64,000 nucleotides of DNA from contig NZ_CP087263.1 in assembly GCF_020923435.1 (NCBI RefSeq), forward strand, positions 124,001 through 188,000, written 5' to 3'. The stretch is from Brevibacillus humidisoli. GTDB lineage: Bacteria > Bacillota > Bacilli > Brevibacillales > Brevibacillaceae. Both the position numbers and the translations under genes were made by a program. Position 1 is the stretch's first letter, and every line of letters starts with the position of its first letter. Below, one piece after another: positions 1-64,000 of this stretch. Below the pieces are notes generated by a model. It was not told the DNA's origin, ran no database searches, and was given only the letters and a program-made list of their open reading frames with translations.

Positions 1-707
1 TCGCCGAAACCGTCAAACAACATCCGAACCGTTTTATCGGACTGGGCACAGTTCCCTTGCAGCATACGGAGACGGCGATTCGGGAGATGGATCGCTGCAT
101 CCACGAACTGGGCCTGAAAGGGATCGAGATCGGCACCAACGTAAACGGCAGCAACCTGGATGATGCCGCTTTGATGCCGTTTTTTGAGATGTGTCAGGAG
201 TGGGACGTGCCGCTGTTTGTTCACCCGTGGGAGACCTTGGGCAGAGAGCGGATGCCTCGCCACAACCTGATGTATACCGTGGGGATGCCAAGCGAAACAG
301 CGCTAGCCGCAGCTAGTCTGATCCTGGGCGGCGTGATTGAGAAATACCCGCGCTTGAAGATTTGTTTTGCCCATGGCGGGGGATCGTTCCCATATATCCT
401 GCCGCGTCTGGATCAAGGTTGGAAAGTGTGGCCGCATCTGCGGATGATTGAACAACCACCTAGTCATTATGCCAAGAATTTCTACTTTGATTCGCTGAAC
501 TACGACCCGCTCAACATCCAGTACATGGTGAATCGCTTCGGCGATGATCGGATCATGATGGGATCAGACTATCCCTTCCTGCTGCGGGAGATTCCTCCTG
601 GCGAGGTGATCGATCAGGCGTTGGAATTAACGGAAGAACAAAAGCGGGCGATGCTGGGAGAAAATGCACTCCGCTTTCTGAATATGAGCGAGATGAAGGT
701 GCGATGA
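1..707 (+). CDS. nbaD: 2-amino-3-carboxymuconate-6-semialdehyde decarboxylase, 5' truncated by window edge
   Basis: Amidohydrolase-family decarboxylase (ACMSD) that removes CO2 from the ring-cleavage product of 3-hydroxyanthranilate, giving 2-aminomuconate semialdehyde. The open frame begins at base 3 and has no start in the window, so the N-terminus, including the usual HxH metal motif, lies upstream. A TTG at 57 is an internal leucine: the residues before it (FIGLGTVPLQ) continue the family pattern. Visible family motifs are FVHPWET, the metal-site FAHGGGSFP and the GSDYPF aspartate near the C-terminus. The remaining length and order match the C-terminal two thirds of ACMSD. The stop overlaps the next start (ATGA), indicating translational coupling to the RidA-type gene. 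Identification is by remembered family similarity. Confidence 0.9.
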   Translation, partial: AETVKQHPNRFIGLGTVPLQHTETAIREMDRCIHELGLKGIEIGTNVNGSNLDDAALMPFFEMCQEWDVPLFVHPWETLGRERMPRHNLMYTVGMPSETALAAASLILGGVIEKYPRLKICFAHGGGSFPYILPRLDQGWKVWPHLRMIEQPPSHYAKNFYFDSLNYDPLNIQYMVNRFGDDRIMMGSDYPFLLREIPPGEVIDQALELTEEQKRAMLGENALRFLNMSEMKVR

Positions 708-1171
708 CGATGACCAACCCTACAGCGACACCAGAACAGCGACTGCAGGAACTCGGCTTCACACTGCCTGCGCCGCGGCAGGCGGCCGGCAATTATGTCG
801 GCTGCGTGCGCGTCGGGAACCTGCTCTTTATGGCCGGTCAAGGCACAGATCAGTATCGCGGCAAGCTGGGCCAGGATGTAACGATCGATGTGGGCTATCA
901 GGCCGCCAGACAGTGCATGCTCAATCTGTTGGCCGTAGTCAAACAAGAGATTGGGGAACTAAGCAAGGTGAAACGGATCGTCAAGCTGCTTGGGTTTGTC
1001 AACAGCGACCCCGATTTTACGGATCAGCCCAAGGTCATGAACGGAGCGTCCGACCTATTGGTCGAGATTTTTGGTGATAAAGGAAAGCACGGACGTTCAG
1101 CAGTAGGCATGGCTCAACTTCCGCACAATAACGCGGTTGAAGTAGAGATGATCCTGGAAATTGAGGAGTAG
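704..1171 (+). CDS. RidA/YjgF-family protein, probable 2-aminomuconate deaminase
   Basis: 155-residue RidA-fold protein. In the 2-nitrobenzoate/2-aminophenol pathways of Pseudomonas the 2-aminomuconate deaminases belong to this family, releasing ammonia from 2-aminomuconate to give 4-oxalocrotonate. Its place between the ACMS decarboxylase and the semialdehyde dehydrogenase fits that step. Motifs seen include VGNLLFMAGQG, the helix LNLLAVVKQEIGELSKVKRIVKL written here as two parts around residues 65-90, and the C-terminal VEVEMILEI strand typical of RidA. It is longer than the roughly 128-residue housekeeping RidA, as expected for the catabolic branch. The start ATG overlaps the previous stop by four bases. 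A generic enamine deaminase role cannot be excluded. Confidence 0.8.
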   Translation: MTMTNPTATPEQRLQELGFTLPAPRQAAGNYVGCVRVGNLLFMAGQGTDQYRGKLGQDVTIDVGYQAARQCMLNLLAVVKQEIGELSKVKRIVKLLGFVNSDPDFTDQPKVMNGASDLLVEIFGDKGKHGRSAVGMAQLPHNNAVEVEMILEIEE

Positions 1172-1181
1172 GAGGATTCCC

Positions 1182-2651
1182 ATGAGTCAGACTACACAGG
1201 AATACCTGAAAAAAGTAAAAGACGCCAAGCTCTTTATTGATGGAGCATATGTGGATGCCAGCTCCGGCGAGACATTTGACACGATCGACCCTGCTACCAA
1301 TCGCAAGCTGGCCTCGGTAGCAAAGGCGGGCGAACAGGATGTCAACCGGGCGATTGAAGTGGCCCAACGCACCTTTGCAAGCGGCGTCTGGAGCAACATG
1401 CCCGTTGAGGAACGAGCGCGCATCCTCTGCAGAATGTCCGACCTGGTCATGGAACGAGTAGAGGAATTGGCTGTTGTGGAGACCTTGGATGTAGGCAAAC
1501 CGATCAAGGAAAGCCAGGGCTTCGACATTCCGCGGGCTGCTGCCAACCTGCGTTTCTTCGCGGAAATGGCTAAATATCTGGTGCACGAACATTACCACAT
1601 GCACAACTTCATGTCGTATGCCAAATATGCTCCTGCCGGTGTCACCAGCCTGATCATCCCGTGGAATCTGCCGTTTATGCAGATGACCTGGAAAGCGTCA
1701 GCGGCACTGGCGGCCGGCAATACGGTCGTGGTAAAACCAGCCTCTTATACGCCGCTGAGCGCCGTGATGCTCGGCGAGATCGCCAACGAGGCCGGCCTGC
1801 CGCCCGGGGTGCTGAACATCGTGACTGGGCCAGGGGGAACGGTCGGTACGGCGATGACCACTCATCCTTATGTACGCCGGATTTCGTTTGTCGGTGAGAC
1901 CAAGACAGGCAAAACCGTGATGGAGGCGGCTGCTTCTCAGTTGATCCCCGTCTCGCTTGAATTAGGAGGAAAATCGGCCAATATCGTCTTTGAAGATGCC
2001 GATCTGGATGAGGCGGTAAAGGGATCGATTGAAGCGATTTTCCGCAACCAGGGAGAGATCTGTTTGGCCGGTTCGCGGCTGCTGGTACAGGAAAGCGTCT
2101 ACGATCAATTCCTCAATAAATTTATAGCAGCCGTAAAACAGATCAAGGTGGGCAACCCGCTAGATCCTGATACGGATATGGGTGCGCTGGTCTCCCGCAG
2201 CCATCTGAATACGGTAGATGAGTATGTGCAGACCGGTCTTGCCGAGGGTGCAAAGCTTGGCTTTGGCGGCAGACGAGTGAGCGGTCTCGGAGATGGGAAC
2301 TTTTACGAACCCACTGTCCTGTACGATGTGGACAACAAAATGAAAGTAGCCCAAGAAGAAATCTTCGGTCCGGTGATTGTGATCATCCCATTTAAAACGG
2401 AAGAAGAGGCGATTCGCATCGCCAACGATTCCATCTATGGATTGGCCGGAGTGGTATGGACCAACGATTTGAGGCGTGCCCACCGGGTAGCGGATCAGGT
2501 GCAGTCCGGTCTGTTGTGGATCAACTGCTGGTACGTGCGTGATCTGAGGACACCATTTGGCGGGGCCAAGGAGAGCGGCATTGGTCGGGAAGGCGGGCGG
2601 CACAGCTTCGAATTCTATACGGAAGCGAAGACGATCACGATGAAACGATGA
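1182..2651 (+). CDS. nbaE: 2-aminomuconic 6-semialdehyde / 2-hydroxymuconic semialdehyde dehydrogenase
   Basis: NAD-dependent aldehyde dehydrogenase of 489 residues that oxidises the semialdehyde made by the decarboxylase to 2-aminomuconate. The ATG at 1182 is chosen because GGAGGA at 1171-1176 precedes it; an open frame reaches further upstream into the RidA gene. The catalytic pair is present: Glu260 in SLELGGKSA and Cys294 in GEICLAGS. The cofactor-binding part has PWNLPFMQMTWK and the SFVGETKTGK segment, and the C-terminal PFGGAKESGIGREGG loop is intact. Length is normal for the family. It sits third in the seven-gene catabolic operon, between the deaminase and the hydratase. Substrate choice within the hydroxymuconic semialdehyde group is inferred from context. 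Confidence 0.88.
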   Translation: MSQTTQEYLKKVKDAKLFIDGAYVDASSGETFDTIDPATNRKLASVAKAGEQDVNRAIEVAQRTFASGVWSNMPVEERARILCRMSDLVMERVEELAVVETLDVGKPIKESQGFDIPRAAANLRFFAEMAKYLVHEHYHMHNFMSYAKYAPAGVTSLIIPWNLPFMQMTWKASAALAAGNTVVVKPASYTPLSAVMLGEIANEAGLPPGVLNIVTGPGGTVGTAMTTHPYVRRISFVGETKTGKTVMEAAASQLIPVSLELGGKSANIVFEDADLDEAVKGSIEAIFRNQGEICLAGSRLLVQESVYDQFLNKFIAAVKQIKVGNPLDPDTDMGALVSRSHLNTVDEYVQTGLAEGAKLGFGGRRVSGLGDGNFYEPTVLYDVDNKMKVAQEEIFGPVIVIIPFKTEEEAIRIANDSIYGLAGVVWTNDLRRAHRVADQVQSGLLWINCWYVRDLRTPFGGAKESGIGREGGRHSFEFYTEAKTITMKR

Positions 2652-2674
2652 GCAACTCAGGGGAGGTAGCTTGA

Positions 2675-3460
2675 TTGGACTTGGCAAAAATCACGAGATT
2701 TTGCGATCATTTGGCGGAGGCGGAACGAAGCGGCAGAGGCGTAGAGCCACTCACCTCCCTGGACCCGCAGCTCACCGTGGAAGAAGCGTACCATGTTCAA
2801 TTGAAAACGATGGAGCGAAAGGTGAACGCCGGTGCCAGAATCGTCGGAAAGAAAATCGGGCTTACCTCACGTGCGATGCAGACATTGCTTGGTGTGGATC
2901 AACCGGATTATGGTCAGCTGCTGGACAGCATGGTGGTCGAACAGAACGGGGAGATCGCGTTTACACAAGTGCTGCAGCCAAAGGTAGAAGCAGAGATTGC
3001 TTTCGTGTTGAAGCACGATCTGCATGGTCCACAGGTCACCGCTCACGATGTCCTGATGGCGACCGATTACGTCCTGCCTGCATTGGAGATTGTGGACAGC
3101 CGCATCGCCAATTGGCAAATCAAGCTGCAGGACACGATCGCGGACAATGCCTCGTCCGGCTTTTACGTGTTGGGGGGACGCCCTGTGCAACCCGATCAAA
3201 TCGATCTCTCGCTGGCTGGCATGGCTCTGTACAAAAACGGCGAGTTGATGAATACCGGCGTAGGGGCTGCCGCATTGGGCCATCCCGCCAACTGCGTGGC
3301 ATGGTTGGTCAACAAACTGTCTGAATTCGACATGCCGTTGCGAGCGGGTGAGGTGATTCTCTCCGGTGCCTTGTCTGCAGCTGTGGATGCCAAACCCGGA
3401 GACGCGTTTCAGGCACGCGTCGCTCATCTTGGAGAAGTAGGGGTCCGATTTACCACATAA
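2675..3460 (+). CDS. 2-oxopent-4-enoate hydratase (2-keto-4-pentenoate hydratase)
   Basis: 261-residue member of the fumarylacetoacetase-like hydratase/decarboxylase family (XylJ/DmpE/MhpD type). It adds water to 2-oxopent-4-enoate to form 4-hydroxy-2-oxovalerate. Start is the TTG at 2675, eight bases after GGGGAGG. Motifs that assign it to the hydratase branch are [20 protein letters not shown], the metal-binding [23 protein letters not shown] and [10 protein letters not shown]. The paralogue at 5432-6223 carries the decarboxylase-branch signatures (KMGFTSRAKM, DSRYENF), so the two perform consecutive steps. In the Pseudomonas enzymes hydratase and decarboxylase form a complex; these two are probably partners although three genes apart. 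Confidence 0.88.
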
Positions 3461-3483
3461 GCTTGTTGAAGGGGGGAGAGCAG

Positions 3484-4365
3484 ATGTCCAAAGTGAAGGT
3501 AGCGATTCTTGGATCGGGCAATATCGGAACCGACTTGATGATCAAGCTGGGCCGATCCAATGTACTGGAATTGACGGCGATGATCGGAATTGACCCAGAA
3601 TCAGACGGACTTCGCCGGGCGAAAGAAGCGGGATACCAGGTATTTGATGGAGGATTGAAGCAGTTCTTGCAAACCAGTCCACAACTGGCCGACATCGTCT
3701 TTGACGCAACATCGGCCAAAGCGCACGTCCGTCACGCCAAGGCGCTCAGGGAAGCAGACAAGATCGCCATCGATCTCACTCCGGCAGCTATTGGACCGTA
3801 TGTGGTACCATCCGTGAATCTAGGCGCGCACATGAGTGAAAAAAACATCAACCTGATAACCTGCGGCGGCCAGGCTACGATTCCGATCGTGCATGCGATT
3901 AACCGGGTCTCTCCGGTCAGCTACGCCGAGATTGTTGCCACCATTTCCAGCAGAAGCGCCGGTCCCGGCACCCGTGCCAATATTGACGAATTCACGGAAA
4001 CCACGGCCCATGGCATCGAAGCGATCGGCGGGGCGAAAAAGGGGAAGGCGATCATCATCCTCAACCCGGCGGAACCGCCGATCCTGATGAGAGATACGGT
4101 GTATGCTCTGGTAGAAGAAGGTGCGGACCAGCAAGAGATTGCAGCCTCTATCGAGCAGACGGTTGCTTATATCCAGTCCTATGTACCTGGGTATCGCCTG
4201 CGCACAGAGCCGATTTTTGACGACAATAAAGTAACCGTCTTCCTGGAGGTAGAAGGAGCCGGTGACTACCTGCCCACATACTCGGGCAATCTGGACATCA
4301 TGACAGCGACAGCGGTAAAAGTGGCAGAGGAATTTGCTAAACAGCGCACCGGCGCGATCTCCTAA
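3484..4365 (+). CDS. mhpF: Acetaldehyde dehydrogenase (acylating)
   Basis: 293-residue DmpF/MhpF/BphJ-type enzyme converting acetaldehyde, NAD and CoA to acetyl-CoA. The ATG at 3484 follows GGGGGGAGAG at 3471-3480; the frame is open to a TTG at 3463 but that lacks a site. The Rossmann motif [13 protein letters not shown] is at the N-terminus, the catalytic cysteine is Cys127 in [11 protein letters not shown], and the conserved [15 protein letters not shown] stretch and [12 protein letters not shown] follow. It lies directly before the aldolase gene, with which it normally forms a bifunctional complex that channels acetaldehyde. Length and all key motifs are intact. Confidence 0.94.
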
Positions 4366-4390
4366 GCAATCGAGGAAAGGAGGGACCAAA

Positions 4391-5419
4391 ATGAGTGAAG
4401 CACGCGATATTTTGATCACGGAAGTGGCGCTGCGCGACGGCAGTCACGCGATTAACCATCAGTTTACGGTACAGCAGGTAATCGATGTCGCCCGTGCGCT
4501 GGATGAGGCCAATGTGCCGTTCATCGAGGTCTCGCATGGCGACGGGCTGGCTGGCTCATCTCTACAGTACGGACTGTCTAGGACCAATGAGATGGAACTG
4601 ATCGAAGCGGCCGTTTCCGTGTGCAAGCAAGCAGCCGTCGGGGTGCTCTTGCTGCCGGGCATTGGTACGATCAAGGATTTGAACGAAGCGGCCAAACTGG
4701 GCGTAGGCATGGCACGGATTGCCACGCATGTGACGGAAGCCGATATCTCGGCACAGCACATCTCCCGGGCCAAAGAACTTGGCCTGGTAACCGTCGGATT
4801 TTTGATGATGTCTCATATGGCGGCCCCGGACAAACTGGTAGAACAAGCAAAATTAATGGAAAGCTACGGGGCCGATGTGGTCTACGTCGTCGATTCTGCG
4901 GGAGCGCTGCTGCCGGACCAGGTCTCGGAGCGGATCAGGGCGTTGAAGCAAAGTCTTGAGATTCCGATCGGCTTCCATGCCCACAACAACCTGTCGTTGG
5001 CCATGGCCAATACACTTGTCGCGATCCAGGAAGGGGCGACGCGCATTGACGGCAGTGTTCGCTGCCTAGGAGCGGGTGCAGGCAACACACAGACGGAGGT
5101 GTTGATTGCCGTGCTGGATCGCCTGGGTATCCAGACTGGTGTCGATCTGTACAAAATGATGGATCTGGCTGAGGAGATCGTGGCGCCTATTCTGCATGTG
5201 CCCCAAGAGATTACCAGAGACAGTCTCGTGCTTGGATACGCCGGTGTTTACTCCAGCTTCCGGTTGCATGCGGAGCGGGCGGCTAAAAAGTTTGGCATCG
5301 ATTCCCGCGATATTCTGATCGAACTGGGGAGACGAAAAGCAGTAGGCGGCCAGGAAGATATGATCGTGGATGTAGCTGCGGAAATCGCGAAGAAGAACAC
5401 CAGTGTAGGATCCAGATAG
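4391..5419 (+). CDS. mhpE: 4-hydroxy-2-oxovalerate aldolase
   Basis: 342-residue HMGL-like TIM-barrel aldolase (DmpG/MhpE/BphI type) that splits 4-hydroxy-2-oxovalerate into pyruvate and acetaldehyde. The ATG at 4391 follows AAGGAGGG at 4377-4384. Active-site motifs are EVALRDGSHA near the N-terminus (Arg-Asp), VDSAGALLPD, and GFHAHNNLSLAMANT with the metal-binding His-x-His pair. The C-terminal helical part that contacts the acetaldehyde dehydrogenase is present (DSLVLGYAGVYSSF). The gap to the dehydrogenase stop is 25 bases. Together the pair finishes the pathway at central metabolites. Confidence 0.94.
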   Translation: MSEARDILITEVALRDGSHAINHQFTVQQVIDVARALDEANVPFIEVSHGDGLAGSSLQYGLSRTNEMELIEAAVSVCKQAAVGVLLLPGIGTIKDLNEAAKLGVGMARIATHVTEADISAQHISRAKELGLVTVGFLMMSHMAAPDKLVEQAKLMESYGADVVYVVDSAGALLPDQVSERIRALKQSLEIPIGFHAHNNLSLAMANTLVAIQEGATRIDGSVRCLGAGAGNTQTEVLIAVLDRLGIQTGVDLYKMMDLAEEIVAPILHVPQEITRDSLVLGYAGVYSSFRLHAERAAKKFGIDSRDILIELGRRKAVGGQEDMIVDVAAEIAKKNTSVGSR

Positions 5420-5431
5420 GGGGAAACAGGT

Positions 5432-6223
5432 TTGCTCTCGGAACAGTTGTACAGACCCTTGGCGCAAAAGCTGGTAGATGCGGAGAGAAACAGGCAGGAA
5501 GTGGTCAGACTGACCGCTGAACATCCTGATTTGTCCGTTGAGGATGGCTACCGGATTCAAGAGGAGCTTGTCGAAATCAAGCGACAACAGGGACATCGGG
5601 TGTTAGCCGCCAAGATGGGATTTACCAGCCGGGCGAAAATGAAACAAATGAATGTGCACGAGCCGATCTACGGATATATTTTTGATTACATGGCCGTTGA
5701 GGACGGCGTCCTTGATCTGGATCAATTGATTCATCCCAAGGTGGAGGCAGAGATTGCCTTTGTTCTGGGCAGGGATATCGAAGGGCCAGGCATCACGGGC
5801 GCTCAAGTATTGGCTGCTACTGAGTACGTCCTGCCGGCATTGGAGATCATCGACAGCAGGTATGAAAACTTTCAGTTTACCCTGCCGGATGTGATCGCCG
5901 ACAATACGTCAGCCTCGCGGGTATTTCTCGGACCCAATCTGAAGAAGCCGGGCGATCTAGAATTGGATCTGCTTGGCGTGACCTTGTCGATCAATGGTCA
6001 GCTGAAAGATCTGGGAGCAGGAGCAGCCGTACTGGGTCATCCCGCCCACTCGGTTGCCATGTTGGCAAACATGCTCTCCCGCAAAGGACGGAAGCTAAAG
6101 AAAGGCGACCTGATTTTGACCGGCGGAATCACCGGAGCACACCAACTGGCAGAGGGAGATGTCGTTTCCGCCAAGTGGGATGGTCTTGGTTCGATTGATT
6201 TTGTCGTAAATAGGCCGCAGTAA
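5432..6223 (+). CDS. 4-oxalocrotonate decarboxylase
   Basis: 263-residue paralogue of the hydratase at 2675, of the XylI/DmpH/NbaG branch, which decarboxylates 4-oxalocrotonate (or its keto tautomer) to 2-oxopent-4-enoate. Start is TTG at 5432 with AGGGGG at 5418-5423. Branch signatures are [46 protein letters not shown] and VIADNTSASR. It is the last gene of the operon; hairpins follow at 6240 and 6335. No 4-oxalocrotonate tautomerase gene is seen nearby, consistent with a pathway that enters 4-oxalocrotonate by deamination. Confidence 0.88.
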   Translation: MLSEQLYRPLAQKLVDAERNRQEVVRLTAEHPDLSVEDGYRIQEELVEIKRQQGHRVLAAKMGFTSRAKMKQMNVHEPIYGYIFDYMAVEDGVLDLDQLIHPKVEAEIAFVLGRDIEGPGITGAQVLAATEYVLPALEIIDSRYENFQFTLPDVIADNTSASRVFLGPNLKKPGDLELDLLGVTLSINGQLKDLGAGAAVLGHPAHSVAMLANMLSRKGRKLKKGDLILTGGITGAHQLAEGDVVSAKWDGLGSIDFVVNRPQ

Positions 6224-6239
6224 GTGTGTCTACAGTCTG

Positions 6240-6260
6240 AGCCCGGTATTGTACCGGGCT
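6240..6260 (+). terminator. Perfect hairpin after the catabolic operon
   Basis: Nine-base perfect stem AGCCCGGTA / TACCGGGCT with a three-base loop, 16 bases after the last stop. It is not followed by a T run, so it may be an RNA-end stabiliser or weak terminator rather than a full intrinsic terminator; the hairpin at 6335 is a better one. Confidence 0.55.
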
Positions 6261-6301
6261 TAGCTAGTGTAAACGCGACGTTAGCTAGTGTAGACGGGAT
6301 G
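6260..6301. repeat. Tandem 21-bp direct repeat, two copies
   Basis: Two adjacent 21-base units, each beginning TTAGCTAGTGTA, at 6260-6280 and 6281-6301, identical at 18 of 21 positions by eye. They lie between the operon hairpin and the second terminator. Two helical turns of spacing suggests a possible protein site, but nothing else supports a function. Confidence 0.6.
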
Positions 6302-6334
6302 TAAAAAAAGATTGTGTTAAATCAGTTCAATGGT

Positions 6335-6395
6335 GGGATGTGTGTGGAATCCTTTTGTCGCTGTGCAGCAGGGTCCCGCACACATCCCCATTTTT
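6335..6395 (+). terminator. Rho-independent terminator with 13-bp stem
   Basis: GGGATGTGTGTGG (6335-6347) pairs with CCGCACACATCCC (6376-6388) with one G-T pair, and TTTTT follows at 6391. The loop is 28 bases. This is the best candidate for the true end of transcription of the catabolic operon, about 110 bases after its last stop. The rest of 6302-6543 holds no gene that I can support. Confidence 0.7.
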
Positions 6396-6543
6396 GATAG
6401 GTTGTCTGTGTTGCGGGAGGAAAATTAAAATTGGAAGGAATTTCATGGTATTATAAATACGTTCTCCTTTTGATAGAGTCACGACGATGAATCCATTCAT
6501 CAATGGCAAAAATGGTTGATTATCAATCATAACAGGTGATCTG

Positions 6544-7251
6544 ATGAGAAAACTGTTCATTACAGACATACATGGTGAATACAACGGAATGATGAAGCTG
6601 TTAGAACATGCTGATTTCCAACCCTCGTCAGACCAACTCGTCATTGGCGGGGATATGGTGAGTCGTGGCAATGACAGCGGGTTAGTACTCAAAGGGGTAC
6701 GCCGTCTTGCCTTACAGCATCCGACCAATGTGGTTGCCTTGATGGGCAATCATGAGGAAATGATGAGTTGGTATTTCCAGGGGAAGTCAGACTTGTGGTT
6801 AAGGCATGCTGGAAAACATACGTTATCAAAGGTAAAGAAGACGTTTAGACAGGAAAATGAATTACAGGAGCATGTTGCATGGGCAGCTTCGTTGCCGTTG
6901 CTGCACCAGGATCATCAATATGTTTATACACATGCGGGCATTGTGCCTTATGTCTCCATGTAGGAGCAGAATCGTGAAATTCTTTGGATGTCAGAAAAGG
7001 ACTTCTACTCTTATCCGAAGGAGTTGATTTTACGTCGGACAGAGGGGAAAACGGTCATTCACGGGCATACACCCTGTGAATACATTTACAGTGATGGAGC
7101 ACGGATGAACTGTGATTTAGGTGCCCATACCTATGCCATTATAGAGGAACAGGCCTTAGGATTGGTTGATTTGACTACCAACATCTATTATGTTTACAAG
7201 CTACATACGAAAAAACTGATACAACGAGAGATTTCAACATTTGCATACTGA
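6544..7251 (+). pseudogene. Metallophosphoesterase (serine/threonine-phosphatase type) broken by an in-frame TAG
   Basis: Calcineurin-like phosphoesterase of the PrpA/PrpE/ApaH-like group. All metal-site blocks are present in order: FITDIHGEY, GGDMVSRGND, LMGNHEEM, YTHAGIVP and VIHGHTPCEY. The reading frame is interrupted once, by TAG at 6961-6963, and continues in the same frame for 96 more codons to TGA at 7249, giving a family-typical length of about 235 codons. Only the first 139 residues would be made without readthrough, and these lack the C-terminal GHT histidine, so the product should be inactive. Base composition is lower in GC than the flanking operons, suggesting separate ancestry. 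A sequencing error at one base is an alternative explanation. Confidence 0.8.
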
Positions 7252-7260
7252 TTGTTTAAT

Positions 7261-7462
7261 CACGGTGCCAGGGGAACGGAGATTCTGTACGACGCGCTTG
7301 GACTGAACCCACCGGAAAAGTGCGTCGTTGATGGGGGCGATTTTGCTGCTGGCTGCCGACACCGTTGGTAGGGTTCTGCTAGAACCTGGCGGTATTCCCG
7401 CCGGGGTGATTGTTTCCGTGATCGGTGCCCCTTATTTCATGTATTTGATGGTGAAGAAATAG
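7261..7462 (+). pseudogene. Deletion scar of an iron-siderophore ABC transporter (binding protein fragment joined to FecCD permease end)
   Basis: Two unrelated-frame fragments lie end to end. From 7261 the translation GARGTEILYDALGLNPPEK resembles an internal piece of a siderophore-binding lipoprotein. From 7322, in a different frame, ASLMGAILLLAAD and the following residues to GAPYFMYLMVKK and the TAG at 7460-7462 match the C-terminal end of FecCD-family permeases (last helices plus the conserved PxGVxxxxIGAPxF motif). No starts or upstream parts exist. This is best explained by a deletion that joined a binding-protein gene to its neighbouring permease gene. Non-functional. Confidence 0.72.
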
Positions 7463-7638
7463 TTCAACTCCATACCATGCTGAATAGAGTCTGCATAGAG
7501 CATGTTTCCAAGTTCTGATCTTTTCATGGTTAGAGGAAAAAGCCCTTACCTGTGGAAGTATACAGGTTAAACAGCATGACTTCAGCAGGATATGGACCTA
7601 AAGGGCACAAGCTGTAATAGACTCGATCAGTATCATTT

Positions 7639-7662
7639 GGGCCTGACGTTCAGGCCCTTTGC
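7639..7662 (+). terminator. Hairpin terminator upstream of the symporter operon
   Basis: GGGCCTGA (7639-7646) and TCAGGCCC (7650-7657) form a perfect eight-base stem with a three-base loop, followed by TTTGCTGTTT. It separates the decayed strip from the symporter unit. Bases 7463-7638 hold no gene that I can support. Confidence 0.6.
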
Positions 7663-7739
7663 TGTTTAGAGGCGAGTCGTTCGAATATTTCGTGAAGTCT
7701 GTAGCCGTTTGGTTAACCTGGGAAAGGTTGTGAACATCG

Positions 7740-7865
7740 ATGTTGTTGGAATTGCCTTGGCTTACCTGGATAGGCGTGGGGGCCCCTCTTCTTCTCTCCG
7801 CATCCCTTCCGGCTCTGTTGGCGGCCATCATCACACGGGAAAGGAGAAAGAAAGACCATGTATGA
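7740..7865 (+). CDS. Small membrane protein, candidate symporter accessory subunit
   Basis: A 41-residue frame from ATG 7740 to TGA 7863-7865, below usual length cut-offs. It starts MLLELPWLTWIGVG, has one hydrophobic helix of about 20 residues (roughly 10-31, rich in Ala and Leu) and a basic cytoplasmic tail (TRERRKKDHV). GGGAAAGG stands 12 bases upstream. Its end overlaps the symporter start at 7858 by eight bases, which implies translational coupling. Short single-helix accessory proteins encoded just before SSS-family symporters are known as a class; that this is one is inference from size, helix and position, not from recognised sequence identity. Confidence 0.6.
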   Translation: MLLELPWLTWIGVGAPLLLSASLPALLAAIITRERRKKDHV

Positions 7866-9279
7866 TCCGCTTTTATACCTAGGTTTTTTTGTATTGTACA
7901 CGATCCTGATCCTCATTTTTGGCCGACACGGATTTGATCGGAGCAAAAGCTTAAAGGATTTTTTTATAGCTAATCAGCGTCTTGGTACATGGAGCAGTGT
8001 CTCTACCTTTGGCGCAACCTGGTTTAGCGCAGCTTCCATGCTTGGTTTTACTGGGCTTGTCTATTCTTATGGATACTCCGAGATTCTCTTTACCACTGTT
8101 TGCTGGTTCCTCGGGGCTGCTTTGATGGTGCTGGTGGTGGACAAGTTGTATGATTTTGGTGCTGTGACGGTGCCGGAATTTTTTCGGATCCGTTACGGTT
8201 CGACCACGTTGCAGATATTATCCGGCCTGATCTTACTTTTCAGCTACATTTTGTATATCGTCATTCAAATCCAAGGGTTCGGCATTGTGATCGGGGAGCT
8301 TCTTGATGTTCCTTACACTGTCGGCATCTTTCTTGTCTTTTTGTTTATTATCTACACCACCTTTGGCGGGCTGCATTCCGTGGCCCGGACAGATATGGTA
8401 AATTTTATCCTGATTGTGGTTGGTTCCATTGTGGCTGCGTTCCTCGTCTTGGATGAGGTGGGCGGCATCAGTCGGCTGCATGCGGCGGTGGGGCAGCAGT
8501 ATGTGACATTTGGAAAAGGAACTCATGATCCATTTTCTCCGCTACCGGAGGGGATGTGGTCGATTGCCGCTTTTATTAGTTCCTTCTTTGCACTGGGGCT
8601 GGGGTTAGCGGCAAATCCGCAGTATGTGGTCAGGATTTGGTCTGCCCGCAACAAAAGAACCGCTTATCGCATGATCGCGATCAGTATTCTGTTGCTATCG
8701 GTTGTCTATCTCTCCTTGGCGATCGTCGGAATGGGTGGCAAGATACTGGTCCCCGCGGGAAGTGTCGCCAACGATGACGAGGTTTTTCCCTATATGATGA
8801 CGGAGTTTATCTCGTCCCCCTTGAAAGGGATCATTTTGATCAGCATCGTTGCCGCCAGTATCTCTACCGCGAATTCGCAGCTTCTCTTGCTTGCGAGCAG
8901 TGTGATCTATGATGTGTATCAATCGGTTCGCAAGACGGCGCTTTCCGATCGCAGATTGTTAATCTACACGCGGTGGCTGATTGTCTTGCTGGCTACCTGT
9001 TCTCTCCTGCTCTCCCTTACCCCCTTGAACGATCTGGTCGGATTTAGTGGACAGGTCTGGGGGATTATCGCCTCCACCTTCTTTTTTCCGTTATTTGGTG
9101 GGCTGTTATGGAAAAAGGCGAATAGTCAGGGAGCGATTTTATCATTTGTCGGAGGAATGGCGACCTACCTGATCAGCTTCCTGCTCATACCTGAGGATGT
9201 GAGCAGATACGTGCATCCCGCTGTTCCATCCGTGATCGTATCCGGAATCTTGTTTTTCTCACAGATAAGGAGATCGTAG
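7858..9279 (+). CDS. Sodium:solute symporter (SSS family)
   Basis: 473-residue polytopic inner-membrane transporter, LeuT-fold, with about 12-13 predicted helices. Start ATG 7858 has AAAGGAG at 7840-7846. Family features include the N-terminal RSLKDFFIA-like segment (SKSLKDFFIANQRLG), TFGATWFSAASMLGFTG, TFGGLHSVARTDMVNF and the late SIVAASISTANSQLLL sodium-site region. The family moves organic acids, amino acids or sugars with Na+. It is cotranscribed with the sensor kinase and sigma-54 activator that follow within two and seven bases, so the symporter may take up, or help sense, the same compound as the downstream TRAP system. Substrate not deducible. Confidence 0.88.
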   Translation: MYDPLLYLGFFVLYTILILIFGRHGFDRSKSLKDFFIANQRLGTWSSVSTFGATWFSAASMLGFTGLVYSYGYSEILFTTVCWFLGAALMVLVVDKLYDFGAVTVPEFFRIRYGSTTLQILSGLILLFSYILYIVIQIQGFGIVIGELLDVPYTVGIFLVFLFIIYTTFGGLHSVARTDMVNFILIVVGSIVAAFLVLDEVGGISRLHAAVGQQYVTFGKGTHDPFSPLPEGMWSIAAFISSFFALGLGLAANPQYVVRIWSARNKRTAYRMIAISILLLSVVYLSLAIVGMGGKILVPAGSVANDDEVFPYMMTEFISSPLKGIILISIVAASISTANSQLLLLASSVIYDVYQSVRKTALSDRRLLIYTRWLIVLLATCSLLLSLTPLNDLVGFSGQVWGIIASTFFFPLFGGLLWKKANSQGAILSFVGGMATYLISFLLIPEDVSRYVHPAVPSVIVSGILFFSQIRRS

Positions 9280-9280
9280 G

Positions 9281-10684
9281 ATGAAACAAAAACGAACCAT
9301 CGAGATTAAAATCATGATTCCCTTTTTGATCGTCGTCCTGATCCCTTGTTTGGCCGTTGGCTCGGCAGCTTACTGGACTGGCTTTCAATCGTACAAACAT
9401 GAGCGCCTGCAAGAGGCGGAGAACCAGTTGAATACGGTGATCAGCTACGTAAACGTATTGGAGCGACAGTCTCTGCGAGGAGAATTAATGGCAGAGCATG
9501 CGAAAAAGCTGGCGAAAGACTTGGTGTCCGATACGGAATCCGTCATATTGTTGGAATATTCCGGCTCAACTCACGATGCAGATCTGGCAGAGGATGGACG
9601 GAGCCCATGGTGGGAGCCGTACTTGGCCAAAGGCAATGGCTCGTATAAGAGAGAGCAAGGCAGCGTGTCGCTGCAAGAAGAGTGGGTATTGATCCATCAT
9701 CTGCCCACATGGGAATGGACGATTGTGATCCCCTTTCGCCTCTCCTATATTGCCGAACCGCTGATTGATATCCAGAAGAACACCTTGTTGGTGATGATTG
9801 TGGCTGCTATTGTGGCGGTGCAATGTACGATTTTTCTCTCTCATCATCTTTCTCGTCCGCTGAAAAACCTGGCGGCGTTTTGTCAGCGGTTGGGCAAGGA
9901 TGAGGTGCCGGAAGAAACAGACCTTGCTTTAACCCGCGATGACGAGATTGGCGTCCTTGCCCATGCGATCAAGGAAATGCTGGATAACATGGAAGAAAAG
10001 AAGCTGCTGGAAAAAAGGATGGAGCGCATGGAGCGGCTGGCCTCGATGGGACAGATGGCATCCGGTATCGCCCACGAGATTCGCAACCCGTTGGCCGGGA
10101 TCAAAACCACGACGCAAGTACTCGCCTCCAGATTAGAGCTGGATGAGAAAAACCAGGCGCTTTTTCAAGGAGTGACCGGTGAGATTGACCGGGTCAACCG
10201 CATTATTACCAACCTGTTGAACCTGGCCCGCCCCCGTGACCCGCAGACACGTACGATCTCGGTACATGACGTCGTGAACCAGACACTGGTGCTGCTTGAG
10301 AAGGAAAACAAAGAGAAAAACATTTGGTTTCACAACCGTATCTCCAGCGAGCTGCATTATCTGGTAGATCCTGACCACTTTAAGCAAATCATCATCAACT
10401 TAAGCTTAAATGCGATCAATGCGATGCCTGCTGGAGGTGCGATTACGTTTTCATCCGGTCTCAACGGGGAGCTTTTCATACAGGATGAGGGAACAGGCAT
10501 TGCCAAGGAGGAGTTTGAGAAAATCTTCGAGCCATTTTACACCACTACTTCAACGGGTACAGGCTTAGGGCTGACGATGGTTCACCAGCTTGTCTTGCAA
10601 AATAACGGTGAAATCACGATACAAAGCGAACAGGGGAAAGGTACGGTCTTTACTCTATATTTCCCCGTGCAGGGAAGGGAGTGA
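9281..10684 (+). CDS. Membrane sensor histidine kinase
   Basis: 467-residue kinase partner of the sigma-54 activator directly downstream (gap six bases). Architecture: short cytoplasmic start, membrane helix at about 12-33, extracellular sensor of about 125 residues, second helix at about 165-188, HAMP-like linker, a coiled segment (EEKKLLEKRMERMERLASM), the phosphoacceptor His265 in GIAHEIRNPLAGIKT, N-box LSLNAINAMPAGG, G1 box DEGTGI, F-box EPFYTTTSTGTGLGL. This is the DctB/AtoS/ZraS organisation, typical for sensing small carboxylates outside the cell. It lies one base after the symporter stop. The extracellular domain probably is a Cache-type fold, but that is inference. Confidence 0.92.
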   Translation: MKQKRTIEIKIMIPFLIVVLIPCLAVGSAAYWTGFQSYKHERLQEAENQLNTVISYVNVLERQSLRGELMAEHAKKLAKDLVSDTESVILLEYSGSTHDADLAEDGRSPWWEPYLAKGNGSYKREQGSVSLQEEWVLIHHLPTWEWTIVIPFRLSYIAEPLIDIQKNTLLVMIVAAIVAVQCTIFLSHHLSRPLKNLAAFCQRLGKDEVPEETDLALTRDDEIGVLAHAIKEMLDNMEEKKLLEKRMERMERLASMGQMASGIAHEIRNPLAGIKTTTQVLASRLELDEKNQALFQGVTGEIDRVNRIITNLLNLARPRDPQTRTISVHDVVNQTLVLLEKENKEKNIWFHNRISSELHYLVDPDHFKQIIINLSLNAINAMPAGGAITFSSGLNGELFIQDEGTGIAKEEFEKIFEPFYTTTSTGTGLGLTMVHQLVLQNNGEITIQSEQGKGTVFTLYFPVQGRE

Positions 10685-10690
10685 TCCGAG

Positions 10691-12118
10691 ATGGGAGTTA
10701 AGCGCATTCTGATCGTAGATGACGAGATGACATTGCGATTAGCGCTGCAAGCAGGATTGGAAGACCATGGATGTCAGGTAGAGACGGCGGAAAATATCAA
10801 GCAAGCCAATGCGATCATCAAAGATTTTCTCCCGCACATCATGTTTCTTGATATTCGTCTGCCAGACGGGAACGGGCTGGACTTGCTGGAGAAGATCAGA
10901 GAGTCTCACCCTGATATCGCGGTTGTGATGATGACGGCGTATGGCGATACCCGCAGCGCTGTTCGGGCGATCAAATCGGGAGCGGTTGATTATATTAACA
11001 AGCCGTTTGAGCTGGAAGAGGTTCAGTTGCTGGTCGAAAAAACGTTTAAACAGATGGATCTCGAATCAGAGGTTGAATTGTATCGGCAAGCCAAGAAGAA
11101 TCAAGAGGTCTCTTTTATTGGAGAGAGCAAGGCGACGCTTGACTTTATACGCGTATTGGAGCAGGTGGCTGTCGCAAAGGATACGACGGTGTTGATTCGG
11201 GGGGAGACGGGGACAGGAAAAGAGCTGGCCGCCCGATACATCCATGAAGCAAGTGACAGACAAGACCGTCCGTTTCTGGCGATCAATTGTGGCGCGCTGC
11301 CATCCAATCTGATCGAAAGTGAACTGTTTGGCCATGAAAAAGGAGCCTTTACAGGAGCCAACCAGACGAAAAAGGGGCTGTTTGAATGGGCGGACGGAGG
11401 CACGTTGTTTCTGGACGAGATTGGCGAACTGGCGCCTGAGATGCAAGTTAAACTGCTCCGCTTTCTGGAAGAAAGAAAGTTTAAGCGTGTGGGCGGTTTT
11501 CGGGACATCGTGGTCGATGTGCGGGTAATAGCGGCTACCCACCGGGACCTGGAGCAAATGGTAGTGGAAAAAGCGTTTCGCTCTGATCTGTACTATCGGT
11601 TGAATGTCGTTCCGATTACATTGCCGCCATTGCACCAAAGAGGCAAAGATATTGTGCTGTTGGCTGACTATTTTCTAAAGCAGTATTGTCAGCAGATGGG
11701 CAGAAAACCATTGCAGCTCACAGACGCGGTAAAGGATACGCTGCTGCGCTATACGTGGCCGGGCAATATTCGCGAACTGAAGAATATTATGGAGCGCATC
11801 GCCATTTTACAAAAAGAGAGATTTGTACAGATAGAAGATTTGCCGAAAGAATTGATTCGATTGGATCAGAAGGCGATCAGCGATTCACTGACCCTTGAAG
11901 AGCCTGCTGGCAACGCAGGCCAGCTTGCTGACGAGGTAGATGCGCGGTTTAGTGGGCAAGCCGTCTATTTGGAAGAGATCCTGGAGCAGATAGAGAGGAC
12001 CTATATCTTGAAAGCGTTGGAACAGACACGCTGGAATATTTCGCAGGCGGCCAAGCTATTGGGAATGAGCCGGTATGCCTGTCAACGCAGGGTAGACAAA
12101 TACTTTCCGCAGAAATAG
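10691..12118 (+). CDS. Sigma-54-dependent response regulator (NtrC/AtoC/DctD type)
   Basis: 475-residue enhancer-binding protein. Receiver domain at 1-120 with phospho-acceptor Asp54 (FLDIRLPDG) and KPFELEE; central AAA+ domain with Walker A GETGTGKE, the sigma-54 contact loop GAFTGA, Walker B GGTLFLDEIGEL and R-finger region; C-terminal Fis-type helix-turn-helix (WNISQAAKLLGMSRY). The intact GAFTGA loop means it must act on a sigma-54 promoter, and one is present 128 bases after its stop, in front of dctP. It is the clear output partner of the kinase. A terminator follows at 12151. Confidence 0.95.
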   Translation: MGVKRILIVDDEMTLRLALQAGLEDHGCQVETAENIKQANAIIKDFLPHIMFLDIRLPDGNGLDLLEKIRESHPDIAVVMMTAYGDTRSAVRAIKSGAVDYINKPFELEEVQLLVEKTFKQMDLESEVELYRQAKKNQEVSFIGESKATLDFIRVLEQVAVAKDTTVLIRGETGTGKELAARYIHEASDRQDRPFLAINCGALPSNLIESELFGHEKGAFTGANQTKKGLFEWADGGTLFLDEIGELAPEMQVKLLRFLEERKFKRVGGFRDIVVDVRVIAATHRDLEQMVVEKAFRSDLYYRLNVVPITLPPLHQRGKDIVLLADYFLKQYCQQMGRKPLQLTDAVKDTLLRYTWPGNIRELKNIMERIAILQKERFVQIEDLPKELIRLDQKAISDSLTLEEPAGNAGQLADEVDARFSGQAVYLEEILEQIERTYILKALEQTRWNISQAAKLLGMSRYACQRRVDKYFPQK

Positions 12119-12125
12119 TCGTGAT

Positions 12126-12153
12126 TGTGCGAAAACTTTGATCATGTGCGAAA
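12126..12153. promoter_or_regulatory. Repeated TGTGCGAAA motif, candidate activator site
   Basis: TGTGCGAAA occurs at 12126-12134 and 12145-12153, starts 19 bases apart, about 100 bases upstream of the -24/-12 promoter, which is the usual distance for enhancer sites of sigma-54 activators. A 15-base palindrome CAATT-N5-AATTG (12224-12238) nearer the promoter is an alternative. The second copy overlaps the terminator stem. Assignment is speculative. Confidence 0.35.
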
Positions 12154-12180
12154 TCGCTCATTTTGGGCGATTTTTTGTTT
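12151..12180 (+). terminator. Intrinsic terminator after the response regulator
   Basis: AAATCGC (12151-12157) pairs with GCGATTT (12167-12173), loop of nine bases, followed by TTTTGTTTT. It separates the symporter-kinase-regulator transcript from the sigma-54 promoter of the TRAP operon. Confidence 0.7.
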
Positions 12181-12245
12181 TGGATCTACTGAAAAAAGAA
12201 TCGAAACATTCCGGTTTGCCAAGCAATTTGTCGAATTGTGAAGGT

Positions 12246-12260
12246 TGGCATGATAGTTGC
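12246..12260 (+). promoter_or_regulatory. Sigma-54 (-24/-12) promoter of the TRAP-acc-pxp operon
   Basis: TGGCATGATAGTTGC fits the consensus TGGCACG-N4-TTGC at ten of the eleven specified bases with exact spacing and both invariant GG and GC. It lies 42 bases upstream of the dctP start and downstream of an activator gene with a GAFTGA loop. This is strong evidence for sigma-54 control in cis. Confidence 0.85.
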
Positions 12261-12302
12261 GATATGGGTAGGGCGATATCACAAAAAGGGGGAAACAGGT
12301 AG

Positions 12303-13361
12303 ATGCGAAAAATATGGATTGTTGCAGCAGCATTGCTAACCTTTTCTTTTGCCCTTGCTGGCTGCGGTGGAAGCAACCAGGCTGACCAAACGGCTGGCAG
12401 CCAAACGGGCAGCGAGAGCAGCAAGGAATCTGCTGAGCCGGTCAAGTGGATCGTCAACTCGGTCTGGCCGGAAGACAATCATCACAGCCAGGGTCTTCAC
12501 GAGTTTGCCGCCAAGGTGAAAGAAGCTACCGGCGGGAAAGTGGAGCTCGACGTGATGACAGGCGGAGCACTGAGTTACAAAGGGCCTGAGCTTCTGAAGG
12601 CCGTTCGTGATGGGTTAGTTCCTGTATCCGATATGCTTACCAGTGGAGTAGCGGGAGATGAACCGCTCTTTGGGTTAGTTACCCTGCCGTTTCTTGTGCA
12701 AAGTTTTGAAGAAGGCAAGAAGTTGAACGAGATTGCCCGTCCCTATTTTGATAAAGCGGCCGAAGAAAAATGGAACCAAAAAATTCTCTACATTGCGCCC
12801 TGGCCGCCAGCAGGTTTCTGGACCAAAAATGAAGTTCACTCATTGAAGGATATGGAAGGCCTCAAAATGCGTACGTATGATGAAAACGGCGCGCTCGTAG
12901 TAGAGGCGGCTGGCGGTACACCGCATCCGCTGCCGTTTAGTGAGGTATATTCATCGCTGGCCACTGGCGTCATTGACTCGGTTTTAACTTCTACACCTAC
13001 TGCTGTTGACGCCAAGTTCTGGGAAGTATTGGATTACTACGTACCTGCCAATGTGACGATGGCGACCAACTTGGTCACTGTTAATTTGGATCAATTCAAC
13101 AAACTGGATAAAGAGACACAAGAGGCTATCATCCAAGCCGGTAAAGAAATGGAAGCGGAGATGTGGGAGAAGGTTGCCAAGCTTGATCAGGAACAAGAAG
13201 GCATCGCCAATGAAAATGGCATCAAAACACTCCAGCCTGATGAAGCGTTTTTAAAAGAATTATCTGAAGTGACCAAAGATATCCGGGAGAATTGGTTAAA
13301 GCAAGCACCGGCTGAGGCACAAGAGATTGTTGAAAAGTTTCATCAAGAGGTCGGAAGGTAA
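12303..13361 (+). CDS. dctP: TRAP transporter substrate-binding lipoprotein DctP
   Basis: 352-residue extracellular binding protein of a tripartite ATP-independent periplasmic-type transporter. N-terminal lipoprotein signal with lipobox LAGC (Cys about residue 22) followed by a Gly/Ser/Gln-rich tether. The family core has VWPEDNHHSQGLHEFA, the helix-strand region SLKDMEGLKMRTYDENGALVV with the carboxylate-binding Arg and the LATGVIDSVLTSTPT segment. Start ATG 12303 has AAGGGGG upstream. The histidine-rich WPEDNHH start and missing close match to C4-dicarboxylate DctP leave the ligand open; the neighbouring pxp genes suggest 5-oxoproline or another cyclic or branched carboxylate. A hairpin at 13378 separates it from the membrane subunits. 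Confidence 0.92.
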   Translation: MRKIWIVAAALLTFSFALAGCGGSNQADQTAGSQTGSESSKESAEPVKWIVNSVWPEDNHHSQGLHEFAAKVKEATGGKVELDVMTGGALSYKGPELLKAVRDGLVPVSDMLTSGVAGDEPLFGLVTLPFLVQSFEEGKKLNEIARPYFDKAAEEKWNQKILYIAPWPPAGFWTKNEVHSLKDMEGLKMRTYDENGALVVEAAGGTPHPLPFSEVYSSLATGVIDSVLTSTPTAVDAKFWEVLDYYVPANVTMATNLVTVNLDQFNKLDKETQEAIIQAGKEMEAEMWEKVAKLDQEQEGIANENGIKTLQPDEAFLKELSEVTKDIRENWLKQAPAEAQEIVEKFHQEVGR

Positions 13362-13377
13362 CAAAATGCAGCAAAAG

Positions 13378-13418
13378 GGCAACCGGCGGTAGAGCAGTTT
13401 TGCCGGTTGCCTTTGTTG
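13378..13418 (+). terminator. Intra-operon hairpin between dctP and dctQ
   Basis: GGCAACCGGC (13378-13387) pairs perfectly with GCCGGTTGCC (13402-13411), loop 14 bases, followed by TTTGTT. A weak terminator or 3'-end stabiliser here would give more binding protein than permease, as is usual for transporter operons. Confidence 0.65.
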
Positions 13419-13475
13419 CCTACCAACCGAACGATTGGCGAAACTACGTACGGATCACTTGGAAGGGGGAGAAGG

Positions 13476-14009
13476 ATGGAACCATTTGTCCGTGTCGTTG
13501 ACCGAATGTCCCGTGCCTTTGGCCTAATAGCAGGTATCATGATGCTCATCGGGGTCGCTCTCGTCATTGCAGAGATCGTTGTTCGCGCCCTTTTCAACAG
13601 CACGCTGTATATTACCGAAGAATATACCGCTTATCTCATGGTGGCGATTACGTTTCTCGGTTTGGCCTACACCTTAAAAGAAAAAGGCCATATCCGCATG
13701 GTGTTTCTGCACAAATTCGTAAAAGGCAAGGCTCGTATTCTCTTGGACCTCTATGCGTTTGTCGTAGGGGCTGCTGTCTTTGCAGTGATTACCGCAACAA
13801 CCTGGGCGTTCTTTTGGGACTCTGTGGTTTCGGGAACGCAGTCGATGCAGCTATCAAAAACGTATCTAGCCATTCCGCAGTCTGCCATGCCCTTGGGCTC
13901 GCTGTTGGTGACGCTGCAGTTTGCTGCGGAAATCGTTCGCTCAGTCACGAGACTGCGCAGCGGGCAAATTGAGGAAGAAGAAGCGGAGTCCCAGGCGTTA
14001 GGGCGTTGA
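13476..14009 (+). CDS. dctQ: TRAP transporter small permease DctQ
   Basis: 177-residue membrane protein with four predicted helices (about 17-40, 50-68, 90-112, 128-150 by hydrophobicity). Family pattern seen: FNSTLYITEEYTAYLMV and the conserved GLAYTLKEKGHIRM. The ATG at 13476 follows GGAAGGGGGAGAAGG; a longer open frame to 13407 runs into the preceding hairpin and is unlikely to be translated. DctQ pairs with the large subunit DctM encoded 33 bases downstream to form the sodium-driven transporter. Confidence 0.92.
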   Translation: MEPFVRVVDRMSRAFGLIAGIMMLIGVALVIAEIVVRALFNSTLYITEEYTAYLMVAITFLGLAYTLKEKGHIRMVFLHKFVKGKARILLDLYAFVVGAAVFAVITATTWAFFWDSVVSGTQSMQLSKTYLAIPQSAMPLGSLLVTLQFAAEIVRSVTRLRSGQIEEEEAESQALGR

Positions 14010-14042
14010 TCATGTAGTCACGTGTAAAGGAGGAGAGCAGCC

Positions 14043-15341
14043 TTGAGCTTGTCTGTTGTTTCGTTCGCCATATTGGGGCTTTTGGTTCTCACTTTGGGAA
14101 GCACGATATGGGTTGGATTATCGTTGTTTCTTGTAGGGATAGGGAGCTTCGCATTTTTTACGGATAGTCCGCCGATGACCATCTTAGCCAATGTACTCTG
14201 GAATAACACACACAGTTCAACGATGATGGCACTTCCCCTGTTCATTTTTATGGGAGAAATTCTGTTTCGCAGCAAAATCTCGGAAAACCTGTTCAAGGGG
14301 TTGTCCCCCTGGATGAGTTTTTTGCCGGGACGGTTGATCCATGTCAATATCATCGCCAGCAGTCTGTTCGCTGCAGTGAGTGGGTCATCGGCTGCGACGA
14401 CTGCGACTGTAGGCAAGATAACGCTGCCGGAGCTGCTAAAGCGGAACTATGATCGTTCTCTCAGCCTTGGTTCTCTTGCAGGTGCCGGAACGTTAGGCTT
14501 TTTGATCCCTCCCAGTATGATCATGCTGGTATACGGTATTGTCGCAGAAGTCAGCATTGGCAAATTGTTTATCGCCGGTGTGATTCCAGGGATCCTGCTT
14601 GCTGCCGCTTTTAGCGGTTTTACGATCATTCGCTGCATCGTAAACCCTGACCTCGCGCCAAAGGGAGAGAGCTATACATGGGCGGATCGGATCAAATCAC
14701 TGCCCCTGTTACTCCCTGTATGTATCTTAATTGTCATGGTATTGGGCAGTATTTACGCGGGATGGGCTACGCCGACCGAAGCGGCTTCCGTTGGTGTAGT
14801 TGGTGCACTCTTTTTTGCCCTCTTATCTCGGAGTTTGAATAAGGATATTTTCTGGGAAGCCGTTTTGGGGGCCGTGAAGACCAGCTCGATGATCATGTTG
14901 ATTGTCGTTGGCGCGTCGTACTTGTCCGTGGCTGTAGGATATCTCGGCATTCCGGCCTCGCTGACGCAATGGATTGGCACACTTGGACTGTCTAGGTTCC
15001 AATTAATCATGCTGATGTCGATTATGTATATTATACTGGGCTGCTTGCTTGACGGCTTTTCGATGATTGTGATGAGTCTGCCGTTGGCGTTGCCCTTGAT
15101 TATCGCAGCAGGATTTGATCCCCTGTGGTTCGGCATCTATCTGATCATGATGATTGAAGTCGCTCAAATTACGCCGCCTGTAGGGTTTAACTTGTTTGTC
15201 ATTAACGGTCTGGTACGTGATGACGTACTCAAGATTGCCTGGTATGCCCTGCCGTCTTTTCTGATGATCTTGGCCGTGGTGGCAATCGTTACGCTTTATC
15301 CGGATATTGTACTCTGGCTGCCGAACCAGATGGTGCACTAA
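14043..15341 (+). CDS. dctM: TRAP transporter large permease DctM
   Basis: 432-residue polytopic protein with about 11-12 helices, the transport subunit of the TRAP system. Start is TTG at 14043, preceded by AGGAGGAGAG. Typical motifs: PLFIFMGEILFRSKI, the conserved AAVSGSSAATTATVGKI motif at the first half-site, LIPPSMIMLVYGIVAEVSIG, WATPTEAASVGVVGA and the C-terminal EVAQITPPVGFNLFVI. Length is normal. Operon partner of DctP and DctQ and followed 49 bases later by accB. Confidence 0.94.
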   Translation: MSLSVVSFAILGLLVLTLGSTIWVGLSLFLVGIGSFAFFTDSPPMTILANVLWNNTHSSTMMALPLFIFMGEILFRSKISENLFKGLSPWMSFLPGRLIHVNIIASSLFAAVSGSSAATTATVGKITLPELLKRNYDRSLSLGSLAGAGTLGFLIPPSMIMLVYGIVAEVSIGKLFIAGVIPGILLAAAFSGFTIIRCIVNPDLAPKGESYTWADRIKSLPLLLPVCILIVMVLGSIYAGWATPTEAASVGVVGALFFALLSRSLNKDIFWEAVLGAVKTSSMIMLIVVGASYLSVAVGYLGIPASLTQWIGTLGLSRFQLIMLMSIMYIILGCLLDGFSMIVMSLPLALPLIIAAGFDPLWFGIYLIMMIEVAQITPPVGFNLFVINGLVRDDVLKIAWYALPSFLMILAVVAIVTLYPDIVLWLPNQMVH

Positions 15342-15390
15342 CCGCTGCTATTTGAAAAATGGATAACAGGAGTACGAGGGACGTGAGAGA

Positions 15391-15894
15391 ATGTTAAAGG
15401 TACAGCATATACGAGATCTGATCAAAGTGGTGGATCAATCTTCGGTTCAGGAATTCACATACGAATCGGAATCCGAAAAAATTCGCATCAAAAAAGGGGA
15501 TGTAGTTCTGGAAACTGCCGCTGTGGACGGTCCAGTCACGACAACCATTCCACAACCAGCACAGGAGGATCATCGTGCAGCGGTCGAAGCACGCCTAACA
15601 GCCGGTGATGACGCGAGAGCTAATCATGCGAGAGAGGAACAGCATGCTGATCCTGTAACCCATATCACCTCACCGATGGTGGGTACCTATTACTCCGCAT
15701 CGCAGCCAGGAGCTGCCCCCTATGTCAGGGTAGGAGATACGGTTCATAAGGATACGGTAGTCTGTATTGTGGAAGCGATGAAACTATTTAATGAGATCGA
15801 AGCGGAAGTGGACGGTGAAATCGTCGAGGTCATGGTGAAGGATGGGCAGCTCGTAGAATATGGCCAACCTTTATTTGCGGTCAAGAAAAAATAG
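15391..15894 (+). CDS. accB: Biotin carboxyl carrier protein
   Basis: 167-residue BCCP. The N-terminal helix and strand (HIRDLIKVVDQSSVQEFTYE) are typical of AccB, followed by a Glu/Ala-rich linker, then the biotinyl domain with acceptor Lys131 in the canonical EAMKLFNEI motif. Followed after six bases by accC. In this context it is probably not the fatty-acid enzyme copy but a pathway-specific one, since no accA/accD carboxyltransferase is present and pxpB, pxpC follow. The PxpB/PxpC pair resembles the allophanate hydrolase/carboxyltransferase parts of urea amidolyase, which also works with a biotin carboxylase. Confidence 0.93.
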   Translation: MLKVQHIRDLIKVVDQSSVQEFTYESESEKIRIKKGDVVLETAAVDGPVTTTIPQPAQEDHRAAVEARLTAGDDARANHAREEQHADPVTHITSPMVGTYYSASQPGAAPYVRVGDTVHKDTVVCIVEAMKLFNEIEAEVDGEIVEVMVKDGQLVEYGQPLFAVKKK

Positions 15895-15909
15895 CAAGGG
15901 ATGGTAGCG

Positions 15910-17262
15910 ATGTTTCAAAAAGTGCTCATAGCAAACCGCGGTGAAATCGCCGTGCGGATTATCCGTGCGTGTCGCGAAATGGGGATCCGAACGGTAGCCG
16001 TCTATTCCGAAGCCGACCGCGAGTCGCTGCACGTCAAGCTGGCTGACGAGGCGTACTGCATCGGACCAACCTCTTCCAAAGAGAGCTATCTCAACATGGC
16101 GAATCTGATGAGTCTGGCTGCCAAGATAGGGGTTGACGCGATTCATCCCGGATACGGCTTCCTTGCTGAAAACGCTGACTTTGCCGAGATATGTGCCGCC
16201 TGCAACATCGCCTTTATCGGTCCAGAACCCGATGCGATTACCAAGATGGGTGACAAATCGACAGCCAAAGAGACGATGAAACAAGCAGGGGTTCCGATTG
16301 TTCCCGGTACGGACGGGCTGATCGAAAACGTGGAGGAGGCGATCGAGACGGCGCAGCAGATCGGCTATCCTGTCATGGTGAAAGCGACGGCAGGCGGCGG
16401 CGGACGCGGGATGCGTGTGGCAAACGATGATCAGGAACTGGAAAAAGCGATCCGTCAGGCGCAGAACGAAGCGAAGACCGCCTTTGGCAATCCCGGCGTC
16501 TACTTGGAAAAGTTTGTGGAAGGACCGCGCCACGTGGAGATCCAGATCATGGCGGACAAACACGGCAATGTCGTCTACATCGGGGAGCGGGACTGTTCCA
16601 TTCAACGTCGTCACCAAAAGCTGATCGAGGAGGCACCCTCGCCTGCCCTGAGTGAAGAGCTGCGGGCCGAGATGGGGCTGGCAGCCGTTGCGGCGGCAAA
16701 AGCGGTCAACTACCACGGGGCGGGAACGGTTGAATTCTTGTTGGATAAACACGGCAAGTTTTACTTCATGGAGATGAACACACGGATTCAGGTAGAACAC
16801 CCGGTGACAGAATGGGTGTCCGGCTTTGATCTGATCAAGGAACAGATCAACGTGGCGGCCGGTCTTCCGCTCTCCTTCTCGCAAGAAGATGTGAAACTGG
16901 ACGGCTGGGCGATCGAGTGCCGGATCAACGCGGAAAACCCGGTCAAGAACTTCATGCCCTCGCCGGGGCGCATCACCCATTACCTGCCTCCTGGCGGATT
17001 TGGCGTGCGAGTCGACAGTGCCGCCTATAGTGGATATCAGATCCCGCCGTTTTACGATTCGATGATTGCCAAGGTGATTGTATGGGGAAGCAATCGTGAG
17101 GAAGCGATTAGGCGGATGAAAAGAGCGTTGGAGGAATTTGTGATCGAAGGTATTCACACCACCATCCCGTTTCATCATAAGCTGTTGGATCATCCAGTCT
17201 TTCAACAGGGAGACTTCGATACAAAATTTTTGGAAAAGCATACGATTGAATGGGAATCGTGA
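15910..17262 (+). CDS. accC: Biotin carboxylase
   Basis: 450-residue ATP-grasp enzyme that carboxylates biotin on the carrier protein. Chosen start is ATG 15910 ([17 protein letters not shown]) with AAGGG at 15896-15900; an in-frame ATG at 15901 is too close to that site. Conserved blocks: [12 protein letters not shown], the glycine-rich [13 protein letters not shown] lid, [27 protein letters not shown], the metal-binding [14 protein letters not shown] and [11 protein letters not shown]. Complete. Cotranscribed with accB and pxpBAC, which implies that a bicarbonate-dependent carboxylation takes part in the pathway fed by the TRAP transporter. Confidence 0.95.
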
Positions 17263-17278
17263 GTGGAGAGAACCATGT

Positions 17279-17326
17279 GTGAGCAGAGCAGGTCGATCGT
17301 GAGCAGAGCAGATGGATCGTAAGCAG
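17279..17326. repeat. 20-bp tandem repeat, two full copies and a partial
   Basis: Units at 17279-17298 and 17299-17318 share GTGAGCAGAGCAG and a terminal GATC, and a third begins at 17319 (GTAAGCAG). They lie in the accC-pxpB gap inside the operon. They may affect spacing or RNA structure; no known element is recognised. Confidence 0.7.
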
Positions 17327-17369
17327 CCTGAAAGATTGGCAACCTGGAAGGGGGGAGCAAATCAGCGTT

Positions 17370-18107
17370 ATGCATGATGGACAGCAATTGCGATTGGACA
17401 CGTTGGGAGATACCGCTGTCCGTGTTCAATGGGGAACGGAAATATCTCCCGAGTTGAATGAACAGATTCGCAGCTTTTGTGTTTTGCTGGAGCAGGCGAA
17501 CATCAAGGGAGTGGCGGAATGGGTTCCTACGTACACGGCTGTCACTCTTTTTTATGATCCCTATACCATTTCCTATGATAGACTGGCGGAAAAGATAGCG
17601 GAGCTCTATAGGAGACGAGGAGAACGAGAGATTCCACCGGCAGAGCGGATCTATATCCCGACGTACTATGGCGGTGAGTCAGGCCCTGATCTGGAGGTGG
17701 TGGCTCGGCACAATCAATTAAGTGCGGAAGAGGTTGTCGAGATCCACACGGGAAGCGAATATCTGATCTACATGATGGGATTTACGCCAGGGTTTCCGTA
17801 TCTGGGGGGGATGTCCAAGAAAATTGCCACGCCACGCCTGCAAACACCGCGTGAGAGGATTGCCCCCGGCTCGGTTGGAATCGCTGGTGAACAAACCGGT
17901 ATTTATTCGATGGCAACGCCGGGCGGCTGGCAAATCATCGGTCGCACACCGCTGCGCCTGTATGACCCTGATCGCGAATCGCCGATGCTTTTGCAGGCCG
18001 GCAACTATCTGCAGTTTGTATCGATTTCAAAAGCGGAATACGATCAGATCGAAGCGGATGTTCAAGCCGGCCGCTATCAGCTGCAAAAGGAGACGCGGAC
18101 GCATTGA
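17370..18107 (+). CDS. pxpB: 5-oxoprolinase subunit B (KipI / allophanate hydrolase subunit 1 family)
   Basis: 245-residue cyclophilin-like-fold protein. In Bacillus subtilis PxpA, PxpB and PxpC together hydrolyse 5-oxoproline to glutamate with ATP. Diagnostic blocks: GDTAVRVQWG near the start, MGFTPGFPYLGGM, RLQTPRERIAPGSVGIAGEQ written as its ends, and GGWQIIGRTPLRLYDP. The ATG at 17370 follows GGAAGGGGGGAG with a slightly long spacing of about 12. The order pxpB-pxpA-pxpC with accBC in front is a recurrent arrangement. Subunit assignment is firm; the substrate in this operon is inferred. Confidence 0.9.
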   Translation: MHDGQQLRLDTLGDTAVRVQWGTEISPELNEQIRSFCVLLEQANIKGVAEWVPTYTAVTLFYDPYTISYDRLAEKIAELYRRRGEREIPPAERIYIPTYYGGESGPDLEVVARHNQLSAEEVVEIHTGSEYLIYMMGFTPGFPYLGGMSKKIATPRLQTPRERIAPGSVGIAGEQTGIYSMATPGGWQIIGRTPLRLYDPDRESPMLLQAGNYLQFVSISKAEYDQIEADVQAGRYQLQKETRTH

Positions 18108-18159
18108 TGGTCAACCTTTTCTGATGATCTCAAAAAAACGGTACGGGGAGTGAGGGAGA

Positions 18160-18924
18160 GTGCACCGCATTGATTTGAACTGTGATTTGGGGGAAAGTTT
18201 TGGAGCCTATCAAATCGGGCAGGATGAAAAAGTGCTCGATCTTGTCACATCAGCCAATATTGCCTGCGGTTACCATGCGGGTGATCATAATGTGATGGCG
18301 AAAACAGTGAAGCTGGCCGTTGAAAAAGGGGTGGGCATAGGGGCACATCCTGGTCTGCCCGACCTGATCGGATTTGGCCGCCGTCCGATGCAAGTAGCTC
18401 CAGAGGATGTTTACAACTTTGTGGTCTATCAAATCGGTGCCTTGCAGGCTTTCGCCCGGGTTCATCAAGCATCCCTTAACCATGTAAAACCACACGGAGC
18501 CCTGTATAATATGGCGGCCAGAGATAGAGATCTTGCGCAGGCCATCGCCGAAGCTGTCTATGATGTCGATCGCAACCTCATATTGTTTGGATTGGCAGGA
18601 GGAGAATTGGTCAAGGCGGGACAGGCAAAGGGGCTAGCCTCAGCCCAGGAAGTGTTTGCAGATCGGACGTACCAACCGGATGGTACTTTGACGCCGCGTA
18701 CGCAGCCCAACGCCATGATACATCATGCCGAAGAGGCGGTGGAACGGATGATTCGTTTGATCAAAGAAGGAAAAGTGGAGGCAGTTGATGGCTCTGATGT
18801 TGCGATTCAAGCAGACACGATCTGTGTACATGGGGATGAGCCTAGTGCGCTGTTATTTGTGCAAAAGCTAAAGCAGGGCTTGCAACACCATCAGATTGCG
18901 ATCAAGAAAGTGGGATCGGAGTGA
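18160..18924 (+). CDS. pxpA: 5-oxoprolinase subunit A (LamB/YcsF family)
   Basis: 254-residue TIM-barrel-like protein. The N-terminal IDLNCDLGESFGAYQIG and the metal-type motif SANIACGYHAGDHNVM are diagnostic of YcsF/PxpA, as are GAHPGLPDLIGFGRR and KPHGALYNMAARD. Start is GTG at 18160 after GGGAGTGAGGGAG. Length is family typical. Its stop overlaps the pxpC start (GTGA), so the two are translationally coupled. It acts with PxpB and PxpC in the cytoplasm. Confidence 0.94.
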   Translation: MHRIDLNCDLGESFGAYQIGQDEKVLDLVTSANIACGYHAGDHNVMAKTVKLAVEKGVGIGAHPGLPDLIGFGRRPMQVAPEDVYNFVVYQIGALQAFARVHQASLNHVKPHGALYNMAARDRDLAQAIAEAVYDVDRNLILFGLAGGELVKAGQAKGLASAQEVFADRTYQPDGTLTPRTQPNAMIHHAEEAVERMIRLIKEGKVEAVDGSDVAIQADTICVHGDEPSALLFVQKLKQGLQHHQIAIKKVGSE

Positions 18925-19883
18925 AGCAAGGAAAAGATGTGTTCAGGGTAAAGAAGCCGGGCGTGCTCACAACTGTTCAAGATTTGGGGCGGACAGGCTA
19001 TCAACAATATGGGATGGTTGTCGCCGGTGCGATGGATCCATTTGCCTTGCAGGTGGGAAATCTGCTGGTTGGAAACGGACGAGGCGAAGCCGGTCTGGAG
19101 ATCACGTTAATCGGACCGGAATTGGAAATCCTCTGTGATACCGTGATTGCGATTTGCGGTGCAGAGCTTTCTCCGACGCTCGATGGAAGCCGTGTGCCGA
19201 TGTGGAAATCGTTGAAAGCCAAAAAAGGACAAACCCTACGCTTTGGCGCCCCGAAAAAAGGAGCGCGCGCGTATCTTACGGTGGCCGGTGGAATTGATGT
19301 ACCTCTGGTATTGGGCAGCAAATCGACCTATATGAAAGCAGGCGTAGGCGGATTGGCAGGCAGAGCCTTGCAAAAAGGGGATATCCTGCAGCAAGGCAGC
19401 AGCGATCGACCGCTGCAACATCTGATCGGCCGAGGGCTGATGCCGACGGAAATACCGCAGTATCGGGATTCCTATACAGCTAGGGTCGTTCTGGGACCGG
19501 ATCGTGATTCGTTCCTGGAAGAAGGGATTACCATATTCCTTCAGGGAGAATACCAGATCACCCAACAGGCGGATCGGATGGGATACAGGTTAGCGGGTCC
19601 GAAGATCAGACACCGGGAAGGGGCGGACATTCTTTCTGACGCGATCGTACCTGGGACGATCCAGGTTCCCGCCAATGGGGAACCGATTATTCTGCTTGCG
19701 GATCGTCAGACAACGGGTGGATATGCGAGGATCGGTACAGTGATTTCGGTCGATTTGCCCTATATTGCGCAAATGCTGCCCGGCCATCAACTGCGATTTG
19801 CGGAAGTATCGATAGAAGAAGCGCATCGTTTGTATGTGAAAGCAGAACGATATTTGCGAGAATTAAGCATTGCATGCAAGTAA
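18921..19883 (+). CDS. pxpC: 5-oxoprolinase subunit C / biotin-dependent carboxyltransferase family (KipA)
   Basis: 320-residue protein of the allophanate hydrolase subunit 2 family. Blocks seen: KKPGVLTTVQDLGRTGYQQY, GAMDPFALQVGN, GGIDVPLVLGSKSTY, RMGYRLAGPKI and the C-terminal LLADRQTTGGYARIGTV. Start is GTG 18921 overlapping pxpA by four bases. It is the last gene of the sigma-54 operon; a nested hairpin follows. The family name 'biotin-dependent carboxyltransferase' comes from its relation to urea carboxylase, and here accB and accC are really present in the same transcript. Confidence 0.94.
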   Translation: MKQGKDVFRVKKPGVLTTVQDLGRTGYQQYGMVVAGAMDPFALQVGNLLVGNGRGEAGLEITLIGPELEILCDTVIAICGAELSPTLDGSRVPMWKSLKAKKGQTLRFGAPKKGARAYLTVAGGIDVPLVLGSKSTYMKAGVGGLAGRALQKGDILQQGSSDRPLQHLIGRGLMPTEIPQYRDSYTARVVLGPDRDSFLEEGITIFLQGEYQITQQADRMGYRLAGPKIRHREGADILSDAIVPGTIQVPANGEPIILLADRQTTGGYARIGTVISVDLPYIAQMLPGHQLRFAEVSIEEAHRLYVKAERYLRELSIACK

Positions 19884-19906
19884 GCAGGGAGCAGACTGCT
19901 GTGAGA

Positions 19907-19976
19907 ACCTGCTACGACCCGCAATCGTGTATCGTGTGGACCAATTGCGGGTCATCGATTCAACCCGTCAGCAGGT
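19907..19976 (+). terminator. Nested hairpin after pxpC
   Basis: Inner stem GACCCGCAAT (19916-19925) / ATTGCGGGTC (19944-19953) sits inside an outer stem ACCTGCT (19907-19913) / AGCAGGT (19970-19976). No T run follows. It lies between two converging genes and probably marks the end of both transcripts. Confidence 0.5.
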
Positions 19977-19995
19977 GCTGGCAGTGAAACGGTTC

Positions 19996-20868
19996 TTACC
20001 TCTTCAACGGTATGTATATGGTGATCTTTAAATCATGGGGGTAGACGGAGCCGACCACATCCGTAACCTCAAAATCTGGCCCTTCGTTTCTCTCAAAGTT
20101 GGAATTGGGCAGCCATGTGCCATAAATATACTTCCTCGTATCCTGGACAATGCCGTCCCCACCGTAGGCTTGAAAGACGGCATACGTCCCCGCGGGAATC
20201 ACAAGATGGACAAAACCGTCTGGCAAACCGCCATCAAAGGGCTCCACTTCTTCCCCAACAATAAATGAAAACGTACCATCATCCTGAAAGTTGCATGAGA
20301 TGCCATAGGCCATATGAGGCGCACGTTTATTCTGTATGTGCATGTAGCGTCCCTGTTCCCCGAATTCGCGATAAAAACCGGGGATCTCCTCAAAGTATCG
20401 CTCATAATTCAAGTTGGTTTTGTATTCGTAACCAATGATCTCGATAGGGTCCAGATGCTTCGTCACGGGTTTCTGTACGTTGATCTCTTTTTTCATCGCT
20501 TTTTGGTAGTCAAGTAGATCGATTTTTGGCTGCAGTCGAACACTAGTATCCGCTTTGCGGTATTTGCCCGGTGTAATGCCAAATAGCTGCTCAAAAGCAC
20601 GCGTAAACGCTTCTTGCGAGTTATAGTGGGAGGTCAGCGCGATATCTAGTACGCTGGTATTCGTCTGCTTGAGCAAGTCGGCAGCTACCGACAATCGCCT
20701 CTTGCGGATGTATTCATGCACAGAAAATCCGGTAATCGCCTGGAAAAGTCTTTGAAAATGGAAGGGTGAGAAACAGGCTGCTGAAGCAATCTCAGCAATG
20801 TTCATCTCCTCATGAAGATGTTCCTCTATGAAGGATATCGCCTGTTGAATCCTTTTATAATAGTCCAT
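19996..20868 (-). CDS. AraC-family regulator with GyrI-like ligand-binding domain
   Basis: 290 residues. The N-terminal 100 residues carry two helix-turn-helix motifs of the AraC type (MNIAEIASAACFSPFHFQRL and SVLDIALTSHYNSQEAF), followed by GITPGKYRK, and the C-terminal half is a GyrI-like/SOUL-type effector domain with FSFIVGEEVEP and VIPAGTYAVFQAYG, the same layout as Rob and YdeE-type regulators of multidrug stress. ATG 20868. It is divergent from the quinone reductase gene at 21038, which is a plausible target. Ligand unknown. Confidence 0.9.
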   Translation of the reverse strand: MDYYKRIQQAISFIEEHLHEEMNIAEIASAACFSPFHFQRLFQAITGFSVHEYIRKRRLSVAADLLKQTNTSVLDIALTSHYNSQEAFTRAFEQLFGITPGKYRKADTSVRLQPKIDLLDYQKAMKKEINVQKPVTKHLDPIEIIGYEYKTNLNYERYFEEIPGFYREFGEQGRYMHIQNKRAPHMAYGISCNFQDDGTFSFIVGEEVEPFDGGLPDGFVHLVIPAGTYAVFQAYGGDGIVQDTRKYIYGTWLPNSNFERNEGPDFEVTDVVGSVYPHDLKITIYIPLKR

Positions 20869-21037
20869 GTTCTTCGTTCCTTTCTGATTGTTCGCTCAAC
20901 ACCATTATGCACGACAGCACTTTCTTGTTTTTGATTATTTGTGCTTTTCCTGCAAGTTTGATTTTCTCTACGATTGGTTATAAGATTCAAAGAAATGGAA
21001 CTGTATTGCATAATACGGAACGAGGGGACGGACAAGG

Positions 21038-22012
21038 GTGAAAGCCGTTATTGTTGAAAACTTTGGTTCAGCAGAGAATATGAACTATGTAGACATGGAG
21101 ATGCCCACGATCCATTCGAAACAAGTATTGATTCGCGTCAAAACGACCAGCGTTAACTTTGCAGATATTAAAGCCAGATACGGCGGGAAAGGGCAGAAAC
21201 CGCCTTTTATCCCCGGATTGGAAGCATCGGGCGTGGTGGAAAAAGTAGGCGATGACGTGAAGTCGATACAGGTAGGTCAACGCGTCATCGCTTTTCCTCA
21301 CCAAGGGTCGTATGCAGAGTATATTGTCGCGGACGAAAACCTAACCTTCGCCATTCCCGATCGGCTTGATTTTGATACGGCCGGGGCTTGTGGGATCGTA
21401 TCTTTTTTATCCTACAAGCTGCTTGCTGATGTAGCTAAGTTGAGCAAGGGGGAATCGGTTCTGATTCACTCTGCAGCCGGAGGGGTAGGAACGACGGCGA
21501 TTCAGATGGCCAAAGTGTTAGGAGCGGGAAGCGTTATCGGAACCGTCGGCAGCGAACACAAGATACCAATGGCCATGAGTGCCGGAGCAGACCATGTAAT
21601 CTGTTATGAAAGAGAAAATTTTTCTGAAAAAGTTAACGAATGGACGGGAGGCAAAGGTGTCGATATCATCTTGGACTCGATTGCCGGAGAGATAACGGAG
21701 AAAAGTTTCCAATGTCTTGCTCATTACGGGCGTCTGGTCATGTTTGGGAACTCTAGTGGAAAGAGCGGACAAGTGCAAACCAGTGACCTGCACGCCAGCT
21801 GCCGCTCTGTACTTGGATTCAGTTTGGGAACCACTAGAAAAGAACGTCCCGAGCTATTACAGGAAACAGCAACTCACGTATTTTCTCTTTTGGAAAATGG
21901 ACAGTTGGACATCAAAATCAGTGAACGGTTTCCGCTGAAAGACGCATCGCTCGCACATCAATTGGTAGAGGGCAGAAACAGCTTGGGGAAAGTGCTGTTG
22001 TACCTAGAATAA
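21038..22012 (+). CDS. NADPH:quinone reductase-like medium-chain dehydrogenase
   Basis: 324-residue zinc-independent MDR-superfamily oxidoreductase (QOR group). Start is GTG 21038 after GAGGGGAC. Motifs: GLEASGVVEKVGDDV, IAFPHQGSYAEY, the nucleotide-binding HSAAGGVGTTAIQMAKVLGA and IILDSIAGEITEKS. No structural zinc cysteine cluster is visible, as expected for QOR. Family members reduce quinones or enones with NADPH. The divergent AraC/GyrI-like regulator may control it. The 169-base gap between the two genes holds their promoters but I could not single out convincing boxes. Confidence 0.88.
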   Translation: MKAVIVENFGSAENMNYVDMEMPTIHSKQVLIRVKTTSVNFADIKARYGGKGQKPPFIPGLEASGVVEKVGDDVKSIQVGQRVIAFPHQGSYAEYIVADENLTFAIPDRLDFDTAGACGIVSFLSYKLLADVAKLSKGESVLIHSAAGGVGTTAIQMAKVLGAGSVIGTVGSEHKIPMAMSAGADHVICYERENFSEKVNEWTGGKGVDIILDSIAGEITEKSFQCLAHYGRLVMFGNSSGKSGQVQTSDLHASCRSVLGFSLGTTRKERPELLQETATHVFSLLENGQLDIKISERFPLKDASLAHQLVEGRNSLGKVLLYLE

Positions 22013-22070
22013 CAGTAGTCTGCGATACTGTGTGGAAGCGCAGACTCCATGGCAGGATCGGCCGCACTTC

Positions 22071-23033
22071 CTACCAATTGGCAGGCGATCGCTCACGCCC
22101 CGACCAGTCGGCAGCAGGGGAGAGAAACGGGGTAGTTGCCGTCAACATGTTCCCTTGCCAGACCGCCGCACCAGAGCGAAGCATCTCATCCAGCAAGGTT
22201 TTGGCAAAATCATGGGGCTCTTGCCGGAACGCATGGATGCTAAAATCACGAAACCAGCCACAGGTGAGCAAGTACGGCTCTAGCTCGTGCTCAGCCAATC
22301 CGTTGCGGATCATCAGTGTGAAAGCAAATATCCGTTTGACCGCATGCCAATTCATCTTGTCCGGTTCGCTCAGCCATTTGGTGTAGCGGCGTTTTGCTGC
22401 TTCAATAGCGGCTTGCGGATCGTCTATGGCCGGACCATGCCCAGGGTAGACGCGTTGCAGCGGCAGACGAGCTACCTGCTCCAGACTTTCCAGAGACCGA
22501 TGCAGGGAAGCGACACCCTCCCGGTAGATGTTGATCCAGCCCACATCGTCACGATGAAACAGATCACCGCCGATCAGGATCTGATGCTCGCGGGAGTAAA
22601 GCGACAGGTGGCCCAGCGTATGACCAGGCGTATCGATCACTCGCAGACGGATCTCTCCCGCAGCGATTTCATCACCATCGGATAGCGCTTGATTGACTAT
22701 GTATGGTTCCACCGGCTGATCAAGCCACTCTGCGCAGCAAGCTTCCCGGTCGCGCCGATTGATCATCTCCGCGTCCCAGCGGTGGGCGGCGATTGGCACA
22801 CCGTATCTTTGCTGGAAGTGGTGATTTCCGCCGACGTGGTCGCTGTGGTAGTGGGTATTAACGATGAGGCGCAGCTGATCCGGCTGGATTCCCAGCTCTT
22901 TTATCGCTTCTTCGGCGGCGGCAATGTCACTGCCAAAGCCGGTGTCGACCAGAATCGGTTCATCTCCCCCGATCAACACCATGTTTGCGCTGGGAAACTC
23001 ACGCTGTAAAAAATGAAACCGTGTTTGCTTCAT
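22071..23033 (-). CDS. MBL-fold metallo-hydrolase
   Basis: 320-residue metallo-beta-lactamase-fold hydrolase. Start ATG 23033 has AGAGGT upstream; the open frame extends 31 codons further but without support. The zinc-site motif HYHSDHVGGNHHF (HxHxDH), GDEIAAGEIRLRVIDTPGHTLGHLSLYS and GGDLFHRDDVG are intact, plus VYPGHGPAI. The C-terminal helical part (about 220-320) resembles that of thioesterase/lactonase-like members with a winged-helix-like tail. Substrate not deducible. Monocistronic. Confidence 0.88.
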   Translation of the reverse strand: MKQTRFHFLQREFPSANMVLIGGDEPILVDTGFGSDIAAAEEAIKELGIQPDQLRLIVNTHYHSDHVGGNHHFQQRYGVPIAAHRWDAEMINRRDREACCAEWLDQPVEPYIVNQALSDGDEIAAGEIRLRVIDTPGHTLGHLSLYSREHQILIGGDLFHRDDVGWINIYREGVASLHRSLESLEQVARLPLQRVYPGHGPAIDDPQAAIEAAKRRYTKWLSEPDKMNWHAVKRIFAFTLMIRNGLAEHELEPYLLTCGWFRDFSIHAFRQEPHDFAKTLLDEMLRSGAAVWQGNMLTATTPFLSPAADWSGRERSPANW

Positions 23034-23239
23034 AGGTGGACCTCTTTTCCTGGTTTTTAGGGTTGCAGAAAAAAGAAGGGCAACCCGAACTTCACAAGAA
23101 ATCATCAACAGACGATTCCGATGCAAGGTTTAGATGTCTGGTTTTTTGCGCACAACATGGAGTAGCAGAAAAACATAGATGACCATGCCCACCTCCATGT
23201 TTCTTGGAGAGCAATCACACAGGAGTTACAGCGTTTTGC

Positions 23240-23425
23240 TCACTCTCCAATCAAATCAAGCAGAGATAAAAAATCAACTGCTGCGCCCCAAATGCCACAA
23301 ACGAATGTGACAAAAGATATGGTCAGCAGCGCCACGCTGCTTCGCAAAACATTGCGAGTCGTATAGAAAGAAACGAGTACTAAGACTGTTCCTGCCAGAA
23401 AAGAAAGCAGGCTGATCAACAGCAT
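23240..23425 (-). CDS. Small two-helix membrane protein, unknown
   Basis: 61-residue hydrophobic protein with helices at about 3-20 and 30-52, ending in DLIGE. GAGGAG lies 12 bases before ATG 23425. Not recognised. A competing frame (23274-23522) overlaps it but has poorer composition. The intervals 23034-23239 and 23426-23715 contain no other gene that I can support. Confidence 0.45.
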   Translation of the reverse strand: MLLISLLSFLAGTVLVLVSFYTTRNVLRSSVALLTISFVTFVCGIWGAAVDFLSLLDLIGE

Positions 23426-23715
23426 GATTCATACACGCTCCTCGTTGAGGTAAAGTAGCGACCATAACAATGACAGCCAGTACTTTGAGCCATCGGCGTA
23501 CTTGTGTTGGAATCGCGATCAAACATAAACGATTCCTCTACCGCAATTGATTTTACAGAATATACATAATTGTACCGTATGATTGCAGTAGGGAGGAACT
23601 TTTTTTGAAGGAGGGAGTCGCTTCGCATGTCGATGCTTGCTAGCTCCTACTCTTTCTGTCTAGGCATGATAGAATGACAGCAAGATCGAATACACACGTG
23701 ACGATGGAGGTACAG

Positions 23716-24198
23716 ATGTCTGATTTGCAAAAAGCAATAACGTTGAGAAAAGAAGGGCAGTTAGAGGAAGCGAAGCGGTTGTTGCTCGACCTGTATGCGA
23801 GAGAGCCGGAAAATCCATCCGTCCTCTATCAATGTGCATGGATCCATGATGCGCTCGGACTGGAAAGAGAGGCAGTTCCATTTTACGAAAAGGCGATACA
23901 GATGGGACTGCAAAGCAAGGAGAGAAGAGGTGCCCTGTTGGGGTTAGGCAGCACCTATCGTGCGCTTGGGCAGTACGACATGGCCAAGGCAGTGTTTGAA
24001 CAGGGATTGGCAGAAATGCCTGACGCCCATGAGTTTTCTGTTTTTTACGCAATGGTGCTGCACAACGTGGGGGAGTACGAGGGGGCCATGCAAACCCTGT
24101 TGAAAAAAATCGTAGAAGTGACCGATGATCCGGGGATTGCCGGATACAAGAAAGCGATCTTGTTCTATGCGGATCGTTTGCAGGAAACCTGGGATTAG
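23716..24198 (+). CDS. Tetratricopeptide-repeat protein
   Basis: 160 residues from ATG 23716, preceded by GGAGG at 23706-23710; the frame opens earlier at 23674 without a site. At least three TPR-like helical pairs are visible (LRKEGQLEEAKRLLLDLYAR; NPSVLYQCAWIHDALGLERE; GLGSTYRALGQYDMAKAVFE). It closely resembles Bacillales proteins annotated as tetratricopeptide-repeat with a C-terminal 5-TM/TPR-5-like domain. A scaffold role is inferred; no partner is evident. It precedes the damaged Crp gene by 12 bases. Confidence 0.85.
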   Translation: MSDLQKAITLRKEGQLEEAKRLLLDLYAREPENPSVLYQCAWIHDALGLEREAVPFYEKAIQMGLQSKERRGALLGLGSTYRALGQYDMAKAVFEQGLAEMPDAHEFSVFYAMVLHNVGEYEGAMQTLLKKIVEVTDDPGIAGYKKAILFYADRLQETWD

Positions 24199-24210
24199 GC
24201 GAATGAGGAA

Positions 24211-24681
24211 GTGATCCAACACATGCGGCCCGAGCAAATCGAGAAAATGGTATCGGCGGTCCCCTGCTTTGCGGCAGTACCATCTAAAGAATGGCAGCAG
24301 GCGGGTATATCGACCATTACCCTTCCCGCCCGACCGGTAATCGAGGAGGGACATATCTTTCAGCATGCCTCATTTGTCCTCAGCCGATTTATCTATCGCC
24401 AGTTTATCAGGAGAATGGTGTCGGTAACCGGATTGGTGGAAGAGATGTCGTTTTACCCTATGGCTCACAGAGTAGCGGACCTGCTCCTGCGCAAAACCAA
24501 CGCTCAAACGGATGCCCCCCTGTATGCGACCCATCAGTCGCTTTCTATCGAATTGGGGACGGCCAGGGAAGTGGTCAGCAGGATATTGAAGGATTTTGAA
24601 AGACGAGGCTCGATTCGCCTAGGCAGAGGGAAAATCTACCTGGTTCAGCGCAGCGATCTGGAACGGCTGGTTCAGGTATAG
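24211..24681 (+). pseudogene. Crp/Fnr-family regulator with internal deletion
   Basis: Frame is open from GTG 24211 (GAGGA upstream) for 156 residues, against about 220-230 for the family. The N-terminal start (IEKMVSAVPCFAAVP, PVIEEGHIFQHASFVLS) and the C-terminal dimer helix and winged helix (FIRRMVSVTGLVEEMSFYPM, ELGTAREVVSRILKDFERRG) are recognisable, but most of the cyclic-nucleotide-binding beta barrel, including the GE...RA-type core, is missing between them near 24385. An in-frame deletion of roughly 65-70 codons best explains this. The DNA-binding part is intact, so a constitutive or dominant product is possible, but I call it a probable pseudogene. Confidence 0.65.
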
Positions 24682-24746
24682 TGACGTAGTCACAGAAGCG
24701 ATGTAGGTTCATCTCCTACCATAAACAGTGTAGAGGAGGGATGAAC

Positions 24747-24947
24747 ATGAGGAAAAACGTCGGAAAATGGGATCGGGTGCTACGAGTCGTGCTGGGCATT
24801 CTCTTGCTATCGATGCTCGGGTTTGTGGAAGCCCCATGGAAATACGCAGCATGGTTGGGGATTCCACTGCTGCTGACAGGTCTGCTCGGTGTCTGTTTCA
24901 CCTATGGCATTCTAGGTGTGAGTACCTGCCCGACCAACCGTTCATGA
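24747..24947 (+). CDS. DUF2892 (YgaP-like transmembrane) protein
   Basis: 66 residues from ATG 24747 (AGGAGGG at 24734-24740; an ATG at 24741 is too close). Sequence starts RKNVGKWDRVLRVVLG and contains two helices, with C-terminal GILGVSTCPTN, matching the DUF2892 inner-membrane domain also found at the end of the rhodanese YgaP. Usually linked to Crp/Fnr regulators, thioredoxin or rhodanese genes in redox contexts, as here. Located between the truncated Crp gene and the broken AhpD-like gene. Confidence 0.85.
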   Translation: MRKNVGKWDRVLRVVLGILLLSMLGFVEAPWKYAAWLGIPLLLTGLLGVCFTYGILGVSTCPTNRS

Positions 24948-24963
24948 AAGGAGAGGGAATGAG

Positions 24964-25235
24964 ATGAAGCCGTATTACTCCTCTGCCAATCTAAGGCGTA
25001 TCCCGGAATTGGTCAGCTTAAGCCCCCAAGCGGCTGCCGCCTATCAACATTTCGAGCAGCAGGTCTACCAGACGGCAGACGCCATACCACAAAAGACAAG
25101 CAGGAACTGCTCGCGATCGCAGTAGCCCACGTCTCGGGATGTCCTTACTGTATTGATGTACATGTGCTGGAGCGATTCTCAGCCATGGCGTTCACGCACT
25201 GAACTCCTATGAAGAGGAAGGCGATAACCCGCCTC
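24964..25235 (+). pseudogene. AhpD-like carboxymuconolactone-decarboxylase-family protein, frameshifted and internally deleted
   Basis: Translation begins MKPYYSSANLRRIPELVSL, typical of the start of AhpD-like peroxidase-fold proteins. The frame breaks near 25087: reading on in a second frame gives TKDKQELLAIAVAHVSGCPY and CIDVHV, the redox CxxC helix. After about 25175 the sequence jumps in a third frame to HGVHALNSYEEEGDN, the usual C-terminus, so a central helix is missing. At least one frameshift and one deletion make it non-functional. It completes a decayed redox trio with the Crp remnant and DUF2892 gene. Confidence 0.8.
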
Positions 25236-25286
25236 AGCAGAACCGAGATGATGGACCGGAGTGTTTTTGCTAAGCTTGGGACAAAA

Positions 25287-25337
25287 AGAGTCAGAGACAG
25301 TGCTTTCCGATGCGGCGCTGTCTCTGACTCTTTTTAT
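25287..25337. terminator. Strong bidirectional terminator
   Basis: AGAGTCAGAGACAG (25287-25300) pairs perfectly with CTGTCTCTGACTCT (25318-25331), loop 17 bases, with AAAAA on the left and TTTTTATTTT on the right. It serves the plus-strand decayed operon and the converging minus-strand gene. Confidence 0.85.
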
Positions 25338-26116
25338 TTTATCGGTTCATATCGGTATTGGTATTGGAAAAATGCTATTTTCTCATCGGTATAGGAAGTC
25401 CAACGGTCCCAAACACTGTCCTCCAGGTTCGTCTCCTCGGTAACCACTACGCGGTATTCGCCCGGCTGCAGGTCTATGGGCAATGATTCATACATCGCCA
25501 ATTGTTGCTTTCTTTCATTGGCGGCGAGGATCTTCAATTCTGCCTGTACCGGCTGATCCAGGTGATTTTTCACCATAAACAGATTGCGATAGTCTTCAGT
25601 AGAGCAGTCTCTCCAACAAAAACCCCGAGCGGAGTAGAGCAGTTCTACGGAGATCTCCTGTTTTGCCTCTTCATCTCCTGCTGTGGCAAAAACCCGTTCT
25701 GCCCGATCCAGTATTTCTGCATATTCCCACTTCTCCCCCAGTGATGCGAACCAGAAAATGGAGAGGAAGATTTGCACCAATAGCAGAATCAAAATAAACA
25801 AGGCAACCATTGTTCCGAACAGATCGCGAGTGATAACGAGTGAGACAATTCCGACAAGCAGAAAGATGGCGCCAAATATAATGAGCATGATAAATCCGAT
25901 CGTAAAGTCACCAACAGAAGGGAGTAGAGGAAAATCGTATGTAGACCGAAAATAGAGGTGGAGGCATGAGGTGACTCCCAAAAGGACCAGGTACGCCAGC
26001 AGCCCGGGTAATATTTTTTGTCTCAGGGGTTTTGGGTTGTTGGACGACAAGCCCCGAATCAGGAAGAGGAGGGGGATGCTGGAGATCAAAAGGGATATAA
26101 ATACCACTTGTATCAC
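25334..26116 (-). CDS. Multi-helix membrane protein of unknown function
   Basis: 260 residues from GTG 26116. Four hydrophobic segments at about 2-20, 37-55, 72-97 and 100-128, then a soluble extracellular-looking domain of about 130 residues with CWRDCS and a final YQYRYEPIK. The start is uncertain because no strong site precedes it. I do not recognise the family. The C-terminal part could be a small beta-rich domain. Monocistronic between a terminator and the CPBP gene diverging at 26297; 26117-26296 shows nothing else. Confidence 0.7.
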   Translation of the reverse strand: MIQVVFISLLISSIPLLFLIRGLSSNNPKPLRQKILPGLLAYLVLLGVTSCLHLYFRSTYDFPLLPSVGDFTIGFIMLIIFGAIFLLVGIVSLVITRDLFGTMVALFILILLLVQIFLSIFWFASLGEKWEYAEILDRAERVFATAGDEEAKQEISVELLYSARGFCWRDCSTEDYRNLFMVKNHLDQPVQAELKILAANERKQQLAMYESLPIDLQPGEYRVVVTEETNLEDSVWDRWTSYTDEKIAFFQYQYRYEPIK

Positions 26117-26296
26117 CTATTTCCGCAATCTTATTTCCCTATGTTACCATATTTGTACGCTTGTAACAGGTCGGTGTGCAGAAATCGGCCCAGCCACCAA
26201 GGGCAGCCGGTACTACGCTAGGTTGGTACTATGAACCGCTTCTCAGACCAGGTACTATTTTGATAGGCACATATACTAGGATCTGGTGGGGATCAC

Positions 26297-26959
26297 ATGG
26301 CTCTTATCCTTCTTATGTTTGGACCTACGCTGATGATATTCCTCGGCCTGCAAGTGATGGGCAGTGTGCCGATCACGTTTCTGCTGTTCTATAGCTGGCT
26401 GTTTGCCGTGCCGTTGTGGGAACTGCTGGTGATCAGAAGAATGACGCTGTCAGAGACATTCCGCAGCCTGGGACTGAGTCTGAATCGGAAAAACCTGTAC
26501 CATGGCTTCTTCTCCGGCCTTTTTTTCTTCCTGACAATACTGACGGCCGGATACCTGTTTCATCGTTACGCATTTGAGTTGTCTCATCTGCAGAGGGTGT
26601 TGGCTGGATGGAACTTTTCAGGAGATCAGGTGATTTGGCTGATGGGCATCGTCATGTTTCTCAATCCAATACTGGAAGAGCTGTATTGGCGGGGGTATAT
26701 GTGGCAAAAACTGCGTACAGCGTGGAGTGTGAGAGCGATCATCGTGTTTGGCTCACTCTTTTACACGCTGTATCATCTGCTGTCGGTGTTACCGTTGATG
26801 AATGGACCGTACCATGTTGTTGTGATCGCTTCCGTCTTTCTGGCTGGAGTGATCTGGGGATATATGCGGCTGATCGGTCAGTCCCTGCTTGGCTCCATTG
26901 TTAGTCATATGCTGGCCGATCTTGGGATTATGGCAGTGTATGGTTTGTTTTTGAGGTGA
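26297..26959 (+). CDS. CPBP-family intramembrane metalloprotease
   Basis: 220 residues, about seven helices. The glutamate-arginine motif NPILEELYWRGYMWQ (EExxxR) and the second-site histidine in LFYTLYHLLS, then SILVSHMLADLG-type end (SIVSHMLADLG) match the CAAX/CPBP (ABI) protease family, which cleaves or processes prenylated or bacteriocin-type substrates in the membrane. ATG 26297 has GGTGGGG before it. In Bacillales such proteins serve in regulated proteolysis or bacteriocin immunity; no bacteriocin gene is seen here. Confidence 0.85.
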   Translation: MALILLMFGPTLMIFLGLQVMGSVPITFLLFYSWLFAVPLWELLVIRRMTLSETFRSLGLSLNRKNLYHGFFSGLFFFLTILTAGYLFHRYAFELSHLQRVLAGWNFSGDQVIWLMGIVMFLNPILEELYWRGYMWQKLRTAWSVRAIIVFGSLFYTLYHLLSVLPLMNGPYHVVVIASVFLAGVIWGYMRLIGQSLLGSIVSHMLADLGIMAVYGLFLR

Positions 26960-26998
26960 ACGGAGAAAACGAGTAACTAGTAAGGAGGGGGAGATTAG

Positions 26999-27436
26999 AT
27001 GGAAGTAAGAACACCAACAGAGGGCGAGTTGGAGCTTATCCTGCAACATTCGCCGCAGGCGGCTTTCGAAGGCACGATGGGCAGGACGCGACCTACTTTT
27101 GAGAAGATAAAGCAGTTGGTGGAATCCCTGCTGCAGCAAGGTGGACGCTACGTAGTCGCAGTAGAAGAGAACCAGTTGGCTGGATGGGTTCTGTTTGGAG
27201 CAAGACAGGATCAGTTCAGTGATCAATGGTTTGGCTTTATCTATGAGCTCTATGTGCTGCCGGAACACAGGGGGAAGGGTGTCTCCAAGCGGTTGATGAG
27301 AGAGGCGATCGAACAGTTGTCAGCAGAGGGGTATCGTGAAGTTCGGCTGAGCGTGTACGTGGAAAATCATGCGAAACGGCTCTATGAGCAGCTTGGTTTT
27401 GTCGATAGAAATATCACGATGAGTTTGCATTTGTAG
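26999..27436 (+). CDS. GNAT-family N-acetyltransferase
   Basis: 145 residues from ATG 26999 with AAGGAGGGGGAG upstream. The acetyl-CoA-binding motif A is clear: LYVLPEHRGKGVSKRLMREA (RGKGVS corresponds to Q/RxxGxG/A), followed by NHAKRLYEQLGFVDR. Acceptor unknown. It starts 40 bases after the protease gene and may be in the same transcript. Confidence 0.88.
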   Translation: MEVRTPTEGELELILQHSPQAAFEGTMGRTRPTFEKIKQLVESLLQQGGRYVVAVEENQLAGWVLFGARQDQFSDQWFGFIYELYVLPEHRGKGVSKRLMREAIEQLSAEGYREVRLSVYVENHAKRLYEQLGFVDRNITMSLHL

Positions 27437-27504
27437 TATGAAGGGCTTCTAAACAGGGTCTTGGATCCCCTTGGAAGGTTTACTACGTCTGGTACAGTGG
27501 GGGG

Positions 27505-28281
27505 GTGGCGTGCGATCAGGATTCTCTCGTTCATTTCAATTCTCGTCTTTTTTTCTCTGTCCTCTCCTTATCCGTCTCTCCATTGCTCACATCCTTGTTT
27601 TCTCACGGTACGTTTGCCAGCAATATGGCCAGAGAGTTGGAGTACGAAACAGGGGCGTTGGTGGTGATCGGCGTATCGTTTCTCATCGGGATCGCAGCAC
27701 TGCTCGCATCGTGGCCTGACGGGAAGAGCAGGCGCACGAGATGGGCCTATCTCGGGCTGATCGTGTTCGCGGTGGTTCCGCTGCTGGTGTTGTCATTTCC
27801 CATCACCTATATGGTCTCTCAAGAAGTGAGGCGGGAAACCGCTGACGTCCGGCAGTTCGTCAGCTCCCTTCGGGCAGAGCAAAGCGGACTGCTGGATTGG
27901 TCCGCCATCAGAGAAGTTCGTTACAATCCAGACGCTGAGAGAATCGAGATCAGTCTGGACTACGATACGGAGAAGATATTGGATTTTTACGGGAAAGCGA
28001 AGGAGACGAACCTGGTGTTCCATCGGGTGAAACAATTCCTTGCTGGCGACATCCGTAATCTGCATCACCAGATATGGGACGAGATCGCCGTGCAACAAGA
28101 AGTGGTGATCGATGCTTACTGGGATGAGCAGCGAGTGCACGTGTCCCGAACAACGGAGAGCACGGATTTAGACAGCGATTCGGATTACTACTCGTTTGAT
28201 TTGCAGAAAAAGGAGACTCAGTTGATCTTGCGCTATTACGTAGAGGGGACATGGAACGAACGGGTGATAGAAGAAGAGTGA
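27505..28281 (+). CDS. Membrane-anchored protein of unknown function
   Basis: 258 residues if the GTG at 27505 is used, after a G-rich stretch (GGGGGG). Hydrophobic segments at about 18-34, 47-67 and 80-102, then a soluble C-terminal domain of about 150 residues with charged beta-rich sequence (NPDAERIEISLDYDTEK; IWDEIAVQQEVVIDAYWDE). Not recognised. It ends 26 bases before the nucleotidyltransferase gene. Confidence 0.65.
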   Translation: MACDQDSLVHFNSRLFFSVLSLSVSPLLTSLFSHGTFASNMARELEYETGALVVIGVSFLIGIAALLASWPDGKSRRTRWAYLGLIVFAVVPLLVLSFPITYMVSQEVRRETADVRQFVSSLRAEQSGLLDWSAIREVRYNPDAERIEISLDYDTEKILDFYGKAKETNLVFHRVKQFLAGDIRNLHHQIWDEIAVQQEVVIDAYWDEQRVHVSRTTESTDLDSDSDYYSFDLQKKETQLILRYYVEGTWNERVIEEE

Positions 28282-28307
28282 AGCAACGACCAAGAGGAGG
28301 TCTTCCC

Positions 28308-29093
28308 ATGGCTGACATGACCGGGACGATACTGCATGAGCTGCAAAAAATCGAACAGGAAGAGCGGATCCGCATCCTGTACGCCTGTGAATCAGGCAGC
28401 CGGGCATGGGGATTTCCTTCCAAAGACAGTGACTATGATGTGCGCTTCCTCTATATCCGCCCTGTTGATTGGTATCTCTCTATCTTTGACAGGAGAGATG
28501 TGATTGAGCGGCCCATTCACGAGATGCTGGATATCAGCGGTTGGGATCTGCGAAAAGCCCTGCAGTTGTTTCGTAAATCCAACCCGTCCCTGTTGGAGTG
28601 GCTGCAATCGCCGATCGTATACCTGGAGCAGTACAGCGTGGCAAATCAAATCCGGGCGTTGGCGTCACTTACGTACGCGCCAAAATCCAGCGTGTATCAC
28701 TATCTAAACATGGCCAAGGGCAACTATAGGGACTATCTCCAGAGTGAACAGGTGAAGAGCAAAAAGTATTTCTATGTACTCCGGCCCATCCTGGCCTGCT
28801 GGTGGATCGAACAATATGGAACGATGCCGCCTATACAGTTTCATCGCCTGATGGAGGAACTGCTTCCTGATGGGAGTGAAGTGAAAGCCAGCATAGAGCA
28901 GTTGCTGATACGAAAAAAGGCGGGCGAAGAATGGGATGTTGAGCCGAGAATAGAGCCGCTTCACGATTTCCTGGAAGAACGGATTGCCCGTTATGAACGG
29001 CTGGCTGCCAACTTCGATAACGGCTCTGCGGGGAGTCAGGATGATCAGCTCGACGAACTGTTCCGCGCGGCATTAAGGGAGGTATGGGGGTGA
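28308..29093 (+). CDS. RlaP-type nucleotidyltransferase (DNA polymerase beta superfamily, COG3541)
   Basis: 261 residues from ATG 28308 with AGAGGAGG at 28293-28300. The nucleotidyltransferase motif is CESGSRAWGFPSKDSDYDVR, with the catalytic GS and DxD carboxylates, followed by RFLYI and the helical C-terminal part with FRKSNPSLLEWLQSP. This is the PF10127-type family, members of which lie beside RNA-repair ligases in some bacteria. No repair ligase or Hen1-like gene is nearby, so the function here is open. Confidence 0.85.
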   Translation: MADMTGTILHELQKIEQEERIRILYACESGSRAWGFPSKDSDYDVRFLYIRPVDWYLSIFDRRDVIERPIHEMLDISGWDLRKALQLFRKSNPSLLEWLQSPIVYLEQYSVANQIRALASLTYAPKSSVYHYLNMAKGNYRDYLQSEQVKSKKYFYVLRPILACWWIEQYGTMPPIQFHRLMEELLPDGSEVKASIEQLLIRKKAGEEWDVEPRIEPLHDFLEERIARYERLAANFDNGSAGSQDDQLDELFRAALREVWG

Positions 29094-29218
29094 AACCCCA
29101 TGCTGATCAGGTGTGATGCTGCAGCATGGGTGCCAAGCAGCCTCACCATCGACCTAGTATGAATGTTGCTGCAGATACTGAGGCCATCTGTAGGCAAATG
29201 AGAGAAAGTCACGAAAGC

Positions 29219-29245
29219 ACGGATGCCTGTTTCCGTGTTTTTGTT
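29219..29245 (+). terminator. Terminator between the nucleotidyltransferase and PadR genes
   Basis: CACGGA (29219-29224) / TCCGTG (29232-29237) followed by TTTTTGTTTG. A second hairpin without T run, CCCATGCTG / CAGCATGGG, lies just after the stop at about 29097-29129. Confidence 0.6.
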
Positions 29246-29264
29246 TGAAATAGTACTTTTACAG

Positions 29265-29278
29265 ACATAGTAATATGT
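29265..29278. promoter_or_regulatory. Inverted repeat, candidate PadR operator
   Basis: ACATA-GTAA-TATGT is a perfect 14-base palindrome 40 bases upstream of the padR start. PadR-family repressors bind short palindromes of the ATGT/ACAT kind and often control their own operon, so autoregulation is likely (inference). Confidence 0.5.
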
Positions 29279-29317
29279 GTTATGATGTATTGGCTGAAGG
29301 ATGGGGGGCGTAACAGA

Positions 29318-29665
29318 TTGAACCAGCCGTTTTACAACAGTGATTTGGTCCGGGGAAACATCGATACCATTATCCTCTGTGTGCTGCTGCAAGGGGATAA
29401 TTACGGTTATCAGTTAATTAAGGAAATCTACCGCAAAAGTGAAAACCGGTTTGAATTAAAAGAGCCGACGCTGTATTCCAGTTTGCGACGTCTCGAAAAA
29501 CAGAACATGATCCAATCATACTGGGGTGAAGAGACCCAGGGCGGGCGGAGAAAATACTATCACATTACGGAGGCGGGCAGGGAGATGTACAGACAAAATT
29601 ATGCGGCATGGAAGGCAGCGAGAGATCTGATAGACCGCCTGATCGAGAGTGGAGGGGAGGAGTAA
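29318..29665 (+). CDS. PadR-family transcriptional regulator
   Basis: 115 residues from TTG 29318, chosen because ATGGGGGG at 29301-29308 precedes it; an ATG at 29282 extends the frame by 12 codons without a site. Winged helix with DTIILCVLLQGDNYGYQLIK, EPTLYSSLRRLEKQNMIQ and GGRRKYYHITEAGREMY, the diagnostic PadR pattern. It heads a three-gene operon with a membrane protein of the PadR-associated type and a DUF4825 protein; such sets act as repressor plus membrane partner. Confidence 0.92.
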   Translation: MNQPFYNSDLVRGNIDTIILCVLLQGDNYGYQLIKEIYRKSENRFELKEPTLYSSLRRLEKQNMIQSYWGEETQGGRRKYYHITEAGREMYRQNYAAWKAARDLIDRLIESGGEE

Positions 29666-29668
29666 GCC

Positions 29669-30340
29669 GTGAAAGAGTTGGAGCGATTTGTAGAAGACTT
29701 GTTTGCCAACTACAGAGAAACCAGAGAGATCCAAGAACTGAAGAGGGAAATACTCAGCAACCTGGAGGCGAAAGCAACCGACTACATCGCTGAGGGCATT
29801 CCTTACCTGGAAGCCGTCCATCGCGCCACTAGACATATGGATACGGTTGACTTTCTGGTCGAGGACCATCAACCGGTATACGTAAATCGCTACAAAACGG
29901 ATCTGGTACAGACGGCGCTCTTGTATCTGCTGGTCGGCTGGATTCTGACCATCCCAATTCGAATGGTATCGACAGGCGTATGGGTTAACAACTTGTTCAC
30001 GCTGGCCGTCGCACTTTGCACGGTTGCCTATTTCCTCCTCGCATCGAAGAAGGATGATCACTTTCGCAATGCGGTATCGATTATCCATCCGATGAAGCTG
30101 GCCAAACGAAGCAAAGCGGCATGGGTCATCTGGGCGATGTACGTTTTGATGATGACGGCCTATACCGCAGCGATCTGGTTCGGAAGTGATCTCTGGTTTG
30201 GCCGCCCGATCAGCATCGATGGCCCATACCAGTTTGCCGTCGCTGCGGTTGATTTTGCGGCACCTTTTGCAGCAATTGTTGTACCCTTGCTATTTCAGAC
30301 AGCGCATCGTCTGGCCAGCAGATACGAGGTGAACGTGTGA
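29669..30340 (+). CDS. Membrane protein with N-terminal permease-prefix/HAAS-like domain
   Basis: 223 residues from GTG 29669, three bases after padR. The N-terminal helical domain (LERFVEDLFANYRETREIQE...; EGIPYLEAVHRATRHMDTVD) is of the sort that accompanies PadR regulators. Four hydrophobic helices follow (about 85-102, 106-124, 150-168, 185-205). Such proteins are usually coupled to the adjacent PadR repressor and sense membrane state; this is family knowledge, not shown here. Confidence 0.8.
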   Translation: MKELERFVEDLFANYRETREIQELKREILSNLEAKATDYIAEGIPYLEAVHRATRHMDTVDFLVEDHQPVYVNRYKTDLVQTALLYLLVGWILTIPIRMVSTGVWVNNLFTLAVALCTVAYFLLASKKDDHFRNAVSIIHPMKLAKRSKAAWVIWAMYVLMMTAYTAAIWFGSDLWFGRPISIDGPYQFAVAAVDFAAPFAAIVVPLLFQTAHRLASRYEVNV

Positions 30341-30341
30341 G

Positions 30342-30926
30342 ATGAAGAAGAGAAATGGATGGATCATTGCACTGATGATGATTGGTGTTATCGGCATGTT
30401 GTATGTGGAGGGCGTTGCCAAGCCGCAGCTGCAGCGACAGGAACAGCAGGAGCAGTTGGCGCAGCTCAACCCCTTGACCCATGATATCGCTCACGTGTTG
30501 CCATATAAAAGCAAGTACATGGGGAATGCAGGCAATCTGACCAACCTCAACAACCGGCTCCCCCTGTACAATATCGCAAAAACGTATCAGCTCTACCCTG
30601 ATCAGCTAACGGCAGAGATTTCCTACGAGGAGGCAGCGGCCAGCATCGATGAAGAGTTGCGTACGCATGCGATCGTCTACAATTCAACGGCAAACTTTGT
30701 ACTGATCGATAATCTGCAAGTCCTGAAGCTCAACTTCCAGGACGACTCCTATACGATTCGAAGAGAGGCGGTAGAACGATGGTACGGAGATGCGTTCAAC
30801 TCCCTGCAGGAAAAAGAGCGATGGGAGAAGGAGGTCAGCAGCAAGCTGTCCGATCAGGGTTACGTTAAACGGTTTATGGAAAAAAACGTATTCGTATCGC
30901 AGACCTACAATGCTTTAGGAGAATGA
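30342..30926 (+). CDS. DUF4825-domain membrane-anchored protein
   Basis: 194 residues from ATG 30342, one base after the previous stop region. One N-terminal anchor helix (about 7-24) and an extracellular domain with the DUF4825-like start THDIAHVLPYKSKYMGNAGN and NRLPLYNIAKTYQLY. Third gene of the PadR operon. Function unknown; an extracytoplasmic sensor or stress role is plausible. Confidence 0.75.
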   Translation: MKKRNGWIIALMMIGVIGMLYVEGVAKPQLQRQEQQEQLAQLNPLTHDIAHVLPYKSKYMGNAGNLTNLNNRLPLYNIAKTYQLYPDQLTAEISYEEAAASIDEELRTHAIVYNSTANFVLIDNLQVLKLNFQDDSYTIRREAVERWYGDAFNSLQEKERWEKEVSSKLSDQGYVKRFMEKNVFVSQTYNALGE

Positions 30927-30970
30927 AGAGGATCGGTACGGCGATTCGTTGGTTTCGTTATACCCCCGAA

Positions 30971-31004
30971 GGACCCCTGCGCCAATGCGAAGAGGTCCCT
31001 TTTT
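30971..31004. terminator. Weak terminator between converging genes
   Basis: GGACC (30971-30975) and GGTCC (30994-30998) with a long loop, followed by CTTTTT. Only five base pairs, so modest support. Confidence 0.35.
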
Positions 31005-31009
31005 CCGCT

Positions 31010-31594
31010 TCAATGATCATGCTGGTGCTGTTTGCCTTGTGTAGAAGCATCACGATTTTCTATGTACCCGCGTAATACGTCATAACGGGCAACTTGCTCG
31101 GGGGAGAGGATTTCTTTTGTTTTGAGATGGGTTTGCAGATGGACAGTTCGCAATTGCCCTTCCACCATGGCAATCTGGTTGACTATTGCGGTGAGCTCTT
31201 CCTCTGTGATCCACCCGCTTGCGAACGATTTGTCTAACTGGCTTTCCAGTTCAACCAGTCTTTTTCCCAGTGTTTTTGCCTCTGAGGTCATGTCGTCGGC
31301 CAATTCCTTGATCGCACTCTCTTGATCAGGATGCAGCCCTAATTCCTTGCCAAAGTCGAGTGTGTGTTTGGGACCGGGATAGTGATTTAGTTCCGCAGAT
31401 AGCGCGTACTGCAAGCCCGCACCTTTCAACAGGCCTTCTATTTTTTCGGCAGACAAGGCTTTTATCGTGCGGCTCTGCAAGTCGGTGTATGGTTGTGAAA
31501 CAGCGGGTTCCGTTGTTTCTGCAGCGCTACATCCGATGGATAGAACGGTTACGGACGAAAGCAAACCGGTCAGAAGGATTGTTTTGCTGAACAC
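31010..31594 (-). CDS. Lipoprotein, Spy/CpxP-like periplasmic-type helical protein
   Basis: 194 residues with a lipobox (VLSIGC, Cys about 22). The mature part is helical and includes LHPDQESAIKELADDMTSEAK and LTAIVNQIAMVEGQLRTVHL, the pattern of LTxxQ/Spy-like proteins, and ILSPEQVARYDVL. The end is histidine-rich (GKQHQHDH), suggesting metal contact. It starts five bases after the MarR stop, so the two form an operon. Role may be envelope or metal stress sensing under MarR control. Confidence 0.8.
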   Translation of the reverse strand: MFSKTILLTGLLSSVTVLSIGCSAAETTEPAVSQPYTDLQSRTIKALSAEKIEGLLKGAGLQYALSAELNHYPGPKHTLDFGKELGLHPDQESAIKELADDMTSEAKTLGKRLVELESQLDKSFASGWITEEELTAIVNQIAMVEGQLRTVHLQTHLKTKEILSPEQVARYDVLRGYIENRDASTQGKQHQHDH

Positions 31595-31598
31595 ATTC

Positions 31599-32057
31599 TC
31601 ACTCCTCCGTCATCGTATTTTCTTTTTCCTTTTTCAGTGATTGGATAAGGTGAGACAAGGCTGACAATACCTCTGGTTGTTTGTCGAGTGGAATACCGTC
31701 CAGTATTTTCTGATATTTTGCCCGTCGCCTTTTTTCCACCTGATCGTTCGCCCGTCGCCCCTGATCGGTAATGGATATGAGCGTTTCTCGTCGATTGTGG
31801 GGGTTCGTTGTTCTTAAAACGAATCCCTTTTTCACAAAAGCATCAATCAGACGGCTGGTTGTACTTTTGTCGATGTACAACCTGTTTGCCAATTCTTGCT
31901 GCGTGATCGCACCTGCGCTGCTTAATTCATGGAGAGCATGGGCTTGTGTGATGTTGATCGGTGCTCCACAAGGTGTTTTATTTTGTTCCAATACGCCAAA
32001 CAAGCGAATAAACTGTTGGATTTGCTGTTGCAGAATCAAAGACTTGTCGGAATCCAT
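31599..32057 (-). CDS. MarR-family transcriptional regulator
   Basis: 152 residues from ATG 32057 (ATG 32060 equally possible); longer frames through the poly-G/poly-A tract are not meaningful. Winged helix: GAITQQELANRLYIDKSTTSRLIDAF and DGRR-type wing NPHNRRETLISITDQGR, flanked by dimerisation helices. The G9 run that supplies the ribosome binding site lies immediately before the start. It probably controls itself and the downstream lipoprotein through the inverted repeat at 32090. Confidence 0.9.
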   Translation of the reverse strand: MDSDKSLILQQQIQQFIRLFGVLEQNKTPCGAPINITQAHALHELSSAGAITQQELANRLYIDKSTTSRLIDAFVKKGFVLRTTNPHNRRETLISITDQGRRANDQVEKRRRAKYQKILDGIPLDKQPEVLSALSHLIQSLKKEKENTMTEE

Positions 32058-32061
32058 CATT

Positions 32062-32079
32062 CCCCCCCCCTTTTTTTTT
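32062..32079 (-). repeat. Back-to-back homopolymer tracts C9 and T9 (A9 G9 in the MarR sense)
   Basis: On the MarR strand nine A are followed by nine G and then AATGATGG. The G tract is the only possible Shine-Dalgarno region. Slippage in either tract would change the ribosome-site-to-start distance or promoter spacing. Confidence 0.85.
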
Positions 32080-32087
32080 GGTTTACT

Positions 32088-32114
32088 ATACAACTGTTGT
32101 TGATGCAACTATGA
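32088..32114. promoter_or_regulatory. Candidate MarR operator
   Basis: ACAACTGTTGT (32090-32100) is a perfect palindrome and AGTTGYA occurs twice on the minus strand around it. It lies directly upstream of the MarR start tract. Bases 32115-32360 contain no gene that I can support; an ORF there shows no family features. Confidence 0.5.
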
Positions 32115-32360
32115 TACAAGTGAAAGGAAGAGATGTCAACAGGCAGAGAAGGCTCGTTACGTGAGGAGAAGTTTCTGGGGGAGGAACTTGGGGCAGATCG
32201 TCGAAATCGTATCATGGGTTGTAACCAGTGGTTGCTATGGGCTGCACACCACACTACGGTAGCAGGGCTCCGGATGTTCCGCAGCGCCGACGCGGCGGGT
32301 TTCGGGCGGGGGACGGGCAGACCAGTTATAGAATAATAAGATGGGAAAAGAGGATAAACC

Positions 32361-33107
32361 GTGAAAGACATCAGCCATGCCGCACTCCTGATCACCTGCA
32401 TCTTTATCCTGATCCCGATCTGGGTCTCCTATCAGCAAAACCTTGGTATTGCCAGGGAAATCGCGCTTTCTACCCTCCGTGGCGCGATTCAGTTGATCGT
32501 GATCGGGTACGTGATTACCTACGTTTTTTCCATTGAATCATGGTATGCGTTGGGACTTTTTATCCTCACCATGATCATGATCGCAGGCAGGAATTGTGCG
32601 CGGAGAGGGAAGCAGTTCCCTCATGCGTTTGCCATTGCAAGTGCCGCGATATTGGTGGCGGAAGTGATATCCGTTTCGGTATGGCTCATGTTTGATATCA
32701 TCGACGCCAAAGCACAGTACATCCTGCCGATGAGCGGGATGATCATCGGTGGATCGATGATTGTAGCCAGTGTGACCTTTGAGCGGATGCTAAACGAGTT
32801 TAAGCTGACAAAACAGATGATACTGGCCAAGCTTGCCTTGGGAGCGAATCCGCGACAGGCGTGTCAGGAAATGATAAAGGCGACTGTAAAAGCGGCTTTG
32901 ATCCCCAATATCGAGACGATGAAATCAACCGGGCTGATTCATCTGCCAGGAATGATGACAGGAGTGATTATTGCCGGTGCTTCCCCTATCATCGCCGTAA
33001 AGTACCAGTTGGTGATATTGGTCAGTTCCATGTCCACTTCTGCGATTACGGCCCTGCTGGTCAGTTTTTTGTCGTATCCCTCGTTTTTTAAGCAGAAGAT
33101 GTTTTGA
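32361..33107 (+). CDS. fetB: FetB/YbbM-family (UPF0014) ABC-type permease, probable iron exporter subunit
   Basis: 248 residues from GTG 32361 with AAAGAGGA upstream. About seven helices. Family motifs: LRGAIQLIVIGYVITYVF, MIAGRNCARRGK, GMIIGGSMIVASVTFERM, LALGANPRQACQEM, TGLIHLPGMMTGVIIAGASP. In Escherichia coli FetA (ATPase) and FetB export iron under oxidative stress. No FetA gene is adjacent, so either an unlinked ATPase serves it or the locus has lost it. Confidence 0.88.
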   Translation: MKDISHAALLITCIFILIPIWVSYQQNLGIAREIALSTLRGAIQLIVIGYVITYVFSIESWYALGLFILTMIMIAGRNCARRGKQFPHAFAIASAAILVAEVISVSVWLMFDIIDAKAQYILPMSGMIIGGSMIVASVTFERMLNEFKLTKQMILAKLALGANPRQACQEMIKATVKAALIPNIETMKSTGLIHLPGMMTGVIIAGASPIIAVKYQLVILVSSMSTSAITALLVSFLSYPSFFKQKMF

Positions 33108-33112
33108 GGATG

Positions 33113-33393
33113 GGGCTGTTAGACTGTAGACAGGTGGGGGCGTCGCGGGGGGAGAGCAGCTCTTTTCCTGCAGTCGCGCCGTTGCCAACCTGCGAGGAAG
33201 CGGGACTGTCCGCTGCGCCAGTACGCAAGCGGGCGGGCGCAAAAGGGGTTATTGCTACGAGGCAACTCAGAGTTGCGCCCGAAAGCCCCCGCTTCGGACT
33301 GGCTCCGCTAGGTTGGTTGGCAAAAGTTGCTCCTTCCGGAAAAGAGCTGTTCTCCGCCTGTACCGAGGTTTTGTCTACACACAAAAACAGCCC
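33113..33393. repeat. Large imperfect inverted repeat (MITE-like or structured RNA element)
   Basis: Four blocks on the left recur inverted on the right at matching distances: GGGCTGTT 33113 / AACAGCCC 33386; TGTAGACA 33125 / TGTCTACA 33372; GGAGAGCAGCTCTTTTCC 33151 / GGAAAAGAGCTGTTCTCC 33338; TTGCCAACC 33182 / GGTTGGCAA 33315. Offsets from the outer ends agree within two bases. The loop contains an inner stem GGGCGCAA 33235 / TTGCGCCC 33273. No coding frame in it resembles a protein. It fills the gap between fetB and the converging GNAT gene. Confidence 0.8.
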
Positions 33394-33415
33394 TTCTCTA
33401 TAAAGGGCTGTTTGA
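33385..33415. terminator. Bidirectional terminator at the right edge of the inverted repeat
   Basis: AAACAGCCCTT (33385-33395) / AAGGGCTGTTT (33403-33413) is a perfect 11-base stem with a seven-base loop between converging genes. The left arm can also pair with the distal GGGCTGTT at 33113. Confidence 0.75.
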
Positions 33416-33428
33416 TCGTACCGTTTTT

Positions 33429-34100
33429 CTAAATAGGGAGCAGCGCTACGCTCTCTTTCGAGGAGAGAGCTTCTATCATTTGGTGCCACTCCTGCGGCTT
33501 GTTCGGCAGGACGGAGTAGTAGCGAGTCAGGAAATCGACGATCAGTTTTGCATCCAACTGGTTGGTCTCCTCTTCAGACGGGAGGAAGCATAGGTCCAGT
33601 CCGGTTACGGGCTGTCCGTCATTGTTCCAGGAAGGGTGGACGTAAGGGAAGTCCAGACGTTTGTACCCAAGATGAGACAATACTTCACGCCGAACATAGG
33701 GGTCCATTGGCTTTATCCCGCCAAACTGGTGCTCCTCCACCCGATAGGGATCGTAGATTTCGGCAAACATCCCGTATAACGGCTTTCCGCATGCGGCGGC
33801 AAGCGCGGTGAGGTCGTCCATCCGCTTGCGAGCCAAAAACCGGCCAATCCCCAGACCAGCTTGACCAATGATTGTGAAGTCGGTCATCGCCACATGCATA
33901 TCTTCATAGTAGCGATACTCTGTCGCTCCAACGACGTTGCCATCGTGAACGGCAACAAATACGCGGATTCCCGGGTCTTCCAGCGGCTCTTTCCAGAGAT
34001 CGAATGCCAATACCTCCTCAGGCGGGAACACGTCCTGCATGAGCTGATGCATTTTTGCAAACAAGGGATCTTCGATACTTGTAATTCTTACATAATCCAT
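33429..34100 (-). CDS. GNAT-family acetyltransferase-like protein
   Basis: 223 residues from ATG 34100, placed ten bases after AAGGAG; other ATGs at 34106 and 34109 are nearer the site and possible. N-terminal part has IEDPLFAKMHQLMQDVFPPEE, the core VAVHDGNVVGATEYRYYEDMHVAM and GQAGLGIGRFLARKRMDDL where the acetyl-CoA loop is expected. Third gene of the nitrilase-GNAT-GNAT operon and paralogous in layout to the preceding gene. Substrate unknown. Confidence 0.8.
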   Translation of the reverse strand: MDYVRITSIEDPLFAKMHQLMQDVFPPEEVLAFDLWKEPLEDPGIRVFVAVHDGNVVGATEYRYYEDMHVAMTDFTIIGQAGLGIGRFLARKRMDDLTALAAACGKPLYGMFAEIYDPYRVEEHQFGGIKPMDPYVRREVLSHLGYKRLDFPYVHPSWNNDGQPVTGLDLCFLPSEEETNQLDAKLIVDFLTRYYSVLPNKPQEWHQMIEALSSKESVALLPI

Positions 34101-34105
34101 TTTCA

Positions 34106-34792
34106 TCATTCTCCTTGCGAAGGTAGTGACGGGCAAAAAGGGTTTTTCCATTCCATCAGCGCCCCATAATGGCAAGATTCCTCATCTTCCAAGTAGTTGG
34201 CCACTACCTGAACGGGGGTGCGTCCACAGCGCAGCAGGAAGGTGAGGACAGGATCTTTCAGCTCCCCTTTTACGACAGCTTCCAGATATTGCTCAGCAGT
34301 CATCTCATTTGCCTTTCGATGATAGCCAGGCATCCTGCCGCCGCCCAACAGCCGCTCCAAGCGTTTATGAACCACTACATCGTACATCGATAACATCAGC
34401 CATTTTCCCAACCCTAGCTTTCGGTAAGCAGGGCGTACGCCAATATCGACTACGTAAAGGGTATTGCCTTTTGGGTCATGGTTGCGGATGTAGCCGCTAT
34501 CTGTGATTTCTTCCCATGTGTGTTCCGGATGATCCGGGTCAAAGTTGACCAGCAAGCCGGTCATCGATCCGGCGATCTCCCCGTCTACTTCAACACACAG
34601 GGCCCCCTCCGGGAACAAGCTCACGTGGTTTTGTAGTTGCTCGGTATTCCACCACAGTTCAGACGGGAATGGAGGAGGAAAACTCTCCTGCTGAATGCGA
34701 ATTAACCCGGGAAAGTCCTGTTCGGTATAATTGCGGATGACAGCCGGGATTGGCCGATCCTGGTCAAAAACGTAAAACTCTTTGCAATACAT
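34106..34792 (-). CDS. GNAT-family N-acetyltransferase
   Basis: 228 residues from ATG 34792, preceded by GGGGGAGG; the open frame extends upstream to 34840 into the nitrilase gene. Core motifs: FPEGALCVEVDGEIAGSMTG, YVVDIGVRPAYRKLGLGKWL (R-x-x-G-x-G-K acetyl-CoA loop). A C-terminal extension of about 70 residues (GGGRMPGYHRKANEMTAEQY...) is unusual for simple GNATs and is found in larger Bacillales members associated with carbon-nitrogen hydrolases. Operon with the flanking genes. Confidence 0.85.
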   Translation of the reverse strand: MYCKEFYVFDQDRPIPAVIRNYTEQDFPGLIRIQQESFPPPFPSELWWNTEQLQNHVSLFPEGALCVEVDGEIAGSMTGLLVNFDPDHPEHTWEEITDSGYIRNHDPKGNTLYVVDIGVRPAYRKLGLGKWLMLSMYDVVVHKRLERLLGGGRMPGYHRKANEMTAEQYLEAVVKGELKDPVLTFLLRCGRTPVQVVANYLEDEESCHYGALMEWKNPFCPSLPSQGE

Positions 34793-34830
34793 GCGCCTCC
34801 CCCTCAAAGAGTAGATTAGCTCTCGCTTGT

Positions 34831-35688
34831 TTATTTCCAATCCGGATAGAGATCGGTACGTCGATCACGCCAAGTGGTAACCGAGCCGCTTTCACGAACT
34901 TGATACAACAGTTCCAGATCCAGGTCAGCGGTCACGATCATGTCATCGTTAATTTCTCCTTCTGCCAAGATGCCGCGTGGAGGGAATGGGATATCGTTAG
35001 GAGTGATGATCGCCGCCTGACCGAAATTGGCCCGCATAAAGTCAACGGTTGGCAGGGACCCGACTGTTCCTGTAGTGACGACGTATACCTGGTTTTCTAC
35101 CGCTCGCGCATGGCTGGTGTAGCGGACCCGATGGAATCCATGCCGGTCATCGGTGCAAGACGGACAGAATATCACATCCGCTCCCTTGGCCTTCGCCATC
35201 CGAACGATCTCGGGAAACTCGATGTCATAGCAGGTGAGCATCGCGATCGTTCCCTTGTCTGTTTCAAAAACCTGGAGATTCTCCCCTGGAGTCATCCCCC
35301 ATTCCTTCACTTCTGTCGGCGTGATATGCAGCTTGGGCTGTTCGATAATCCTGCCATCCGGATAAAACAGATGGGCCACATTGTACAGCCGATCGTCTTT
35401 GCGGATGACATGGGTTCCTGCGATGATGTGCATGTTCGTTTGCTCGGCTAAGGACGAAAACAACTCCCGGTACTGCTCTGTGAAGTCGGGCAGGTCTTGA
35501 ATCGTCAGGGCGTTGCCTTGTTTGTCTCCGATCGACATCAATTGAGTGGTAAAAAACTCAGGGAACAACAGAAACTCGGCGCCGAATTCCTCGGCTGTTT
35601 TCACATAATGGGCCGATTGATTGGCAAAATCTGCGAATGAGCGGATGGTATGCAGATGGTATTGGACAGCCGCTACTCTTAGTTTCAT
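34831..35688 (-). CDS. Carbon-nitrogen hydrolase (nitrilase superfamily)
   Basis: 285 residues, single nitrilase-fold domain. The catalytic triad is complete: Glu44 in LLFPEFFTT, Lys119 in QPKLHITP, Cys153 in LTCYDIEFPE. Superfamily members hydrolyse amides or nitriles. Substrate specificity cannot be told. First gene of a three-gene minus-strand operon with two GNAT proteins, a conserved Bacillales arrangement that suggests amide hydrolysis and N-acylation of the same type of amine. ATG 35688 with GGAGGAGAC upstream on that strand. 35689-35856 is intergenic without recognised features. Confidence 0.9.
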   Translation of the reverse strand: MKLRVAAVQYHLHTIRSFADFANQSAHYVKTAEEFGAEFLLFPEFFTTQLMSIGDKQGNALTIQDLPDFTEQYRELFSSLAEQTNMHIIAGTHVIRKDDRLYNVAHLFYPDGRIIEQPKLHITPTEVKEWGMTPGENLQVFETDKGTIAMLTCYDIEFPEIVRMAKAKGADVIFCPSCTDDRHGFHRVRYTSHARAVENQVYVVTTGTVGSLPTVDFMRANFGQAAIITPNDIPFPPRGILAEGEINDDMIVTADLDLELLYQVRESGSVTTWRDRRTDLYPDWK

Positions 35689-35856
35689 GGTCTCCTCCTC
35701 CGTAGGAACCGCAAATGATTCCGTACACAGTAATATACCGATTATCAGGCATACGCCCGATTTTTGAAAGTACGCACTCCAAAGTAAGCTAGTTTCTTCA
35801 AGGTAACCTTGTTCAACGCCTCTCGCAGGAATCCTTGTCGGAACCTGCTACCGTCT

Positions 35857-37986
35857 CTAGTTGGTTATACGCAACAGGCGCAGCGCGTTAAGCGTAACCA
35901 GGAGCGTAGCTCCCATATCGGCAAATATCGCCATCCAGAGGGTCAGCCAGCCTGGAAAAATCAACAGCAGGGCAACAGCCTTGATCGCCAGGGAAAACGT
36001 GATATTCTGCTTGATGATGGCCAGAGCCCTCCTGCTTAACGCAATCGTAAATGGCAGTTTGGACAGGTCGTCACTCATCAGCGCGATGTCTGCCGTCTCC
36101 AGAGCCGTATCTGAGCCTGCGCCGCCCATGGCAAAGCTGACCGTGGCCGTAGCGAGAGCCGGCGCATCGTTAATGCCGTCCCCTACCATCGCCACATGAC
36201 CATGTTTGTTGATCAATCGCTTGATTGCTTCTCGTTTATCCTGTGGCAGCAATCCCGCGTCCACATCGCTGATGTCAAGCTGTTGGGCGATTGCCGCAGC
36301 CGTTGCTTGATGATCTCCGGTCAGCATCACTGTCTGACCGATACCTAACTGATGAAGTTTTTGCAATGCCTGCTTGCTGGTTTCACGGATCTCATCGGCC
36401 ACGGCGAACAGGGCGATGATTTCTTCTTTCGTGCCAAGCAGCATCACGGTTTTTCCTTGTTCCTGCAGGGTGGCAATCTCTTGACGGTTCGACTGATCCA
36501 TTCCACCGGGGAGGATCTCTTCAAAAAGGCGTGGACTGCCGATATGGTACAACGTGCTGTTCACTACTGCCTTGGCTCCTTTTCCGGTAAGGGAGACGAA
36601 GCTTTCTGCAGCGGGAATCGGCTTGCCCAAATGATTGGCCTGCCTGATGATCGCCGAGGCCAGCGGATGCTGCGACCCTCTCTCGATCGCCGCTGCGATG
36701 ATCAGACATTCATCCCTGGGCAGGGAGCCAACCGGTTTGATGTCGGTTAACGTCGGTACACCTTTCGTCAGTGTTCCTGTTTTGTCAAAAGCTATGGCAG
36801 AAAGCCTGCCTGCTTCTTCCAGATGAATGCCCCCTTTGATCAGGACACCGTTGCGGGCAGCCGTGCCGATCGCGGTCACGACCGCTACGGGCGTGGATAT
36901 CACCAGTGCACAGGGACAGCCTACAACCAACACGGCCAGCCCCCGATAGATCCATTCCGCCCAGTTTGCTCCAGCGAACAGGGGGGGCAGCACGGCGATG
37001 GCCAATGCTGTCAGCATGATGAGAGGCGTATATACACTGGCGAATCGGTCGACAAACGCTTGGGAGGGAGCCCGTTCCGCCTGTGCTTCCTCTACCAGGT
37101 GGATGATTTTTGCCAGCGTCGTGTCTTCGAACCTCTTCGTTACGGATACCTCCAACAGCCCTTCCTGATTCAGAGTCCCAGCATATACCTCATCGTCAAC
37201 ATCTTTGGTGACGGGGACCGACTCACCGGTTATCGCTGCCTGATTGACCGAGGAGGCGCCCGTGATTACTTTGCCGTCCATGGCGATTTTCTGCCCCGGT
37301 TTGACGATCATAATCTCTCCGACACGCACCTCGTCCACAGGCACCTGTATCTCTTGATCGTTCCGGCGAATCAGGGCTTCATTTGGCGCGATCTCGACGA
37401 GTGATCGAATCGATTCTCTTGCCTTGTCCATGGAATAGCTCTCCAGGGCCTCGCTGATCGCGAACAGAAAGACCACCATTGCCCCTTCTCCCCATTCGCC
37501 AATGGCGGCAGCTCCGAGGATCGCAACCGTCATCAAGGTATTCATGTCAAACTGGAGGCGGACGAGATTGCGGACTCCTTTTAAGAAAAGTGTATAGCCG
37601 CCGATCAGGATCGACAGACCATAGCTGAAAACAGACAGACTGTTCTCGTCGCCGTACTGCGCGCCAAGCAGCCAGCCGGTCAGCAGCAGCAACGCCGAAA
37701 TGGCGGTGCGGATGGTCGCTTTTCGATGCCAGAACGGTTCCTTGCGGCCAGCCGATCGCTCTGATTCGGGGTATATCTTCAAGCCTTCAAACGCTCCGGC
37801 CTTTTCCAGTTCTGCGATGGACGCTTCTCCGACAACCGTTAGTTTCGCTGCACCGAAGTTAACCTGGGCGTCCTGGACATGCGGCAACTGCTTCACGTTT
37901 TTTTCAAAGGTAGCGGCACAGCCTGTACACGTAAAACCCTCTACCCGATAAATGTTTCTTTTGACGCTTTCATCCACGTTATTCAC
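35857..37986 (-). CDS. cadA: Cadmium/zinc-exporting P1B-type ATPase
   Basis: 709 residues. N-terminal heavy-metal-associated domain with FTCTGCAATFEKNV (CxxC), two pairs of helices, actuator TGES (AAITGESVPV), the metal-transporting CPC motif in VGCPCALVIST at about 355, phosphorylation site DKTGTLTKG at about 395, HP motif in SQHPLASA and GDGINDAPAL. CPC with DKTGT and the single HMA fits Zn/Cd/Pb exporters (P1B-2). ATG 37986 overlaps the end of the ArsR-type regulator gene by eight bases, so both are coupled and should be metal-induced. Confidence 0.94.
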   Translation of the reverse strand: MNNVDESVKRNIYRVEGFTCTGCAATFEKNVKQLPHVQDAQVNFGAAKLTVVGEASIAELEKAGAFEGLKIYPESERSAGRKEPFWHRKATIRTAISALLLLTGWLLGAQYGDENSLSVFSYGLSILIGGYTLFLKGVRNLVRLQFDMNTLMTVAILGAAAIGEWGEGAMVVFLFAISEALESYSMDKARESIRSLVEIAPNEALIRRNDQEIQVPVDEVRVGEIMIVKPGQKIAMDGKVITGASSVNQAAITGESVPVTKDVDDEVYAGTLNQEGLLEVSVTKRFEDTTLAKIIHLVEEAQAERAPSQAFVDRFASVYTPLIMLTALAIAVLPPLFAGANWAEWIYRGLAVLVVGCPCALVISTPVAVVTAIGTAARNGVLIKGGIHLEEAGRLSAIAFDKTGTLTKGVPTLTDIKPVGSLPRDECLIIAAAIERGSQHPLASAIIRQANHLGKPIPAAESFVSLTGKGAKAVVNSTLYHIGSPRLFEEILPGGMDQSNRQEIATLQEQGKTVMLLGTKEEIIALFAVADEIRETSKQALQKLHQLGIGQTVMLTGDHQATAAAIAQQLDISDVDAGLLPQDKREAIKRLINKHGHVAMVGDGINDAPALATATVSFAMGGAGSDTALETADIALMSDDLSKLPFTIALSRRALAIIKQNITFSLAIKAVALLLIFPGWLTLWMAIFADMGATLLVTLNALRLLRITN

Positions 37987-38341
37987 GCTCCTTGCTGTGT
38001 ACCATGGCTAACAGAATCAACTGCTTGACGTGGTCGTCATCGAGAGAGTAGAAGACCAATTTTCCCTCTTTGCGGTATATGGCCAAGCCCATATTTCGCA
38101 GCAGGCGCAGATGGTGTGACGCGGTAGCGACACTTGAACCGATGATATTGGCTACGTCACAGACACATAACTCCTGCTCCACACAGAGTGCGTATGCAAT
38201 CTTCATCCGCGTATCGTCAGCCAATGCTTTGAACACCCGTGCAGCTGTTCTTGTATCTTGAGTTGTCAAATCTGACTTTACTCGATTTACTTTCTGTTCA
38301 TCAAAACAGAAAACTTCACAGCAATCTGCTCTAGTCGGCAT
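37979..38341 (-). CDS. cadC: ArsR/SmtB-family metal-sensing repressor (CadC-like)
   Basis: 120 residues from ATG 38341; the frame is open for 107 more codons but the promoter lies in that stretch, so the short start is right. N-terminal MPTRADCCEVFCF gives the cysteine pair used by CadC for Cd/Pb binding, then VFKALADDTRMKIAYALC with ELCVCDVANIIGSS (the ELCVCD metal box) and ASHHLRLLRNMGL recognition helix. Repressor of the cad operon; releases DNA on binding Cd, Pb or Zn. Cotranscribed with cadA. Confidence 0.94.
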   Translation of the reverse strand: MPTRADCCEVFCFDEQKVNRVKSDLTTQDTRTAARVFKALADDTRMKIAYALCVEQELCVCDVANIIGSSVATASHHLRLLRNMGLAIYRKEGKLVFYSLDDDHVKQLILLAMVHSKERE

Positions 38342-38374
38342 GTGTATCACCCGCTTTTTTGGCAGTTTTTTTCT

Positions 38375-38420
38375 ATCATATAAGGATTTGATGTTACAGT
38401 CAAAAGTATATTTGAATGTA
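38375..38420 (-). promoter_or_regulatory. cad promoter with overlapping CadC operator
   Basis: On the minus strand TTGACT (38403-38398), a 17-base spacer and TATGAT (38380-38375) form a near-consensus sigma-A promoter. The imperfect palindrome ATTCAAATA-TAC-TTTTGACTG (about 38418-38398) overlaps the -35 box and resembles the known staphylococcal cad operator. Repression by CadC and induction by metal follow. Confidence 0.8.
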
Positions 38421-38551
38421 TCATCCCCATCTTTTTTAATCGCTACGGCTGTATGCGTCATGGCGGTGGCTCGACCCGTTTTCATTGAAGAATAAAGGTT
38501 AGCCTGACACGGAATCCTAGAGAAACAAATCTGTATTGGCAGGGGGGCAGT

Positions 38552-39553
38552 ATGAAGCGGAATATCAGGCTTTCTAGTCCCGAAATAGGGGGCTTGTGGG
38601 GTACGTACCAGCAAGAAAGCATGACCGTCTGTATGCAGAAGTACTTTCTCCATCATCTCCAAGATGAGGAGATAAAAAACGTTCTGCAGAAAGCATTGTC
38701 GTACTCCCTGTCACGTATGGAGCAGATCCGGGCGCTTTTTGCGGAGGAGAATTTCCCGACTCCCAACGGGTTTACGAGCGAGGATGTTGATTTGACTGCT
38801 CCACCGCTCTTTTACGATCCATTCACGTTAAGCTTTGTATACGCAATGAGTCGAATGTCGATGGTCAATTACGCTTTTGTGCTCTCCAGTACCGCACGAA
38901 ATGACGTCCGTACCTTTTTTACATCTTGTCTCAATCAGGCAGCAGAGATTTACAACGATTCCACGTCACTCATGTTGTCCAAAGGGATTTACGACCGACC
39001 ACCGATGATCGCTTATCCCAAAAAGGTGGAGTACGTCCAAAAGCATTCTTACATGATGGGACTACTAGGCAAAAAAAGGCCGCTCAATGCAGTAGAGCTC
39101 ACCGAAATCTTCTTAAACATCGAGCGCAACTACTTCGCCGTATTAATCTGTCTGGGGCTGCTGCAGGTGGTGAAAGACAAGGAAATCCAACGATATTTAA
39201 AAAAGGGTAAGGCGATCTCTGAAAAACAGATTCGTTTGTTTAACGATCTGTTGATTCAGGAGGAGCTGCTGGGAACGGTGCCAGTCAGTATGGAGGTAAC
39301 GGATTCCACTACGTCTCCCTTTTCGGACAAGTTGATTGTTAGCCTTTTTCATTACCTGAATTCCATTGATATCACACTGGTAGGACATGCTCTCTCCCTG
39401 TCGATGAGGACCGATCTGGCGGCAAACTACAGCAAGGTCATCGGTGAGATCATCCTGTATGCTGAAGAAGGATTTTCCATTATGGTAAATCGAAGATGGA
39501 TGGAACAGCCTCCGCAAGCGGAGAACCGCAGAGAGCTGGTCAAAACGAAGTGA
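38552..39553 (+). CDS. DUF3231-family protein
   Basis: 333 residues from ATG 38552. Two similar halves of ferritin-like helical bundles (PEIGGLWGTYQQESMTVCM at the start; LNAVELTEIFLNIERNYFAV and KQIRLFNDLLIQEELLG), as in DUF3231 proteins of Bacillales, related to spore coat protein F. Function unknown; often expressed in sporulating genera. Divergent from cadC. A terminator follows. Confidence 0.85.
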   Translation: MKRNIRLSSPEIGGLWGTYQQESMTVCMQKYFLHHLQDEEIKNVLQKALSYSLSRMEQIRALFAEENFPTPNGFTSEDVDLTAPPLFYDPFTLSFVYAMSRMSMVNYAFVLSSTARNDVRTFFTSCLNQAAEIYNDSTSLMLSKGIYDRPPMIAYPKKVEYVQKHSYMMGLLGKKRPLNAVELTEIFLNIERNYFAVLICLGLLQVVKDKEIQRYLKKGKAISEKQIRLFNDLLIQEELLGTVPVSMEVTDSTTSPFSDKLIVSLFHYLNSIDITLVGHALSLSMRTDLAANYSKVIGEIILYAEEGFSIMVNRRWMEQPPQAENRRELVKTK

Positions 39554-39599
39554 CGCAGAAGGGATTCAAGATACGACAATTTGAGGGAATGACAAATAG

Positions 39600-39636
39600 C
39601 AGGCCAACCGAATTCCAGGATCCGGTTGGCCTGTTT
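39600..39636. terminator. Hairpin terminator between converging genes
   Basis: CAGGCCAACCG (39600-39610) / CGGTTGGCCTG (39623-39633), perfect 11-base stem, 12-base loop, tail TTTATG. Confidence 0.7.
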
Positions 39637-39651
39637 ATGAAAGTATATCGA

Positions 39652-40485
39652 TCACACTTGAATAGTGAGGCAGTCGGCCAGGGCTTGCTGCAGCGTCCCT
39701 TTTGTCTCCGCCCGGTGTTCAAATGTTAATCCGGATCGAATCATTTGTCTGACGATTTCCGGTCGTATACCGGTCACAATCGTTTTGCACCCCATCATGG
39801 AGATTCCTTCGATTACTTTCAGCATGTGCTGAATGACCTCTGGATCCATGTTGGCCGTTCCCGACAAGTCCAGGATCAGGCTCTCAATCCGGGTATTCCC
39901 TACGGCTTGAATCACCTTCTCTTCAATCGTGCTTGCCCGGTATGAATCAATGACGCCGATCAGGGGAAGGATCGAGACTGCTTCCGTTACCGGTATGATC
40001 GGAACGGACAAATCTTCAACCAGATTGCGCTGCACCTGGATCAGCCTGTCCTTAAACTGCGAATAGCTAAGGAAGAAACAGCTCAGGAAATGATCGACCA
40101 TCTCGTTGATCTGTTTCTCCAGTGCAAAGAATTCTTCACGGTTGCTTTCATTTCCACGAAGCCGATCGTAATTGTACAGGAAATTCCACATCGCCCTTCG
40201 CACCGACTGGATCCATTCCAGTTTAAAGGCTAGCGTCAAAGAATATTTTGCCCATGCTTCCCCTTCCACTTTGGCAAATGTGATCATCTCGTGCTCCCTG
40301 TTTTCGACGATATAGAGCACCAGCTTGTGTGCATTATGTAATAGATTAATGTTGCCGATAGCGTTTATCTCCTCGATCTTGTCTCGCACATTGACTGCTT
40401 CTGCCAGCAATCGCTCCTCAAAAGCGGCTCGGTTTTCCAAAAAGAACTCCCGGATCCCTTGACCTTCCACATATTCCGGTTCCAC
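39652..40485 (-). CDS. STAS-domain protein of the RsbR co-antagonist type
   Basis: 277 residues if GTG 40485 is the start. An N-terminal helical domain (IREFFLENRAAFEERLLAEA to about 140) and C-terminal STAS domain (IIPVTEAVSILPLIGVIDSYRA; LILDLSGTANMDPEVIQHML; GCKTIVTGIRPEIVRQM), the order of RsbR stressosome components. The start is doubtful: no ribosome site is seen and a TAG closes the frame just upstream inside a kinase remnant, so the N-terminus may have been altered by a deletion. If functional, it would feed stress signals to the general stress response. Confidence 0.72.
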   Translation of the reverse strand: MEPEYVEGQGIREFFLENRAAFEERLLAEAVNVRDKIEEINAIGNINLLHNAHKLVLYIVENREHEMITFAKVEGEAWAKYSLTLAFKLEWIQSVRRAMWNFLYNYDRLRGNESNREEFFALEKQINEMVDHFLSCFFLSYSQFKDRLIQVQRNLVEDLSVPIIPVTEAVSILPLIGVIDSYRASTIEEKVIQAVGNTRIESLILDLSGTANMDPEVIQHMLKVIEGISMMGCKTIVTGIRPEIVRQMIRSGLTFEHRAETKGTLQQALADCLTIQV

Positions 40486-40688
40486 TTGGCTTCGTGGAGA
40501 AAAAAGGAGTGCCTAGTCGTTCAAGACGGTCTCGCGGGATCCCTACTCCCGTGTCCTGAATGATGACAAAGACCTGCTCATCTTTGACAAAATGTTTGAC
40601 GGTGACAGTTGCCTTTCTCAGGTATCGCTTCAAATGCGTTCTTCAGCAGGTTAAAGAAAGCGGATTTGTGCCTCATTTCACAGAAAAA
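40475..40688 (-). pseudogene. Histidine-kinase ATPase-domain remnant
   Basis: Two frames carry pieces of one HATPase domain: HKSAFFNLLKNAFEAIPE (N-box) upstream and, after a frameshift near 40625, ATVTVKHFVKDEQVFVIIQD, DTGVGIPRDRLERLGTPF and FSTKPSGTG (G1, F and start of G2 boxes). The sequence stops matching exactly where the STAS gene begins, so the 3' end of the kinase gene has been lost and the 5' part is absent too. Remnant only. Confidence 0.78.
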
Positions 40689-40756
40689 TCGCGTCATGGA
40701 TTGGTGAGATGTGGAAATACTAAATGGATAGGATCGCGAAAGTTGAGGGAGCACCG

Positions 40757-41320
40757 ATGCAGTTATCTGAACCCGTTCAAAAACAAATCGAAAAACTGTA
40801 TCAGGAAAACATATTGCTCGACGACCGGATGGCAGCGTTGTGGCAGAAGGAGATTTTGTTTACCCCCAATTGGTGGTTAGGGGTGATTCTCAGTATTGTC
40901 CCCTGGGTGTTGTGGTTGTTTTTTCGAACGAGAGAGAGCACGCATCGCCTGATGTATGCCGGTTTTTTTGTGATGATGATCTCCGCGTTTCTTGATTTTC
41001 TGGGTGTCAGGAACGGGCTGTGGTATTACAAAGCAGAAGTATTCCCTTGGTTTCCTGCCTACGAGCCTTGGGATGTTACCTTAATGCCTGTTACTGTGCT
41101 GTTTCTGCTCCAGTTTAGACCCAACATGTCTCCATTTGTGAAGGCTGTGTTGTTTGCAGGACTGGCCGCATTTGTAGGTGAGCCCTTGTTTGTCTGGTTG
41201 CAACTGTATCAACCGAGAAACTGGGAGCACTATTATTCGTTTCCCGTCTACATGGTGATTTATCTGATCGCTCACTATCTCAGTTCCCGCAAGCATTTTG
41301 GCAGGCTTTCCGATTCTTAA
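40757..41320 (+). CDS. CBO0543-family membrane protein
   Basis: 187 residues from ATG 40757 with GAGGGAG at 40745-40751. Five hydrophobic helices after a charged N-terminal stretch (PVQKQIEKLYQENILLDDRM). Signature regions WWLGVILSIVPWVLWLFF and LWYYKAEVFPWFPAYEPWD match the family found in spore formers. Function unknown. 41321-41529 has no feature that I can support. Confidence 0.82.
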   Translation: MQLSEPVQKQIEKLYQENILLDDRMAALWQKEILFTPNWWLGVILSIVPWVLWLFFRTRESTHRLMYAGFFVMMISAFLDFLGVRNGLWYYKAEVFPWFPAYEPWDVTLMPVTVLFLLQFRPNMSPFVKAVLFAGLAAFVGEPLFVWLQLYQPRNWEHYYSFPVYMVIYLIAHYLSSRKHFGRLSDS

Positions 41321-41529
41321 ATGGTTGAATGACCCCGACCCCTGGTTCGGTTGTCAGGCTGGTTATCCTTTCCGTAATCTTACATAAATTGAGTGATTGC
41401 AAGCTCTTTGTTCTAGGGTATTGTTGAAGAGGATTGGCTTCCATTCGTCTCTGTTGAGGACGTGATGATGTCCATCGCAGGAGGGACTACTTGGCAAGCT
41501 TCTGATTCCTACATCCTGAACAAGAGGTT

Positions 41530-42333
41530 GTGTGTACTGTGGAGAGAATGACGAGCGTTGGCGCGATGTTTCTATTGCTGCTGACATCTCTTGCTTTGGG
41601 GATCATTTCTTTGTCGCAGGCGGAACAGTACGTGTTGGCGGGAAGCATCCTCGCCATGGGGCTGCTTTTTCTTCTCCTGCATAGAATGCACGGATTTACG
41701 CTGCTGATCGTGTATGTGATGGGCTTGGTGGGCTACACCTTATGGGTTTCCTTTGACCGGGATATCCAGCTTGGGCTGCAAGGTGCGTTGATCTGGAGGC
41801 AGACCGTGTGGACGCTGGCAGTTGCGGCGGTCTGGCTGTTCGTCTACAGCATCAAACAGCAGAGGGAAGAACTGAAGCAGCTTCGCCGCCAGGTGGCCGA
41901 ACTGCAAAAAGTGGAACCATCCACGGGTGTGCTAACCTTCAATGAATTCATGGAAAAGGCAAAATTGCTTTTTACCGGAGTAAAACGAAGAGGCGAGCAG
42001 GGGTTTTGCCTCTTGATTCAGATCGTTGGCGAACAGGACGGCAAGCCGTACAAACAGCCTGTCCTGTACGAAAAAGTGGTGGCCATCCTGCTGCGGACGG
42101 TTCGCCAAGATTATGATCTAGTAGGCAAGCTGGCTTGCGATCGGCTGGTTGTCTTTCTGACCAATACCAACCGTAAAGGTGTCGAGTCCGTCTTGGAACG
42201 ATTCGAGCAGAAAGTGGTGCAGGAGCCTAATCTGGACATGTGGATGCTGCAGGTTCGCATACAGCAAATCGCTGAGGACTGGACCACCTTTGAACGGGAG
42301 ACAACGGCCTTTGCTGAGGAGATCTCGGCATGA
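41530..42333 (+). CDS. Membrane protein with degenerate GGDEF-like domain
   Basis: 267 residues from GTG 41530; GTG 41539 or ATG 41548 are possible starts. Two or three N-terminal helices (about 10-48, 55-75, 86-106), a coiled segment (QQREELKQLRRQVAELQKVE) and a C-terminal domain in which DYDLVGKLACDRLVVFLTNT occupies the place of the DxVxRxGGDEFxxxxPNT motif, so cyclase activity is excluded. This resembles YdaK of Bacillus subtilis, a degenerate GGDEF c-di-GMP receptor next to an exopolysaccharide synthase. The RxxD inhibitory-site motif is not clearly seen. Its stop overlaps the glycosyltransferase start. Confidence 0.7.
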   Translation: MCTVERMTSVGAMFLLLLTSLALGIISLSQAEQYVLAGSILAMGLLFLLLHRMHGFTLLIVYVMGLVGYTLWVSFDRDIQLGLQGALIWRQTVWTLAVAAVWLFVYSIKQQREELKQLRRQVAELQKVEPSTGVLTFNEFMEKAKLLFTGVKRRGEQGFCLLIQIVGEQDGKPYKQPVLYEKVVAILLRTVRQDYDLVGKLACDRLVVFLTNTNRKGVESVLERFEQKVVQEPNLDMWMLQVRIQQIAEDWTTFERETTAFAEEISA

Positions 42334-43598
42334 GCAGCTTACTGATGATCATTACCTTCTTTTTCTGGCTGCTCCTGTTCTACTATTCGCTCCTGACGGT
42401 GGCGGGCCTGCTCTATCGGGTGCGGAGCAAACCACCGTCGCAACTGGAGCGTTACCCTAGTGTAGCGATCCTTATACCGGCCCACAACGAAGCGGTTGTT
42501 ATCGCTGATACCCTGTACGCGATGAGCAAAATCAAGTATCCCGGCGATCTGCAGATCTACGTGCTAAATGATTGTTCTCAGGATGAGACAGGAGAGATTG
42601 CTCAGTATTATGAGCACTCATACCCCTATTTTCATCATGTCCACGTCCCGCCAGGCGAGCCCAGAGGGAAAGCGCGTGTGCTCAATTACGGCATCTCCGT
42701 GACGGAGTCGGACTACATCTGTGTCTACGATGCAGACAATCAGCCAGAGCCGGAGAGCGTGAGATTGTTGGTAGAAGCAGCGGAAACGGTTCCCGGTGCC
42801 GTCGGTGCCGTCGGCTATGTGAAGACGATGAACGAGTCGGCCAACTGGTTGACCCGGATGATTGCCCTGGAGTTCTCCACCTTTCAGTTGCTGATGCAGT
42901 CCGGCCGCTGGATGCTGTTTCAGCTCGGGTCACTGACCGGCACCAACATGCTGGTCAAACGACGAGACTTGCTGGATGCCGGTGGATATGATCCGTATGC
43001 GCTGGCAGAAGACGCCGATTTAACCGTGACACTGACAGAACGGGGAGGGCTCTTGCTCATCGTTCCAGAGGCTCGCACCTGGGAACAAGAGCCGGAAACG
43101 ATCAGGGTATGGTTGAGGCAGCGGACACGCTGGATGCAGGGGAATCTGTATCTGCTGGAAAAGGCGATGAAAAACCCGTGCATGTTCAAGGGGCGCAATC
43201 TATTCAATACAGCCCAATTGCTGTTGGTCTATGTGTGCTTTACCGGATTCCTCCTGGTGTCGGATCTCTGGTTTCTGTTCGGGCTGTTTGGCATGACCGA
43301 TCTGGCCCAGGCGGTACAGGTGCCTCTGCTGATCCTCTGGTTTGAATCGTGGCTGATCTACTATGTTCAACTCGTATCTGCCCAAATGGTTGACAAAGTG
43401 ATCAGGCCGCTGGATTTGCTCGTATCGTTCGTGATGTACTTTTCCTATTCCCAGCTTTGGCTGTTCATTTTGTTGCGGGCGCTTTACTTCCAAATCAAGC
43501 TGAAGCGAACAAAAAAAGCGCCCGTCTGGGACAAAACGGATCGCTTCCAACAGGCTGGACAGCAGGACAAATCGTCGAGAATGCGCCTGCTGCCATAG
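42330..43598 (+). CDS. Family 2 glycosyltransferase (processive, BcsA/IcaA-like)
   Basis: 422 residues from ATG 42330, overlapping the preceding gene by four bases. One N-terminal helix, the GT-A catalytic domain with VAILIPAHNEA, DADNQPEPES (DxD), ALAEDADLTV (catalytic Asp) and RQRTRWMQGN (QxxRW), and four C-terminal helices. The QxxRW motif marks processive synthases that polymerise and export beta-linked polysaccharide. With the degenerate GGDEF partner it looks like a minimal c-di-GMP-controlled exopolysaccharide system, though no other polysaccharide gene is present. Confidence 0.88.
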   Translation: MSSLLMIITFFFWLLLFYYSLLTVAGLLYRVRSKPPSQLERYPSVAILIPAHNEAVVIADTLYAMSKIKYPGDLQIYVLNDCSQDETGEIAQYYEHSYPYFHHVHVPPGEPRGKARVLNYGISVTESDYICVYDADNQPEPESVRLLVEAAETVPGAVGAVGYVKTMNESANWLTRMIALEFSTFQLLMQSGRWMLFQLGSLTGTNMLVKRRDLLDAGGYDPYALAEDADLTVTLTERGGLLLIVPEARTWEQEPETIRVWLRQRTRWMQGNLYLLEKAMKNPCMFKGRNLFNTAQLLLVYVCFTGFLLVSDLWFLFGLFGMTDLAQAVQVPLLILWFESWLIYYVQLVSAQMVDKVIRPLDLLVSFVMYFSYSQLWLFILLRALYFQIKLKRTKKAPVWDKTDRFQQAGQQDKSSRMRLLP

Positions 43599-43628
43599 CT
43601 CTGGTTCTTTTCGCAGCTCCAATTCTTT

Positions 43629-44393
43629 TTAAGGTCTGTGCCCCAACTGCTCCGACATTTCTGATGTGATCTGAAGCAGATGGTTGCGGATCGAGTCAAC
43701 CTGCGGTTGCACACGGTCAGTTGGACCAATCACGCTCACAGCTGCAACCACCTGATCGGTTGCGTCGAACACCGGAGCAGCCATTCCCGTCACTCCCTGA
43801 TTGCGGCGATTCCAGCTCATCTCATAGCCTCTCTCTTTGATTTGCCGCAAGTTTTCTTTAATCTCCTCCACGCTAGCAAAGGATTGCGGCGTGTATTTTT
43901 TTAGCTCCACATCTGACAGTACTTCCTGCTGGAAGGCATCGGATTGATAGGCAAGCAGAACACGTGAACCGCTCGTTGCATAAGGCGGAAAACGACGGTA
44001 GATTTCCACGTTGAAGCGGATGGGATGAGGTGAATCCAGTTTGGCAACGTAGAGTGCATCGGTTTTGTCGAGAATGCAAAGAACCACTAATTCCTTGGTC
44101 TGCGCAAGCAGTTGATTGAGGTAGGGAGCAGAAAAGTCGACAATATCGTGGTTTTTGATTACTTTGTTGCCCAACTCCAATAACGTGTATCCCAGAGTGT
44201 ACTGCTTGGTTGCCTCATTTTGCCGAATAAATCCTTCAGACTCAAGCGTTGCCAAGATCTTGTGCACGGCCCCCTTTGACAGTTGCAACCGCTTACTTAA
44301 CTCCGTGACACCCAACTCTTTGGGGGAATCTAGAAACACTTTTAAAAGCTTGCAGCTGTTACGTACAGAAGAAAGGAAGTTCTCCATCGTCAT
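43629..44393 (-). CDS. IclR-family transcriptional regulator
   Basis: 254 residues from ATG 44393 (or 44387). Winged helix with LGVTELSKRLQLSKGAVHKI and LESEGFIRQNEATKQYTLGY, then the effector domain with YVAKLDSPHPIRF, YATSGSRVLLAY and GYEMSWNRRNQGVTGMAAPVF. It faces a polyamine-type ABC importer operon across a 220-base region with palindromes and is probably its regulator, with a small carboxylate or the imported compound as effector. Confidence 0.93.
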   Translation of the reverse strand: MTMENFLSSVRNSCKLLKVFLDSPKELGVTELSKRLQLSKGAVHKILATLESEGFIRQNEATKQYTLGYTLLELGNKVIKNHDIVDFSAPYLNQLLAQTKELVVLCILDKTDALYVAKLDSPHPIRFNVEIYRRFPPYATSGSRVLLAYQSDAFQQEVLSDVELKKYTPQSFASVEEIKENLRQIKERGYEMSWNRRNQGVTGMAAPVFDATDQVVAAVSVIGPTDRVQPQVDSIRNHLLQITSEMSEQLGHRP

Positions 44394-44513
44394 AAAGCCC
44401 CTTTAAAAAATCAGTCTTAGGAAAATAATTACTAGTCTACCACAATTCAAGCAAAAAAACGTGGAAAGCGCAATCGACAACCCGGCGTGGTGCTTTTCTC
44501 AGATTTAGTTGAA

Positions 44514-44584
44514 TTGTCAGTCCCTTTATGCTAGTATAGCATAGTAGTTTCCTAATTGGAAACACTGTTCATATATAGTGAACA
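44514..44584. promoter_or_regulatory. Importer promoter region with three palindromes
   Basis: ATGCTA-GTA-TAGCAT (44528-44542), GTTTCC-TAATT-GGAAAC (44547-44563) and TGTTCA-TATATAG-TGAACA (44566-44584) are perfect inverted repeats in a row. TTGTCA at 44514 and TATAGC at 44535 may be -35/-10 boxes. The second and third palindromes have the size of IclR sites and would cover the transcription start. Which one IclR binds is inference. Confidence 0.6.
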
Positions 44585-44616
44585 ACATTTGAGAACAAGA
44601 GGGGTTGATTGTCGTG

Positions 44617-45729
44617 ATGAAAAAGGCATTATCCGTATTATCCGTCATGTCGCTGGTTGGATTGCTGCTGGCTGGCTGTGGGAACTCCGAGCCCCAACCC
44701 GCTGCATCTAATCAGACGACGTCGGGAGGGAATGCAGGCAGCGAGGTTCAAATGGAAGGAGAACTGGTAGTTGCCGGCAATGGTTCTACTGTAGAGAAGT
44801 TAATGAAAGACAAGATTTTCAAAAAGTTTAATGAGAAATATCCAAACGTAAAGCTTACTTATGTTCCTGGTGTCTCAACAGAGATCGTCGCCCAGGTGAA
44901 AGCACAGAAAAATGCGCCCCAGATTGACGTGGCTGTGATTGAAGGCGGCGAGCAGGAGAAAGGGCACCAAGCTGGACTTTGGGAGCCTATCACAGAAAAA
45001 GACGTACCTAACATGAACAAGGTTCCCAAAGAGTATCATGTAAGCGATAACAGTGGCGTTACCGTGAACGTGACGCCGATCGGCATTTCCTACAATGCCA
45101 AGCTGGTTGAGGAGAAAGGACTGCCGATCCCAAAATCCTGGAACGATCTGACCAAACCAGAGATGAAGGGCTACATCACAATGGCTGGCATCACCAGCAA
45201 CTTCGGACGTTCTCCACTGATCATGCTCTCGTATGCGAACGGTGGATCGGAGAAAGATATGGACCCTGGCTTTGAGAAGTTGAAGATCATTGCAGGGTAT
45301 ATGCCTACCTTTGCCAAAAGCTCTGCCCAACTGATGCAAAACCTGCAAAACGAAAGTGCCGCCTACACCACCTGGACGATGGCGCGCAGTCTGGTGCTGA
45401 AAGACTCAGGTCTGCCGCTCGAATTCGTCTTCCCGGAAGAGGGAGGAAACGCCGTGCTGACCGTCGCATCGCAGGTAAAAGGAGCACAACATCCGGTAGC
45501 GGCCAAGGCGTTTATTGATTTTCTGTTGACCGATGAAATCCAGACGATGTATGCGACCGACCTGTTCTACAGCCCGTCGGTAGACGTCAAGCTGCCTGAT
45601 GATGTAGCGAAAATGCTGGAGTTTGACCGCAGCAAGGTAGTGACGTTTGACAACGATGTAGTGGCAAGCAAAACAGCCGAGTGGCTTGACCGCTTCAACA
45701 AGGAAGTCGCACCATTGGCAGGAAAGTAG
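44617..45729 (+). CDS. ABC importer substrate-binding lipoprotein, spermidine/putrescine (PotD) type
   Basis: 370 residues from ATG 44617 (MKKALSVLSVMS) with AGAGGGG upstream; the frame is open 12 bases further. Lipobox LLAGC, Cys about 21. Core motifs: VVAGNGSTVEKLMKDKIFKK, VDVAVIEGGEQ, PIGISYNAKLVEEKGLPIPK and SWNDLTKPEMKGYI, typical of the PotD/AfuA-like cluster. First gene of a five-gene operon with an ATPase, two permeases and an M20 hydrolase. Ligand may be an N-acylated amino acid, folate-like compound or polyamine; the hydrolase favours a peptide-like bond. Confidence 0.9.
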   Translation: MKKALSVLSVMSLVGLLLAGCGNSEPQPAASNQTTSGGNAGSEVQMEGELVVAGNGSTVEKLMKDKIFKKFNEKYPNVKLTYVPGVSTEIVAQVKAQKNAPQIDVAVIEGGEQEKGHQAGLWEPITEKDVPNMNKVPKEYHVSDNSGVTVNVTPIGISYNAKLVEEKGLPIPKSWNDLTKPEMKGYITMAGITSNFGRSPLIMLSYANGGSEKDMDPGFEKLKIIAGYMPTFAKSSAQLMQNLQNESAAYTTWTMARSLVLKDSGLPLEFVFPEEGGNAVLTVASQVKGAQHPVAAKAFIDFLLTDEIQTMYATDLFYSPSVDVKLPDDVAKMLEFDRSKVVTFDNDVVASKTAEWLDRFNKEVAPLAGK

Positions 45730-45737
45730 GTGTCATC

Positions 45738-46835
45738 TTGAGCAACATGATCGACGTGGAACTGCGCAACATCGAAAAAAGGTTTCAGAACAATGTCGTG
45801 GTAAAGAACTTTAATCTGCAGGTCGAGCAAGGAGAGTTCGTCTCCTTCCTCGGCCCCTCCGGCTGCGGCAAGACGACCACATTAAACATGATTGCCGGGT
45901 TTCTGGAGCCGGATGGAGGGGATCTGCTGATCAAGGGAAAGCGGATGAACGGCGTTCCTCCCTATAAGCGAGAGTTAGGTATGGTGTTTCAGACCTATTC
46001 GCTGTTCCCGCACATGACAGTGGCGGAAAATGTGGGGTATGGTTTGAAGCTGCGCAAAGTGGGCAAGGCGGAGATTGCGGAACGGGTAGAGCGGGTGCTC
46101 AAACTGGTGAAATTACCGCAGGTCGCTGATCGTTATCCCAAGCAGCTTTCCGGCGGACAGCGGCAGCGGATTGCCATCGCACGGGCGCTGGTCATTGAAC
46201 CGTCGCTGCTGCTGCTCGATGAGCCGCTCAGCAACCTGGATGCGAAACTGCGTGAAGAATTGCGTGACGAATTAAAGCGGCTCCATCAGGAAATCGGCGT
46301 AACCACGATCTTTGTTACCCATGATCAGGAGGAAGCACTCTCCTTGTCCGACCGCATTGTCGTGCTGAACGATGGCCATGTCGAACAAATCGGTACGCCC
46401 GCCGAGATCTACAACCATCCAGCTTCCGAATTCGTCCACACCTTTATCGGCAAAACAAACAAGCTGACCGGAAAGGTGACGGAGGTCGGGCAGGATCGGT
46501 TTACTGTGTTGACGGACAGTGGATTGGTTATCGAGACAGCGGCTCAAAGGCAATCGTTCGATGTAGGACAGGAGGTTCACGTGTTTATCCGTCCGGAAAA
46601 AATCAGATTGTTCCCAGCTGAGGAAATGGCGGCAAACGGTGGTGTTGGACAGCTTGTCATGACATCGTTCCTGGGGGCTTTTACCGAGTGTGAGGTGCGG
46701 ATTGGCGAGCAATTGCTCTCGGTAAAAGTGCAGATGATGGAGCAGGATATCGATCTGAGGCAGGGGCAGACAGTAGGCTGCAGCTGGAATCGTGAGGATG
46801 TTCTGCTGATGCCGACCGAGAGGGATGCGAGATGA
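45738..46835 (+). CDS. ABC importer ATP-binding subunit (PotA type)
   Basis: 365 residues from TTG 45738 (ATG 45747 possible). Walker A GPSGCGKTTT, Q-loop FQTYSLFPHMTV, signature LSGGQRQRIAIARAL, Walker B LLLLDEPLSNLD, H-loop FVTHDQEEAL, and a C-terminal TOBE domain (HVFIRPEKIRLFPAE). Membrane-associated ATPase of the polyamine/iron-type importer encoded by its neighbours. Stop overlaps the first permease start. Confidence 0.94.
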   Translation: MSNMIDVELRNIEKRFQNNVVVKNFNLQVEQGEFVSFLGPSGCGKTTTLNMIAGFLEPDGGDLLIKGKRMNGVPPYKRELGMVFQTYSLFPHMTVAENVGYGLKLRKVGKAEIAERVERVLKLVKLPQVADRYPKQLSGGQRQRIAIARALVIEPSLLLLDEPLSNLDAKLREELRDELKRLHQEIGVTTIFVTHDQEEALSLSDRIVVLNDGHVEQIGTPAEIYNHPASEFVHTFIGKTNKLTGKVTEVGQDRFTVLTDSGLVIETAAQRQSFDVGQEVHVFIRPEKIRLFPAEEMAANGGVGQLVMTSFLGAFTECEVRIGEQLLSVKVQMMEQDIDLRQGQTVGCSWNREDVLLMPTERDAR

Positions 46836-47674
46836 CGAGGCGCCTGTCTATCCTGCTTTTAACAGCCCCCAGCATGATCGTTCTGCTGGGCGTGTTTCTC
46901 ATTCCCATGTTGATGATGTTCTTGCTCAGCTTACAAGACGAGACCGAGCAGTTCAGTCTGCAGAATTACCTGTTGCTGGTCCAAGATCCATACTACTTGG
47001 AACTTCTGGGCCGCACCATTCGGGTCAGTCTTTGGACAGTGCTGTGCACATTGGTGCTCGGCTTTCCCGTCGCCATGTTTATGGCCGGAGCATCAGGACG
47101 TATGCGGGGCATCGTGGCCATGCTTATTCTGGCACCTCATCTCATTAGCGTGGTGATCCGCAACTTCGGTTGGGTGGTGATCCTCGGAGAGAAAGGCTGG
47201 ATCAACGAGACGCTGCTCTCGCTGGGTGTGATCGATCAGCCGCTCCGCTTGCTGTACAACGAGCTAGGCGTGGTGATCGGCTTGACCGATGCCTTTATCG
47301 CTTACATGGTGCTGGCGATTGCCACTAGTCTGTACGCGATCGACACCTCCCTGTACAAAGCGTCTGCGATCTTGGGAGCATCCCACATCCGCACGTTCTT
47401 TACCGTTACGCTGCCTCTCAGCCTGCCCGGAGTGGTGGCGGGGATTACACTGGTATTCAGCTTGTCGATGAGTGCATTCGTCACGCCAGCCCTGATGGGG
47501 GGCACATCGGTCAAGGTGATCCCGGTGAGCGCGTATGAACAAATCATGACGACACTCAATTGGCCGTTGGGCGCTGCGCTCGCCTTCATGCTGTTGGGGA
47601 GCAGCATTCTGCTCGTCACGCTGTTTGCACGGCTGGTGGAGACGAAACGGTATAAAGAGGTGTTCTCGGCATGA
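46832..47674 (+). CDS. ABC importer permease, PotB type
   Basis: 280 residues, six helices, start ATG 46832 in a four-base overlap with the ATPase stop. Carries the EAA-type loop in YKASAILGASHIRTFFTVTL-like sequence and an early periplasmic segment as in PotB. Forms a heterodimer with the next gene product. Overlap with the next start (ATGA) again shows coupling. Confidence 0.92.
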   Translation: MTRRLSILLLTAPSMIVLLGVFLIPMLMMFLLSLQDETEQFSLQNYLLLVQDPYYLELLGRTIRVSLWTVLCTLVLGFPVAMFMAGASGRMRGIVAMLILAPHLISVVIRNFGWVVILGEKGWINETLLSLGVIDQPLRLLYNELGVVIGLTDAFIAYMVLAIATSLYAIDTSLYKASAILGASHIRTFFTVTLPLSLPGVVAGITLVFSLSMSAFVTPALMGGTSVKVIPVSAYEQIMTTLNWPLGAALAFMLLGSSILLVTLFARLVETKRYKEVFSA

Positions 47675-48471
47675 AAAAGATCAATTGGCTTGGAGTTCTT
47701 ACGATTGTCGTCCTGATACTCGTCAACCTGCCGTTTCTGATCATTATCCCCAGTTCGTTTACAGCTGCCGGCTACCTCGCCTTTCCGCCGGACGGGTTCT
47801 CTTGGCAGTGGTATGCCAAGATATTTGACCGGCCTGAGTTTATCGATTCATTTTTGTTCAGCTTGCAGTTGGCCGCCGTTACGGCGGTACTGTCCACATT
47901 GATCGGAACGTTGGCGGCATTCGCCCTGTCCAAATACACATTTCGCGGAAGCCGTGTGTTGAACGCCTTGATGCTGTCTCCGCTTACCGTACCTACACTG
48001 ATTATCGGGATCGCTGCGTTGATGTTTTTTACCCGCATCGGGTTAGCGGGGACGTTTACTGGTCTGCTGCTTGCCCATATCCTGATCTCGATCCCGTACG
48101 TCGTGCGGCTCGTGCTGACCGGTCTCAGCACGTTCGACTACACATTGGAGAAAGCCGGATACATGCTTGGAGCGAGACCTCTGCGCGTCTTTTGGGATGT
48201 TACCCTTCCGCTGATCCGTCCAGCGATCGTCTCGGGAATGATTTTTTCGTTCCTGACGTCCTTTGACAACGTGACCGTATCGCTGTTCCTGGTTGCACCT
48301 GGCACGACAACCCTGCCGCTGACCATTTTCAGCTACATGCAGGAGACACTTGATCCTTTGGTGGCTTCGGTCTCCACCGTCGTGATCCTGTTGAGTCTGG
48401 TGTTCATCGTGCTGCTGGAAAAAGTATACGGCTTGGAGCGGTTGTTCGGGCTTAACTCCCAATCACATTAA
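47671..48471 (+). CDS. ABC importer permease, PotC type
   Basis: 266 residues, six helices, ATG 47671 overlapping the previous stop. EAA loop EKAGYMLGARPLRVFWDVTL and LIRPAIVSGMIFSFLTSFDN are typical. Partner of the PotB-type permease. The M20 hydrolase gene begins 18 bases later. Confidence 0.93.
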   Translation: MKKINWLGVLTIVVLILVNLPFLIIIPSSFTAAGYLAFPPDGFSWQWYAKIFDRPEFIDSFLFSLQLAAVTAVLSTLIGTLAAFALSKYTFRGSRVLNALMLSPLTVPTLIIGIAALMFFTRIGLAGTFTGLLLAHILISIPYVVRLVLTGLSTFDYTLEKAGYMLGARPLRVFWDVTLPLIRPAIVSGMIFSFLTSFDNVTVSLFLVAPGTTTLPLTIFSYMQETLDPLVASVSTVVILLSLVFIVLLEKVYGLERLFGLNSQSH

Positions 48472-48489
48472 TTGGAGATGGAGAAGACC

Positions 48490-49626
48490 ATGTCGGTTCA
48501 AACCAATATGCAAGAGAAGATGCACCAATTTTTACAGTTGCTTGAACAAAGCGTTAACGTAGATTCTCCCTCCAGGGACAAACGACAAGGCGATCAGATG
48601 GCGGAGTGGTATGCACGACAGTTTGTACAGTTGACGGATGGCAGGGTAGAGCGAATTGCCAATCCGACCTATGGAGACCAGCTTCGCTGTACGGTCGGCA
48701 GTGGTGACAAGCAGATCCTTTTGATCGGACATTACGATACGGTCTGGCCGCTGGGGGAATCAGCACGACGCCCCTTTCGTGTCGAGGATGGGAAAGCATA
48801 CGGCCCTGGCGTATACGATATGAAAGCAGGGGTGCTGCAGGCGATGTATGCCTTGCACCTGCTGCTGTTAGCGGATCGGCTGCCGATGGACAAAAAAGTG
48901 GTCCTGCTGCTCAACAGTGACGAAGAGATTGGCAGCCCGTCATCACGTTCGCTGATTGAGCAGGAGGCTCGCGGCTCGGCAGCCGTCTTTGTACTGGAAC
49001 CACCGGCGGAGCCGGGTGGAGCGCTAAAAACATGGCGCAAGGGAAGTGCGCATTACCGGTTGAGAGTGCAGGGAATCTCAGCCCATGCCGGTGTCGATCA
49101 CGGCAAAGGTGTCTCCGCGATTGAGGAACTGGCCGGACAAATCAAATATCTGCACTCGCTGACCGATTATGAGATCGGGACAACGGTAAATGTCGGACTG
49201 ATCAAAGGTGGGATTGGCGCCAATGTGGTCGCCGACCAGGCGGAAGCGGAGATTGATGTCAGGATGAAGACGACAGAAGAAGCTTCTCGTCTGGAAGCAT
49301 TGATGGCAAAGCTGCAGCCTACATTGGCCGGTACGAAACTTACTGTGAGCGGTGGTATCCGCCGCCCCCCGATGCAGCGGACCGAGCAGATTGCGGGTCT
49401 CTATCTGTTGGCCAAATCGATTGCCGCCGATCAGTTGGGCTTCGAATTGGCGGAATCGGGCACCGGTGGCGTCAGCGACGGCAATTTTGCCGCAGCTTGT
49501 GGTGCACCGACGCTGGATGGATTGGGCGCCAGAGGTGGATATGCCCACTCGCCCAATGAGTTTATTTATCTGGATGAGGTACCCAAGCGGACTGCTCTGC
49601 TGGCCGGATTGGTGGAACAGTGCTGA
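48490..49626 (+). CDS. M20-family metallopeptidase (carboxypeptidase G2-like)
   Basis: 378 residues from ATG 48490, with GGAGATGGAGAAG upstream; the frame extends to a TTG at 48472. Zinc ligands and catalytic residues: His81 in GHYDTVW, Asp110 in YGPGVYDMKAG, the Glu pair 145-146 in NSDEEIGSPSS and the C-terminal GGYAHSPNEF histidine. A dimerisation domain sits at about 190-290 (ISAHAGVDHGKGVSAIEELA). The family removes C-terminal glutamate or hydrolyses N-acyl amino acids. Being the last gene of the importer operon and lacking a signal peptide, it should act in the cytoplasm on the imported compound. Confidence 0.9.
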   Translation: MSVQTNMQEKMHQFLQLLEQSVNVDSPSRDKRQGDQMAEWYARQFVQLTDGRVERIANPTYGDQLRCTVGSGDKQILLIGHYDTVWPLGESARRPFRVEDGKAYGPGVYDMKAGVLQAMYALHLLLLADRLPMDKKVVLLLNSDEEIGSPSSRSLIEQEARGSAAVFVLEPPAEPGGALKTWRKGSAHYRLRVQGISAHAGVDHGKGVSAIEELAGQIKYLHSLTDYEIGTTVNVGLIKGGIGANVVADQAEAEIDVRMKTTEEASRLEALMAKLQPTLAGTKLTVSGGIRRPPMQRTEQIAGLYLLAKSIAADQLGFELAESGTGGVSDGNFAAACGAPTLDGLGARGGYAHSPNEFIYLDEVPKRTALLAGLVEQC

Positions 49627-49642
49627 ATGGAAACGGGATCAT

Positions 49643-51082
49643 TTAGGATCGAATCGGCAGTGCGATGTCTACCGTCGTTCCTTTGTTTCGTTGGCTGGTG
49701 ATCTGGATTTGCCCGCCGTGATCCTTCATGATTTTATTGCTGATCATCAAGCCAAGTCCGGTCCCGGTATCTTTGGTCGTATAAAACGGTTCTCCCAACT
49801 TGGGAATCAGCTCAGAGGGAATACCGCAGCCGTTGTCGGCAAAGCGGATTAAGATCTGGTCGTCTCGTTTGCTGGCCTGGATGACGATCTTGCCTCCGTG
49901 GATGACCGCTTCCATTGCGTTTTTCAAAATGTTGATAAAAACCTGTTTCAACTGATTTTCTTCACAATCGACCAGCAGCGGAGTCGTATCAAACTGGGTG
50001 ATGATATCGATGCTTTGCAGATTGGCTTCCGATCGTAACAGAGTGACCACATTACTCAGGATATCCCGGACGTCCCTTTGCTTCATCTGAAGGCTTTGCG
50101 GCTTTGCCAGGATCAGCATTTCACTCACAATCAGATTGATTCGTTCCAGTTCTGACAGCATGATGTCGGTAAATGTTTTGTGCTCGGGCAGCAGCGGCTG
50201 CAGATACTGGACAAACCCTTTGAGTGATGTCAGCGGATTGCGGATTTCATGGGCGATCCCGGCGGCCAGTTGGCCGATCACGGAGAGTTTTTCCGTTTTA
50301 CGGAGAAACTCTTCGTTTTGTTTTCGTTCCGTTACATTTCGTTCTACGACCAGGATGTTTTCCACTTCCTGCCGCTCGTTGAGGATCGGGACGGCTCGGG
50401 CTTCCAGATAGACCCATGAGCCGTTTTTATGCTGGGCCCTGTACTCCACCTGAACAGTCTTTTTTTCTACTGCCAACGTTTGATAGGTAGAGGTGACACG
50501 GGCGAGATCGTCAGGGTGAATTCTGCTTGTCACGTCGGCAGACATGTACTCTTCTTGGCTTAACCCGGAGTGAAGTTGAATAGAGGGAGAGATGAACTTT
50601 TGCTTTAGTTGGAGGTCGTAGATCCCGATGATATCGTTGGTCGCTTCGATCAGCAGACGGTACTGTGCTACGTTTTCCCGGAGTTCTTCGATTGTTTTTG
50701 TTTCGGCGGTGGTATCCTTCGATATGGTGCAGATGCCGACGATTGTTCCTGCTTTGTCCCGAAGCGGGGAGCAGGAGAGACTGACAGGAAATAAACTGCC
50801 GTCCTTTCGCCTAGCTGTTGTTTTGTAGCCAGATACCCGCTCACCGGAACGGATCCGCTGCCATAGCGCTTCGTATTCTTTAATGGCATCGCCCGGGATG
50901 AAGCAGAACGGCTCGTTCATCGCCTCTTCCTCACTCCAGCCGTATGTGGCTGTATAAGCGGTGTTCGCCATGATCATTTGTCCTTCCAGATCGAGGACGT
51001 AGAGTGCATCAGCTGCGTCGTGGAAAAATGAGTGAACAATATCGTCACTGTCCGGCATCAGCCGTAGAGATAGATTTCTCAT
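49643..51082 (-). CDS. PAS-domain sensor histidine kinase, soluble
   Basis: 479 residues from ATG 51082 (GGGAAGG upstream). No membrane helix. Two PAS domains, each with its PAC-like end (ALYVLDLEGQMIMANTAYT; SRIHPDDLARVTSTYQTLAVEKK), then HisKA with GIAHEIRNPLTSLKGFVQYL and a full HATPase domain (NILKNAMEAV, FADNGCGIP, GTGLGLMIS). This is the architecture of Bacillales sporulation or energy-sensing kinases such as KinA/KinE. No response regulator is adjacent, which fits a phosphorelay feeder. It diverges from the fusion-protein locus, and ends beside the M20 gene. Confidence 0.92.
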   Translation of the reverse strand: MRNLSLRLMPDSDDIVHSFFHDAADALYVLDLEGQMIMANTAYTATYGWSEEEAMNEPFCFIPGDAIKEYEALWQRIRSGERVSGYKTTARRKDGSLFPVSLSCSPLRDKAGTIVGICTISKDTTAETKTIEELRENVAQYRLLIEATNDIIGIYDLQLKQKFISPSIQLHSGLSQEEYMSADVTSRIHPDDLARVTSTYQTLAVEKKTVQVEYRAQHKNGSWVYLEARAVPILNERQEVENILVVERNVTERKQNEEFLRKTEKLSVIGQLAAGIAHEIRNPLTSLKGFVQYLQPLLPEHKTFTDIMLSELERINLIVSEMLILAKPQSLQMKQRDVRDILSNVVTLLRSEANLQSIDIITQFDTTPLLVDCEENQLKQVFINILKNAMEAVIHGGKIVIQASKRDDQILIRFADNGCGIPSELIPKLGEPFYTTKDTGTGLGLMISNKIMKDHGGQIQITSQRNKGTTVDIALPIRS

Positions 51083-51273
51083 TCTTTCCCATACCTTCCC
51101 TATCAAGATTAAGGGGCACCCGTTTCTCTACATGATAGTATTCCATCCAGATCTGCCAAACCCTTCTTATTTGTGGTTCCTGATGGAATATAAGGAGGAT
51201 ATATGCAGTGTTTGTCGAAAAGTGGAAAAAGAAGAGGTTTTTTATCTCCGGTTTCAGGGGAGGTGGGTCAGGG

Positions 51274-53607
51274 ATGGTCTGGGAAATGACAGAGGCTGAA
51301 GAAATTTGGCGACCGGTCGTCATGAACTTGACAAGGGAGGAGGACCGAAACAAATTCTTGTCCATCCGTTCTTCCAAAAAGGTCTGGTACACACATGACC
51401 AGATCCATGCACTGTTGCGCGATCTGATCAAGGCACGCGCCAGCGGGAGAGTAGTGGATGAAGACGAGATGCAGCAGGAAATCGGCAGAGTGCTAGATGG
51501 TTTGGATCCAAGTGAGTACGGCAGGTGGATCTATTATCCATGGTCCGGAAGATTGGTTCACATGCTGCCTGAACGTGAATTCCAAGAGCTTCGTCTGGAT
51601 CGCAATCGTCACAAACTGACCCACCGGGAGCAAGCGAAGTGTGCAGCGCTCACCATTGGCATCGTCGGTTTGTCAGTAGGAAATGCTGTCGCTCTCACCC
51701 TTGCCATGGAAGGCATGTTTGGTCACCTGAAGCTGGCCGACTTTGACACATTGGACCTCTCCAACATGAATCGAATTCGCGCGGGGATCCATGAGATCGG
51801 ACTGGCCAAAACCGTTTTGGCTGCACGGCAGATTTATGAGTTGAATCCTTATGCACAGATAACATTGTTTCATGAAGGGATCACGGAACAAAATGCGGAT
51901 CACTTTTTGACGTCTGAGCCGAGAGTGAATGTCCTGATCGACGAGTGTGACTCCATCGAACTGAAGTACCTGCTGCGGGAGAGGGCACGCGCGCTTGGGA
52001 TCCCGGTGATCATGGAGACGAGTGACCGTGGGATGCTTGATATCGAACGGTTTGACCTGGAGCCGAACAGGCCGCTGTTCCATGGTTTAGGTAGGGCGGA
52101 TGCCAGCTCTGTGGGCAGGACCGAGGCTGTGTTGAATATCACCGGGATCGATACGATCTCCACCCGGGCCGCTGTATCCATGCTGGAGATCGGACAGACG
52201 ATCGCGAACTGGCCGCAGCTAGCCTCGGATGTGATGCTGGGTGGGGCAGCAGTCACGGCAGCCGTTCGCTGCCTCGCCTTGGGGCAGCCGCTCTCATCAG
52301 GCAGACGATACGTTGATTTGCAAGACATACTGGATGGAGAGCCGGAGGGAAAAAAGGATATGCCGCCCACACCGCCTCACGATTCCCGCTCTGTGGAGGT
52401 TTTATCTGCTGTCAGTGAAGCTGCAGCCGCGCTGTCTGCTCCCGCTTCAGGCGAACGGGACCGCCTCTCAACGGATGCGGATGCCAGCGGGGAGGGGGAT
52501 GCGGCTGTACCCGAATTGATCCGGTTCGTGGTGGAGCATGCGATTCTCGCCCCCTCGATGGGAAATAGACAGCCATGGCGCTTTTCCTATTCGGATGGGC
52601 TGCTCTGGGTGGTTCTGGTGCCGGAGAGAGCGGACAGTCTTCTCGATCCAAGCCGTCGTGCGAGCTGCCTGGCTCTGGGGGCGGCGATTGAGAACATCGC
52701 CATTGCCGCAGCCTATCGCAATCATGCCGTCTTGGTGAAGCCATTTCCACTGCCAGGCAATCCGTTGGCTGCTGCAGCGCTTCGGCTGCTGCCGGCAGAT
52801 CCATCCTCTCTGGCTGAGCAAGCAGCCTTGTTCGATCTGTTGAGACTGCGGTCGACCAATCGTTCCAGTGCAGAGCGTAGACCGCTGACGACAGATCAAC
52901 GACAGCAGTTCTTACGGGTCCCTCTCTCTGAACACGTCAGCCTGCGGATGGTGACAGAAGATGAGGACATCGGTAAAGCGGCTGAAATTGTCGCAGCCGG
53001 AACCCGTCTGGCGCTGCTCAATCCGCTGCTTCACCAGGAGATCATCACAATGCTGCGTTGGTCACCCAAACAGGCGGATCAGACCAGAGATGGGATTGAC
53101 ACCCGAACCTTGCAGCTGCGTGGCGCGGAAAAGGCCGTCTTGCAATTGCTGGCGCGTCCTGATGTTGCGGCGGAGCTTCGTGAGCTAGGACTGGGACAGG
53201 CGATTGTGGCCAGTGTCAAAAACCAGGTGGCGTCGACAGCTGCAATCGGACTCGTCACAGTGGAGAACAACTCTTTGGAGACATGGCTGGAAACAGGCCG
53301 CTGCTTTCAAAGGATCTGGCTTGCAGCGGTCAAAATGGGGATAAGTGTCCAGCCGATCGCGTCCTGGATCTACCTATTCGGACGGCTTGATCATCATATA
53401 GAAAGCATCTTTACTTCTCAAGAGAGTACGCTGATTGGGGAATTGCACAGTAGACTAAAAGCTCTCTACCAACTGGGATCTGCATCCGAACCGGCGGTGT
53501 TGTTTCGTCTATTTTACGGGAATGCGCCAACCGTGAAGTCGCAGCGATTGTCTATAGACCAGGTGTTTTGCAGCGGATTTCCGCCAGATGGAGGGGAAGA
53601 GCGATGA
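51274..53607 (+). CDS. ThiF/E1-like and nitroreductase fusion protein (Rv1355c-like)
   Basis: 777 residues from ATG 51274, seven bases after GGAGGTGG. N-terminal region of about 120 residues of unknown type, then an E1/MoeB/ThiF adenylating domain: nucleotide loop LTIGIVGLSVGNAVALTLAM at about 127-146, KLADFDTLDLSNMNRIRA at about 152-170, and an IDECDSIELKYLL stretch. No CxxC zinc pairs are seen. After an Ala/Ser/Asp-rich linker a nitroreductase-like FMN domain begins near residue 410 (EHAILAPSMGNRQPWRFSYS) and runs to the end. The same fusion occurs in mycobacterial Rv1355c, of unknown function. Adenylation plus flavin redox implies modification of a small carboxylate or peptide. The next gene overlaps its stop. 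Confidence 0.85.
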   Translation: MVWEMTEAEEIWRPVVMNLTREEDRNKFLSIRSSKKVWYTHDQIHALLRDLIKARASGRVVDEDEMQQEIGRVLDGLDPSEYGRWIYYPWSGRLVHMLPEREFQELRLDRNRHKLTHREQAKCAALTIGIVGLSVGNAVALTLAMEGMFGHLKLADFDTLDLSNMNRIRAGIHEIGLAKTVLAARQIYELNPYAQITLFHEGITEQNADHFLTSEPRVNVLIDECDSIELKYLLRERARALGIPVIMETSDRGMLDIERFDLEPNRPLFHGLGRADASSVGRTEAVLNITGIDTISTRAAVSMLEIGQTIANWPQLASDVMLGGAAVTAAVRCLALGQPLSSGRRYVDLQDILDGEPEGKKDMPPTPPHDSRSVEVLSAVSEAAAALSAPASGERDRLSTDADASGEGDAAVPELIRFVVEHAILAPSMGNRQPWRFSYSDGLLWVVLVPERADSLLDPSRRASCLALGAAIENIAIAAAYRNHAVLVKPFPLPGNPLAAAALRLLPADPSSLAEQAALFDLLRLRSTNRSSAERRPLTTDQRQQFLRVPLSEHVSLRMVTEDEDIGKAAEIVAAGTRLALLNPLLHQEIITMLRWSPKQADQTRDGIDTRTLQLRGAEKAVLQLLARPDVAAELRELGLGQAIVASVKNQVASTAAIGLVTVENNSLETWLETGRCFQRIWLAAVKMGISVQPIASWIYLFGRLDHHIESIFTSQESTLIGELHSRLKALYQLGSASEPAVLFRLFYGNAPTVKSQRLSIDQVFCSGFPPDGGEER

Positions 53608-54260
53608 TTGGGCGCATTGAAAGGATCCAAACAGCGGCACAGCTCGATCAACTGTATCAATTCAGACACCAGGTATTTGTAGGGGAGGAAGGGCACTTGC
53701 CGCCTTCTGCTGACGGACGGATAACGGACCGGTTTGACGCCTACCCAACTACTTACAACTTTGCGGCTTTTGTTGATGATGTGATCGTAGCCGGACTGCG
53801 GATGAACCTCCCTTCCGAATGGGGCACACCTGCAGATGAATATTTTGATTTTGCCGCTTATCTGCCAGACCCGCTGAGCTGCTGTGCCGGCGGCAGCATG
53901 CTCTGCATTGCCAGACGGTACAGGCGGTCAAGAGCGTTGTTTACGGGGCTCCTCGGCCTGTTTTACTACTGGACCATCTCATACGGACTGACCCATGTGT
54001 ACGCCGTTGCCAATCCCGAACGGCAATCATTCTTTGTCAAAAGCGGTTTCCGCTGTCTAACCCCAGCCTTCTTTCATCAGCAGAAGCAGCTTGACTGCTT
54101 GCCCGTGGCGCTTTCGATGAAGGAGCTGCCAGAGCCTTATCGAACGTTTGTAGACGGTCTCATCGCGACTCATGGTTTGCATCAGGATCTTTCGATTGAG
54201 TTTGAATTACTGGGAAAAGGGCGGTATCGCAAAGATAGTCAGGCCATCCAAAATGGATGA
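53604..54260 (+). CDS. FeeM/LuxI-fold N-acyltransferase-like protein
   Basis: 218 residues from ATG 53604 (GGAGGGG upstream), overlapping the previous stop by four bases. N-terminal pattern LDQLYQFRHQVFVGEEGHLP and DRFDAYPTTYNFAAFVDDVI, GLRMNLPSE follow the acyl-homoserine-lactone synthase / N-acyl amino acid synthase (FeeM) fold: R(x)xVF..E, D.fD and the later substrate-shielding strand. In that group the enzyme takes an acyl chain from acyl carrier protein and places it on an amino acid or S-adenosylmethionine. Sequence identity to named enzymes cannot be judged here. It probably acylates the product of the fusion enzyme. Confidence 0.75.
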   Translation: MIGRIERIQTAAQLDQLYQFRHQVFVGEEGHLPPSADGRITDRFDAYPTTYNFAAFVDDVIVAGLRMNLPSEWGTPADEYFDFAAYLPDPLSCCAGGSMLCIARRYRRSRALFTGLLGLFYYWTISYGLTHVYAVANPERQSFFVKSGFRCLTPAFFHQQKQLDCLPVALSMKELPEPYRTFVDGLIATHGLHQDLSIEFELLGKGRYRKDSQAIQNG

Positions 54261-54278
54261 GAGGGGAGATATCCTTAT

Positions 54279-55112
54279 ATGGAATGCCGTATTTCAGACA
54301 TTACCCTTCACTATGAAGTGCACGGGTCAGGCAAGCCGGTTGTCATGCTTCATGGATTCTCATTGGACCATCGCGTGATGACAGGCTGTCTGGAACCGAT
54401 CTTCGCCGATCGGCCGGGGTGGAAACGGATTTATCTGGACCTGCCGGGTATGGGAAGGACCCAAGCGGCTGATTGGATTGAAAGTTCGAACGACATGTTG
54501 GCAATTGTGCTGAAAGCGATTGATCAGCTAATCCCAGAGGAACGATTTCTGGTAATAGGGGAGTCGTATGGAGGGTATCTGGCGAGAGGTATCGTTTCGC
54601 AGCGGATGGAGATGGTTGATGGTATCGCGCTCATCTGTCCGATGATCGTGGCGGAGCGTGAGATGAGAGAACTGCCGCCTGCCGGTATGGTTTTTGTGCA
54701 GGATACGAATCTGCTCGCGGGATTAGATCAACGTGAGGCAGCAGAGTTTACTTCCGTAGCCGTGGTTCAGGATGAGTACAACTGGCAGCGCTTCCGGAAT
54801 GAGATTCTTGCGGGATCACTGTTGGCGGATGCTGCCTTTCTTGAGCGGCTGCGAAAACAGTACGCTTTCTCGTTTAACCCTGACCAGCTTCCGGTACCTT
54901 TCCGCAAACCAGCACTATTCCTCATGGGGCGCCAGGATGCCTCGACAGGTTATCGAGACGCGTGGAAGATTCTTGAACAGTATCCCAGGGCCAGCTATGC
55001 CGTGCTCGACCGGGCCGGACATAACCTGCAGAGCGAACAGAGGCGCTTGTTTGAGGTGATGGTTAGCGAGTGGCTGGACAGAGTGGAGGAAGCGGCAGCA
55101 CAACAGCCCTGA
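54279..55112 (+). CDS. Alpha/beta hydrolase
   Basis: 277 residues, ATG 54279 with GAGAGGGGAG upstream, 18 bases after the acyltransferase stop. Oxyanion region VVMLHGFSLDHRVM, the nucleophile elbow FLVIGESYGGYLAR (Ser within GESYGG), acid in MGRQDASTGYRD and the catalytic histidine in LDRAGHNLQSEQ. A cap domain lies between. No signal peptide. As third gene of the locus it may act as thioesterase, releasing or trimming the acylated product, or as immunity/turnover enzyme. Confidence 0.9.
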   Translation: MECRISDITLHYEVHGSGKPVVMLHGFSLDHRVMTGCLEPIFADRPGWKRIYLDLPGMGRTQAADWIESSNDMLAIVLKAIDQLIPEERFLVIGESYGGYLARGIVSQRMEMVDGIALICPMIVAEREMRELPPAGMVFVQDTNLLAGLDQREAAEFTSVAVVQDEYNWQRFRNEILAGSLLADAAFLERLRKQYAFSFNPDQLPVPFRKPALFLMGRQDASTGYRDAWKILEQYPRASYAVLDRAGHNLQSEQRRLFEVMVSEWLDRVEEAAAQQP

Positions 55113-55219
55113 TCATTTGGATGAGACTAGAACCAGAGCCCAGTCCACTTGAGCACTGCGTGTTTTTCCAACAACCCTCACGGCCGGCCTCCTTCCCTTT
55201 GGCAACCTTCAGTGATACA

Positions 55220-56236
55220 ATGGAACATAATGAGAACGTACGTTCCGATCTGGGGGTGCTCAAGCTGGCCAAAAAAGTGTTTGAGGAAATAACCGCAAAA
55301 CAGACGATGAACCGCGTAAAGGAACCGCGGATGCCTTTTGATTGGTCGATTAATCCGTACCGCGGGTGTACGCATGGCTGCAGTTTTTGCTACGCTCGCA
55401 ACACTCACTCGTTTTTAGGGATGAATGCAGATGATTCGTTTCAAAATCACATTTTTCTAAAGAGGAATGCTGCGGAGGCACTGGAGAATCAGTTGGCCAA
55501 GCTGGCTCGCAAGCACGGGGGCGATCTGCGGCAGTTAGCGCAAGAGGTTGGGATGGTTACGATCGGGACGGCAACCGACCCCTACCAGCAGGTAGAAGGA
55601 AAGGCCAAGCTGACCAGAGAATGCCTGAAGGTGTTGGCCAGGTATCAGATACCAACGTCGATCACGACCCGCTCGCCGCTGATTCTGCGAGATCTGGACA
55701 TCTTGCAGGAGATTCCACTCACTTCGATCAACATCAGTATCAATACGCTTGACACTGAACTGTACCGCCGCTTGGAGCCAGCGACCAGTTTCCCGTTTAA
55801 GCGGCTGGAAACGGTTGAGCAGCTTGTGTCACATGATCTGCCGGCGGGAATCTTCCTCGCTCCGATCCTGCCCTATCTGACGGACGGAGCTTACGATCTG
55901 GAAGAACTGATCGCGGCAGCCAAGCGGCATCGTGCAGCTTTTGTGACGCCGTCTGTGCTGCGACTGGTTCCCGAGGTGAAAGCGTGGTACTTTTCTGTAC
56001 TGAAGCAGCATCATCCGAACCTGTTGCCCGCGTATCAGGAACTATATCGCAGTACGTATCCGCCTCGCGAGTACACCGCACCGCTCATGGAAAGGGTGTA
56101 TGCCCTGCTTGGTCACTATGAGCTGTCTCCGGTTGTGCCGACCAAGCCGAACCGACAGCCAGTGGAATCCGCAGCCAGCTCTCCCATTGACGAATGCCAT
56201 GGACAAAGAGTGGAGCAGCTTTCCTTTTTGTTTTAA
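55220..56236 (+). CDS. Radical SAM protein of the SPL/Rv2578c type
   Basis: 338 residues if ATG 55220 is used; the open frame reaches 55070 inside the hydrolase gene and no strong ribosome site supports any start. The radical SAM cluster motif is RGCTHGCSFCYAR (CxxxCxxC), followed by KRNAAEALENQLAK, GTATDPYQQVE, ITTRSPLILRDLD and SINTLDTELYRRLEP. This is the branch that includes spore photoproduct-lyase-like and Rv2578c proteins. The true reaction is unknown. It follows the hydrolase by about 107 bases, so it may or may not be in the same transcript. Confidence 0.88.
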   Translation: MEHNENVRSDLGVLKLAKKVFEEITAKQTMNRVKEPRMPFDWSINPYRGCTHGCSFCYARNTHSFLGMNADDSFQNHIFLKRNAAEALENQLAKLARKHGGDLRQLAQEVGMVTIGTATDPYQQVEGKAKLTRECLKVLARYQIPTSITTRSPLILRDLDILQEIPLTSINISINTLDTELYRRLEPATSFPFKRLETVEQLVSHDLPAGIFLAPILPYLTDGAYDLEELIAAAKRHRAAFVTPSVLRLVPEVKAWYFSVLKQHHPNLLPAYQELYRSTYPPREYTAPLMERVYALLGHYELSPVVPTKPNRQPVESAASSPIDECHGQRVEQLSFLF

Positions 56237-56310
56237 CCATGTGCTTTCGTTCTGTCTCGTTCTAGATGATTCGATTGACGCTATTCACAGACGCAGCGTG
56301 TCGATAACCG

Positions 56311-56352
56311 GACTCTCCCATCTATTTTGTTTGGCGGGGAGTCTTTTTTTGT
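56311..56352 (+). terminator. Terminator after the radical SAM gene
   Basis: GACTC-TCCC (56311-56319) pairs with GGGGAGTC (56336-56343), followed by a run of seven T. The stretch 56353-56508 carries the promoter region of the SLH gene. Confidence 0.65.
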
Positions 56353-56508
56353 TATGGGAATAATGGAACTTCGCAGCAAGGATATAAGTCGAAAAGTCCT
56401 ATTTCCTAAAAAATAAAGTCGGATACACTTCTTTTATATGAAAAATTTAGAATTATGGTAAACTCCCAAACGTAAAGGCATCTCGATGAGGAAAGGGGCT
56501 CGACACCT

Positions 56509-58038
56509 ATGAAGATCCAAAAAATGCTGTTTGCATTGCTGCTCGTTTTTTCTGTTATGAGCGGGAGTGCGGCCGCTGAAAACAGCGCCACTATGATGGA
56601 GGACGGCCGTGTACAGATTACGTTGGAATTCGCCGACGTGAACGAAGCAAAGTGGGCTTTGCAGCATATAGCCGACATGCAGTCGAAAAAAGTGCTGCAG
56701 GGATTTCCAGACGGTACATTTCGACCCAACCAACCGATCAGTCGGGTGGAAGCTGTCGTGACTGCCGTTCGTCTGATGGGCTTAGAGGAAGAAGCGCAGT
56801 CGGTCTCCTCTGCTACACCACTGCATTTTAAAGATGCGGAACAGATCGCCAACAAGTACCCGTGGGCAACAGGATATGTTGTGATTGCTTTGGAAAACGG
56901 ACTGTTTGATTTCTCCGAAGACAAGATACAGCCGGACAAGCCAGCTTCTCGTGTCTGGGTATCCGTGCTGCTGGTCCGTGCTTTAGGTTTACAGGATGAT
57001 GCGCTTGGCGAGATGACGACGGTTCCTGCTTTTAAAGATGCCAAAGAAATTCCGGCAGGTGCTGTCGGATATGTAAATGTCGCCGTAGAGAAGGGATTGG
57101 TAAGTGGCTATCCCGATGGCACGTTTAAACCAAACAAACATGTAACACGTGCAGAGATGGCTGCTTTTCTCGACCGTACCGATGATCAGCTGCCCGGCGA
57201 ATCGGACCCATCCAATGAAGATGGGACAAAAGTAGTGCTGCCCGAGCTTCCGGCTATAGAGGATCACCTCAATGGCGATGATATCCGTGAGTTTAAGCTG
57301 GAGCTGGAATCGAGCGCAGACGGGAAACTGGAGATTGCATATGTCAGGAAGGCAGACAAAACAGAAGCAAAAATTGAGCAGAAAGCGAACAGTAGAGAAG
57401 AGAAACAAAGCGGAGACGAGGCCGTAAGCGCCGTTGAACAGCTTCTTGAAGATTTTGCTCTGCACCCGGATATGGCTCAAGAAGAAGTAGCGGGAAGAGT
57501 ACTGGACGTGCTAAACGTCGATCACTTCACAACGTTAAAACTTGAGCTTGAATTCGCCAATGGTACAGAGGTAGAGATAGAAGATCAAGGAGATGATCAA
57601 GAGGAGGTAGAGGTTCCCGAGGCTCCAGCAGGGATTCGGGAGTTTATATTGGAAGTAGAGTCAGCGGGAGATAAAAAACTGGAAGTAAAGTACAAGAGAG
57701 ACGAGGACAAAACGGAAGCAAAATATGAGAGCGAAACGAACAGCGGTGAGGAAAAGGTAACGGGTGAAGCAGCTGTTAGTAAGGTAGAGGAACTGCTACA
57801 AACACTCGATTTGGGGCCCGATATGGGGCGTGAGGAGCTCTTGGAAGAAGTTGAATCCGCTCTGGGGCTCTCGGAGATAGAGGAATTGAAGATTAAGGTT
57901 ATCTTCGCAAATGGCCAAAAAGTAGAGGTAGAACTGGAAAAAGAGAAGGACGATAAACACGACGACGATGACGATCAGGATGACGACGAAGAGAATGATG
58001 AGGACGACGATGATGATAAAGACGATGATGAGGATTGA
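56509..58038 (+). CDS. S-layer-homology protein with two YusW-like domains and an acidic tail
   Basis: 509 residues from ATG 56509 with AGGGG upstream. Sec signal peptide of about 24 residues ending SGSAAAEN. Three SLH repeats (about 55-225): VLQGFPDGTFRPNQPISR, FSEDKIQPDKPASR, VSGYPDGTFKPNKHVTRAEM, which anchor the protein to pyruvylated wall polymer. Two tandem copies of about 105 residues follow, each starting IREF(K/I)LE and ending in FANG-x-(K/T)EVE, which match the YusW-like domain. The end is almost only Asp and Glu (last 30 residues), a likely cation-binding tail. Extracellular, wall-bound. Role may be metal or calcium capture. Confidence 0.88.
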   Translation: MKIQKMLFALLLVFSVMSGSAAAENSATMMEDGRVQITLEFADVNEAKWALQHIADMQSKKVLQGFPDGTFRPNQPISRVEAVVTAVRLMGLEEEAQSVSSATPLHFKDAEQIANKYPWATGYVVIALENGLFDFSEDKIQPDKPASRVWVSVLLVRALGLQDDALGEMTTVPAFKDAKEIPAGAVGYVNVAVEKGLVSGYPDGTFKPNKHVTRAEMAAFLDRTDDQLPGESDPSNEDGTKVVLPELPAIEDHLNGDDIREFKLELESSADGKLEIAYVRKADKTEAKIEQKANSREEKQSGDEAVSAVEQLLEDFALHPDMAQEEVAGRVLDVLNVDHFTTLKLELEFANGTEVEIEDQGDDQEEVEVPEAPAGIREFILEVESAGDKKLEVKYKRDEDKTEAKYESETNSGEEKVTGEAAVSKVEELLQTLDLGPDMGREELLEEVESALGLSEIEELKIKVIFANGQKVEVELEKEKDDKHDDDDDQDDDEENDEDDDDDKDDDED

Positions 58039-58053
58039 GCAATAAGCAAACCG

Positions 58054-58089
58054 AGGGAGATCAACTCTTTGTGTTGATCTCCCTTTTTG
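58054..58089 (+). terminator. Strong terminator after the SLH gene
   Basis: AGGGAGATCAAC (58054-58065) / GTTGATCTCCCT (58073-58084), perfect 12-base stem, seven-base loop, then TTTTT. Its right arm overlaps the 3' end of the converging GNAT gene. Confidence 0.85.
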
Positions 58090-58513
58090 TACGCTCGACC
58101 CATTTCTCCATGAAGATCAGCTCGTCACTCTGGAAACCAAGCCTCTCGTAAAACCCCTGCACCTGGGCATTGTTTGGCTCGATTAACAGGTTTACTTTTT
58201 CGCAGCCGATGGCTTGAAATCTGCTTTCCAGCTCTTTCATCATGGCGTAGCCGACGCCCTTTCTCTGCTCATCCGAGTCGACAGCCAGATGGTACACCCA
58301 GCCCCGCCGTCCATCGTATGCGCCGATTACGGCACCGATGATCTTATTGCCTTCAACCGCGACCAGGAACAGTTCCGGATCTCGTTGCAGCTTCTTTTGG
58401 ATTTGTTCGTAGCTGTCCGATCGGGATATTTCCAGCTCTGCTCTACACCACAGCCGGATCACAGGTTCATAATCACTCATCGCAAATGATCGGATCGCAA
58501 TAGACATATCCAT
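58061..58513 (-). CDS. GNAT-family N-acetyltransferase
   Basis: 150 residues from ATG 58513. Acetyl-CoA loop DSDEQRKGVGYAMMKELE (QRKGVG), preceding LFLVAVEGNKIIGAVIGAYD and closing LLIEPNNAQVQGFYERLGFQ, resembling RimI/YpeA-type single-domain acetyltransferases. It starts 13 bases after the OsmC gene stop, so they are one transcript. Substrate unknown. Confidence 0.9.
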   Translation of the reverse strand: MDMSIAIRSFAMSDYEPVIRLWCRAELEISRSDSYEQIQKKLQRDPELFLVAVEGNKIIGAVIGAYDGRRGWVYHLAVDSDEQRKGVGYAMMKELESRFQAIGCEKVNLLIEPNNAQVQGFYERLGFQSDELIFMEKWVERTKREINTKS

Positions 58514-58526
58514 ACTCCTCAGCCGT

Positions 58527-58919
58527 TCATACGAGATTGTCGCTTAGTTCATAGGTTTCCGTAATCTGGATGCTGTCCTTTACAGATTGGACCATCGGGC
58601 AGTTTTTTCTGGTGACGGCGAGTGCTTTTTCCACCTTCTCAGCGTCCATATTGGTTCCTTTAATGAGAAAATGAAGGTGGATTTTTTCCACGCGGTTTGC
58701 TTCTTGCTCATTTCGTTCCACGTGCGCTGTAATCTGGATATCTGCGGCTGGGGTCCGCATTTTGTCCAGAACTTTGCGAAGCACCCCACCGCTGCAGACG
58801 GCAATGGAAGAGACGAGCAACTGATAAGGGCGAAAGCCATATTGCTCATCCCCTGAGACGTGCAGCTCCCCATATTCGACGTTTGTGACGAATCCTTTTT
58901 CGGTCATCTTGAATTCCAT
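58527..58919 (-). CDS. OsmC-family protein
   Basis: 130 residues from ATG 58919. OsmC/Ohr fold with YGFRPYQLLVSSIAVCSGGV, KMRTPAADIQITAHVERNE and the late VTRKNCPMVQSVKD where the redox cysteine sits. One Cys is in each expected area (SSIAVCSGG and KNCPM), so thiol peroxidase activity on organic peroxides or a related role is possible. Upstream gene of a two-gene unit with the GNAT protein. Confidence 0.88.
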   Translation of the reverse strand: MEFKMTEKGFVTNVEYGELHVSGDEQYGFRPYQLLVSSIAVCSGGVLRKVLDKMRTPAADIQITAHVERNEQEANRVEKIHLHFLIKGTNMDAEKVEKALAVTRKNCPMVQSVKDSIQITETYELSDNLV

Positions 58920-59053
58920 ACCGATCACTCTTCCCTGTTCCTACTTTGCTCACCATTATACTAGAAAACGGCTGAGACATCATGGTCTAAAGCTACGATA
59001 AGCTAACTTTCATAGGAAGACGGATCATCTGATGCTCCGACAGACGACTGTAG

Positions 59054-59395
59054 CTAGGCTGTTGCTGTCTTATTCGTCCGCCACCCGGCAGCTGCGATCG
59101 CCAACAGCGGGCTTGCGAGGCCGAGAAGAATATAGGTAACGGTGTAGTAGGGGGCTGCTTCACCCCTGATAAACTGTATCACCGTGATGCCTTCCATCGT
59201 ACCGTCTCCGCCACCGGCCACCAGCAGTGCGCCAATCACATAGATCAGGATTCTCTCGCAAACCATCGGAACGGTACTGTTCCAGTTATGATCAATCGGC
59301 TCCCCTGTAAACCACTGATACAGCATAACGGCTCCAGCAAATGTTATGAAATAGCACATGGTAAGCAAGATCCAACCAGATATGGTTTTTCCCAT
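59054..59395 (-). CDS. Small integral membrane protein, unknown
   Basis: 113 residues from ATG 59395, preceded by GGAGGG. Three hydrophobic helices (about 6-27, 48-64, 85-105). Not recognised. The insertion sequence begins 106 bases upstream of its start, so the native promoter may have been displaced; the transposase reading frame even runs into this gene. Confidence 0.7.
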   Translation of the reverse strand: MGKTISGWILLTMCYFITFAGAVMLYQWFTGEPIDHNWNSTVPMVCERILIYVIGALLVAGGGDGTMEGITVIQFIRGEAAPYYTVTYILLGLASPLLAIAAAGWRTNKTATA

Positions 59396-60945
59396 CTCGA
59401 CCCTCCATTCTCCCGTATAGACGCGGTTCGGATTTTATTCGTTTCAAACAAGAGAGTGTTCATCTTGATGTCACACGTATCTGGTACGTGATATGATATA
59501 CAGATTGCAGACAAACTCCCTCGCTGAACGAACAGCAGAGGGCGTTTGTTTAATAATTTGATGAAAATACCGAAGGTGTTTTGATCCTTCACCTTTTGGC
59601 GACCTGATTTCCATAGCCAGGTCGCCATTTTTTTTAAGTTCATGGCAGCGAAAACAAGCATCGCCTGCATCGTGACCTTCTCCAGTCCTCGTAAGGTCGT
59701 CCAACGCATGCCATGCTTTTCCTTCATATCAGCGAATACACGTTCAATCGTTTCTTTCCGTTGGCTATAGATCTGTTTGTTTTCCTCGGTATGCCGGAGG
59801 TGGTCTACCTCTTCGAGGTAATCAGCCCAGATGTGGCGACTCACTCTCTTTGTGTAGTCTTTACTTTCCGTGCATTGTTTCAAAAACGGACAACTTCGGC
59901 AAACTTGAGAATTTGATCGATAGATACGGTACCCATCCTTGTTTGTTGTCTCATATGTTAAGATTTGCTCGTTCGGGCAGATGTAGCAGTCGAAATATTC
60001 ATCATACACATATTCGTACTTTTTAAAAAAACCTTCTTTGGTGCGTGGTCTTGTGTAGGGCATAACGGGGCGAATCTGGTCATCAATCAGTGTTTTACTG
60101 ATGTAAGGCGTCTTGTATCCGGAGTCCACCGCCACAGCCTGAGGTTGTTCGAACGTCTGTCGCACTTGATTCAAAACATCCTCAAAAACCTGACTGTCAT
60201 GCACATTGCCTGGCGTTACCTTTGCGCCAAGCACAAATCCATTTCGATCACATGCCGTATGAAAACTATAGGCAAATACACGTTCCTTTTCCCCCTTTAC
60301 AAACAATCCGCAATCCGGGTCAGTTGTGCTGACCTTCACCTCCTTCTTCGAAGTTTCTGTCTTTTTTTCAAGGGGCTTCTTTCCATGTGCAATACGATCC
60401 TGATTGATTTCTTCGTCCAGTAGCTCTTGATATTTCTTGGCTTGTTCTTCAACGATTTCTTTCACGTATTTATGCTTATTCGCACTGGCTTTTACATGCG
60501 TAGCATCGATGAAAAGCACGTCAGGCTTCACGAATCCATGATGTACCGCCTCTTCCAATATTCGAAGGAAGATCGACTCGAAGAGTTGAGTATTCCGAAA
60601 ACGGCGAACATAGTTCTTGCCTAGGGTCGTGAAATGGGGAATGGGCTGACTGAAGTCATAGCCAATGAACCACCGATAGGCAACATTGGTTTCGATCTCT
60701 TTAATCGTTTGCCGCATGGAACGAATACCAAAAAGATATTGGATGAGAGCAATTTTGACTAAGACTACAGGGTCAACACTGGGTCTGCCGTTGTCATGAC
60801 AGTAGAGGCTTTCCACTAAGTCATAGATGAATGAAAAGTCGATTGCATTTTCGATTTTTCGTACGAGATGATCTTTTGGCACCAACTCATCTAACGAGAA
60901 TGCAGATATCTGATAACGGCCTTCGGCCTGTTGCTTATTAAGCAT
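59344..60945 (-). CDS. IS1182-family transposase
   Basis: 533 residues from ATG 60945 (GGAGGTGG upstream); the frame extends 18 codons further without a site. N-terminal DUF772-type domain (FSLDELVPKDHLVRKIENAI; SVDPVVLVKIALIQYLFGIRS), DDE residues in DVLFIDATHVKASAN, AVAVDSGYKTPYIS and KETIERVFADMKEKHGMRW. A CxxC cluster (QVCRSCPFLKQC) is typical. About 481 codons lie within the element; the frame has no stop before the right end at 59501 and terminates 157 bases outside, at 59344. The catalytic part is intact. Confidence 0.92.
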   Translation of the reverse strand: MLNKQQAEGRYQISAFSLDELVPKDHLVRKIENAIDFSFIYDLVESLYCHDNGRPSVDPVVLVKIALIQYLFGIRSMRQTIKEIETNVAYRWFIGYDFSQPIPHFTTLGKNYVRRFRNTQLFESIFLRILEEAVHHGFVKPDVLFIDATHVKASANKHKYVKEIVEEQAKKYQELLDEEINQDRIAHGKKPLEKKTETSKKEVKVSTTDPDCGLFVKGEKERVFAYSFHTACDRNGFVLGAKVTPGNVHDSQVFEDVLNQVRQTFEQPQAVAVDSGYKTPYISKTLIDDQIRPVMPYTRPRTKEGFFKKYEYVYDEYFDCYICPNEQILTYETTNKDGYRIYRSNSQVCRSCPFLKQCTESKDYTKRVSRHIWADYLEEVDHLRHTEENKQIYSQRKETIERVFADMKEKHGMRWTTLRGLEKVTMQAMLVFAAMNLKKMATWLWKSGRQKVKDQNTFGIFIKLLNKRPLLFVQRGSLSAICISYHVPDTCDIKMNTLLFETNKIRTASIRENGGSRWEKPYLVGSCLPCAIS

Positions 60946-61045
60946 AATGCCACCTCCAAAAATAACTATTGAAAACGTAACATGTTCTATATTCAACAAA
61001 AAAGCCTGCAGACCCTGTTCCTTACGGAACTTTGTCTACAGGCTG
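59501..61045 (-). mobile_element. Complete IS1182-family insertion sequence with 8-bp target duplication
   Basis: 1545 bases. Terminal inverted repeats of 20 bases, CAGATTGCAGACAAACTCCC at 59501-59520 and, read inward on the other strand, CAGCCTGTAGACAAAGTTCC at 61045-61026, match at 15 of 20. The host sequence ATGATATA is directly repeated at 59493-59500 and 61046-61053, defining the insertion point. The element holds a single transposase gene on the minus strand. An intact duplication suggests recent insertion. Confidence 0.9.
60996..61044 (-). terminator. Terminator-like hairpin at the left end of the insertion sequence
   Basis: On the minus strand AGCCTGTAGAC pairs with GTCTGCAGGCT (one mismatch), an inner GTTCC / GGAAC stem adds to it, and TTTTTTGTTG follows. 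It lies between the IS end and the transposase start and would stop transcription entering from outside, a known protective device of insertion sequences. Confidence 0.7.
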
Positions 61046-61113
61046 ATGATATATTGGGAATAGATAGATAAGAGAGTCAAGCAAAAGTTTGCATCTGGAA
61101 GGTGGGTGGTAAC

Positions 61114-61302
61114 ATGAGTTGGGCTGTTCCTTTGATTTTGGTCGTACTCGTGGCCTCTCTTCTCGGCACACTATTCGTCGGTGCCAAACCGCGCGAACGG
61201 GATTACGAGCAGAAGACCAGACGAAACTACAAGAACTATTTGATTATCTATGCCGTTGGCACACTGCTGTTTTTCCTCGGCTTTTTCCTGGTTAACGAGT
61301 AA
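61114..61302 (+). CDS. Small two-helix membrane protein
   Basis: 62 residues from ATG 61114 (MSWAVPLILVVLVASLLG) with GGAAGGTGGGTGG upstream. Helices at about 3-22 and 41-59 with a basic, tyrosine-rich link (REYEQKTRRNYKNYL-like region). Not recognised. It lies between the IS and hmp, 126 bases upstream of the hmp start. Confidence 0.7.
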   Translation: MSWAVPLILVVLVASLLGTLFVGAKPRERDYEQKTRRNYKNYLIIYAVGTLLFFLGFFLVNE

Positions 61303-61347
61303 GGTCAGCTGCAACGAATCGTTCGTTCATCAAACTGCAACCGTTTT

Positions 61348-61390
61348 TGTGATCCCTGTCACAGTTTGGATTTCCCTTCTCTCCTATAGT
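61348..61390 (+). promoter_or_regulatory. FNR/CRP-type box and -10 element of hmp
   Basis: TGTGA-TCCCTG-TCACA (61348-61363) is a perfect match to the Bacillus Fnr consensus. TATAGT at 61385-61390 is the -10 element. With transcription starting near 61397 the box centre is at about -41.5, the class II activator position. Suggests anaerobic or Crp-like activation of flavohaemoglobin. Confidence 0.75.
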
Positions 61391-61427
61391 AATACATGCA
61401 AGCGAGAAAAGAGGGGAGCTGAACACT

Positions 61428-62717
61428 GTGCTGGACTCTAAAACAATCGAGTTGGTCAAATCGACAGTACCCGTGTTGGAGGTACATGGAAAAGAGATCA
61501 CAACCCGTTTTTACGAATTGATGTTTCGGAATCATCCCGAGTTATTGAACATCTTTAACCACGCAAACCAAAAGCAGGGCAGACAACAGACGGCCTTGGC
61601 AAATGCGGTCTACGCGGCGGCTGCCCACATCGACCGCTTGGAGGAAATCCTGCCAGTCGTCAGGCAGATCGGTCATAAGCATAGAAGTATCGGCATTTTG
61701 CCGGAACAGTATCCAATCGTCGGCAAGCATCTGCTGCTAGCGATTAAAGACGTGCTGGGTGACGCAGCAACCGAGGAAGTATTGGCTGCATGGGAGAAAG
61801 CGTACCAGGTGATTGCCGATGCCTTTATCGGCGTGGAGCGTGAGATGTACCAGCAGGCCGAAGAACAGACGGGCGGCTGGACTGGCTACCGTGACTTTAC
61901 CGTCGTGCGCAAAGTGAAAGAGAGCGAGGTCATCACCTCGTTTTACCTTGAACCGGTTGACAAGAAGCCGATCGCCCACTATCAGCCCGGTCAGTACATC
62001 AGCGTGAAAGTAGAGATCGAAGGCGAACCGTATACACACGTACGGCAGTACAGTTTGTCCGATCGGCCTGGCAAACCGTATTACCGGATCAGTGTGAAGC
62101 GGGAAGAGGCGGTCGGGAATAAACCAGCGGGCGTGGTCTCCTGCTATCTGCACGATTCGGTGAAAGAGGGGGACGTGTTGGCGATAAGCGCACCGGCAGG
62201 AGATTTTACGCTTGATAGAGAGAGCGAGTTGCCGGTCGTTTTGATCAGCGGCGGTGTGGGATTTACCCCCCTCCTCAGTATGCTAAACACAGTGGTGGAG
62301 GAGCAGTCCTGGCGTGATGTTACCTATATCCATGCCGCTGTAAACGGGCGTGTTCACGCCATGCGAGAGCATGTCGCCCAACTGGCGCAAAACCATTCCA
62401 GGCTAAAAGCGTATATCTGTTACGATTCTCCGACGCAAGAGGATAAGGTTCAGGGGTATTACGATAAAGAGGGGTACATTGACCTTGCCTGGCTTCAGTC
62501 GATCTTGCCGGATCATCAGGCGCAGTTCTACTTCTGCGGACCCATCTCATTTATGAAGACGGTTTACGCCGCTTTGAAGCAGTGGGGAGTACCCGATGAG
62601 CAGATTCGTTACGAGTTCTTTGGGCCGTCCGGAACCTTGGTGGATCAGGAGCCAACTGCGGATGGGAAATCGGAGGTGGCTAATCAGGCCGTGGACAGGT
62701 CATCAGTCGGCGCGTAA
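61428..62717 (+). CDS. hmp: Flavohaemoglobin / nitric oxide dioxygenase
   Basis: 429 residues from GTG 61428 with AGAGGGGAGC ten bases upstream. Globin domain at 1-140 with the heme-proximal histidine in RQIGHKHRSIGI and distal-pocket residues FNHANQKQGRQ; FAD domain with HVRQYSLSDRPG (RxYS); NAD domain with LISGGVGFTPLLSML and FYFCGPISFMK. Converts nitric oxide to nitrate with O2 and NADPH. A C-terminal tail of about 30 residues (PTADGKSEVANQ...) exceeds the usual 400-residue length. A terminator follows. Confidence 0.95.
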   Translation: MLDSKTIELVKSTVPVLEVHGKEITTRFYELMFRNHPELLNIFNHANQKQGRQQTALANAVYAAAAHIDRLEEILPVVRQIGHKHRSIGILPEQYPIVGKHLLLAIKDVLGDAATEEVLAAWEKAYQVIADAFIGVEREMYQQAEEQTGGWTGYRDFTVVRKVKESEVITSFYLEPVDKKPIAHYQPGQYISVKVEIEGEPYTHVRQYSLSDRPGKPYYRISVKREEAVGNKPAGVVSCYLHDSVKEGDVLAISAPAGDFTLDRESELPVVLISGGVGFTPLLSMLNTVVEEQSWRDVTYIHAAVNGRVHAMREHVAQLAQNHSRLKAYICYDSPTQEDKVQGYYDKEGYIDLAWLQSILPDHQAQFYFCGPISFMKTVYAALKQWGVPDEQIRYEFFGPSGTLVDQEPTADGKSEVANQAVDRSSVGA

Positions 62718-62732
62718 AACGGGTATCAGCCA

Positions 62733-62795
62733 AGAAGGGGCGTGTCTCCCTGGTAGTTTCGGTCTACTCTGGAGACAGCCCCTTCTGCTTTTTTG
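62733..62795 (+). terminator. Long-stem terminator after hmp
   Basis: AGAAGGGGC (62733-62741) pairs with GCCCCTTCT (62778-62786) and TGTCTCC (62743-62749) with GGAGACA (62771-62777), with one bulged G, then GCTTTTTT. Loop 21 bases. Confidence 0.8.
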
Positions 62796-62806
62796 TGATT
62801 GGCGAG

Positions 62807-63667
62807 CTAGAGAGACAATCGCTTTCTCATGAATTGGGGCAGCTGGAAACAGCGCTGCAGGATATCCTGGTTTACGTATTGCGTTTCCTTGTCAAAGCGG
62901 AGTTCCTCAGGTTCGGGCAGTTCGCGCTTGCTGCCAAGCGTGAAACTCCACAGCCCTCCCGGGTAGGTAGGAACGACAGCGGTATACATCCGGGTAACCG
63001 GGAACAGGCCGTTGATCCGACTATGAGTCTGCTCCAGTACGTCGAAGTGGAAGATGGGCGATTGGCTCTGACAGACCATCAGGCCATCTCGTTTTAGGGC
63101 ATTGTAGATGTTTTGGTAAAAATCTCGTTCAAATAATTGCTTGGCCGGTCCGACCGGATCGGAAGAATCGACGATAATCACGTCATAATGTTCGGATGCC
63201 TCTTTAACGAATTCCACTCCATCCCGATAGAGGAAGCGGACACGCGGATCGGACAGATTTCCTGATACATCCTGCAAATGCTCCTTACAGACTTCGACGA
63301 CCAGTTCGTCGATTTCCACCATGTCGATCTGTTCGACACTCGCATACTTGGCCACTTCCCGGGCCGCTCCGCAATCGCCTCCACCGATGATCAGGACTGA
63401 TTTCGGGTCCGGGTGGAGGGAGAGCGGTACGTGGGAAATCATCTCGTTGTAGATGAACCCGTCAAGTGAGGTGGTCTGCACCACTCCGTCCAGTACAAGC
63501 ATTCGTCCGAAATCGTAGGAGTCGAGAATCATCACATGTTGGTACGGGGAGTGTTCCGAAACGACGATTTCCTTTACCCGGTAGCTTAGCTTTAGATTTT
63601 CCCGTTCGTTCTCCGTAAGCCAGAGATCTCCGTTCGCTTCCTGGATATAAGCTGGTAATTGTTGCAT
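62807..63667 (-). CDS. speE: Spermidine synthase (polyamine aminopropyltransferase)
   Basis: 286 residues from ATG 63667 with AAAGGAGGT upstream; the longer frame to 63745 is leader sequence. N-terminal strand domain with LWLTENERENLKLSYRV, then the decarboxylated-AdoMet-binding Rossmann core SVLIIGGGDCGAAREVAKY and MVEIDELVVEVCKEHL, and the catalytic loop YDVIIVDSSDPVGPAKQLF. Transfers an aminopropyl group to putrescine. Single gene with its own promoter and a leader hairpin. Confidence 0.95.
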   Translation of the reverse strand: MQQLPAYIQEANGDLWLTENERENLKLSYRVKEIVVSEHSPYQHVMILDSYDFGRMLVLDGVVQTTSLDGFIYNEMISHVPLSLHPDPKSVLIIGGGDCGAAREVAKYASVEQIDMVEIDELVVEVCKEHLQDVSGNLSDPRVRFLYRDGVEFVKEASEHYDVIIVDSSDPVGPAKQLFERDFYQNIYNALKRDGLMVCQSQSPIFHFDVLEQTHSRINGLFPVTRMYTAVVPTYPGGLWSFTLGSKRELPEPEELRFDKETQYVNQDILQRCFQLPQFMRKRLSL

Positions 63668-63689
63668 TTTCAACCTCCTTTGCCTTGTA

Positions 63690-63756
63690 TGGAAAAGAAA
63701 AAAGCCCATATTGCCTGGGCCAAGTTCCCAACTGTCAATCCCCATTATCCATTATA
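63690..63756 (-). promoter_or_regulatory. speE promoter -10 and leader hairpin (possible attenuator)
   Basis: On the minus strand TATAAT (63756-63751) is a perfect -10 box. About 30 bases downstream GGCCCA / TGGGC (63721-63704) forms a short stem followed directly by TTTTTT (63703-63698), before the ribosome binding site at about 63680. A terminator in the leader of the only gene on that transcript suggests attenuation. The -35 box is weak. Confidence 0.55.
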
Positions 63757-63896
63757 ACGAATAAAGAAGGCAAGTCGCTATCATGGATTCCCATCCCGGA
63801 CATTTCGCTCATACGAATCCCTTATGTTCCCATTTTTCCGAAAACATAATAAAATAGTGATTGAAAGTCACAACATTCCCATTAAGGTTGGTGTCT

Positions 63897-64000
63897 ATGA
63901 TTTACGACAGTAGTAACAGTTGGATGCAAGCGTTCCTTGAGGCACATAGAGGCACCGTCACTCGGGCTTGGTTTCGAATGGTAGAGGAAGAGAACCAAGA
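63897..64000 (+). CDS. Unidentified protein, 3' truncated by window edge
   Basis: 34 codons from ATG 63897 (AAGGTTGG upstream): begins MIYDSSNSWMQAFLEAHRG and continues to the edge. Helical, with Trp residues. Too short for identification; a regulator or stressosome-type N-terminal domain is only a guess. A stretch rich in A/T at 63835-63860 probably holds its promoter. Confidence 0.5.
   Translation, partial: MIYDSSNSWMQAFLEAHRGTVTRAWFRMVEEENQ

Follow-up and report, generated by a model that had tools for sequence, protein, structure and literature searches.

A ThiF-FDO fusion and a FeeM-Family Acyltransferase Encoded beside a Sensor Kinase in Brevibacillus humidisoli: A Probable Acyl-Oxazolone Locus with a Possible Role in Signaling

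The window analyzed here is a 64,000-nucleotide stretch of the Brevibacillus humidisoli genome, to which all coordinates refer. Four neighboring genes lie within it. The gene for a sensor histidine kinase, K (49643-51106, minus strand), diverges from that for a ThiF-FDO fusion, S (51274-53607, plus strand), which is followed on the same strand by genes for a FeeM-family acyltransferase, A (53604-54260), and an alpha/beta hydrolase, H (54279-55112). K and S are 167 bases apart, S and A overlap by 4 bases (ATGA), and A and H are separated by 18 bases. A preliminary description of this DNA had reported three tightly coupled genes and a PAS kinase diverging from them. The coordinates bear this out, and the domain calls made there (E1/ThiF-nitroreductase, FeeM-like, and alpha/beta hydrolase) all lie above the Pfam cut-offs.

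By sequence, S is a member of the Rv1355c/TrzS-type cyclase-desaturase family (TrzS/OxzB type). Its match to NF005901, the Rv1355c family model, reaches 695.7 bits (cut-off 476) and spans residues 5-764 of 777, and S is 36% identical to a Mycolicibacterium member of the family over 691 alignment columns. Both domains are carried in a single chain, with ThiF (76.5 bits, cut-off 28.1; residues 111-249) N-terminal to FDO (Pfam Nitroreductase, 29.2 bits, cut-off 23.5; from residue 414). The reading frame is open from a GTG at 51208, and we judge the ATG at 51274 to be the likelier start because its first residue aligns with a methionine of the same-genus homolog and GGGGAGG lies before it. All 14 fusions in our alignment share D226 and R530. 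Residues D217, R540, and Q651 have been shown to matter in Mycobacterium smegmatis TrzS (PMC12856293); D226 and R530 are candidate equivalents of TrzS residues, from an alignment that does not contain TrzS itself and with a different D-to-R spacing.

The locus had been taken as undescribed, the fusion as rare, and Rv1355c as lacking a known function, and on all three points the published record says otherwise. Rv1355c is now TrzS, the cyclase-desaturase of N-acyl-tryptazolone synthesis; this pathway is published, and tryptazolone formation by characterized members of the Rv1355c/TrzS family has been demonstrated both in vitro and in vivo (PMC12856293). According to PMC10404671, the FDO subcluster to which Rv1355c belongs comprises 14,445 sequences, predominantly long predicted fusions. 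An unknown chemistry for the locus was rejected in view of the NF005901 match together with PMC12856293. A different function could be argued from the nearest solved chains by sequence to the ThiF half of S, which are TcdA tRNA dehydratases: N-acylation at the locus might serve to make a lipid or a siderophore-like component, while S modifies something other than the product of A, either a peptide or, as TcdA does, a tRNA. We regard this as very improbable, given that the likeness to TcdA covers about 125 residues of the fold whereas S matches the Rv1355c family over nearly its full length and far above the cut-off, and given that the S gene overlaps that of a FeeM-type synthase.

A is assigned to the FeeM-family (LuxI-related) N-acyl amino acid synthases. 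It matches FeeM (PF21926) with 60.6 bits (cut-off 27), its residues 17-157 covering positions 2-144 of the 158 in the model; the LuxI profile (Autoind_synth) gives 16.5 bits, below its cut-off of 24. The nearest solved chains by sequence are RpaI (E=1e-4) and BjaI (E=0.048), both of them CoA-dependent acyl-homoserine lactone synthases. That activity was rejected for A itself because of the LuxI score and because it would leave S without a role, and a phage origin was rejected because there was no PHROG match. The single-sequence structure model of A is poor (mean pLDDT 42.6), and for this reason nothing is drawn from it. A second FeeM-like match lies in another region of the genome (G000:C1:778211), where its neighbor resembles a lysophospholipid acyltransferase by eye; it was not considered further.

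A second genome of the genus (G001) has the identical K-S-A-H order; there too ATGA is shared by S and A, and 4 bases lie between A and H. Its counterparts of S, A, and H are 58-68% identical to those in the window. Because both the order and the tight spacing are kept, the coupling of S, A, and H is not due to chance. The other congener searched (G002) has no match to K, S, A, or H at the thresholds used, and the order is thus kept in one of two congeners. Within a set of 99 genomes of relatives the full ThiF-FDO fusion occurs in two, as does A, and all four proteins are matched in the window's own genome (G000) and in G001. In a wider Bacillota sample of 398 genomes, both NF005901 and our ThiF alignment (A2) matched only the window's own genome. 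Neighboring genes, here and in the loci of other phyla, were called with a simple ORF picker, and the neighbor counts made with it can miss genes (it hid A of G001, which was recovered separately).

H (Abhydrolase_1, 56.9 bits; cut-off 25.8) has a probable triad of S96 (in GESYGG), D220, and H248, all three conserved without exception across the 11 aligned members. It is far more widespread than its partners, matching in 15 of 39 genomes; 13 of these, from the 37 other relatives searched, have neither A nor the fusion, and in one relative (G007) H adjoins a radical SAM gene in a genome that has neither S nor A. Joint conservation of the three genes therefore stands in part: they are together in G001, but G002 matches none, the fusion and A are confined to two genomes, and H occurs without them in 13. 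Since it is so often found without S and A, H may be a bystander, and we put its participation in their pathway at slightly short of an even chance. If it does take part, we favor ring opening over action as a thioesterase, the role first suggested, for which nothing found speaks in particular.

K has the architecture PAS-PAS-HisKA-HATPase_c. Only residues 1-25 precede the first PAS stretch, and the domain map has no space for a membrane bundle. It scores 214.3 bits against the model of the sporulation kinase KinD (cut-off 775), and is thus similar to that kinase and not a member of its family. The K-S intergenic region (51107-51273) contains an inverted pair, TATTCCAT...ATGGAATA, at 51139-51190, and a leader ORF of 28 codons that starts at 51203, is opened by AAGGAGG-ATAT-ATG, runs in a different frame from S, and has a stop that overlaps the ATG at 51286. 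G001 keeps the ribosome-binding site and part of the inverted pair. The RNA fold z-scores of the leader are weak (-1.06 and -1.92), and no RNA family was found at gathering score in positions 44000-60000.

An alternative account limits the functional link to S and A: H and K would be ordinary co-inherited neighbors, and the kinase linkage described below for other phyla would be irrelevant to Brevibacillus. The broad occurrence of H and its pairing with a radical SAM gene in G007 speak for this, as does the size of the family from which K comes, with matches in 19 of 39 genomes at E<=1e-100. Against it, the K-S-A-H order is kept in G001 with A-H gaps that are short in both genomes (4 and 18 bases), and G002 matches none of the four. 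Furthermore, the kinase beside S in G001 is 72% identical to K over nearly the full length, versus 40-45% (nearly full length) or 49-54% (C-terminal two thirds) for the kinases of other relatives. We consider this account unlikely, although it deserves to be kept in mind.

We favor instead an oxazolone pathway of the TrzAS/OxzAB kind. A would acylate an amino acid, probably an aromatic one, with a fatty acyl group whose donor is probably acyl-CoA. The ThiF half of S would then use ATP to activate the carboxylate, allowing the amide oxygen to close an oxazol-5-one ring, and after ring closure the FDO half would desaturate the bond between C-alpha and C-beta with O2. H would most likely open the ring, either to yield an N-acyl-dehydroamino acid or to end a signal, and K is the best candidate for a reader of the product. 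That S and A make an acyl-oxazolone or its ring-opened form appears highly probable to us, and the scheme overall is probably correct, with somewhat less than even odds for the parts played by H and K. Counted against it are the position of K outside the S-A-H operon, the large family of K, and the greater intracellular than extracellular abundance of the published tryptazolones. The preliminary description had proposed activation, redox change, and N-acylation, in agreement with the published chemistry of OxzAB, TyzACB, and TrzAS, and it had called the product possibly a signal, a suggestion that we share; its interpretation holds up in these respects and not in the matters of novelty, rarity, and Rv1355c function.

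The role of K can be viewed against related loci of the same ThiF subfamily in other phyla. A sensor histidine kinase gene lies no more than three genes downstream on the same strand in 10 of 10 sampled Bacteroidota loci and in 37 of 44 fetched Patescibacteria loci (from 46 hits, G928 and G985 being left out); by expectation, roughly 1-4% of loci would have a kinase within three genes. Binomial figures computed for this linkage ignore the relatedness of the genomes and set gene density at one per 1000 bases; they are not quoted as probabilities. Counting named loci as well, no gap in the chain from ThiF to the kinase exceeds 60 bases in 20 of 21 Bacteroidota and 34 of 39 Patescibacteria loci that bear a kinase. 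Seven of the 44 Patescibacteria loci are without one, as are the named loci L026 and L027; the contig allows a view of three genes downstream in L124 and two in L155, and L029, L033, and L037 also stop at a contig end. The kinases are of the 7TMR-DISM type in Bacteroidota and of a 7TM type in Patescibacteria (the Pfam tallies cover 19 of the 21 and 38 of the 39 kinases, respectively), and of the PAS type with no membrane bundle in the window. Actinobacterial plasmid loci showed no kinase within four genes in any of the five opened from 13 records. One of the five, L069, does have genes annotated as a sensor protein and a response regulator, located some 5.4 kb farther along and beyond the four-gene range. 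A Streptomyces plasmid protein (L070:6158-8023) looks like a GNAT-ThiF fusion but is given no weight here, its scores of 17.8 for GNAT (cut-off 20.7) and 14.3 for FeeM (27) being below the cut-offs.

The other partners of ThiF vary, as judged with profiles for which a few proteins from the loci themselves served as seeds. An FDO gene, sought with our own profile seeded with S, is close to ThiF in only 4 of the 10 sampled Bacteroidota loci, the other six having none within three genes. In Patescibacteria a PaaK-like ligase takes the place of the acyltransferase, for which the profiles gave no match in the 44 loci; 5 of the 44 have a hydrolase, either close to ThiF or as a fusion with FDO, and the cluster L125 contains an FDO-hydrolase fusion. 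Because FDO or acyltransferase matches are missing there, the products of these loci need not equal that of the window. The Bacteroidota acyltransferase-like protein has a confident model (pLDDT 89), and FeeM tops both lists of its structural matches, tied by Z with other GNAT and LuxI proteins. When the A alignment was compared by profile with the alignments of this acyltransferase (A8) and of the g7 protein X (A9), the probabilities were 0.7% and 2.4%, respectively, and we therefore claim no sequence link among these synthases.

The kinase linkage also bears on the possibility that S, A, and H make a secreted N-acyl-dehydroamino acid of the thalassotalic, kyonggic, or stieleriacine kind, serving as a surfactant or antibiotic. 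In that case the oxazolone would be no more than an intermediate, which H opens, and K would play no part. In both species with the locus, H comes shortly after A, and passages of PMC12479983 describe clusters of N-acyl-dehydrotyrosine producers that have the same three activities, with no oxazolone observed. The word "hydrolase" is absent from that article's main text, which thus describes no dedicated ring-opening hydrolase, and a secreted end product would leave the kinase linkage in two other phyla unexplained. We think this rather unlikely.

Returning to the oxazolone pathway with K as reader, we note that relatives of the ring-forming protein mostly share an operon with sensor kinases in two phyla, and the acyl-oxazolone class may therefore be a class of signals. 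The pairing of synthase and kinase follows the ThiF family in those phyla; in the window K lies next to the synthase gene but is transcribed away from it, and one further genome is likewise arranged. It is quite conceivable, if somewhat less than an even proposition, that the product is sensed by the neighboring kinase. More tentatively still, ThiF(-FDO) clusters could be the synthesis half of a widespread signaling class, in which cyclized N-acyl (or aryl) amino acids would be read by cognate histidine kinases (the 7TMR-DISM and 7TM kinases above and, in the window, a cytosolic PAS kinase) and switched off by a ring-opening hydrolase. The oxazolone-type pathway itself is already known, with acyl-oxazolones on record from mycobacteria and marine bacteria; what is new is the kinase neighborhood of the ThiF loci. 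The word "kinase" is absent from two oxazolone papers searched for it, and the physiological role of oxazolones has been called a major unresolved question (PMC12856293). Only 4, 6, and 14 HATPase_c genes were found in the three Patescibacteria genomes counted; where kinases are so scarce, the linkage of one to a small-molecule synthase would be informative. Because operons of ring former and kinase point to specific candidate receptors in bacteria that can be grown in culture, Dyadobacter among them, the signal hypothesis is directly testable.

LqsA/LqsS and CqsA/CqsS are sets of autoinducer synthase and sensor kinase, and the Bacteroidota and Patescibacteria loci have in common with them the pairing of a small-molecule synthase gene with one for a multi-helix membrane sensor kinase. 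The window differs in that K is divergent and has no membrane bundle, and no sequence relation is claimed. FeeM (2g0b) depends on a carrier protein; A, whose match to the FeeM family spans nearly the entire model, is, unlike FeeM, coupled to a cyclase-oxidase. Among the oxazolone systems, TrzAS (Rv1356c-Rv1355c), which makes N-acyl tryptazolones in Mycobacterium and Rhodococcus, shares the order of ThiF then FDO and the operon with an N-acyltransferase, and S has the identity to an actinobacterial family member given above. The acyltransferase gene is upstream in TrzAS, whereas the order in the window is S-A, and cyclic-di-GMP genes are reported nearby (PMC12856293) where the window has H and a PAS kinase instead. 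OxzAB of Pseudoalteromonas rubra, which makes tyrazolones and phenazolones, likewise combines an acyltransferase with a ThiF-FDO fusion, a likeness drawn from its description in PMC12856293 and PMC10404671. TyzACB (Rv2336-Rv2338c), the source of a C12 tyrazolone, has by description the same three activities, with ThiF and FDO as separate proteins where the window has the single fused S.

The placement of the three genes in the preliminary description is correct. A gene for a fusion of ThiF with a flavin domain (S; 51274-53607 of the window, plus strand), in which ThiF and Nitroreductase both score above the Pfam cut-offs, overlaps by ATGA the acyltransferase gene (A; 53604-54260, plus strand; FeeM, above the Pfam cut-off), and the alpha/beta hydrolase gene (H; 54279-55112, plus strand; Abhydrolase_1, above the Pfam cut-off) begins 18 bases after A. 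Divergent from these is a sensor histidine kinase gene (K; 49643-51106, minus strand) with PAS, HisKA and HATPase_c domains, each above its Pfam cut-off. Ahead of K stand polyamine-type ABC transporter genes and an M20 peptidase gene (45738-49626), and the same block precedes K in the congener G001. The genome is a single contig of 4.9 Mb.

The Rv1355c family model, NCBIfam NF005901, matches S over residues 5-764 at 695.7 bits (cut-off 476). Rv1355c had been described as lacking a known function and the fusion as rare, and neither statement holds. PMC12856293 names Rv1355c TrzS, gives TrzA as its acyltransferase partner, and reports that M. smegmatis TrzS catalyzes ATP-dependent cyclisation and then O2-dependent desaturation of N-acyl-tryptophan. 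Such fusions are not rare because, in PMC10404671, which also describes TyzACB, the flavin-domain subcluster with Rv1355c comprises 14,445 sequences, predominantly long predicted fusions. N-acyl-dehydrotyrosines are tied to the same three activities in PMC12479983. The FeeM family matches A at 60.6 bits (cut-off 27), and the closest solved chains by sequence, RpaI (E=1e-4) and BjaI (E=0.048), are CoA-dependent acyl-homoserine lactone synthases. All 14 aligned fusions share D226 and R530 (numbered as in S), which are candidates for D217 and R540 of M. smegmatis TrzS. A quick ThiF tree pairs the window and G001 proteins (support 100), and three actinobacterial Rv1355c-family proteins adjoin this pair with weak support (64). 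The observation is sound and concerns a pathway of an already known type, here in novel surroundings. Most likely, A would form an N-acyl amino acid, S would close and desaturate an oxazolone ring, and H would open that ring, as maturation or as an off-switch. K, with PAS sensors and without a membrane part, could read a product located mainly in the cell, which is where tryptazolones were located in the strains tested in PMC12856293.

Among 99 genomes of relatives, the window's own counted, S has matches in eight (full length in two; the ThiF half only in six, all of the sister genus g7) and A in two. Among the 39 searched for the other two genes, H matches in 15 and K, at E<=1e-100, in 19; K is 72% identical to the G001 kinase, and its identity to the others is either 40-45% across nearly the whole length or 49-54% across the C-terminal part. 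The K-S-A-H order is kept in G001; in the congener G002, none of the four genes found a match at the thresholds used. H adjoins a radical SAM gene in another relative, with neither S nor A, and therefore has an existence apart from them. In a sample of 398 genomes of the phylum the fusion model matched only the window's own genome, as did the ThiF profile in a second sample of 398.

A profile of the ThiF half, built from a 16-row alignment (A2), was searched against samples from two other phyla and matched 10 of 395 Bacteroidota and 46 of 379 Patescibacteria genomes; counts of Patescibacteria neighbors rest on the 44 loci fetched. A sensor histidine kinase follows ThiF on its strand, no more than three genes downstream, in 10/10 Bacteroidota and 37/44 Patescibacteria loci. 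With the named loci included, the chain from ThiF to the kinase keeps to a single strand in all 21 kinase-bearing Bacteroidota loci and in 37 of the 39 from Patescibacteria, and all gaps are at most 60 bases in 20/21 and 34/39, respectively. Of the named loci themselves, a kinase is present in 12 of the 16 grouped as Bacteroidota, a group that includes L026 although it is titled only "uncultured bacterium," and in three of the four from Patescibacteria; those without one are L026, L027, and L029, L033 and L037, which stop at the contig end. In all six g7 loci a kinase lies four genes upstream, outside one operon, and the one scanned has PAS domains. Many Bacteroidota loci hold a stand-alone receiver-domain gene divergent from the ThiF gene (L022 7120-7584 and equivalents).

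Three Patescibacteria genomes of 1.1 Mb carry 4, 6 and 14 HATPase_c genes, and six Bacteroidota genomes carry 21-113; the resulting chance of at least one in three places is about 1-4% per locus, assuming one gene per 1000 bases. A small control covered 63 other genes of the same stretches, none of which had a HATPase_c gene among the next three. The 46 Patescibacteria ThiF proteins form 21 groups at a 45% identity cut, the loci not being independent of one another. The sensor is 7TMR-DISM in 19/19 Bacteroidota kinases scanned, HisKA_7TM in 31/38 from Patescibacteria, and PAS in K. Given these 21 groups and the different sensors in each phylum, we infer that ThiF and a kinase became associated, or re-associated, on more than one occasion.

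Within three genes of ThiF, before or after, all ten Bacteroidota loci have an acyltransferase-like gene, and only four have a flavin domain within that distance. In Patescibacteria a flavin domain is that close in 33/44 loci and a PaaK-like ligase in 39/44 (three scanned, below cut-off), and none of the 44 matched the acyltransferase profiles built in this analysis. None of the five Bacteroidota acyltransferase-like proteins that were scanned reaches a Pfam cut-off. For the model of that from L022 (pLDDT 89, 12 sequences), FeeM (2g0b) is first in both lists (Foldseek E=2.5e-8; VIA-align Z 16.8, 3.0 A over 175 residues); since ElaA and a further GNAT protein (both Z 16.0) and LasI (15.8) are tied or nearly tied with it, the predicted fold is GNAT/LuxI/FeeM and not FeeM alone.

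Patescibacteria ThiF operons also encode Glu/Leu/Phe/Val-type dehydrogenases (L038 5172-6242; L123 3645-4694), with a profile match in 16/44 loci; that of L038 is nearest to the tryptophan dehydrogenase ScyB (245 bits, cut-off 600). Such neighbors would suit an aromatic amino acid building block but do not demonstrate one. In several loci that lack this dehydrogenase (L124, L128, L129, L132, L137 and others), an unlabelled gene of roughly 500-525 codons takes its position ahead of the ligase. An H-like hydrolase occurs in 5/44 loci, separately after ThiF in L038, L040, L130 and L135 and fused to the flavin domain in a ThiF-kinase operon of L125 (3631-5532). At 21% identity, the hydrolases of the window and L038 share fold and place and may or may not be orthologous.

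Immediately upstream of the ThiF-only protein, the g7 loci (L016-L021) encode a protein of 283-351 aa, without a Pfam match in two scanned; in L026 a relative (18% identity in alignment) comes after the S fusion. Because no flavin domain was seen within three genes of the g7 ThiF, any ring formed there might remain saturated. A Streptomyces plasmid protein (L070 6158-8026) joins a GNAT-like N-terminal part (below cut-off) to an oxazolone-type ThiF, and a beta-ketoacyl-ACP synthase gene follows.

Between K and S, a strong AAGGAGG ribosome-binding site precedes the ATG of a 28-codon open reading frame (window 51203-51289), the stop codon of which overlaps an ATG in frame with S; its G001 counterpart reads ATG-AAT-TGA (L015 6191-6199). 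This frame may encode a leader peptide or represent an N-terminus that has decayed. An inverted pair, TATTCCAT...ATGGAATA (51139-51190), is partly kept in G001 as TATTCCAT...ATGGAA and is possibly an operator; RNA fold z-scores of the region are weak. The g7 kinases have a His box similar to that of K, AHEIRNPLTSLKGF, and a box of this kind marks sporulation-phosphorelay kinases. The KinD model shows some similarity to K (214 bits, cut-off 775). On these features, a link of K to sporulation is possible.

No tie between the ThiF family and a histidine kinase appeared in the titles or abstracts of the papers listed by a non-exhaustive search of the pathway, kinase, two-component and quorum-sensing literature, and neither "kinase" nor "two-component" occurs in the main text of PMC12856293 or of PMC10404671. 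PMC12856293 itself proposes signalling, given the similarity to acyl-homoserine lactones and neighboring cyclic-di-GMP genes. The real interest lies in the kinase linkage of the ThiF family, through which the purpose of oxazolones can be put to a direct test. None of five actinobacterial plasmid loci has a kinase within four genes; one adjoins a GGDEF gene, which recalls the cyclic-di-GMP genes that PMC12856293 reports beside trzAS.
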